This document shows positions 1 through 33,703 of a stretch of DNA of 33,703 nucleotides, one piece after another. The stretch covers positions 1 through 33,703 of the forward strand of contig CAJQPA010000063.1 of assembly GCA_905480145.1 (NCBI GenBank), written 5' to 3'. A program made the translations under genes and the position numbers. How positions within the stretch are numbered: the stretch's first letter is position 1; each line of letters opens with the position of its first letter. The notes beneath the pieces were generated by a model. That model searched no databases and had not been told where the DNA came from. It saw nothing but the letters and a program-made list of their open reading frames with translations. This DNA is from an uncultured Flavobacteriales bacterium. Its GTDB lineage: Bacteria; Bacteroidota; Bacteroidia; Flavobacteriales_D; Crocinitomicaceae.

Positions 1-1326
1 GAAGGTTTAAACGTTACGATCCCTACTGTTATGATTGGTAGTGTAGATGGTGCTGCTATTGTTGCTGAAATGGCTGCTGGAGATGTTGTCATGTTATTAG
101 GTAACAAAGTAGGTACTTATGTTAATGATATCGGTTCTGCATCAGAGGATATTCTTATTGCACCTTTTGCTGGAGCTCACGCTGGAAGTTTTGATGGATT
201 TGAACTAGCAATGATGATGTACAACTTTGGTAGTGCGACACAAGCTAATATTACTGCAACAGCGGAAATTACTGATCCTTCTTCGGCAATAGTTTATTCA
301 AGTATGGTTAATGTTCCTTCAATGGATACAGGAGACACAACTTTTATTGCTGCAGGTGAGGCGCTTACTTTCCCTCCTTTCAGTTTACCTTCTTATGCTC
401 TTGGAACTTATACATTAACGTATACTTTGGAAATGGGAGTAGCTGATGAATCAGATTTTGACAATGTATTCACCTCTAGTTTCACAGTAAATAATGATGT
501 TATTTCTTTAGCATCTTTAGATGGATCAAACTTGCCAACTGCTTCAACATATCCTTCTAACTCAACTACTGAGTATCAAAGCTGTATGTTTTATACAGAT
601 CCAAACGCAAGTAGCCTTTCTGTAGAAGGAGTCTATTTTATTCCTTTTTCTGATTCTATAGTTGAATATCCATTAGCTGGTGAAGAATTTAACATTAACT
701 TTTATACAGTGGATGGTGCTTGGACTGATCTAAATGACCCTAGTTTAACGGCCTTTGCTGATATCATGACTGATTTAACGTTGGTTGATTTTGTGCAGTA
801 CTACCCAGTTTCTGACGCTGAAAATGGAACTGCAGTATACGCGCCATTGAATGCACCAATTCAATTGGTAAATGATACAAGATATATGGTTTGTATCCAG
901 TCTTTTAATCCGCAAATGGCATTTGGATATGATGGAGGAATGGATTATGATGGAAATGGATGGATAAATGCAATGCCAATTTCTCCTGTTTATGTGGATG
1001 ACACATGGTATTCAGGATGGGTTGGTCCATCTGCACCATCAATTGGTTTAAAAACATCTGTAGTTGGATTGAATGAAATCACTGAAGTTTCAGGAAAAGC
1101 ATTTCCTAATCCAGCGAATGATGTAGTTACGATTTCTGTTGAAGCAACAGGAAATGCAACTATATCTGTAACTGATGTAGCAGGTAAAGTAGTTATGAAT
1201 AATGACCTTTCTTTAGTGAATGGAACTGCAGATATGAACATTGATTCTTTAGAGTCAGGAATGTACATATTTACAGTTGTTTTTGAAGGAGGAGAAACGT
1301 CTACTTTTAATGTAGTAAAGAAGTAA
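1..1326 (+). CDS. Secreted T9SS cargo protein, PA-like segment plus C-terminal sorting domain (5' end outside window)
   Basis: The reading frame is open from the first base, so this is the C-terminal 441 residues of a longer protein. The first ~45 residues (GLNVTIPTVMIGSVDG, then a short gap and MAAGDVV) resemble the end of a protease-associated (PA) domain, often inserted in secreted peptidases. The middle is beta-rich, with many Asp, Thr and Ser and few Cys, as in adhesin or Ig-like regions. The last ~75 residues form a type A T9SS sorting domain: the FPNPANDVV start, the ISVTDVAGKVV strand, an LESGMYIF segment and a basic KK end. Such domains guide export through SprA and are removed at the surface. 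A peptidase domain upstream is a reasonable inference, but no catalytic residues are visible here. A strong terminator follows. Confidence 0.85.
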   Translation, partial: EGLNVTIPTVMIGSVDGAAIVAEMAAGDVVMLLGNKVGTYVNDIGSASEDILIAPFAGAHAGSFDGFELAMMMYNFGSATQANITATAEITDPSSAIVYSSMVNVPSMDTGDTTFIAAGEALTFPPFSLPSYALGTYTLTYTLEMGVADESDFDNVFTSSFTVNNDVISLASLDGSNLPTASTYPSNSTTEYQSCMFYTDPNASSLSVEGVYFIPFSDSIVEYPLAGEEFNINFYTVDGAWTDLNDPSLTAFADIMTDLTLVDFVQYYPVSDAENGTAVYAPLNAPIQLVNDTRYMVCIQSFNPQMAFGYDGGMDYDGNGWINAMPISPVYVDDTWYSGWVGPSAPSIGLKTSVVGLNEITEVSGKAFPNPANDVVTISVEATGNATISVTDVAGKVVMNNDLSLVNGTADMNIDSLESGMYIFTVVFEGGETSTFNVVKK

Positions 1327-1344
1327 TTCTTAAATAATTTTTGA

Positions 1345-1376
1345 AAGGGCGATCAGTAATGATCGCCCTTTTTTTT
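1345..1376 (+). terminator. Rho-independent terminator after the T9SS cargo gene
   Basis: A perfect 10-bp stem (AAGGGCGATC at 1345-1354 with GATCGCCCTT at 1361-1370) has a 6-base loop. It is followed directly by a T run reaching 1376. It lies 18 bases after the stop codon. Confidence 0.9.
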
Positions 1377-1432
1377 GCTCAATATTTTTTATGGATTCGA
1401 GTTCTAAAAAATTGGAATTTATCCATAAATTT

Positions 1433-1481
1433 AGGAGGTTAAATTAGAGCGATGTTTAAAGATTTTAACTATCTTAAATAA
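1433..1481 (+). other. Possible leader peptide ORF with Shine-Dalgarno-like AGGAGG
   Basis: AGGAGG at 1433-1438 lies 13 bases before an ATG at 1452. That ATG opens a nine-codon frame (MFKDFNYLK) whose stop ends at 1481, one base before the helicase ATG at 1483. The arrangement would allow translational coupling. Bacteroidota rarely rely on Shine-Dalgarno sites and so short a frame is easily a chance event, so this is only a candidate. Confidence 0.2.
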
Positions 1482-1482
1482 G

Positions 1483-3780
1483 ATGACAATAGAAAAAGAA
1501 CTAGACCAAAGCAATAAAATTGCGGAATTTACAGAGCGATTTATTAATCAAACCAATAGATCTATTTTTCTCACGGGGAAAGCAGGTACAGGAAAAACAA
1601 CGCTTCTTAAAAAGATTGTAGCCACAACATACAAGCAAACAATTATTGTTGCGCCGACCGGAATAGCTGCTCTTAATGCTGGAGGTGTTACGATTCATTC
1701 TTTTTTTCAATTGCCGTTTGGAGGATTTATTCCTGAATTTGATGTCGATGCTCAATTCACACAATATGTGAAGTTAGAGACTAAGTCTACTTTGATGCGA
1801 CATTTTCGAATGAATGCTACGAGAAAGGCGATCATGCGAAATATGGAATTACTGATCATTGATGAGGTAAGCATGCTAAGAGCCGATACTTTAGATGCAA
1901 TCGATTGGACCTTGAGAAACGTGCGTAAAATAAACAAGCCATTTGGTGGTGTGCAGGTTCTTTTTATCGGAGATTTGTTACAATTGCCTCCAGTAATAAA
2001 ACCGCAAGAATGGTCTTTCCTTAGAAAGTACTATAACGGCATTTTCTTTTTTAATGCAAAAAGTGTGCATGAATCACCACCGTTATATGTTGAGTTAGAT
2101 AGAGTGTATCGACAAGAAGATGAAGTTTTTCTGAACATTCTAAACAATCTTAGAAACAATAAAATTACCCAAGAAGATGTTGACCAATTAAACAAACATG
2201 TTCAACCCAATTTTGACCCAATAACACATGAAGACTACATTACATTAACCACGCATAACAATGATGCAGATGAGATAAACAGGAATGCTCTGTCTCGTAT
2301 AGCTGGAAAATCGAAATTCTACAAATCAGAAATTACCGGAGCCTTCCCTGATCACTTGTTTCCAATTGAAGAGAACATGGAATTGAAGATTGGAGCGCAG
2401 GTGATGTTCATTAAAAATGACATTACTTCTGACAAGGCATTTTATAATGGGAAGATGGGAAGGATTGTTGGGCTAGAACATGATGAAATAAGAGTTAATT
2501 TCCCCAAAGAGAAAAAGACTATTTCTGTAGAGAAGTATGAATGGAATAATATTCAATATACACTTGATAAAACCACAAGTGAAGTAGAAGAAAAAGTACT
2601 CGGAACCTTTGTGCATTATCCACTTAAATTGGCTTGGGCGATAACAGTTCATAAAAGTCAAGGATTAACTTTTGATAAAGCAATATTAGATGTGTCTAAG
2701 GTTTTTGTTCCTGGACAAGCTTATGTTGCTCTTTCGCGAATTAGATCTTTGGATGGGGTTGTGCTTCTTAAACCGATCCAAATGAATGGCCTAAGCAATG
2801 ATGCTAACGTTGTGGAGTATGCTAAATCAAAAGTCGACGAAGAAGTACTTAATTCGCAGTTGAACGCATCTACATACAAGTTTCTTTGGGATGAACTTAT
2901 GGATACTTTTGATTGGGTAAATTTAATTAATGCATGGCAATCTCATGATGCCACGTATAAAAATCAAGGTTCTAAAACCCAAAAAGGAAAGAACAGAAAT
3001 TGGGTAACCCGACAACTGCAGAGTTTAAGCAGTACAAGTGAGCCATCAAGGAAATTTAAGAATGAATTAACCCGCTTGTTTAACATTGATCCCGTGGATA
3101 TGGAAATGGTTTGTAAAAGGGTGGATGCCGCTTACAATTACTTTTTTAAAATACTGGATGATGTCTTATTTTCTAATTTGAAGAAAATGGCAGAGCTGCA
3201 GCAATTAAAGAATACCAAGAATTATAATGAGGAGTTAGAAGACCTTGATTTATTGTTGACAGAAACAATTCTTAAATTGAAAAAGACCAGAATTTTAACC
3301 GAATCTATTCGGGATAAAAGATTTGTGCAAAAAGCGACAATCTGGACCTCAGAGCTTAAGAACTATAAATTATCTAAAATTGAATTGGTTAAGAATGAGG
3401 TTCGATCTTCAAATTCTACGTTTGATTTTGATACAAATTTTGTTCAGTTGAAGACCAAATCAAAAACGAAAAATAAAGAAAAGAAATCAAAAACATCCAC
3501 TTATGACCAGACGCTTAATTTAGTGAAGAGTGGAAAATCCATTGAGGAAATTGCGAATGAAAGACAATTGTCGGTTGGCACTATAAGCACACACTGTGTC
3601 CGCTTAATTAAGTTAGAAAAACTTGACCTTCCTGAAGTTATGGACAAGAAAAAAATCAGCGGGTTGTATGATTTATTCGATGAATATGACGGTGGATCAC
3701 TATCACCTTTAAAAGAGTTGGCGGGAAACAACTATTCTTGGGATGAAATAAAGCTCTATCAGGCTTCTTTGTTGATTTAA
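1483..3780 (+). CDS. Pif1/RecD-like superfamily 1 DNA helicase with C-terminal helix-turn-helix
   Basis: This 765-residue ATP-driven DNA helicase has Walker A GKAGTGKT at residues 32-39 and Walker B IIDEVSML with D127-E128. It also has the motif GDLLQLPPV and, near residue 390, HKSQGLTFDKAILD followed by YVALSRIRS. The last two are the late superfamily 1 helicase motifs typical of Pif1 and RecD2 proteins. A basic Lys/Ser linker precedes a C-terminal segment from about residue 673 (TYDQTLNLVKSGKSIEEIA, then LSVGTISTHCVRLI). It has the shape of the HTH_40 helix-turn-helix found on Bacteroidota Pif1-like and RecQ-like helicases. The ATG start fits the conserved N-terminus. Its stop overlaps the converging gene by 4 bases. 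The likely role is unwinding of structured DNA or replication/repair intermediates; the specific pathway is not shown by the sequence. Confidence 0.88.
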   Translation: MTIEKELDQSNKIAEFTERFINQTNRSIFLTGKAGTGKTTLLKKIVATTYKQTIIVAPTGIAALNAGGVTIHSFFQLPFGGFIPEFDVDAQFTQYVKLETKSTLMRHFRMNATRKAIMRNMELLIIDEVSMLRADTLDAIDWTLRNVRKINKPFGGVQVLFIGDLLQLPPVIKPQEWSFLRKYYNGIFFFNAKSVHESPPLYVELDRVYRQEDEVFLNILNNLRNNKITQEDVDQLNKHVQPNFDPITHEDYITLTTHNNDADEINRNALSRIAGKSKFYKSEITGAFPDHLFPIEENMELKIGAQVMFIKNDITSDKAFYNGKMGRIVGLEHDEIRVNFPKEKKTISVEKYEWNNIQYTLDKTTSEVEEKVLGTFVHYPLKLAWAITVHKSQGLTFDKAILDVSKVFVPGQAYVALSRIRSLDGVVLLKPIQMNGLSNDANVVEYAKSKVDEEVLNSQLNASTYKFLWDELMDTFDWVNLINAWQSHDATYKNQGSKTQKGKNRNWVTRQLQSLSSTSEPSRKFKNELTRLFNIDPVDMEMVCKRVDAAYNYFFKILDDVLFSNLKKMAELQQLKNTKNYNEELEDLDLLLTETILKLKKTRILTESIRDKRFVQKATIWTSELKNYKLSKIELVKNEVRSSNSTFDFDTNFVQLKTKSKTKNKEKKSKTSTYDQTLNLVKSGKSIEEIANERQLSVGTISTHCVRLIKLEKLDLPEVMDKKKISGLYDLFDEYDGGSLSPLKELAGNNYSWDEIKLYQASLLI

Positions 3781-4427
3781 ATCTTGTTGAATGTTTTTGA
3801 ATCACCAAACAAGTTGTTTTTGAATAGACGTTTCGTTTCTTTTTCGGAAGGTGAAAGAACCACAACATTTAAATTTTCGGATGGTGCTGAAGTCTGTTCA
3901 TTGATAAACTTGAATGATTTTGTGTCAGTTTCATAATCAAAATAGGAAATGGAAAATTGACTGTTATTAAAAGTTATCTTCATGGGAATATATGTTCCTT
4001 TCTCAAAGTTGTTAATGATATAATTTCCAAAGTCATCAATTTGAGTTAGAATGTTTTTACTTCCATGACCTACAATTATTTCTTTGTTTTGAACGCCAAA
4101 GAAATAATAGTCATCTTTTAATATACAGGGTATAGAATCGTTTTTTAATACGCCCAAAATAAAACCATTTCTAACAGTATATTTTGATGATTCTCGAACA
4201 GTTTCACGACTAATCGAAGATATATTTGTTGAAACGAGTATTATTCCCTTGGCAGACACCTCATATTGACTTGGTTGGTCAAGTGATGAATAAGTGCCAA
4301 AATATTTGGGACTGATTCGAGCATTATTTGTTTCATTAACCGAAAGTGGTGCTGAAAAATAATATGAATTTTGTGCTGCCGAAATAAAACCAACCAAAAG
4401 ACTTGCAATTAAACCAACTATTTTCAT
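3777..4427 (-). CDS. Secreted protein of unknown function
   Basis: This 216-residue protein starts with a signal peptide (MKIVGLIASLLVGFISAAQ, likely cut after an Ala near residue 18). The rest is polar and probably beta-rich, with many Asn, Ser, Phe and Tyr residues. It has no lipobox, no T9SS sorting domain and no motif I recognise. It overlaps the helicase stop by 4 bases and diverges from recJ across ~58 bases, so it is a single-gene unit wedged between two DNA-metabolism genes. Its function is unknown. The export signal and uninterrupted frame make it a likely real gene. Confidence 0.75.
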   Translation of the reverse strand: MKIVGLIASLLVGFISAAQNSYYFSAPLSVNETNNARISPKYFGTYSSLDQPSQYEVSAKGIILVSTNISSISRETVRESSKYTVRNGFILGVLKNDSIPCILKDDYYFFGVQNKEIIVGHGSKNILTQIDDFGNYIINNFEKGTYIPMKITFNNSQFSISYFDYETDTKSFKFINEQTSAPSENLNVVVLSPSEKETKRLFKNNLFGDSKTFNKI

Positions 4428-4485
4428 AACTTAAATATGTGTGAGGACTAAATTAATAATATCATTACCACCTAAAACAAAAAGC

Positions 4486-6210
4486 ATGCAAAAAAGATGG
4501 CAAGTAAAAACGCCAATAGATTCTACAATCGTAGAAGACTTTCGTTCAAAACTTAAAGTAGACCCTATTGTTGCCGAGCTATTATTACAAAGAGAAGTGG
4601 ATTCGTTCGAAAAAGCACAAAACTTCTTTAGACCAGACTTGAGCTCTTTACATGATCCATTTTTAATGAAGAACATGGAGAGCGCTGTTGAACGTTTGCA
4701 ACAAGCAATCAACGAACAACAAAGAGTCATGCTTTTTGGTGATTATGATGTAGACGGAACAACCGCTGTTGCTTTAATGTACTCCTTTTTGAAAGAAACC
4801 TTGCCAGTTGATTTTTACATTCCTGACAGATACAAGGAAGGGTATGGTTTAAGTGCTGAGGGAATTGATACAGCAGATAAGAATAAGGTGGACTTAATAA
4901 TCTCTTTAGATTGCGGAATTAAATCTATAGAAAATGTGGCGTATGCTCAATCGCTCGGAATTGACTTTATTATTTGTGATCATCACACTCCGGGCGATAT
5001 ACTTCCTGATGCATATGTATTGGATCCAAAACAAAAAGGTTGTGATTATCCATACAAGGAATTGTCGGGCTGTGGAGTTGGGTTTAAGTTATTACAAGCG
5101 CTTTGTGAACATAATAATTGGGGGCAAGAAAAACTGTTTGACTCACTTGATTTACTTGCTGTGAGTATAGGTGCTGATATAGTTCATGTCACTGGCGAAA
5201 ATAGAGTTTTGGCAATGCACGGCATGAAAAAACTGAACGAAAACCCAAGGTTTGCGTTTAAAACCCTTTTGAGCTTGGCAAAAAAAGAATTTCCGGTCAC
5301 ACTAACAGATGTTATTTTTTCAATCGCTCCAAGGATTAATGCCGCAGGCAGACTTCGCTCCGGTCGCTATGCAGTGGAATTAATGATTTCAAGTGACCAG
5401 GAAGAGATCCTTAAGTTGGCGAATGAAATAAATGAAGATAACCTTGAGAGAAGAGAGCTAGACAAAGAAATAACCAAAGAAGCACTAGAGCAAGCGGAGC
5501 AACTATTAGAAACTGGAAAAAGTTTTTCGACGGTAGTTTATAAAGAAAATTGGCACAAAGGGGTAATTGGTATTGTTGCCTCAAGGTTAATAGAAAAGCA
5601 TTACAAACCAACATTAGTTCTAACCTTGTCAAATGGATTAATCACTGGTTCTGCAAGATCCATAAAAGGTTTTGATGTCTATGAAGGGTTGTCAGAATGC
5701 TCAGAGTTTTTAGAGCAATTTGGTGGCCACACTTTTGCTGCGGGTTTAACGATGAAGCCTGAATCACTGGAGCCATTTAAGAAAAAATTTGAACAAGTCG
5801 CTTCAAATGTGCTTACTCCTGAATTAATGGTCGAGGAACAAATTGTAGACATTGAATTGTCTTTTGATCAAATTTTTCAAAAAGAAGAGAACCGGATGAA
5901 AGTTCCCAAATTAAAGAGAATCATTAAACAATTTGAGCCGCATGGCCCTGAAAATATGAAACCTGTGTTTATCAGTAAAAATGTATTTAGCACAGATGTA
6001 AGAGTTTTAAAAGACGCTCACCTTAAGCTGTCAATGACTCAGCCTGAAAATGATGTTGTGATAGAAGGTATTGGGTTTAATTTAGCCGAGAAAAAAGACA
6101 TTGTTGCTTCAGGCTTACCATTTGATGTAGTTTATACTTTAGAAATAAACAAATGGAGAGAAAGAGAAACAGTTCAGCTCAATATAAAAGATATTCGCGC
6201 AACGGTTTAA
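4486..6210 (+). CDS. recJ: Single-stranded-DNA-specific 5'-3' exonuclease RecJ
   Basis: RecJ degrades single-stranded DNA 5' to 3' in recombination, mismatch and base-excision repair. The protein has 574 residues, the normal length. DHH-family metal motifs are visible: FGDYDVDGTTA (D86, D88, D90), an LDCG motif with D142, and DHH at 165-167. A DHHA1-type GGHTFAAG motif begins at residue 413, followed by the OB-fold C-terminal region. The frame extends upstream to a GTG at 4441, but the ATG at 4486 (MQKRWQ) matches the usual start of Bacteroidota RecJ. The 4441 choice would add 15 residues and leave almost no leader. It diverges from the secreted protein gene upstream. A two-way terminator lies 9 bases after its stop. 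Confidence 0.95.
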   Translation: MQKRWQVKTPIDSTIVEDFRSKLKVDPIVAELLLQREVDSFEKAQNFFRPDLSSLHDPFLMKNMESAVERLQQAINEQQRVMLFGDYDVDGTTAVALMYSFLKETLPVDFYIPDRYKEGYGLSAEGIDTADKNKVDLIISLDCGIKSIENVAYAQSLGIDFIICDHHTPGDILPDAYVLDPKQKGCDYPYKELSGCGVGFKLLQALCEHNNWGQEKLFDSLDLLAVSIGADIVHVTGENRVLAMHGMKKLNENPRFAFKTLLSLAKKEFPVTLTDVIFSIAPRINAAGRLRSGRYAVELMISSDQEEILKLANEINEDNLERRELDKEITKEALEQAEQLLETGKSFSTVVYKENWHKGVIGIVASRLIEKHYKPTLVLTLSNGLITGSARSIKGFDVYEGLSECSEFLEQFGGHTFAAGLTMKPESLEPFKKKFEQVASNVLTPELMVEEQIVDIELSFDQIFQKEENRMKVPKLKRIIKQFEPHGPENMKPVFISKNVFSTDVRVLKDAHLKLSMTQPENDVVIEGIGFNLAEKKDIVASGLPFDVVYTLEINKWRERETVQLNIKDIRATV

Positions 6211-6218
6211 TATCGAAT

Positions 6219-6250
6219 AAAAAAAGGAAGCTGAAAAGCTTCCTTTTTTT
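6219..6250. terminator. Bidirectional terminator between recJ and the acyl-CoA dehydrogenase gene
   Basis: An A-tract plus GGAAGCT (to 6232), a GAAA tetraloop (6233-6236) and AGCTTCC plus a T-tract (6237-6250) form a hairpin. It has A residues on one side and T residues on the other. It sits between the two converging stop codons and can serve both genes. Confidence 0.85.
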
Positions 6251-6267
6251 ATTTAAGTGACATTGTT

Positions 6268-7461
6268 TTATTTCACTGGTTCTCTTGTGAATGCTGGAAT
6301 ACCTGTAACATCCATACCTGTAATTAACAAGTGAATGTCATGAGTTCCTTCATACGTAATCACCGACTCTAAATTAGCCATATGACGCATGATAGAATAC
6401 TCACTTGTAATACCCATTGCACCATGAATTTGCCTTGCTTCTCTTGCGATATTCAATGCTATTTCACAATTATTTCTTTTGGCCATAGAGATTTGAGCAG
6501 AAGTTGCCTTCCCTTCATTTCTCAATTGACCTAATCTGAATGTTAGTAATTGAGCCTTTGTGATTTCTGTAATCATTTCAGCTAATTTCTTTTGAATCAA
6601 TTGAAAACCTCCGATTGGATTACCAAACTGTGTTCTTTCTTTAGAGTATCTTAAAGCTTGATCATAACAATCCATAGCAGCGCCTAAAGCTCCCCAGGCA
6701 ATCCCAAATCTTGCTGAATCTAAACATCCTAGTGGTGCGCCTAATCCAGATTTTCCAGGTAAGATATTTTCTTTAGGTACTTTAACATCTACAAAAATTA
6801 ATTCTCCTGTAGCTGAAGCACGAAGGGAAAGTTTACCATGCATTTCAGGAGTAGAAAACCCCTCCATTCCTCTTTCAACGACTAATCCGTGAATTCGACC
6901 GCTTTCATCTTTCGCCCATACAACGGCAATATCTGCAAATGGAGCATTTGAAATCCACATTTTTGCACCATTTAAAATGACATGATCACCTGCGTCTTTA
7001 AAATTAGACAACATTCCTCCAGGATTCGAACCATGGTCTGGCTCAGTTAACCCAAAGCAACCAATCATTTCCCCTGAGGCTAATTTCGGCAAGTATTTTT
7101 GTTTTTGCTCTTCAGAGCCATATTTCCAAATTGGATACATAACTAAAGAACTTTGAACTGAAGCTGTTGATCTTAATCCTGAATCACAACGTTCTAATTC
7201 CTGCATTATTAAACCATAAGATATTTGATCCAATCCCGGTCCGCCATACTCTGCTGGTATGTAGGGACCAAATCCACCAATTTCACCTAGTCCTGGTAAA
7301 ATATGATTTGGGAAAGTTGCATTCTCGTAATGGTCATCAATAATTGGTGAAACCTCTTTTTTTACCCAAGCTCTTGCCGCATCACGGACTAACTTGTGTT
7401 CTTCAGAAAGTAAGTCATCCATATTGAAATAATCTGGATGCGTATATAAATCAGTTCTCAT
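6268..7461 (-). CDS. gcdH: Acyl-CoA dehydrogenase, glutaryl-CoA dehydrogenase type
   Basis: This 397-residue FAD enzyme is predicted to oxidise and decarboxylate glutaryl-CoA to crotonyl-CoA in lysine/tryptophan breakdown. Family features are GCFGLTEPDHGSNPGG (FAD and substrate pocket), KMWISNAPFADIAVVWA, ARQIHGAMGI, and the catalytic base E371 in VITYEGTHDIH near the C-terminus. The assignment to the glutaryl-CoA subgroup rests on RSTASVQSSLVMYPI with R97. That Arg corresponds to the one that binds the terminal carboxylate in known glutaryl-CoA dehydrogenases. The ATG at 7461 gives the standard N-terminus. No other lysine-degradation gene is visible nearby. A promoter candidate lies just upstream. 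Another short-chain acyl-CoA dehydrogenase specificity is less likely. Confidence 0.88.
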   Translation of the reverse strand: MRTDLYTHPDYFNMDDLLSEEHKLVRDAARAWVKKEVSPIIDDHYENATFPNHILPGLGEIGGFGPYIPAEYGGPGLDQISYGLIMQELERCDSGLRSTASVQSSLVMYPIWKYGSEEQKQKYLPKLASGEMIGCFGLTEPDHGSNPGGMLSNFKDAGDHVILNGAKMWISNAPFADIAVVWAKDESGRIHGLVVERGMEGFSTPEMHGKLSLRASATGELIFVDVKVPKENILPGKSGLGAPLGCLDSARFGIAWGALGAAMDCYDQALRYSKERTQFGNPIGGFQLIQKKLAEMITEITKAQLLTFRLGQLRNEGKATSAQISMAKRNNCEIALNIAREARQIHGAMGITSEYSIMRHMANLESVITYEGTHDIHLLITGMDVTGIPAFTREPVK

Positions 7462-7481
7462 TGTTATTTATTTTAGATTGG

Positions 7482-7513
7482 CAAATTTAAAACTATTTTT
7501 GCTCTTAAAACAA
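7482..7513 (-). promoter_or_regulatory. Candidate Bacteroidota sigma-A promoter for the glutaryl-CoA dehydrogenase gene
   Basis: On the minus strand, TTG (7513-7511) is followed after 21 bases by TAAATTTG (7489-7482). The latter is an exact match to the Bacteroidota -7 element TAnnTTTG. The ATG lies 20 bases further on, which leaves a short leader. Confidence 0.5.
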
Positions 7514-7563
7514 TAAAACACAGTTTTCAACTGTATCTTTATTAAATTGAAGAATCAAAACTT

Positions 7564-8271
7564 GTGCATATATCAGTCATCAGCATATTAATTCCTTTAG
7601 TTAATGAAATTCCAGAAGAGTTAACATTAAGGGATACTTCCATCGCGCAAGTTGTTGGCTTTGGCTTATTTATAGCCTTTGGTTTATTAGCAATTACGAA
7701 GCTGCTAAATAAAGATGTTTTTAGGACCCTTTTTATGGCTAACTGGAAAGGAAACACAATTGAGCAGTATGTGAAAGAAGAACATTCAATAAAATCTGGA
7801 TGGTCTTTTATTTTAATTGTTAATTATTGGCTGTCATTTTCGTTGTTTGGATATGTAATTACTGATTTACCAGGGATCGATGATATGACTTTGCTGCTTT
7901 TGGTAATATTTATTCCAATAGGTTGGTTGTTTCTTTCGCAGTTAAATTTATATTTATGCAGTATTCTAACGGGTGAATATAAAATCTTAGTTCAATTTTT
8001 CTATTTCCGAATCGTCGGTGCTCAGCTAATGGGAATCGTTTTGTTTGTATTATGTTCATTTTGGATTCTATCTAATATGCCCTCAAGAACATTGATTTGG
8101 TTAGTATCTGTTGCTTTGGCATTAGAGTTTTTTATAAGATTAATTAAGTCAACCGTATTCGCAAGGCAAAAAAGAATTTCATGGTATTATATTATTTTGT
8201 ACATTTGCACCCTCGAAACCCTACCACTATTAGTGTGTTATTACCTGGTCGTTAAGGGTGTTCAAGTTTAA
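7564..8271 (+). CDS. Multi-pass inner-membrane protein, DUF4271-like
   Basis: This 235-residue protein has about six to eight hydrophobic segments, for example VVGFGLFIAFGLLAITKLL, FILIVNYWLSFSLFGYVI and LLLLVIFIPIGWLFL. The size, topology and position directly before hemD match the DUF4271 proteins that often precede uroporphyrinogen-III synthase in Bacteroidota. No function is established for that family. The start is probably GTG at 7564, because a stop codon in frame at 7543 leaves only six extra codons and none of them is ATG. The gap to hemD is about 33 bases, so the two genes are probably co-transcribed. The family label is from memory of gene order and was not checked by search. Confidence 0.75.
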   Translation: MHISVISILIPLVNEIPEELTLRDTSIAQVVGFGLFIAFGLLAITKLLNKDVFRTLFMANWKGNTIEQYVKEEHSIKSGWSFILIVNYWLSFSLFGYVITDLPGIDDMTLLLLVIFIPIGWLFLSQLNLYLCSILTGEYKILVQFFYFRIVGAQLMGIVLFVLCSFWILSNMPSRTLIWLVSVALALEFFIRLIKSTVFARQKRISWYYIILYICTLETLPLLVCYYLVVKGVQV

Positions 8272-8304
8272 TTAGTTTATAACCGTTAATTAAAACAAAG
8301 CAAA

Positions 8305-9048
8305 TTGAGCATTAAAACAATATTGGTTTCACAACCTAAGCCACAAGGAAAAAAGTCGCCGTATTTTGATTTGGCTGACAAATACAATATAAAAATAGAC
8401 TTCAGAAGTTTTATTCATGTTGAAGGAATTGATGCGCAAGAGTTTAGAACACAAAAGATTGATTTAAAAGAGCATTCCGCAGTTATTTTAACATCAAAAA
8501 CAGCAGTTGACCATTATTTTAGAATTGCTGAAGAAATGCGTTTTGAGGTGCCCGACAGTATGAAATACTTCTGTATCTCAGAAGCAATAGCATTTTATCT
8601 TCAAAAATACGTGGCTTATAGAAAAAGAAAAATTTTTCATGGCCGTCAAACTATCGTTGATCTTGTGGATACACTGAAGAAACATAAAAAAGAACAATTT
8701 TTACTTCCTTGTACTGATATTCTTCGAGATAAAATTCCAACAACGTTAGAAGCAAATAAAATTAATTATCGAAAAGCCGTTCTATATAGAACAGTAGCAT
8801 CTGACTTATCTGACTTGGAGAATGTCATGTATGACATGTTGGTTTTTTATAGCCCTGGAGGTATTGAATCGTTATTGAAAAACTTCCCTGAGTTTAAGCA
8901 AAAAGAAACTGTTATTGCAGCATTCGGTCCAACTACAGCTAATGCTATTGTAAAGAACAAATTGAGATTGGATCTGCATGCGCCTCAACCTAACGCGCCA
9001 TCCATGACCGGAGCGATTGAAAACTTTGTAAAGAACGCAAAGAATTAG
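8305..9048 (+). CDS. hemD: Uroporphyrinogen-III synthase (TTG start)
   Basis: HemD closes hydroxymethylbilane into uroporphyrinogen III with inversion of ring D, the committed step towards heme and siroheme. The protein has 247 residues, a normal length. Bacteroidota-type features are ILVSQPKPQGKKSPYFDLA at the N-terminus, FIHVEGIDAQEFR, a SAVILTSKTAVDHYF strand-helix, and FYSPGGIESLL with AAFGPTTANAI near the end. No ATG lies in frame before the conserved N-terminus, so TTG at 8305 is the best start. Sequence identity in this family is low, and the N-terminal pattern is the strongest support. A hairpin follows the stop. Confidence 0.88.
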   Translation: MSIKTILVSQPKPQGKKSPYFDLADKYNIKIDFRSFIHVEGIDAQEFRTQKIDLKEHSAVILTSKTAVDHYFRIAEEMRFEVPDSMKYFCISEAIAFYLQKYVAYRKRKIFHGRQTIVDLVDTLKKHKKEQFLLPCTDILRDKIPTTLEANKINYRKAVLYRTVASDLSDLENVMYDMLVFYSPGGIESLLKNFPEFKQKETVIAAFGPTTANAIVKNKLRLDLHAPQPNAPSMTGAIENFVKNAKN

Positions 9049-9071
9049 TAATTCGAATATAGGATTACAAT

Positions 9072-9108
9072 AATAAACCGATTTGCCCTTGTGGTAAATC
9101 GGTTTATT
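9072..9108 (+). terminator. Hairpin after hemD, probable terminator
   Basis: A 13-bp perfect stem (9072-9084 with 9096-9108, AATAAACCGATTT and its complement) has an 11-base loop. Only a short, imperfect T-rich tail follows. Termination is likely but weaker than at the other sites here. Confidence 0.65.
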
Positions 9109-9162
9109 TATGATAAAAACTTTATTTTTAAGGTAATAATAATCAAACAAAAATTAAGAAAT

Positions 9163-11055
9163 ATGAAAAAATTTTTACTTCCAGCGGTTGCTGTAATATT
9201 TGGAGCCAGTTCTTTGAACGCTCAAATATTTAGTGAATCGTTTGACACAGAAATTCCGACAACATGGACAATTATTGATGTCGATGGGCTTGCTTCTACA
9301 TCAGCTCAAGCTGAATGGGCGAGTTGGGCATGGAATGAAGGAGCGGGTGATGCATCTAGTTCTTCTTGGTATGACAATAATTTCACAGGGCCAACAAATG
9401 ATTGGTTGATCACTCCAGGAATAGCAATTCCTGCGACAGGTGCTTTTCAGGTAGAATTTGACGCCTCTTCCCATGAGGCAAATTACCTAGAAGAGTATGA
9501 GTTATTATATTCGACTACTGGTAACACAGTTGCAGATTTTACGGAAGCTGCTTTATTGTCAGTTGTTGACGAGGCTGAAGCTGGAACGAATCGTAAAGTA
9601 GTTCTTCCGGTTGCTGCAAATGGTCAAACGGTATACATTGCTATTCATCACACTTCAGATGATGAAAGTATGTTGCACATTGATAATTTTCTAGTAAAAG
9701 AATTATTAGCAGATGATATTCAAATGGTATCTCTTTCAATGAATAGTACAATTGTTGCCGGAAATATTAACGTAACTGGTACAGTTAAAAATAATGGTGC
9801 TAATACTATTTCTAGTTTTGAATTGTCTTATGACGCTGGAGCGGGTGCAGTTAGTGAAACTGTAACGCAAACAATCAATTCAGGAGCTACTTATAACTTT
9901 TCTCACAGTGTTCCTTTAGCCGTTGCAACTGGACCAATAGTGAATCTTGATGTTTGTGCTACGATGGCTGCTGACTTAGACAATAACAACGACTGCTTAT
10001 CAACAACTGTTTCTGCGGTTTCCTCAATTGTTCAAAAAGTAACGGTTGGTGAAGAAAGAACAGGAGAGTGGTGTGGATGGTGTCCTCGTGGTACTGTTGC
10101 TTTAGCCGAAATGGGAATTTCTAATCCTAATGATTTTATTGGTATAGCAGTTCATAATGGTGATCAAATGGCGGTTAGTGCATATGATAATGGTATAGAT
10201 GCTTTTATACCACCTTCTTTTCCAGGTGGTGGAGTTGATAGAATGGTAGAAGGTGATCCAGGTACTTTTTCTTCAATGCATGCATCTAGAGCGGGTGAAA
10301 TTCCTCCGGCTTCGATAGATGTTGTTTCTTCTACAGATGGAAATACTGTTACAGTTGTTGTGACTTCTAATTTTGTAGGTGGTTTGAATGGTGACTATCG
10401 ATTGGCTGCTGTTCTTTTACAAGATGGTATTAATGGTCTAGGTCAAACAAATTATTATAATGATGGTGCTTCGGGACCAATGCAAAACCCTAATGCAGGC
10501 TCAATGCCTAATTTTAACTGGGTTGGAGCAGGAGCAACTGTTTCACCAGTGATTCACGATCATGTAGCGGTAGCTTTGGGTGATAATCAAATTAATGGTG
10601 CAGCAGGTTCTTTGCCAACTATAGTAAATGATGGTGATGTTGAAACGCATACATACACATTTACACAGAATGCTTCATGGGTTATTGGTAATATGCATGC
10701 AGTGGGTATGTTGGTGAACGGGTCTACAGGAGAAATCTTGAACGCGGGAAAATCGGCTATTACAGGTACAGAAAGTTTAAGCGAAAATTTTGCGAACAAC
10801 TTTAGTATTTCAGCTATGCCAAACCCGACAAATGGTGTTGCAAACATAGTTGTTGATTTAGCAGTTGCTGCTGAAATGAACATGGTTATTGTTGATGTAT
10901 TAGGTAATGAAGTTTATAACTATGGTAACACAACTTTAGAAGCTGGTGTGCACACTACAAAAATTGATTTAACGAACAATGCTGAAGGTATTTACTTTGC
11001 AAAGGTAAACCTTAACGGTGCGGTTAAAACAGTTAAAATTAACGTTGTTAAGTAA
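9163..11055 (+). CDS. T9SS-exported protein with cleaved-adhesin-like and Omp28/thioredoxin-like domains
   Basis: This 630-residue surface or secreted protein has a signal peptide at residues 1-20 (MKKFLLPAVAVIFGASSLNA). Next comes a beta-sandwich resembling the cleaved adhesin domain (SESFDTEIPTTWTI, then TNDWLITPGIAI and HIDNFLVKE). A CARDB-like beta segment follows at about residues 185-290. Then comes an Omp28-type region with TGEWCGWCP, whose C304 and C307 form a thioredoxin-like CxxC. The C-terminal ~80 residues are a T9SS sorting domain starting at AMPNPTNGV. The frame extends upstream to 9091, but the ATG at 9163 gives the signal peptide and lies beyond the hemD hairpin. The role is probably surface binding or redox-linked folding; it is not proved. 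It stands alone between two terminators. Confidence 0.88.
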   Translation: MKKFLLPAVAVIFGASSLNAQIFSESFDTEIPTTWTIIDVDGLASTSAQAEWASWAWNEGAGDASSSSWYDNNFTGPTNDWLITPGIAIPATGAFQVEFDASSHEANYLEEYELLYSTTGNTVADFTEAALLSVVDEAEAGTNRKVVLPVAANGQTVYIAIHHTSDDESMLHIDNFLVKELLADDIQMVSLSMNSTIVAGNINVTGTVKNNGANTISSFELSYDAGAGAVSETVTQTINSGATYNFSHSVPLAVATGPIVNLDVCATMAADLDNNNDCLSTTVSAVSSIVQKVTVGEERTGEWCGWCPRGTVALAEMGISNPNDFIGIAVHNGDQMAVSAYDNGIDAFIPPSFPGGGVDRMVEGDPGTFSSMHASRAGEIPPASIDVVSSTDGNTVTVVVTSNFVGGLNGDYRLAAVLLQDGINGLGQTNYYNDGASGPMQNPNAGSMPNFNWVGAGATVSPVIHDHVAVALGDNQINGAAGSLPTIVNDGDVETHTYTFTQNASWVIGNMHAVGMLVNGSTGEILNAGKSAITGTESLSENFANNFSISAMPNPTNGVANIVVDLAVAAEMNMVIVDVLGNEVYNYGNTTLEAGVHTTKIDLTNNAEGIYFAKVNLNGAVKTVKINVVK

Positions 11056-11077
11056 TTATTAATAGCTTTTTATATTG

Positions 11078-11109
11078 AACCCGATGCATTATTTGCATCG
11101 GGTTTTTTT
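11078..11109 (+). terminator. Rho-independent terminator after the Omp28-like cargo gene
   Basis: A perfect 11-bp stem (AACCCGATGCA at 11078-11088 with TGCATCGGGTT at 11094-11104) has a 5-base loop. A T run continues to 11109. Confidence 0.9.
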
Positions 11110-11225
11110 ATTTAAAATTCTCTGTTGTTTTTAAAAAAAAGGGACCAGACAGAAAAGATTCTTAGACCATGTAGAGAAATAGTCTAAATGACTTTTGAGA
11201 ATTCCATAATGAAACTTTTTTTCAT

Positions 11226-11257
11226 AAAAAGCGAATCATTCATTTGATTGGCTTTTT
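11226..11257 (+). other. Terminator-like hairpin in the maeB upstream region
   Basis: AAAAAGC (11226-11232) pairs with GCTTTTT (11251-11257). Inside it, AATCA (11234-11238) pairs with TGATT (11245-11249), leaving one G-G mismatch and a six-base loop. The T run makes it terminator-like, yet it lies about 63 bases before maeB and after a proper terminator at 11078. A smaller inverted repeat, TTAGAC / GTCTAA, lies upstream at 11162-11187. The 265-base gap holds no convincing protein gene. A leader attenuator or the end of a small RNA are the two readings. Confidence 0.4.
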
Positions 11258-11320
11258 GCGTTGAAAAACATCCTGCGTTCATTGTTTTTAGTATCTTTAT
11301 TGGCTTCAAATTATCACCAA

Positions 11321-13585
11321 ATGGCAAAAATTAGAAAACAAGACGCTTTAGACTATCATTCGTCAGGGAAACCCGGTAAAATTGAGGTCGTGCCAACGAA
11401 GCCATACGCATCTCAAAGAGATCTGTCATTGGCTTATTCTCCTGGAGTAGCGGAGCCTTGCCTTAAAATAGCAGAATCAAAAGATGATGTATATAAATAC
11501 ACGAGTAAAGGAAATCTGGTTGCGGTAATTTCTAACGGAACAGCTGTTTTAGGTTTAGGAAATATTGGCCCTGAAGCTTCAAAACCAGTAATGGAAGGAA
11601 AAGGACTTTTGTTTAAAATATTCGCGGATATCGATGTTTTTGACATTGAAGTCGATGCTAAAGATCCTGAATTATTTATTCAAACCGTAAAGGCAATTGC
11701 ACCAACATTTGGAGGGATTAACTTAGAAGATATTAAGGCACCTGAAGCATTTGAAATCGAACGACGACTTAAGGAAGAGCTTGATATACCTGTGATGCAC
11801 GACGACCAGCATGGAACGGCAATAATTTCTTCTGCAGGTTTACTGAATGCCTTAGAGTTGGCTAACAAAAAATTTGAAGATGTAAGAATCGTATTTTCAG
11901 GAGCTGGAGCAGCTGCTCAGTCTTGTGCTCAATTATATTGTTCTCTAGGAGCGAAAGTTGAAAATATTTTAATGTATGATTCAAAAGGCCTCATATATAA
12001 AGGGAGAACGGATTTAGATTCTAGCAAACAAAAGTTTGCTTCTTTGGATGAAAATATTGCTTTTGAAGACTCTTTTGAAGGTACAGATGTATTCATAGGA
12101 CTCTCTAAAGGTGGGATTGTTTCGAAAGAAATGGTCCGAAAAATGAACAATGATCCAATTGTATTTGCATTGGCAAATCCAGACCCGGAAATAGGATATA
12201 ATGAAGCGATGAGTTCAAGAGATGATATAATCATGGCTACTGGACGTTCGGATCATCCTAACCAAGTTAATAATGTTATTGGATTTCCATTTATTTTCCG
12301 TGGAGCAATTGATGTTAGAGCAACAACAATCAATGAAGAAATGAAACTGGCTGCTGTTCGTGCTATTGCATCTTTGGCCAAGGAATCTGTACCAGAAGAA
12401 GTAATTGAGGCATATGGAGAAAAGAATATTTATTTCGGTAAAGAACAATTTATTCCAAAACCAATTGACCCTCGACTGATTTATTATGTAGCACCAGCAG
12501 TTGCAAGAGCAGCAATGGAGTCAGGTGTTGCTAAAGAACCAATTCAGGATTGGGATGCATATGAAGCAATTTTAAAAAATCGACTAGGATTAGACAACAA
12601 GTTGATTAATAATATAACTGAAAAAGCACAGCGTTCTCCTAAAAGAGTGGTGTTTGCAGAAGCTGACAACCTTAATATTCTTAAAGCAGCTCAAACTTCT
12701 ATGGAAGAAGGTGTTGCGATTCCAATTTTATTGGGTCGAGAAACAAAAATTAGAGCACTCATCGAAGAATTTAATATAGAACTTGAAGGTGTCTTGATTG
12801 TTGACCCTAAATGTGAGGAAGAAAGACCGAGAAGAAAAGCATACGGGCTTGAATTCTTTGAAAGAAGACAACGAAAAGGAATGACAGAATTTGAGGCTGT
12901 TCAGGTAATGCGTGAGCGAAATCATTTTGGATCAATGATGGTTGAAATGGGGGATGCTGATGCGATGGTTTCTGGAATTACAAGAAACTATAGAGATGTT
13001 ATTCGCCCGGCTATTCAAGTTGTTGGGTTGCAAAAGGGAGTTACAAAAATTGCTGGTATGTATATTTTGAATACCAAAAGAGGACCTTTATTTTTGGCAG
13101 ATACTACAATTAATTTAAATCCAACAGCTGAAGATTTAGCAGAAATCACTTCAAATGTTGCTAAGACCATAAGAAAATTCAAAGTGACCCCAAGAGTTGC
13201 ACTCTTGAGTTATTCTAACTTTGGTTCTTCTATTGGAGAAGATGCTAAAAAGATGTCGAAGGCTGTAAAATTGATTAAAGAAAATGATCCTAATTTAATT
13301 GTTGACGGCGAAGTTCAAGCAAATTTTGCTTTGAATAATGAACTAATGAATGAGCAGTTTTCATTTTCCGAATTGGCAAATAAGAAAGTAAATACATTAA
13401 TTTTTCCGAATCTTTCATCAGGTAACATTGCTTACAAGTTATTGCAAGAAATGACTGATGGAGATGCTATTGGTCCAATTGTCGTTGGTTTGCGTAAATC
13501 AATCCATGTGCTTCAATTAGGCGCCTCGGTACGTGAAATAATAAACATGGTGAAAATTGCGGTAGTTGACTCCCAAAACAAATAG
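11321..13585 (+). CDS. maeB: NADP-dependent malic enzyme, MaeB type (malic enzyme + phosphotransacetylase-like domain)
   Basis: MaeB converts malate to pyruvate and CO2 with NADPH production. The protein has 754 residues, as usual for MaeB. The N-terminal ~430 residues hold the malic enzyme domain, with [10 protein letters not shown] (Y39), [17 protein letters not shown] (catalytic Lys and acidic cluster) and a metal-binding MHDDQHGTA with D161-D162. The NADP-binding part has [15 protein letters not shown]. From about residue 430 comes the phosphotransacetylase-like domain ([17 protein letters not shown], then [14 protein letters not shown]), thought to be regulatory. The frame extends upstream to a TTG at 11261 with a hydrophobic stretch. 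The ATG at 11321 ([13 protein letters not shown]) is the family start and suits a cytosolic enzyme. It is first in a cluster with ruvA and sprA; ruvA begins 3 bases after its stop. Confidence 0.95.
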
Positions 13586-13588
13586 ATT

Positions 13589-14164
13589 ATGATAGCGCAG
13601 CTGAACGGTAAACTTATTGAGAAGAATCCAACAGATTTAATTGTGGATTGCGGAGGTGTTGGTTATGAATTGAAAATTTCATTGAATACATTCAGTTCTA
13701 TTAGTTCTGATGAAAACATTACAATTTTCACAAAATTAATAGTGAGAGAAGATGCGCAAATTTTATATGGATTTGCTGATAAGGTGGAGAGAGAAATGTT
13801 CAATCATTTGATTTCAGTTTCAGGAATAGGACCCAATACAGCAATGATTATGCTTTCATCTTTAGTGCCTGGAGAAATAGCATCAGCGATTACAAATGAA
13901 GATGTGAAAACCATTCAAGGCGTAAAGGGTATCGGAGCTAAAACGGCCCAAAGAGTTATCATCGATTTAAAAGACAAAATGTTAAAAATGTCCTTTTCAA
14001 GCGAAAATATGTTCAATGCGAACAATACGAATCAATTTGATGCGTTAACTGCATTAGCTTCCTTAGGTTTTGATAAAAAAGCGGCTGAAAAAGCAGTGGA
14101 CAAAGTATCTACTGGTGAAGAATCTGTTGAGGTATTGATTAAAGAAGCGTTGAAAATTTTATAG
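13589..14164 (+). CDS. ruvA: Holliday junction branch migration complex subunit RuvA
   Basis: RuvA binds four-way junctions as a tetramer and loads the RuvB motor on them. The protein has 191 residues, the usual length. Domain I is an OB fold starting MIAQLNGKLIEK with DCGGVGYEL. Domain II has two helix-hairpin-helix motifs, SVSGIGPNTAMIMLSSL and VKGIGAKTAQRVIIDLKDKM. A flexible linker leads to the RuvB-binding domain III (ALTALASLGFDKKAAEKAV). The gene lies 3 bases after maeB, and one base separates its stop from the sprA start, so all three are probably translated from one message. Confidence 0.97.
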   Translation: MIAQLNGKLIEKNPTDLIVDCGGVGYELKISLNTFSSISSDENITIFTKLIVREDAQILYGFADKVEREMFNHLISVSGIGPNTAMIMLSSLVPGEIASAITNEDVKTIQGVKGIGAKTAQRVIIDLKDKMLKMSFSSENMFNANNTNQFDALTALASLGFDKKAAEKAVDKVSTGEESVEVLIKEALKIL

Positions 14165-14165
14165 T

Positions 14166-17100
14166 TTGAAAACACTTAGATTACTACATACGAAAGCCCT
14201 ATTTACCCTATTGTTATTCCTTTCAGGAGTTTTATATGGTCAAGGAGATACGCTGAGATACCCAATCAATAACAATGTTGACCCTACGCAATCTACTGAA
14301 CAAAGCTTTGATTTAGGTGATCCATCCTCCGTAAATCAGACAATTGTTTATGATCCGATAACGGGAACTTATATTTTTAAGGAAACAATCGGCGCAAGAG
14401 AAATGTATTTCAGAAATCCTTCGATGATGACGTTGGAGGAGTACCTGGATTACGAGCGTAAAAAAACGATGCAGGACAATTGGAAGGAGAAAATTGATCA
14501 GCAAACACAGGCAAATCAGCCGCTTGAATTCCCAATAAAAATACCGAGTAAATTATTTGAAAACTTTTTCGGATCTGATCAAATTACAATACGTCCACAA
14601 GGTAGTATTGAGCTTTCATTTGGGGTGAATTCTTCGCGTTATGACAATCCGCTCATTCCAGAAAAACAACGAAAAATTACTCGGTTTGATTTTGATCAGC
14701 AAATTAATTTGAACTTGGTTGGACAGATTGGAACGAAGCTAAAGCTTGGTGTTAGCTATAATACACAAGCTGCATTTGATTTTGATAATGTTTCAAAGTT
14801 AGAATACAACGGAAACGAAGATCAAATCATGCAAAAGATTGCTTTGGGTAATGTGTCTATGGAGTTGCCAACATCCTTAATTCAAGGGTCTCAGACACTT
14901 TTTGGGGTGGCAACACAAATGAGATTTGGAAAAACAACAGTTGATTTAATCGCAGCTTCTTCAAAAGGTAAAAGAAAGGAAATTAATATTACTGGAAAAG
15001 CACAGGTTCAGGAATTTGAGTTGGGTGCAGATAATTACGAGGCAAACAGACATTATTTTGTGAACATGTATCATAGAGATCATTATGATGATGGAATGTC
15101 AACTTTGCCTATTGTTAATTCTACCATAAATATTACCCGTATGGAGGTTTGGTTAACGAACAAAACAAACAATACGGAGAACACAAGAAACATTGTTGCC
15201 TTCACTGATTTAGGAGAAGGTAATTCCTCAAATGTTCAAGGTGATCCAGGATCATTTTCTGGTGAATTACCTCAAAACTCGGCAAACGGACTTTATTCAT
15301 TTGCTTCCACGCATCCTGCCGTTAGGTCATTTTCTAATGCTGTAGCTGGTTTGTCTGCGCAAGTAGCATCCCCCGGACCTTTTCAGCAAGCTATTGACTA
15401 TGAAAAAGTAGAAAACGCAAGGAAATTAACAGAACAAGAGTTTACATATAACGCACAACTCGGTTTTATCTCATTGAATTTACCGCTAAATAATGATGAG
15501 GTTTTGGCTGTATCGTATGAATATACTTATAGAGGTGATACGTATCAGGTGGGTGAATTTTCGACAGATGGTGTCGCTGGACAAGATGCATTGATTCTTA
15601 AACTTCTAAAGCCAACAATTACGAGTCCAAGCAATAAACTGTGGGATTTAATGATGAAAAACGTCTATTCTATTGGTGCATATCAAGTTGATCAAGAAGG
15701 ATTCAGATTAGACTTATTGTATAATAACCCAGCTACCTCGGTTCAATTACCATTTTTCCCAGCGGATAATTTAGGAAATAATATTGCAGGAATCGATGAT
15801 AAACAGTTAGTTACGTTGCTAGAAATGGATAAAATTAATCAGAATAATCAACCGTTCTCTGATGGTGTTTTTGATTTTGTTCCAATTCAATTTAATGGAA
15901 GCCGCGCAGAAAATGGTGGAACCATAAATACACGAAATGGCCGTGTATACTTTTCAACGGTTGAGCCTTTTGGTAAAACCTTGTCAGACAAATTATTGGC
16001 AGCGAATGTTTCTCCAACAATTGTTGATCAAGTTGCATTTGTTGAGTTATATGATTCTACAAAAACAGCTGCCCAACAGATTCCAAGTAAGAATAGATTT
16101 AGTTTTAAAGGTGAATACAAATCATCCATTAGTTCTGACATTCCTTTAAATGCATTGAACGTTCCTGAAGGAGCTGTATCAGTGACTGCCGGGGGAATAA
16201 AGTTAACAGAAGGACAGGATTATACAGTAGATTACAATTTAGGACGTGTAAAGATTTTAAACACCGGGGTTTTGGAGTCGAATACACCAATTAAAATTTC
16301 TGTTGAGAGTAATTCTGTATTTGGTTTTCAATCAAAATCATTACTCGGGGCAAGGGTTGCGCATCGTTTTGGTGATCGTTTAAATATTGGAGCTACATGG
16401 ATGAGAATGATGGAACGACCGGTCACTCAAAAAGTGGATATTGGAAGCGAACCATTTAAAAACAATATAATTGGATTAGATTTTCAGTATAAAACTGACG
16501 TTCCTTTCTTGACAAAATTGGTAGATTACCTTCCAATAATTTCAACAAAAGAAAAGTCAACACTGTCTTTTACCGGAGAATTTGCGCATTTAATCCCTGG
16601 CCAACCTAAAGCGATTAACAAAGATGGAACTTCTTATATCGATGATTTTGAAGGGTCACAATCGACAATTGATTTAAAATCTATCAGTTCGTGGCGTTTG
16701 GCTTCAATTCCTCATGGACAACCTGATTTATTCCCGGAAGCTTCTAATTCAGATTTGTCTGCAGGCTATAAGCGATCGAAATTAGCTTGGTATGTTATTG
16801 ATCCACTTTTTTACCAAAGTAATAATTTGACTCCTCAGCATATTGTGAATAATCCAGCGCAGTTAGCTGATAGTAGAATGCGCTCTATTGATCAAAAAGA
16901 TATTTGGCCAAATTTTGACCCTCAGTATGGCTCTATTTCAAATGTAAATGTTCTAAATCTTGCTTATTATCCGAAAGAAAGGGGGATGTATAATTATGAT
17001 ATAAATAATGTTGATGCCGATGGAAATTGGTTAAACCCTGAAGATCGATGGGGTGGTATAATGCGTGCTTTAACGACTAACGATTTTGAACAAACAAACA

Positions 17101-20100
17101 TTGAATACATTCAGTTTTGGATGTTAGATCCTTTTCATGCTGATGCTGAAATTCTAGATCCAAACTCAACTCACAACGGAGGAGATTTGTATTTTAATTT
17201 AGGGAATATATCAGAAGATATTCTTCCAGATTCTAGAAAGAGTTTCGAACATGGTTTGTCTCCAACGGTTACTTCTATTGTGGACAATGTTGACACCACA
17301 GTTTGGGCAAGAGTTTCAACACAACAAGTTGTTGTTGACGCATTTGATAATGACCCATCTGCTCGTGCAAATCAAGATATTGGATTGGATGGGTGGAATA
17401 GTGCTGATGAAAATATCCAATATTCAGATTATATTTCTTGGGTTAATAACAATGCTACGTTATCTGCAGATGCTAAAGCAAAAATGATTGCTGATCCGTC
17501 AACGGATGATTACAACTATTTCAGAGATGATGATTATGATGTAGCACAATTAAACATTCTTGAGCGCTATAAAAAGTACAATGGAATGGAAGGTAATTCG
17601 CCAACAACTGAAATGTCGGATAATCTAAATAATGACAAGTACCCAACTACTAATACTAACTCTCCTGATATTGAAGATATCAACCAGGATAATAATTTGT
17701 CAGAATCTGAAGCGTATTTTCAATACAAAGTAAGCTTAAGACCGAGTGATATGGTTGTTGGCAAGAATTTTATCACAAGTATTCAAACCTACGATAAAGG
17801 CAATGGAGATGTTGAGAAATGGTGTCAGTTTAAAATTCCAATTAGAGATTATGAAAAGAAAGTAAATGGAATTACTGATTTTAGATCCATCCGTTTCATG
17901 AGAATGTTCATGAAAGACTTTGATGAAGAGGTTGTGTTAAGATTTGCTAGGCTTGAATTTATTCGTGGAGAATGGAGACGATATTTTGATGATTTAGTGG
18001 AAGATGGGGAAGGTATTCAGGTGGACCCTAATTTGACAACGTTTAACGTTGGTGCTGTTAATATTCAAGAGAATAACGATAAAGAACCAGTGAACTATGT
18101 TGTTCCTCCTGGAATTGATCAAGAAGTTGATCCATCGCAAACTTTTCAGCGTCTATTAAACGAGCAGTCTTTGAGTCTTGAAATTTGTGATTTACAGGAT
18201 GGAGATGCTAGAGCCGCCTATAAAAATGTTCAATTTGATGTACGAACATATAAGAAATTAAAAATGTTCGTGCATGCGGAGGAAAGCGACCCTTCAAAAC
18301 CATTGAATGATGATGATGTAACAATGTTTATTCGATTAGGGACGGATTTTACTGATAATTATTACGAATATGAACTACCATTAAAAGTGACGAATACGAG
18401 TGGTACAAGTAATTTATCAGACACTGAAGTATGGCCTGATGGAAATTTTGTAGAAATTATTTTTGCCGATTTATTAAACTTAAAGAAAAAGAGAAATGAA
18501 TTAATTAATGGTGGATCAAGTGCGGTTTCCTATATCATCCCTTATTCTTCAGTAGATCCAAAAAATGGAGAAAGAATTTTAAGAGTTAAAGGTAGCCCTA
18601 ACTTACAGGGTTTGAAAACAATGATGATTGGTGTAAGAAACCCACACAAAGACTCACATGTTTTGGACAGTTGGGGAGACGACGGCCAATCGAAATGTAC
18701 TGAGGTTTGGGTAAATGAATTACGATTAACCGACTTTGTTAGTGAGGGTGGTTCAGCTGCAGTTGCCCAAATGCAAGTTCAATTTGCTGATTTTGCTAAC
18801 CTGAACATGTCAGGAAATTATTCTGGTGTCAATTGGGGATCTGTAGAAAGCCGTGTTCAGGAACGTCAGCGTGATGAGCGCATTGGGTTTGATTTGAATA
18901 GTAATATTCAGTTGGGACAATTCTTTGGTAAGCGTGCAAAAGTATCATTGCCATTTTTCTATGCTTATTCTTTGGGAATAATAAATCCAGAATACGATCC
19001 TTTTAATCCAGATGTTCGATTGAATGAATACTCGGATCCTTCAGTGAGAAGAGAGAGGTCTCGCTTAGGGCAAGACTTTACGGAAAGAAAATCGTACAAC
19101 TTTACTAATGTGCGGAAAGAAAGTAAAGCAGGAGCTAAACCAAGAGTATGGAGAATTTCGAACTGGTCAGCTAACTATTCATATTCAGAGAATTTGAATC
19201 GCGATTTTAATACGAATTACGACAGAACAAAAACATGGAATGGAGGTCTGAATTATAACTATTCGTTCTCTTCAAAGCCATTCATGCCATTTAAGAAGTC
19301 AAAAGTGTTGAGAAAGTCAAAATGGTTTGCACTAATTAAAGATGCAAATATTTTCTTAAAGCCAAAAAACATTTCATTCAGTAGTGATGCCTTAAGGAGT
19401 TATAATGAGCGTCAAGTAAGAAATAATATAGTTCCAGATTATGAATTCCAACCTGTTTATGTCAAGCGATTTAACTGGAACAGAACTTATGGATTAGCAT
19501 ACGACATAACTAAAAAGCTAAAGTTTAAATTTGGCGCAAACAATAGATCTATTTTTGAAGAAGGTGATGGTGGAGTTGACCGAAAATTGAATCCTCAGGG
19601 TTATCAATCATTTAAAGATTCTGTTGCTTCTCAAATAGGAACATTTGGTAAAACAATGGATTACACGCACAATTATAGTTTGACATATACGCTACCATTC
19701 GATAAATTGCCAATTACAGATTGGATGACTGGAAATATTAAATATTCATCAACTTATAATTGGCAGCGAGCACCATTAGCGCAAAGACAATTTGGGAACA
19801 CAATTCAAAATAGTCGAAATGTGAACATGACTGGTCAAATGAACTTTACAAACCTTTATAATAAGGTGCCTTTCTTGAAGAAAGTTAATTCTGGGGGAAG
19901 AAAAAGTGGTCGACGACCTACAATCAGTTCAAGGCCAAATGTTTCAGATGGTAAAAAAACATCACCAAAAGAAGAAGAAGGAACATACGTACCAAAAATA
20001 TTAGAGCCAGAGAAACCAATTGATTCGATGACTCCAAAAGAACTCAAAAAGTGGGAGAGGAAATTAGAACGTTTTAACAAGAAAGAAAAGAGAAAAGTTG

Positions 20101-21530
20101 AACGCTCGAAAAGAAGAAAAGGTAAAGTTAATCCTGTTGCAGGTTTCTTTGCGCGAATTTTAATGAGTGTACGAAATGTATCTGGCACTTATGCTTTAAC
20201 GGATGGGACATTACTTCCTGGATATAATCAAGAGGTTGGAGTTTTAGGGTTTAACCCTAGTTTCAATTCTGGAATGAGTGGTTTTATTTTCGGGAAGCAA
20301 AGTTATGACTTATGGGGCAAAGAGACGGGCTATAATATTGGGGATGTTTCTAGAAATAATAATTGGTTGGTTCAAAATCAAGATTTAAATTCTCAGTTTG
20401 CAATTACACATAGCAAAAACTTAAATTTACGTGCAACCCTAGAGCCTATTAAAGACCTTTCAGTTGAACTTTCTGTGAATCGAACAATGAATAGAAATTC
20501 TACAGAATTCTATAGATGGAACGAGTCTACAACAAGTTTTGAAAGTCAAAGTAAAGTTGAGTTAACGACCATCTCATATTCAAATGTGTCACTGGGTTCT
20601 GCCTTTACAAAATTGGGAAAACAGTATCAATCATCTGTTTTTGATCAAATGCTAAACAATAGAACTTTGGTTTCTCAGTTATTGGGCGCTGAAAATGCAA
20701 ATTCTTCTCCTTCCTCTTCAGGTTATTATAATGGATATGGCGGAGCTCAGCAAGAAGTTGTTTTGGGTGCTTTCTTAACATCTTATTCCAACAGAAAAAT
20801 AAGCAACAACAATATCAATCCAATTAAAAACTTACCACTGCCAAACTGGTCATTGAATTATAACGGTTTAAAGAATTTCCCGGGAATGAAGAAATTGGTA
20901 AGAAACTTTGTGATTCGACATGGTTACAGCTCTACAGTTAGTGTTTCTGGAATGCAGTCCAACTTGAACGCAGAATTTGACAACAATGGAGATGCAACAG
21001 CTCGGGACTTAAATCAGAACTTTATTGCATTGAATCAAATTCAAAATGTTGTCGTGACAGAACGATTCTCTCCTTTGATTGGGTTTGATGCTACTTGGGT
21101 GATTAAAGGGCAAGGATTGATTACTAAATTTGAGTACAAAAAAGACAAAAGTTCATCACTTTCTTTAAACAACAATCAGGTAACTGAGGTATTGGGTGAT
21201 GAGTGGGTAATTGGTGTGGGATACAAATTTGGAAAAGTGAAGCTGCCATTTGAGAAAATCGCTGCTAGTCCTGTAAATATGAGATTTGATTTTTCTTACA
21301 GAGATAATTTAACTGTTATTCGTAAGATTGTAGAAAACACAAATCAAGCTACGGCTGGTCAAAAAGTAATTTCTATAAAAGCTTCAGCGGATTACAATTT
21401 GACCAAATTCTTAACGGTTCAAATGTATTATGATCAGACATTGAATACTCCAAAAATTGCAACATCTTACCCTACGGGTAACATGAGTGCAGGTCTTCGA
21501 TTGAGGTTTAATTTAGCTGGTGTTCAATAA
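14166..21530 (+). CDS. sprA: T9SS outer-membrane translocon SprA (cell surface protein SprA/Sov), TTG start
   Basis: SprA is the giant outer-membrane beta-barrel through which T9SS cargo passes. The protein has 2454 residues, within the usual 2300-2500 range. The N-terminus LLHTKALFTLLLFLSGVLYGQ is a signal peptide. Family features include TIRPQGSIELSFGVNSSRYDN, LGVSYNTQAAFDFDN, SIDDFEGSQSTIDLKSI-like text near residues 820-840 (YIDDFEGSQSTIDLKS), and ISVESNSVFGFQSKSLLGARV. The C-terminal half is rich in alternating aromatic strands and ends GLRLRFNLAGVQ. A Lys/Arg-rich insert (about residues 1910-1985, near KKWERKLERFNKKEKRKVER) is likely periplasmic or an extracellular loop. No ATG precedes the signal peptide in frame, so TTG at 14166 is chosen, one base after the ruvA stop. 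It can serve the two T9SS cargo proteins in this window. Confidence 0.95.
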   Translation: MKTLRLLHTKALFTLLLFLSGVLYGQGDTLRYPINNNVDPTQSTEQSFDLGDPSSVNQTIVYDPITGTYIFKETIGAREMYFRNPSMMTLEEYLDYERKKTMQDNWKEKIDQQTQANQPLEFPIKIPSKLFENFFGSDQITIRPQGSIELSFGVNSSRYDNPLIPEKQRKITRFDFDQQINLNLVGQIGTKLKLGVSYNTQAAFDFDNVSKLEYNGNEDQIMQKIALGNVSMELPTSLIQGSQTLFGVATQMRFGKTTVDLIAASSKGKRKEINITGKAQVQEFELGADNYEANRHYFVNMYHRDHYDDGMSTLPIVNSTINITRMEVWLTNKTNNTENTRNIVAFTDLGEGNSSNVQGDPGSFSGELPQNSANGLYSFASTHPAVRSFSNAVAGLSAQVASPGPFQQAIDYEKVENARKLTEQEFTYNAQLGFISLNLPLNNDEVLAVSYEYTYRGDTYQVGEFSTDGVAGQDALILKLLKPTITSPSNKLWDLMMKNVYSIGAYQVDQEGFRLDLLYNNPATSVQLPFFPADNLGNNIAGIDDKQLVTLLEMDKINQNNQPFSDGVFDFVPIQFNGSRAENGGTINTRNGRVYFSTVEPFGKTLSDKLLAANVSPTIVDQVAFVELYDSTKTAAQQIPSKNRFSFKGEYKSSISSDIPLNALNVPEGAVSVTAGGIKLTEGQDYTVDYNLGRVKILNTGVLESNTPIKISVESNSVFGFQSKSLLGARVAHRFGDRLNIGATWMRMMERPVTQKVDIGSEPFKNNIIGLDFQYKTDVPFLTKLVDYLPIISTKEKSTLSFTGEFAHLIPGQPKAINKDGTSYIDDFEGSQSTIDLKSISSWRLASIPHGQPDLFPEASNSDLSAGYKRSKLAWYVIDPLFYQSNNLTPQHIVNNPAQLADSRMRSIDQKDIWPNFDPQYGSISNVNVLNLAYYPKERGMYNYDINNVDADGNWLNPEDRWGGIMRALTTNDFEQTNIEYIQFWMLDPFHADAEILDPNSTHNGGDLYFNLGNISEDILPDSRKSFEHGLSPTVTSIVDNVDTTVWARVSTQQVVVDAFDNDPSARANQDIGLDGWNSADENIQYSDYISWVNNNATLSADAKAKMIADPSTDDYNYFRDDDYDVAQLNILERYKKYNGMEGNSPTTEMSDNLNNDKYPTTNTNSPDIEDINQDNNLSESEAYFQYKVSLRPSDMVVGKNFITSIQTYDKGNGDVEKWCQFKIPIRDYEKKVNGITDFRSIRFMRMFMKDFDEEVVLRFARLEFIRGEWRRYFDDLVEDGEGIQVDPNLTTFNVGAVNIQENNDKEPVNYVVPPGIDQEVDPSQTFQRLLNEQSLSLEICDLQDGDARAAYKNVQFDVRTYKKLKMFVHAEESDPSKPLNDDDVTMFIRLGTDFTDNYYEYELPLKVTNTSGTSNLSDTEVWPDGNFVEIIFADLLNLKKKRNELINGGSSAVSYIIPYSSVDPKNGERILRVKGSPNLQGLKTMMIGVRNPHKDSHVLDSWGDDGQSKCTEVWVNELRLTDFVSEGGSAAVAQMQVQFADFANLNMSGNYSGVNWGSVESRVQERQRDERIGFDLNSNIQLGQFFGKRAKVSLPFFYAYSLGIINPEYDPFNPDVRLNEYSDPSVRRERSRLGQDFTERKSYNFTNVRKESKAGAKPRVWRISNWSANYSYSENLNRDFNTNYDRTKTWNGGLNYNYSFSSKPFMPFKKSKVLRKSKWFALIKDANIFLKPKNISFSSDALRSYNERQVRNNIVPDYEFQPVYVKRFNWNRTYGLAYDITKKLKFKFGANNRSIFEEGDGGVDRKLNPQGYQSFKDSVASQIGTFGKTMDYTHNYSLTYTLPFDKLPITDWMTGNIKYSSTYNWQRAPLAQRQFGNTIQNSRNVNMTGQMNFTNLYNKVPFLKKVNSGGRKSGRRPTISSRPNVSDGKKTSPKEEEGTYVPKILEPEKPIDSMTPKELKKWERKLERFNKKEKRKVERSKRRKGKVNPVAGFFARILMSVRNVSGTYALTDGTLLPGYNQEVGVLGFNPSFNSGMSGFIFGKQSYDLWGKETGYNIGDVSRNNNWLVQNQDLNSQFAITHSKNLNLRATLEPIKDLSVELSVNRTMNRNSTEFYRWNESTTSFESQSKVELTTISYSNVSLGSAFTKLGKQYQSSVFDQMLNNRTLVSQLLGAENANSSPSSSGYYNGYGGAQQEVVLGAFLTSYSNRKISNNNINPIKNLPLPNWSLNYNGLKNFPGMKKLVRNFVIRHGYSSTVSVSGMQSNLNAEFDNNGDATARDLNQNFIALNQIQNVVVTERFSPLIGFDATWVIKGQGLITKFEYKKDKSSSLSLNNNQVTEVLGDEWVIGVGYKFGKVKLPFEKIAASPVNMRFDFSYRDNLTVIRKIVENTNQATAGQKVISIKASADYNLTKFLTVQMYYDQTLNTPKIATSYPTGNMSAGLRLRFNLAGVQ

Positions 21531-21976
21531 TGTTAATACGAGCAGCTGAACCCAAAGACACTGCAAGAATCCTTGATTTAATTAAAGGGTTAGCTGAATA
21601 TGAGAAAGATTTACCTGCCGTAAAAAACACAACAGCGAAATTACACGATGATTTATTTGTCCACAATCACTGCGAAGCATTTGTTGGCTTGGTAAAGGAT
21701 GAAATTATTGGTTTTGCGTTATATTATACATCTTATTCTACTTGGAAGGGACCTTGTATTTACCTAGAAGATTTGTATGTTGAACCTAAACATAGAAATA
21801 CGGGTATGGGTTCCAAGTTGTTCGATCATGTTGTAAACGTGGCTAAGGAACGCAAGGTTTCTCGAATGGATTGGCAAATTATTGATTGGAATGAGCCTGC
21901 GATTGATTTTTATAAAAGAAAAAATGCCGTAATTGACGATGAATGGTTAAACGGTAGGTTGTTTTTCGAAGAATAA
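21530..21976 (+). CDS. GNAT-family N-acetyltransferase, diamine/thialysine acetyltransferase-like
   Basis: This 148-residue enzyme transfers acetyl from acetyl-CoA to an amine. It begins MLIRAAEPKDTARILDLI, has the strand YLEDLYVEPKHR and the acetyl-CoA loop RNTGMG (R89-G94). It ends with WNEPAIDFYKRKNAV and DDEWLNGRLFF. The pattern YSTWKGPCIYLEDLYV with DWNEPAIDFY is characteristic of the SSAT-like group (spermidine/spermine or thialysine acetyltransferases), so a small polyamine or lysine-like amine is a plausible substrate. Its ATG overlaps the sprA stop (TAATG), showing translational coupling. The next gene starts 4 bases after its stop. Confidence 0.85.
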   Translation: MLIRAAEPKDTARILDLIKGLAEYEKDLPAVKNTTAKLHDDLFVHNHCEAFVGLVKDEIIGFALYYTSYSTWKGPCIYLEDLYVEPKHRNTGMGSKLFDHVVNVAKERKVSRMDWQIIDWNEPAIDFYKRKNAVIDDEWLNGRLFFEE

Positions 21977-21980
21977 AATT

Positions 21981-23543
21981 ATGGGGAAGTCTAAGATTAT
22001 TCTCATTTTATCTGGTTGCATTCTTTTCACCTATTTAATAGTGTTGTTTTTTAGTGGTTCTGTGACCATGGCAGATGCGCACCGAGGATTTGAAGCAATG
22101 CATCAATTTAATAATGAAGGTGCATGGAACGTTCTTAATTACCCTTCTGTGGAAAGCCCCGTATCGAGTTCTTATATTTCATGGTGGGCACCTGGTCAAT
22201 GGATGATTCCGTCGCTCTTAATTGCTTTGGGCATTCACTCTATACAGAATATTCAATTTCTGTTGATTGGAATTAGTGTTTTGCTTAGCATATACGGTTA
22301 TTATCGCCTTTTCAATCAGTTGAAATTTGCTAAAACCGTGAATGCCTTATCTATTCTTTGCATTGTCTCTAATTACACCTTTTATTGGCAGACCCTGATG
22401 TATCATGGAGGGGAACTCTTTTTAACGGCTTTGTTGCCATATTTTGTTTTAATTTTATTGCAACTTTCTACTTTTTCCATTATCAAGAGAGTACTTGTTT
22501 TTGGTGGGATTGCGATACTGGGTTTGTTTTTAAAGAATACGTTTTTTATTCTTTTAATTTGTGGGGGAATTTTCATTTTATTTTATCGAAACGGCACAAC
22601 TTTTAAAGAACGTTTGAGATACGCCTGGCCAATAGCGTTGACTTTTTCTGTGATTGCAATACCATTTTATATGTCTCATTTGAGTGTAAATGAAACACCA
22701 TCTTCGGCGATTGATTTAGAGGGGTATTTTAACATCCCAAATACTTTTATAGGTGATATTGTTTATTCTTTCGGGAGTCCGATAGGAATATTTACAAGGT
22801 ATAATTTTCTTTCTCATCAAATAAACGGAATGTTGTTTAATCATCTCCGTTTCTATAATGTTCTCCAGTTATTGCCCTTTGCCGTCATGCTTTTGTTTTA
22901 TGCTCGTTCGTATCGATTGAGAAGTGAAAAGTATCATGCGTTATTGATATATTTTTGCCTGCCATTTTTTACAGCATTTACCATTTTTTATCTGCAAGAT
23001 AAAGCGGTGTCATATGAAATGAGACATTTTGCAGCAGTCGGGTTTTTGTTTTTTCCAGGAATTATTCAATGGGCCAAAGAATCGAAGTACTTCAAAATTG
23101 TAGGGATGACAATTCTGTTGCTGTGTTTAATGGATTTGGGGATTTATTCTCAACAAGTGACTAACATCAATGAGAAACATCTTTTTTGGAATGATTTAAA
23201 AGTACCAATAGAGGATGGGAAAATACTTTCTGCCATAGAACAGTGGGACGCGAAACACCATAATGGTTTGATTCTAATAGAAGATTATTGGCAGTTATCG
23301 ATCGGTCAATGGGATAATGATAAAATGGTTGTTGCTATTGATGGTGATAAAGCGCGATTAGTATCAGGAATGGAGTTGGACAATCCAGTGTATTTAAAAG
23401 ATATGAATGTTTTGGTCAGAGCATATGATCACATTCTTCTTATATGCCGAACAGAGTCTAAAGTCAAACCAAAGCTGAAAAATAAGAATTGGGAACAAAT
23501 GATTTCCACAAAAAGGTTTCAAATAATTAGCGCTGATTTATAG
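21981..23543 (+). CDS. Multi-pass membrane protein, possible GT-C-type glycosyltransferase
   Basis: This 520-residue protein has about nine to eleven membrane segments, then a soluble C-terminal tail of ~130 residues. After the first segment comes a loop with acidic residues (TMADAHRGFEAMHQF), as in GT-C lipid-linked-sugar transferases, which put a catalytic acidic residue in the first exported loop. WWAPGQWMIPSLLIALG and the later LLLCLMDLGIYS segments fit such topology. I do not recognise a named family. It lies at the end of the sprA cluster, so a role in modifying surface polysaccharide or T9SS cargo anchoring is possible but unproved. Its stop overlaps the converging phoH-type gene by 6 bases. 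A transporter or an O-antigen-type protein is an alternative. Confidence 0.6.
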   Translation: MGKSKIILILSGCILFTYLIVLFFSGSVTMADAHRGFEAMHQFNNEGAWNVLNYPSVESPVSSSYISWWAPGQWMIPSLLIALGIHSIQNIQFLLIGISVLLSIYGYYRLFNQLKFAKTVNALSILCIVSNYTFYWQTLMYHGGELFLTALLPYFVLILLQLSTFSIIKRVLVFGGIAILGLFLKNTFFILLICGGIFILFYRNGTTFKERLRYAWPIALTFSVIAIPFYMSHLSVNETPSSAIDLEGYFNIPNTFIGDIVYSFGSPIGIFTRYNFLSHQINGMLFNHLRFYNVLQLLPFAVMLLFYARSYRLRSEKYHALLIYFCLPFFTAFTIFYLQDKAVSYEMRHFAAVGFLFFPGIIQWAKESKYFKIVGMTILLLCLMDLGIYSQQVTNINEKHLFWNDLKVPIEDGKILSAIEQWDAKHHNGLILIEDYWQLSIGQWDNDKMVVAIDGDKARLVSGMELDNPVYLKDMNVLVRAYDHILLICRTESKVKPKLKNKNWEQMISTKRFQIISADL

Positions 23544-24863
23544 TAAATCATTTGCTAAGTTGGCCAATTCTGAACGTTCACCTTTCTCTAATTTCACTGC
23601 TGCAAAGAGATTTTGCCCCTTTAATTTTGTCATTAAATAGGCTAATCCATTACTGTGTTCATCTAAGTAAGGTGTGTCAATTTGATTTACATCACCAGTA
23701 AAGACAATTTTTGTTCCTTCTCCTGCACGAGTAATTATTGTTTTGATCTCATGGGGTGTTAAATTTTGAGCTTCATCAACTATAATCATCATGTTCGATA
23801 AACTTCTCCCACGAATAAATGCCAAAGCAGAAATAACAATTTTTCCGCTTTCTTGAAGTTCAGTAATTGCTTTGTGTTTTCGCTCATTTTCTCCAAATTG
23901 CGATTTTATAAATTTGAGATTATCCCAAAGTGGCTCCATGTATGGACCAATTTTATCATTAGCATCACCCGGCAAAAAACCTATTTCGTTATTTGATAAG
24001 GGGACAATAGGTCGGGCTAATAATATTTGTTGATACTTTTTATGTTGCTCCAAAGCTGAAGCCAAAGCTAATAGTGTTTTACCCGTTCCAGCTACCCCTT
24101 GTAATGCAACGAGTTTTATATCGTGGTTCAATAATGCATTTAAAGCAAACGCTTGTTCTGCGTTCTTCGGCTTAATCCCATAAACAAATTCTTTTTCAAC
24201 GCGCTCAATTTGATCTAAATTTGGGTTGTATACAGCAAGGGAAGATGTTTTACCATTTTTGAGAATATAATAACCATTGGCTACTTTGTTCGTCCCCAAA
24301 ACACCATTTTCATCAATTCTCCCTTTTGTAAATATTTGACGAATTTGGTCAGGATCAACATTCTCAATTGTATTGACACTTGCTGTTTTGGAAACATCAT
24401 CTACAATTTTATCTGTTCTATAATCTTCAGAATTAAGACCCAGTGCTTTTGCCTTGATGCGCAGATTAATATCCTTCGTAACAAGAATCACATCCTTATC
24501 TTTTTCAGTTTCTTTTAAAAAAAGTGCTGCGTTAAGAATTTTGTGATCATTTTTTCCACGTGCATAGATATTTTCTGCATCCAAACCTTTAAGGTCTGTT
24601 GCTAAAATGATTTTGAAATTTCCACGGTGTTCACCCAGTGGAATCCATTCTTGTAGACTCGCATCTTCTGAAATTTTATCGATAAACCGTATAACTTCCC
24701 TTGCAGAAAAATTCTTGGTGTCGTTCCCAATTTTAAAATTATCTAGCTCTTCTAATACAGTTATCGGAATAGCAACGTCATTATTTTTAAATGAAAGAAT
24801 AGCTTGATGATCGTGCAGTAATACAGAGGTATCCAATACGGCAATTTTTTTCTTCTTAGGCAT
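23538..24863 (-). CDS. PIN domain-PhoH family ATPase (PhoH2 type)
   Basis: The protein has 441 residues. The N-terminal PIN ribonuclease domain (about 1-140) starts IAVLDTSVLLHDHQAI (conserved Asp) and has a VLEELDNFK acidic motif. It also has GKNDHKILNAAL and DVILVTKDINLRIKAKA. The C-terminal PhoH helicase-like domain (about 235-441) carries Walker A GVAGTGKTLLALA and IIVDEAQNLTPHEIK (Walker B). GTKIVFTGDVNQIDTPY follows as the Q-loop/sensor region. PhoH2 proteins in other bacteria join RNA unwinding to RNA cutting. The ATG at 24863 is the first in frame and fits MPKKKKIAVLDTS. No toxin-antitoxin partner is seen beside it. Confidence 0.92.
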   Translation of the reverse strand: MPKKKKIAVLDTSVLLHDHQAILSFKNNDVAIPITVLEELDNFKIGNDTKNFSAREVIRFIDKISEDASLQEWIPLGEHRGNFKIILATDLKGLDAENIYARGKNDHKILNAALFLKETEKDKDVILVTKDINLRIKAKALGLNSEDYRTDKIVDDVSKTASVNTIENVDPDQIRQIFTKGRIDENGVLGTNKVANGYYILKNGKTSSLAVYNPNLDQIERVEKEFVYGIKPKNAEQAFALNALLNHDIKLVALQGVAGTGKTLLALASALEQHKKYQQILLARPIVPLSNNEIGFLPGDANDKIGPYMEPLWDNLKFIKSQFGENERKHKAITELQESGKIVISALAFIRGRSLSNMMIIVDEAQNLTPHEIKTIITRAGEGTKIVFTGDVNQIDTPYLDEHSNGLAYLMTKLKGQNLFAAVKLEKGERSELANLANDLL

Positions 24864-24965
24864 AGACAGGTTTATTTAACCTTTAAGTTAATAGAAAATA
24901 AGAGAATAAAGAAGTATTACCAGTTGTATTTATTGACAACAATTTGTTAAGTAGAAAGTGGAATT

Positions 24966-26306
24966 TTAATCTTTTAAATTATCAAAAATTATTTTTTTCA
25001 AGGGAATTTTAATTCTGCCAAAAAGATCTTTTGTGCCGGTCGAATCAAGAAAAAACTGGACAGGGGTGTAATTGAAAGTCCACATAATTTCGTTTTGGGT
25101 GTTTAACTCAGGCACGGGAGCATACTTGTTTGTATAAAATAATACAGAAGAATCGGTTTGTTTTAAATTTAATGGTGGGGAATAAAGCAAGCGATATTTA
25201 CGATTCTCTTTTGATAGAATTCCTTTCTCCTGAAGGTTTGTTAAAAAATCACGCATTAAATGATTAGAAGATATGTAAAGAGCGAATCCAGATATTTTAA
25301 CCGTCTTTGTTTTTGCTACTTCAGTAACGTTGAAATCATCATCCAAAACGGATTCAATGTATTGTTCTCGAATGTACTCTATTCCGCCTCTTCGAAATGC
25401 CAATTGACCATCCCAAGCATTAAGTAATTCATTTGTCGGAAAGTTAATTTTCTCCCCCAGTTTACTCATGAAAATACGGTAGGGATGTTTTTCGTTTTTT
25501 CGTAAACGTCCGATATCAAAATTCAACTGAGCCATCTGTCGAGTGAATTCTTGACTGGATAAAGCTGCGCCATCTTTTTTAATCTGAAAAGCTAGTGTGT
25601 CGTAGTGATTTAATCTTGCATTGAACACCAAACCTGTGGAATCATTTGACAGGGCAATGAGCGCTGAACGCACGCCAAAATCACTCAATTTATCAGTTTG
25701 AATTTCTGCATTCAATACCTGTGCATTTTTTTTTGATTGATAGAGCAAGTTTTTCCACCTTGGATGCGTTCTGTTTAAAGTTGCATTGTGAATTGAATGC
25801 AAAACAGTGTGAATAGAATCCCCTTGATAAAGGAGCAACCAATCTGAGCCATAAGTCAAAAACACATTAAATTTCTCCGCAAAATAAACCGTTTGTTGGT
25901 CAATGAGGGTGTCAATTATTTTAGTTCTTTTTCTCAAAATATCGATGACCGGAAATATTTTACTACTATCCTGTACCTTTATCATCCCCCCCCAATTTTT
26001 AATTGTTGTCAAGCTGTCATCGGCAAAAAAATAAAGTGGTGACTGAACATCTAAACCGTATTTTTTTCCTTGGCTTAGGATAATGTTGGGGTCAACAAAA
26101 TCACGAAATGGGATTTTGTAATAGTAAAGCAACTTTGAAATTTGATCGGATAGTTCAAGTAAGTTTGTCTCACCAATGATTGCAGAAACAGGCAATCGAT
26201 TTTTTAAAGTTGGTGGCTCAGAGGGAACTTCTTTCCAGGGATAGAAAAACAGAAATGCCCCAAAACCAAGAGCAAGCAGGAAGATTAACAGCAGCTTTCG
26301 CAGCAT
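24966..26306 (-). CDS. Membrane-anchored envelope protein of unknown function
   Basis: This 446-residue protein has one N-terminal hydrophobic helix (LLLIFLLALGFGAFLFFYPW), so it is an inner-membrane anchor or uncleaved signal facing the periplasm. The rest has repeated patterns such as PLYFFADDSL, YRIFMSKLGEKINFP and LLNAWDGQLAFRRGG. These resemble the DUF3352/DUF4836 style of large periplasmic proteins, though I cannot confirm that without a profile search. It lies 7 bases after the 629-residue gene and is surely co-transcribed with it. Both proteins share an opening theme (VSAIIGETNLLELSDQI here, VSAVSVLSINNVSLLEKV there), which suggests they are paralogous or partners. The function is unknown. 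Confidence 0.75.
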   Translation of the reverse strand: MLRKLLLIFLLALGFGAFLFFYPWKEVPSEPPTLKNRLPVSAIIGETNLLELSDQISKLLYYYKIPFRDFVDPNIILSQGKKYGLDVQSPLYFFADDSLTTIKNWGGMIKVQDSSKIFPVIDILRKRTKIIDTLIDQQTVYFAEKFNVFLTYGSDWLLLYQGDSIHTVLHSIHNATLNRTHPRWKNLLYQSKKNAQVLNAEIQTDKLSDFGVRSALIALSNDSTGLVFNARLNHYDTLAFQIKKDGAALSSQEFTRQMAQLNFDIGRLRKNEKHPYRIFMSKLGEKINFPTNELLNAWDGQLAFRRGGIEYIREQYIESVLDDDFNVTEVAKTKTVKISGFALYISSNHLMRDFLTNLQEKGILSKENRKYRLLYSPPLNLKQTDSSVLFYTNKYAPVPELNTQNEIMWTFNYTPVQFFLDSTGTKDLFGRIKIPLKKIIFDNLKD

Positions 26307-26313
26307 TGTTTTA

Positions 26314-28203
26314 CTATTTAGAATTTACGTAAAGACTATTGATTAAATCGAGAATATACTTCGCTGAGTCTTCATTTTCGCCATCATGGTTATAAGCGAG
26401 TTTAAATAAAGCACTTTCATCTGTAATATTTGAGGATGTTAATTGAACTTGACCTGTTTTCCCTTTTAACACATCAATAAACTCATTTTCTTTATCATTA
26501 AACAACGATTTAGGAAGGCCTTCAATTGCACGGTTTAAATCTGCAGATCCATATAAAAAGTTGCTTTTCTTTGCTTTTTTAGACATTGTCTTGCTCAATG
26601 AGTTGTTTCCGTATCCTAAAGAATGATTTAGCGCCAGATTTTCATTATTGGTGTATATAAAGAGATTATTTTCGAATATGAGATAAAGGGGTGCAGCATT
26701 CATCATCCCATTTTCAATAACCCAAACACCATTGTTTAATTCCTTAAATTCTTCGGATATTTTAGCATTTAAATACATCAATTTACGCGAGAATTCTAAA
26801 TTATTGTTGGTAAACCCAAAAGTAAATATTGGCATATCCTCTTCCGCTTCTACTTCTTCTTCTGTGTATTCAAATGTCTCTTCATCATAATCAAAAATAA
26901 TTTTTTTTGTTTTCACCTTTTTTATACCATCATATGTTCCGAACATACTGCCATTGTATGAGTCAAATAAGGCATCTTTATCTACAAATTCATTGAATAA
27001 TTCAAAAATCATCATCGAACTAACAGCTGTTGGTGCATCCGATTCTTCTAACATTGGCATAATTATATCATACGATTGCTCATAAGCTTCTTGCATGTTC
27101 ATATTGATGGTAAAGAAACCTGTATTGTCTTTGTGAATATACTTTAAAACATTTTTGTCAAATTTTGAGTCAGAAAGACTTTTGTAAATAGATCCCAACT
27201 CTTCATTGTAATTTGCCTCAACTACAAGGTCGATAGATTCTTCGTTTATTTCAATGTCACCCAAAATAATGTTGTCAGAATAAAGCGCCTCAATTTTTCG
27301 AAATACAGTCTCATAAAGATATGAGTTCCCTTTTCTTTGGTTAAACCGACCGTTGTCAAAGTAAAATGTTCCTTCAGCTGCATGCGTCAATTGTTCTGCA
27401 AATACTGGCGTTGTTTTCTTTAAATTATTCCCTTTTATGAATAGATCGTTGCTCACTTCAAAAAGATTTTTTTGCATTAAAACGGCCTCCAAAGAGTCGC
27501 GCAGTTCAAAGTAAGTTTTCTTTGTCGGATCTTCATCAGCCACGGGCAGTTCAATACTCTCGTTTGGAACGGGAACTGATTCCTCCTCAAATACATCGAT
27601 TTCTTCAACGTCTTGATGCGTGTCTTCTCGAACAGATTCTTCTGTTGCGGCATCAATTAGATCATAAGCTTCTAGATAATCAAATGAATCCCAATTGGGC
27701 TCGTTTCCTTGTTCTGCCCAAACAGAATCAGTGTATTGCGAAACAACTTCGTAGTTAGGTGTTACTCTGAAAAGAATACCCGCGTTACCTTTGATTACAA
27801 TATGATTAAAATAAGAACTATAGAACTCAACACCGGGTAAATCACTTATTACTTGCTCAAAATCATCGAACACTTCGAACAATTGATCTTCGTTTTTAAT
27901 TCCGAAGGTAAACCCTGAGACTTCAAACTTTTCACCTTTACCAAAGAAGATGTTAAATTTTTGATCAAAATCTATTCCGGAATCCTGGATGGTTTTACCT
28001 TTTGTTGAACCATCAAAAAGTTCTTGTTGAACTTCTTCCATGAATTCGTATTTGACCAATTCATCAAGTGATACTTTTTCAAGGAGGCTAACGTTATTAA
28101 TGCTTAATACAGAAACGGCACTAACAGGAATTAAATCTTCGGATTGTTGAGCGTTTACTTGAAACCCAAGAATTGTTAGTAGGGCAAGAGCGAATAATTT
28201 CAT
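26314..28203 (-). CDS. Large exported acidic protein of unknown function, DUF4836-like
   Basis: This 629-residue protein has a signal peptide (MKLFALALLTILGFQVNA, cut before QQ). After an N-terminal domain starting LIPVSAVSVLSINNVSLL comes a strongly acidic, low-complexity linker near residues 190-235 (DTHQDVEEIDVFEEESVPV). A second domain follows, with YLIFENNLFIYTNN and FLYGSADLNRAIEGLP. The pattern of an LSINN opening and a later SADLNRA segment recalls DUF4836 proteins of Bacteroidota; this is my reading, not a search result. The second acidic stretch, FDYDEETFEYTEEEVEAEED, lies near residue 440. It is followed at 7 bases by the 446-residue gene. Confidence 0.75.
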   Translation of the reverse strand: MKLFALALLTILGFQVNAQQSEDLIPVSAVSVLSINNVSLLEKVSLDELVKYEFMEEVQQELFDGSTKGKTIQDSGIDFDQKFNIFFGKGEKFEVSGFTFGIKNEDQLFEVFDDFEQVISDLPGVEFYSSYFNHIVIKGNAGILFRVTPNYEVVSQYTDSVWAEQGNEPNWDSFDYLEAYDLIDAATEESVREDTHQDVEEIDVFEEESVPVPNESIELPVADEDPTKKTYFELRDSLEAVLMQKNLFEVSNDLFIKGNNLKKTTPVFAEQLTHAAEGTFYFDNGRFNQRKGNSYLYETVFRKIEALYSDNIILGDIEINEESIDLVVEANYNEELGSIYKSLSDSKFDKNVLKYIHKDNTGFFTINMNMQEAYEQSYDIIMPMLEESDAPTAVSSMMIFELFNEFVDKDALFDSYNGSMFGTYDGIKKVKTKKIIFDYDEETFEYTEEEVEAEEDMPIFTFGFTNNNLEFSRKLMYLNAKISEEFKELNNGVWVIENGMMNAAPLYLIFENNLFIYTNNENLALNHSLGYGNNSLSKTMSKKAKKSNFLYGSADLNRAIEGLPKSLFNDKENEFIDVLKGKTGQVQLTSSNITDESALFKLAYNHDGENEDSAKYILDLINSLYVNSK

Positions 28204-28266
28204 AGTGACATTTTTTCCTTTTGATCAAAGCGGTTTTATACATTTCAAAAGTAATGAAAATGTATG

Positions 28267-28959
28267 CTATTTAGGAGTATTTTCTGCGTTCTCTTTGATA
28301 TGTATGGTATTGTCGAGCAACTGAGGGTTTTGAATCAATAAATATGGATTCGTTCGCACCATTACAGCCTTTTTATTCTTTGAAATCCGAGCAGATTTAT
28401 TTTCACTTTCGGTCACTTCATTTTCAAAACGGGTGATTGAAGTATAAACACCTTCTTTCATTAAATCAGTGTCCGTCTTATTAATTTGACTTGCTTTAGC
28501 AATAGTTATGTGTGGAATAGATCTAATTAAATAATTATTCTCAAAAATCAACCATTCAATATCGAGCTCTGGAATCGCCTTACCGTTATTCTCTTTCAAA
28601 GCAATTTCTTTAACCGCTGACTGTAAGCTTTTTAAAGAAGAGAAGTCACAGTTTATTTTAAAAATAAAGTTAGTATAATCACTCGTAAAATTTAAATTCG
28701 ATATACCTTCTTGTTCGGCTAATTGATCTTCTAGTTTTGATAATTTGGAAGAAATGTCACTTATGGAAGGAACCTTCTTACCGTCCAGACTATCTAAGGA
28801 AAGAATAGAATTTATTTTGACTTTACTAGAGCTTAAATTCACGGTGTATTTGAACGTTCCACTTCCGTCATTATTTACTGTAATGTCATCAATAATTTCA
28901 ATGCACGAAGAAAGCGTAGAAAAAAGAATTACAAGGAGAGAAACGAAAAGTAATTTCAT
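28267..28959 (-). CDS. Lipoprotein of unknown function
   Basis: This protein has 230 residues. The N-terminus MKLLFVSLLVILFSTLSSC contains a lipobox (LSSC), so the Cys is probably lipidated. The next residues, EIIDDITVNNDGSGTFKYTV, have the beta-strand plus NDGSG turn seen at the start of LppM-like lipoproteins; this resemblance is weak. A coiled-coil-like stretch (ISSKLSKLEDQLAEQEGI) follows. The frame extends to a TTG at 28965 with two more residues, but ATG at 28959 gives the cleaner signal. The gene lies 63 bases before the 629-residue gene in the same direction, so they may form one unit. The function is unknown. Confidence 0.72.
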   Translation of the reverse strand: MKLLFVSLLVILFSTLSSCIEIIDDITVNNDGSGTFKYTVNLSSSKVKINSILSLDSLDGKKVPSISDISSKLSKLEDQLAEQEGISNLNFTSDYTNFIFKINCDFSSLKSLQSAVKEIALKENNGKAIPELDIEWLIFENNYLIRSIPHITIAKASQINKTDTDLMKEGVYTSITRFENEVTESENKSARISKNKKAVMVRTNPYLLIQNPQLLDNTIHIKENAENTPK

Positions 28960-29018
28960 ACGCAAATTTATTTAAAATCATTGACTCAAGAATGATACCA
29001 GTTTAAAAAAGTCAATCC

Positions 29019-29049
29019 AAAAAAAAAGCTCTTCAACTGAAGAGCTTTT
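29019..29049 (-). terminator. Terminator after the small lipoprotein gene
   Basis: An 11-bp stem (29024-29034 with 29039-29049, AAAAGCTCTTC and its complement) has a four-base loop. On the minus strand it is followed by a run of T (nine A on the plus strand, 29019-29027, partly in the stem). It lies about 15 bases after the lipoprotein stop. Confidence 0.85.
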
Positions 29050-29064
29050 GATAATTAGGGTTAG

Positions 29065-29490
29065 CTACCCTTTTTTACATTTCTTAGTTTCTTTATAAAT
29101 AAATGTCACTTCTTCAGTTCTAGATTCAAGGTCATAGGTTATTTGAAATTTCTCTTTATTACCCATCCAGGTTCCAATGTATTTTTCACCACTAGCCGAT
29201 GTGAACGAAATATTGCTTCCCCAATCAATAATGCATGTTCCAGTTTCTTTTTTGACGTTACCATTCGATTTGGCAATCAATGTGTATGTTGAATATTCAT
29301 CTTCTTTATTCTTTCCATCGTTATAAAACTCAAACCACAAAGCATCAATCTCTGAGGATGGTATATTAATGATTGTCATTTCTTTTTCTTTATAGTCTTG
29401 GCTATAATAGATCAGGTCTTTGTCATTTTTCCATTTGCTACATGATGATAGAACCAGAATTACTAATAATGAGAGTAGGACTTTTTTCAT
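29065..29490 (-). CDS. Small lipoprotein of unknown function
   Basis: This 141-residue protein starts with a lipoprotein signal (MKKVLLSLLVILVLSSC, lipobox LSSC). The mature part is charged and beta-rich (STYTLIAKSNGNVKKETGT, then KFQITYDLESRTEEVTFIY) and ends in a Lys/Cys-rich tail, KETKKCKKG. The layout resembles lipocalin-like single-domain lipoproteins of Bacteroidota, but I recognise no family. It diverges from the UvrA-like gene across 179 bases, and its own terminator separates it from the lipoprotein gene downstream. Confidence 0.75.
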   Translation of the reverse strand: MKKVLLSLLVILVLSSCSKWKNDKDLIYYSQDYKEKEMTIINIPSSEIDALWFEFYNDGKNKEDEYSTYTLIAKSNGNVKKETGTCIIDWGSNISFTSASGEKYIGTWMGNKEKFQITYDLESRTEEVTFIYKETKKCKKG

Positions 29491-29669
29491 ATAAAATTAT
29501 ATTTCATGCTAATATAGTCAAAATAATTTATTTGTATTCTTCATCATTTAAAATCAGTTGTTTAAGGATGATTTTTCGCTTGCTATTGTCCTAAATAAAG
29601 TGAACCAAATATTTAATTCAATTGAAAGACGAATAAAGACAAGCTGGATAAATTGGTTATTTTCACCCT

Positions 29670-32600
29670 ATGAATCGTAAGATCAATTCAGAAATTAATA
29701 TAAAGGGAGCGAAAGAGAATAACCTAAAGGATATCACAATTTCTATTCCTCACAATAAGTTGATTGTAGTCACGGGAATTTCTGGGTCTGGTAAATCAAG
29801 TTTGATTTTTGATGTTCTAGCCAAAGAAGGCCAGCGAAGATATTTTGAGACATTACCATCTTTTGCACGTCAATTTTCAGGTAAATTAAACAGGCCAGAT
29901 GCAGATTCAATTGAGGGACTTTCTCCAGTTATAACTATCGGTCAACAAACCGCAGGAGTTAACGGTCGATCAACAGTTGGAACAATTTCTGATTTGTATG
30001 ATTTACTACGTCTATTATATGCTCGAAAAGGCAATACAACAAGAGAAATTGAACTTTCACGGTCATTATTCTCATTTAATTCTGAAAACGGAAAATGCAA
30101 GCGTTGCAATGGGATTGGGAATGAGGAACAAATCGACTTAAACAAACTAATTAGGTTTCCTGAGAAATCCATTAGAGATGGCGCCTTAGCTCCAACATTG
30201 CCCACAGGGTATATTATGTACTCACAGGTCACTATTGATGTGTTGAACCAAGTATGCGAAGCTGAAGGATTCAACGTAGACATTCCTTGGAATGATCTAA
30301 CAGAGGCTCAAAAAGAAATTGTTCTCTTTGGAAGTGATAAAATAAAAGTTCCATTTGGAAAACACAGTTTGGAATCTCGCCTTAAGTGGACGGGTATCAA
30401 GGCTAAGCCAAGAGAAAAAGGATTTTATAAAGGAATGATTCCAATTATGTCTGACATTCTGCGACGAGACCGGAATGTTAATATTCTCAAGTATGTTCAT
30501 GCTGTTCAATGCGCGGAATGTGAAGGAGCTCGACTCAACATAGACGCGCTGAGTGTTTTAGTGCATGAACAAAGAATCATTGATTTAACTACATTGGAAA
30601 TCAACGATCTGAATTCATGGATAAAGAAGAATGATTGGGACGAAGTTGGTGATGTAATTGTAAAAAAGATAAGTAAACAGTTAGCGTTATTGGAAGATAT
30701 TGGATTGGGACATTTACAACTAAACAGATCGGCCAATACACTTTCTGCAAGTGAAATTCAGAGAATTCGAGTGGCCAACCAAATATTGGTTCCATTATGT
30801 GATGTTTTGTATGTTTTTGATGAACCTTCGATTGGTTTACATCCTGCAGAGAATAGAAAAATGATTAGCTATTTTAAGGAGCTTGTCAATCTCGGAAATA
30901 CTGTAATTATTGTCGAACACGATTTGGAAACCATATCTAATGCAGAACATATTATAGATATTGGACCTCTTGCTGGAGAATTGGGGGGAGAAGTTTTATA
31001 TAACGGACCATTTTCTTCTTTTCGAGAGAATAAAAAATTGAAAGGACTTAGTCCTACTTTTGATGCGTTAAATCATCAGTATGAAATAACTTCAAAAAAA
31101 CATTTTCTTAAAGGCGAAACTCTAGGCTTAAAGTCTTGCACGAAGAATAATTTGAAATCAATTGATGTTGATTTTATGTTGGGCGGACTAAATATTATCA
31201 GTGGAAAATCGGGCTCCGGAAAATCTAGTTTGGTTAAGAGTACTTTACTGAATGTTGTAAAAGAGCAATTGGGAGAAGAAGTGAAAGAATTAGGGAATGT
31301 AGCTTCGGTTGAAAATATCGAATTAATAGACAAACTTATCTACATTGATCATTCGCCAATTGGAAGAACACCAAGGAGTAATCCAGCTACGTATTTAGGG
31401 ATTTCCGATTATATTCGAGACGCATTCTCCAAATTAGAAAAGTCTAAAAAAAGCGGGTTCTCAAAATCAACATTTTCTTTCAATAACAAAGGAGGAAGGT
31501 GCGAAACTTGTCAAGGTGGAGGCAAGACACAAATTGGCATGCACTTTTTAGGAAACGTTGATTTAACCTGCAGTTCTTGCGATGGGAAACGTTTCAAGGA
31601 AAATGTTTTAAGTGTCAAGCTCAGCGGGTTATCTATAGCGGATGTTTATCAATTAACAGTTTCGGAAGCCATTGTTTTTTTTGAGGGTTATCCAAAAATT
31701 CAAACAGGCTTAAGAGTGCTGGAGGAAATAGGATTGGGATATTTAAGGATAGGGCAATCTTCTACAACTCTATCGGGAGGAGAGGCTCAGCGCATTAAAA
31801 TAGCGAATCAGTTGCAAAGAAAAGATACTGGCAAGACGCTTTACGTTCTTATAGAGCCATGTATAGGGTTGCATCCCTCGAATATTGCATCCTTGTTAAA
31901 GATGCTCGACCATCTCAAATCGAAGGGTAATACAATTGTATGCATTGAGCAAAACCCAGCAATAATACAAGCGAGTGACTGGCATATTGAATTAGGACCG
32001 AGTGGCGGAAGAACTGGCGGTAAATTGATTCATCATGGAACTCCTTATAGAGGAAAATCAATTACTGAGACGTTAGTTAATCAAAAAAACAACGCAATTA
32101 CAGGCAATAATTGGATAGAATTGAATGGAGTCAATACCCATGGTTTGAAAAACATCAATGTTCGATTCCCAAAGAATGAGTTAACGGTTGTCACAGGAAT
32201 TTCAGGTTCTGGGAAATCAACCTTGGTATATGACACACTTTTCTCTGAAGCCAACACTAGATTTACCGAGTCCTTATCTGCTTATAGCAGGAGTTTTATG
32301 CAACAGAACAATGAAGCAAAAATTAAATCAAGCATTGGCTTGGGCCCTGCGATTGGTTTGAATAGGAAAAAAGGAACTTTCTCAGTACGCTCAACTGTTG
32401 GTTCAATCACTGGACTTTACGATTCACTGAGATTACTTTATTCTAGAATTAGTCAAGAACAAGGAGAAGTTTTTACTGCGCAGCATTTTTCATTTAACCA
32501 TCATTTAGGTGCGTGTGAAGTTTGTAAAGGAGCAGGAAGTTTGTTAGAATGTGATGTAAATCAAATAATTATTGATGAGTCATTGAGTGTTCTTAATGGT

Positions 32601-33703
32601 GCGCTTTCTTCTGAAAAAGCAGCAAAATATTTCACGAATTTGGATGGTCAATTTATAGCAATCTTAATGGAGGTAGCGCACTCAAAAGGTTGGGAGCTAA
32701 ATATACCTTGGAAAAACCTATCTGATGAGGTAAAGAATGTCATTTTGTATGGTACAGGAGATAAAGAATGGGAAGTTGAATGGGAATTCAAAACAAAATC
32801 ACGTTCTGGTGTTCAGCAATTGAAAAGTACTTGGCAGGGATTCTGCAATTACATTGATGAAGAACTTGAACGAAAGCAAAATAACAAGAACATCACTGAA
32901 TTGATGACTTTGATGCATGAAGTTGAATGTTATTCATGTAAAGGTAGTCGACTGAAACCAGAGTTGTTAGCAACGCATTTTTTGAATAGGAACATACATG
33001 AATTTTCTCAGTTATCATTGGTTGAAGTAAGTGACGTACTAGTAGAGATTGGTTTAATTAATAGTGCAACGGTTCAATCAATCGCTGAACATATAAAACC
33101 ATCTCTTCAATCCACCTTGAAAACACTGATTAATCTGGGGTTGGGTTATTTAAGTATTAATCGTTCTATCAAAACATTGTCAGGAGGAGAACAACAGCGC
33201 GTTGCATTGGCGGGACAATTGTCGAATCACTTATTTGGAGTGACTTATGTTTTGGATGAACCAACAATTGGGTTGGATCCTGATCAAATTCAGAACTTAG
33301 CTCACATTCTTAAAGCGTTGATATCAAATGGGAACACAGTTATTGTTGTCGAGCACGATGCAACATTCATTGAACAGGCAGATTATTTAATAGAAATGGG
33401 TCCACTTTCTGGAAAAGATGGCGGAAATATAGTTTATCAAGGAGAATTAAAAGGGATTGATAAATTCCCTGAAACAGCCACTTATCAGTTATTGAATTAT
33501 ATGCCTGGAAAGATTCCGAAAAGAAGAAATTCAGTTGGTGAAATATTTGGGGTGAAAAACGCATCGATTAATAATTTGAAAGGCTTTGATATTACCTTTA
33601 AACCAAAATCAATTACTGCTATAACGGGCGTTTCTGGAAGCGGAAAATCAAGTCTGATTCGAGATGTTTTATATGGATCATGGAAATCTAAAAAAGCGGT
33701 GGG
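29670..33703 (+). CDS. Giant UvrA2-like ABC ATPase with at least four ABC modules (3' end outside window)
   Basis: 1344 residues are visible and the frame is still open at the window end. Walker A motifs occur at residues 36 (GISGSGKSS), 512 (GKSGSGKSS), 843 (GISGSGKST) and 1320 (GVSGSGKSS). Spacings of 476 and 477 show two successive UvrA-like units, each with a first and second ABC module. UvrA hallmarks are TLPSFARQF and IEGLSPVITI, RSTVGT in units 1 and 2, FSFN before CxxC (C143/C146; C949/C952), CEGARL and CKGSRL. Unit 1 also has a complete zinc finger 2 (C611, C614, C634, C637). Neither unit has the UvrB-binding domain: LYARKG or LYSRIS runs within ~15 residues into FSFN. The first CxxC of zinc finger 1 is missing too. 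Unit 1 has a damaged composite ATPase site (LSASE 358-362, IEP at 728, Q761), while LSGGE at 701 and DEP at 384 are intact. Start ATG 29670 matches the UvrA N-terminus. A role in UvrB-independent DNA damage tolerance or drug resistance is inferred. Confidence 0.9.
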   Translation, partial: MNRKINSEINIKGAKENNLKDITISIPHNKLIVVTGISGSGKSSLIFDVLAKEGQRRYFETLPSFARQFSGKLNRPDADSIEGLSPVITIGQQTAGVNGRSTVGTISDLYDLLRLLYARKGNTTREIELSRSLFSFNSENGKCKRCNGIGNEEQIDLNKLIRFPEKSIRDGALAPTLPTGYIMYSQVTIDVLNQVCEAEGFNVDIPWNDLTEAQKEIVLFGSDKIKVPFGKHSLESRLKWTGIKAKPREKGFYKGMIPIMSDILRRDRNVNILKYVHAVQCAECEGARLNIDALSVLVHEQRIIDLTTLEINDLNSWIKKNDWDEVGDVIVKKISKQLALLEDIGLGHLQLNRSANTLSASEIQRIRVANQILVPLCDVLYVFDEPSIGLHPAENRKMISYFKELVNLGNTVIIVEHDLETISNAEHIIDIGPLAGELGGEVLYNGPFSSFRENKKLKGLSPTFDALNHQYEITSKKHFLKGETLGLKSCTKNNLKSIDVDFMLGGLNIISGKSGSGKSSLVKSTLLNVVKEQLGEEVKELGNVASVENIELIDKLIYIDHSPIGRTPRSNPATYLGISDYIRDAFSKLEKSKKSGFSKSTFSFNNKGGRCETCQGGGKTQIGMHFLGNVDLTCSSCDGKRFKENVLSVKLSGLSIADVYQLTVSEAIVFFEGYPKIQTGLRVLEEIGLGYLRIGQSSTTLSGGEAQRIKIANQLQRKDTGKTLYVLIEPCIGLHPSNIASLLKMLDHLKSKGNTIVCIEQNPAIIQASDWHIELGPSGGRTGGKLIHHGTPYRGKSITETLVNQKNNAITGNNWIELNGVNTHGLKNINVRFPKNELTVVTGISGSGKSTLVYDTLFSEANTRFTESLSAYSRSFMQQNNEAKIKSSIGLGPAIGLNRKKGTFSVRSTVGSITGLYDSLRLLYSRISQEQGEVFTAQHFSFNHHLGACEVCKGAGSLLECDVNQIIIDESLSVLNGALSSEKAAKYFTNLDGQFIAILMEVAHSKGWELNIPWKNLSDEVKNVILYGTGDKEWEVEWEFKTKSRSGVQQLKSTWQGFCNYIDEELERKQNNKNITELMTLMHEVECYSCKGSRLKPELLATHFLNRNIHEFSQLSLVEVSDVLVEIGLINSATVQSIAEHIKPSLQSTLKTLINLGLGYLSINRSIKTLSGGEQQRVALAGQLSNHLFGVTYVLDEPTIGLDPDQIQNLAHILKALISNGNTVIVVEHDATFIEQADYLIEMGPLSGKDGGNIVYQGELKGIDKFPETATYQLLNYMPGKIPKRRNSVGEIFGVKNASINNLKGFDITFKPKSITAITGVSGSGKSSLIRDVLYGSWKSKKAV

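Follow-up and report, generated by a model that had tools for sequence, protein, structure and literature searches.

A tandem UvrA-like gene with its 3' end missing occupies positions 29670..33703 on the plus strand of the window (the whole stretch of 33,703 nucleotides analysed here, from a marine-type bacterium), as defined by its frame, the UvrA profile and complete relatives. The open frame (29670-33701) begins with an ATG at 29670, runs without a stop codon and translates into 1,344 aa. The window is the entire contig and its end is the contig end, hence the gene is truncated there; the full chain is estimated at ~1,590 aa. A search of the assembly with the Fulvivirga C-terminus did not find the missing C-terminal ~245 aa elsewhere; the only hits, at 32-44% identity, were the window's own modules, the two ordinary UvrA of the host and a further pair of ABC-type frames. 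Pattern search of the window protein located Walker A motifs at aa 36, 512, 843 and 1320, with aa 790 also matching the loose pattern without being the Walker A of a module, and a repeat search of the gene revealed four in-register DNA copies at spacings of 1428, 993 and 1431. In BLASTP, the first half of the window protein matches the second across 543 columns with 33% identity (E 2e-91), an alignment of N-half and C-half profiles spans 765 columns (E about 3e-189), and the UvrA model TIGR00630 matched the window protein in four stretches with 1263 bits. Walker A positions, in-register repeat and UvrA profile thus agree with the first-pass annotation, which had proposed a head-to-tail pair of UvrA-like units holding at least four ABC modules.

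Forty-two distinct full-length relatives from other assemblies, nearly all Bacteroidota and one Aminicenantes, carry the four modules in one frame; they measure 1,569-1,710 aa, so that the length of about 1,600 residues anticipated from the window alone was borne out. A match is also present in 14 of the 34 genomes of the genus, its own genome included. Motif counts refer to these 42 relatives and exclude the window itself, the duplicates L062 (same as L010) and L026 (same as L012), the shorter group L019 and L020, the fragment L068, and L015, L035, L043, L051, L056, L060, L061, L066, L069 and L070, which fall short of 1,480 aa or are truncated at a contig end. They were read on the plus strand, with L011, L013, L016, L017 (which has a stop in its match) and L018 left out; the L011 contig is present as L047, the L018 genome as L129 and the L013 contig as L035, and L016 is absent altogether. 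The conservation set adds L129, L130, L131 and L133 and omits L132 (its contig is as long as that of L054), L020, for which no substitute was taken, and L069, L130 being a very long branch with possibly misaligned motifs; L079-L083 lie outside the compared sets.

The N half (aa 1-805; 29670..32084) was delimited by alignment with the complete relative L021, and the incomplete C half (from aa 806; 32085..33703) by alignment and half-versus-half BLASTP; all features below lie on the plus strand. Each unit has two ABC nucleotide-binding domains (NBDs), UvrA-type zinc cysteines, kept in all 42 relatives, and an insertion domain, and by fold and motifs the protein belongs to the UvrA superfamily. 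AF2 models of the N half (pLDDT 82.1, pTM 0.75) and of the complete C half of L021 (pLDDT 85.5, pTM 0.79) each had only UvrA among the best 39 PDB matches listed. The UvrB-binding domain is missing from both halves, a gap that the first-pass annotation had overlooked and that places them outside class I. The TIGR00630 alignment skips model positions of about 117-261 in both, and the spacing from Walker A to the first CxxC is 107 aa in 37/47 N halves and 106 aa in 41/46 C halves, compared to 108 aa in 10 of 14 class II singles and 244-245 in all six class I rows. In lacking this domain the units therefore resemble class II UvrA; the chain departs from that class in holding two unequal units instead of one unit per chain with identical protomers. 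The earlier proposal that a whole UvrA had been duplicated thus stands as regards a UvrA-like unit present twice and falls as regards a whole UvrA.

According to Case et al. 2019 (PMC6486640), the Walker motifs and H-loop of NBD II form one ATP site together with signature I. In the window, the N proximal site is intact in the module I Walker A (29772..29801), the module I Walker B Asp-Glu (30819..30824) and the LSGGE signature of module II (31770..31784), and the proximal residues scored and signature II are intact in 42/42 relatives. The N distal site retains the Lys of the module II Walker A (31200..31229) and is altered on both sides, with Ile-Glu in place of Asp-Glu in Walker B (31851..31856), Gln in place of His in the H-loop (31950..31952) and LSASE in place of LSGGE in the module I signature (30741..30755). 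Among the relatives the distal Walker B Asp is changed in 36/42, the H-loop (switch) His in 38/42 (37 Gln, one Tyr), and signature I differs from LSGGE in 39/42; the distal Asp and His are intact in the control rows, 14/14 of class II and 6/6 of class I. LSGGE is found as signature I in only 3 of the 14 class II singles and as signature II in 38/42 C halves, so signature changes taken alone are weak evidence. Both sides of the composite N distal site are, as judged from these residues, degenerate in most members. It may nevertheless not be dead, because its catalytic Glu is kept in 42/42 and its Walker A Lys in 41/42. Two relatives (L052, L064) keep the site in all four scored features, L071 keeps it except for the signature and L053 except for the His. 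In the C half of the window, the module III Walker A (C proximal site; 32193..32222), LSGGE signature (33177..33191) and Walker B Asp-Glu (33255..33260) are intact, as is the module IV Walker A (33624..33653), beyond which the module continues past the contig. Walker Lys, Asp and Glu of the C half are intact at both sites in 42/42 relatives, with the proximal His replaced by Gln in 2/42; in the set of 46 C halves, the distal Lys, distal Glu, distal His and signature I show one departure each.

The opposite pattern was observed for conservation and DNA-contact motifs, so that the two halves, which the first-pass annotation expected to be free to diverge, indeed differ in both respects. Most UvrA DNA contacts come from signature domain II and the insertion domain, as stated in PMC7835731. 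The N-half insertion domain (aa 150-279; 30117..30506) is the conservation peak of its half, with a pairwise identity of 0.774 versus 0.575 elsewhere (ratio 1.40), and exceeds the body in 1034/1035 pairs and in 23/23 disjoint pairs. Its C-half counterpart (approximately 32535..32924) is no better conserved than its surroundings (ratio 0.97); the ratio is 0.70 for the 14 class II and 0.51 for the six class I rows, although it becomes 0.99 instead of 0.70 when the class II singles are restricted to the ten closest, which counts against a division of labour between the halves. Such a near-constant N insertion domain would imply a specific target shared across the family. Furthermore, the module II motif SPIGRTPRSNPATY (31353..31394), with the PRSNPATY text, is kept in N halves (Arg in 46/47, Asn in 47/47), whereas the same columns of C halves hold neither residue (Arg 0/46, Asn 0/46). 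An Arg lies one position earlier in 34/46 C halves, and a DNA contact may therefore persist there; for this reason we describe the motif of the C half as rewritten and not as lost.

In a tree of halves covering 22 of 47 tandems, the N halves form one clade and the C halves another, both separate from class II, which itself falls into two groups on a weak backbone. The two clades suggest a single ancient fusion. The same weakly resolved tree does not show N and C halves as sisters, and thus the tandem may have arisen either by internal duplication or from two paralogs that fused. The family includes deep members in which the N distal site is intact, a main group in which it is degenerate and a 1,500-aa group without its Walker A, which may represent stages of one change. 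One further protein, L127 (836 aa, with the contig ending just beyond), is ungrouped in the tree and falls with the N halves. A plasmid search gave only matches below 60% identity, six records of which served as class II comparison rows, and none of six exact peptide patterns, a narrow test, matched in viral contigs.

We propose, with about even confidence, a single-chain, UvrB-independent UvrA in which the N half would read DNA and the C half would supply ATP turnover. The built-in dimer of two protomers in one chain, suggested already from the window, is plausible: both halves would fold together like the UvrA saddle that is otherwise made from two chains. The N half, as the reader, would use its almost invariant insertion domain to recognise a specific DNA lesion, ligand or structure. 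Its distal site may still bind nucleotide and would hydrolyse it poorly, with clamping and release driven by turnover at the other three sites. Without UvrB docking, the bound ligand would be removed, or the site protected or marked, rather than handed over for excision. More tentatively, and with somewhat less than even confidence, the family could represent a third kind of UvrA: one chain with obligately complementary protomers, in which a hydrolysis-impaired reader with an almost invariant insertion domain would be directed to one widespread lesion, ligand or DNA structure and an engine with rewritten DNA text would provide ATP turnover, independently of UvrB.

The chain might instead dimerise with another copy of itself or with the UvrA1 of the host, yielding an eight-NBD or mixed assembly in which fusion merely fixes stoichiometry and a redundant N distal site decays. 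The linker that joins the halves ranges from 17 to 48 aa (median 30) and, being so variable, does not force intramolecular pairing; two ordinary UvrA are encoded in the host, and the N distal site survives in deep members. We nevertheless regard this as unlikely, though to be taken seriously, as the decay is largely confined to one site while Lys, Asp and Glu of the other three are kept in 42/42, and this, together with the rewritten module II text of the C half, agrees with two halves that complement each other within a single working unit. That the protein acts upstream of excision repair, by locating lesions for UvrA1 and UvrB to take over, accords with a host genome that encodes UvrA1 twice, UvrB and UvrC; the reading is improbable, given that neither half has a UvrB-binding domain and that the neighbour comparison suggested by the first-pass annotation came out empty, with no conserved operon and no neighbour family in more than five loci among 528 flanking frames at 53 loci. 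The orphan state of the gene would also suit a role in another DNA transaction (recombination, chromosome structure or defence) rather than damage sensing, as would a match of 343 bits to the PADLOC mad3 model. A defence link through PADLOC mad3/mad8 was rejected as generic UvrA similarity, since the ordinary UvrA1 (288 bits) and class II (254 bits) controls match mad3 as well, and we consider such a role improbable as well, since UvrA-type zinc cysteines are present in 42/42 and the N half retains the PRSNPATY text. That two uvrA genes were joined during assembly, or that a frame artefact affects an ordinary uvrA, might be suspected because the gene ends with the contig; as regards the layout both can practically be dismissed, because the 42 complete relatives from other assemblies share the four-module single frame and matches recur within the genus, which likewise disposes, the window's own 3' end apart, of the concern that a stop or frameshift leaves module IV incomplete.

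The proposed single-chain UvrA has several known counterparts. UvrA2 of Deinococcus radiodurans (PDB 2VF7) likewise has two NBDs per unit and an insertion domain and lacks the UvrB-binding domain, aligns to the window N half in a single stretch and is among its fold matches; it differs in having one unit per chain and forming a dimer of identical chains, as described in PMC5128194. Unlike the N half, the 14 class II singles compared here, a set without D. radiodurans, have retained Walker B Asp and H-loop His at the distal site, and they fall outside the N and C clades. Class I UvrA shares the module order and the zinc cysteines, and the N half carries its RSTVGT and PRSNPATY text. A double-length model, NF001885 (1809-position NCBIfam model, 'excinuclease ABC subunit A'), which we take to be the chlamydial long UvrA, presumably also describes two units per chain. 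The window protein scores 748.7 bits against its cut-off of 3054, a score lowered by the truncation, and was not assigned to it; positions of about 121-255 of the model are skipped by the window protein and covered unbroken by the two ordinary UvrA of the host. In heterodimeric ABC transporters one composite ATP site is degenerate as well; tandem UvrA differs in being soluble and UvrA-type and in keeping the catalytic Glu of the degenerate site. For the outcome we propose, the nearest precedent, by analogy, would be the UvrB-independent drug resistance conferred by Ecm16, which with DrrC belongs to the drug-specific class II UvrA and is among the fold matches of both half models. In PMC10192343, Ecm16 lacks the UvrB domain, functions in a UvrB knockout and chooses its substrate through the insertion domain. 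The same paper describes a homodimer with four ADP whose gene lies in an antibiotic cluster, whereas the tandem gene is an orphan.

Class II UvrA and tandem UvrA are thus already known, and it is the asymmetry between N and C halves that is apparently undescribed: we found no description of the tandem arrangement or its asymmetry in titles or abstract openings of mostly non-subscription literature, so that an earlier one is possible. Engineered mutants of an identical-chain dimer, in which each mutation hits both copies, have served to study what the proximal and distal ATP sites of UvrA do. Tandem UvrA would be a natural asymmetric UvrA in which each site and each insertion domain can be changed once and singly, with roles separated by evolution inside one chain and a target of the N insertion domain that could be identifiable biochemically.

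The tandem UvrA-like gene lies in an open frame at 29670-33701 of the forward strand, which encodes 1,344 amino acids and reaches the contig end without closing; the window comprises the whole contig (G000:C63). A motif search placed four Walker A motifs at the residues named by the first-pass annotation (36, 512, 843 and 1320), and the UvrA profile TIGR00630 covered the chain in four stretches. The proposal of two homologous units in one chain was borne out by the window's own N half (modules I and II) and C half (modules III and IV), which share 33% identity over 543 columns; profiles of N and C halves align across 765 columns. Homologues with the same four-module layout were recovered as 42 distinct full-length chains of 1,569-1,710 amino acids, collected from a 51-locus scan and from genome-search loci, with the window, duplicates and a group of shorter chains left out. 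In all 42 the sixteen scored zinc cysteines are kept. The linker joining the halves spans 17-48 amino acids (median 30), and the RSTVGT text of module I persists in the prevailing forms of N and C halves alike. AlphaFold2 models were obtained for the window's N half (pLDDT 82.1, pTM 0.75) and for the Fulvivirga C half (pLDDT 85.5, pTM 0.79), and the best 39 Foldseek rows for each were UvrA structures, ahead of other ABC proteins.

The view that the chain contains a whole UvrA-like protein twice holds for the two UvrA units and fails for the UvrB-binding domain, which is missing from both. UvrA profile positions ~117-261 are skipped in either half. The distance between Walker A and the first CxxC measures 107 residues in 37 of the 47 N halves (104-129 overall) and 106 in 41 of 46 C halves, with 89, 108, 109 and 215 in others and one where it was not located. 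It is 108 in 10 of 14 single class II UvrA, which have no UvrB-binding domain, and 244-245 in all six class I (ordinary) rows. Deinococcus radiodurans UvrA2 could be aligned with the N half as a single stretch; alignments of the best class I structures broke into two. In three Crocinitomix relatives (L044, L065, L066) the first N-half CxxC stands at residue 165, 157 and 171, respectively, as opposed to the usual 143, with inserts of 14-28 residues in the region that holds the UvrB-binding domain in class I. The host genome also encodes two ordinary UvrA, UvrB and UvrC, thus the tandem UvrA is an extra protein.

According to Case et al. 2019 (PMC6486640), Walker B and the H-loop of nucleotide-binding domain II pair with signature I at the distal ATP site of UvrA. 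Among the 42 relatives, the Walker B Asp of the N distal site is replaced in 36 (Ile 21, Val 8, Thr 4, Met 1, Ala 1, Glu 1) and the switch His is lost from 38 (37 with Gln, one with Tyr); the partnering signature I departs from LSGGE in 39, most often as LRASE (19). The window itself has LSASE, Ile for Asp and Gln for His. The catalytic Glu (42/42) and Walker A Lys (41/42) are retained there, as are all scored residues of the N proximal site (42/42). At both C-half sites Lys, Asp and Glu are retained in every relative; His is retained in 40 at the proximal site and in 42 at the distal one, and LSGGE in 42 (signature I) and 38 (signature II). As controls, distal Asp and His are both retained in 14/14 class II and 6/6 class I rows; LSGGE of signature I occurs in just three of the 14 class II rows, and since it also varies there, signature I alone is little proof. 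Judged by these residues the N distal site is degenerate in most relatives, and the changes on both sides of one composite site are more than expected from random decay.

The N insertion domain is conserved beyond the rest of its half. Mean pairwise identity across 47 N halves was 0.774 in this domain versus 0.575 elsewhere, a ratio of 1.40. The ratio was 0.97 for 46 C halves and 0.51 for six class I rows; class II gave 0.70 over 14 rows and 0.99 over the closest ten. Identity was higher in the domain than in the N body for 1034 of 1035 pairs and for all 23 pairs without a common organism, and 120-column sliding windows along the N half peaked over it. Searched alone against solved structures, it matched four UvrA sequences weakly over its first ~80 residues (best E 0.0008). 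The PRSNPATY text of module II, which we take to be part of signature domain II, keeps Arg in 46 and Asn in all of the 47 N halves; in the 46 C halves neither occurs at these columns, and Arg stands one position earlier in 34. The unaligned pattern fits 46/47 N halves, 14/14 class II, 6/6 class I and no C half: the text is rewritten in C halves.

A quick tree search of 64 halves and single proteins placed 22/22 N halves in one group and 21/21 C halves in another (SH-aLRT 100 each). Both class I and class II rows fell outside these groups, the latter split in two, on a weak backbone. Because the halves group separately, the sequences fit a single fusion, after which the entire gene was inherited or transferred; the halves may have arisen by duplication or from two paralogs. 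L052, L064 and L071 branch deeply within both groups. They also cluster together (support 100) when 47 full chains are placed in one tree, whose root we chose to put on them, and split off first in N-half branching with a class I outgroup. L052 and L064 retain all four scored N distal features, L071 all except the signature and L053 all except His; at least two are altered in 43 of 47 rows. No Walker A Lys aligned in the N distal module of the shorter group (L129, L131, L133 and the divergent L130), nor in L019 and L020. In both trees the longest branches belong to L130 (1,525 amino acids), whose C-half motifs are unusual; a 1,531-residue chain (G077:C57) resembles it by score.

The 51 loci came from one scan of named genome contigs and are nearly all from Bacteroidota (Fulvivirga, Lewinella, Neolewinella, Roseivirga, Crocinitomix, Saprospiraceae, Flavobacteriales), the others being one Candidatus Aminicenantes and two distant Bacillota. 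Of 34 genomes in the window's genus, 14, its own among them, matched at 1e-155; in one the copy is divided between two frames, and in another it is a fragment containing a stop. The split copy (G595:C17:6117-10152; frames of 642 and 1,017 amino acids, break in module II) may stem from gene disruption, from a two-gene arrangement or from an error in sequencing. Across 199 genomes sampled order-wide, matches of at least 57% identity occurred in at least eight genomes besides the window's, some fragmentary, and frames of 1,502-1,549 amino acids at 37-41% identity in at least nine more. A phylum-wide sample of 395 genomes yielded eight with a match at 1e-155; besides the window's own, only G551 held a tandem (1,500 amino acids), the other matches being frames of 844-945. 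The N insertion domain alone was present in 7 of 395 genomes sampled class-wide, the window's included, six times in frames of 1,350-1,625 amino acids and once in a 399-residue frame; no unfused carrier was seen in this sample. Exact patterns found no viral copies. L054/L132 (G593:C60; 1,696 amino acids) has ~100 added C-half residues between Walker A and the first CxxC.

Comparison of gene neighbours across relatives revealed none conserved. The five genes adjoining the tandem gene have the opposite orientation and encode a PhoH/PIN protein (a PhoH-like ATPase fused to a PIN domain, 23538-24863, opposite strand) and proteins whose Pfam matches are weak or absent. In L038, L040, L054, L058 and L059 a divergently placed gene, DsbA-like by sequence reading, lies within ~1.1 kb. 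More than 23 kb away on the contig are a PIF1-like helicase with HTH_40 (1483-3780) and a DHH/DHHA1/RecJ_OB protein (4441-6210). A 2,454-residue SprA_N (motility/secretion) protein (14166-21530) and Por_Secre_tail proteins (31-1326, 9091-11055) are consistent with a Bacteroidota contig.

Taken together, we give about even chances to a sequence-based reading in which the two halves would pair intramolecularly, the N distal site would hydrolyse ATP weakly, the N insertion domain would read one defined target, the other three ATP sites would power release and the protein would act without UvrB. Our literature search found no description of a tandem, unequal UvrA, though an earlier one may exist. 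For double-length UvrA there is a precedent in the NCBIfam model NF001885, whose cut-off the window's 3'-incomplete chain does not reach. The window's units resemble those of class II UvrA; nevertheless, class II proteins have one unit and identical protomers, whereas here a tandem chain carries unequal units.
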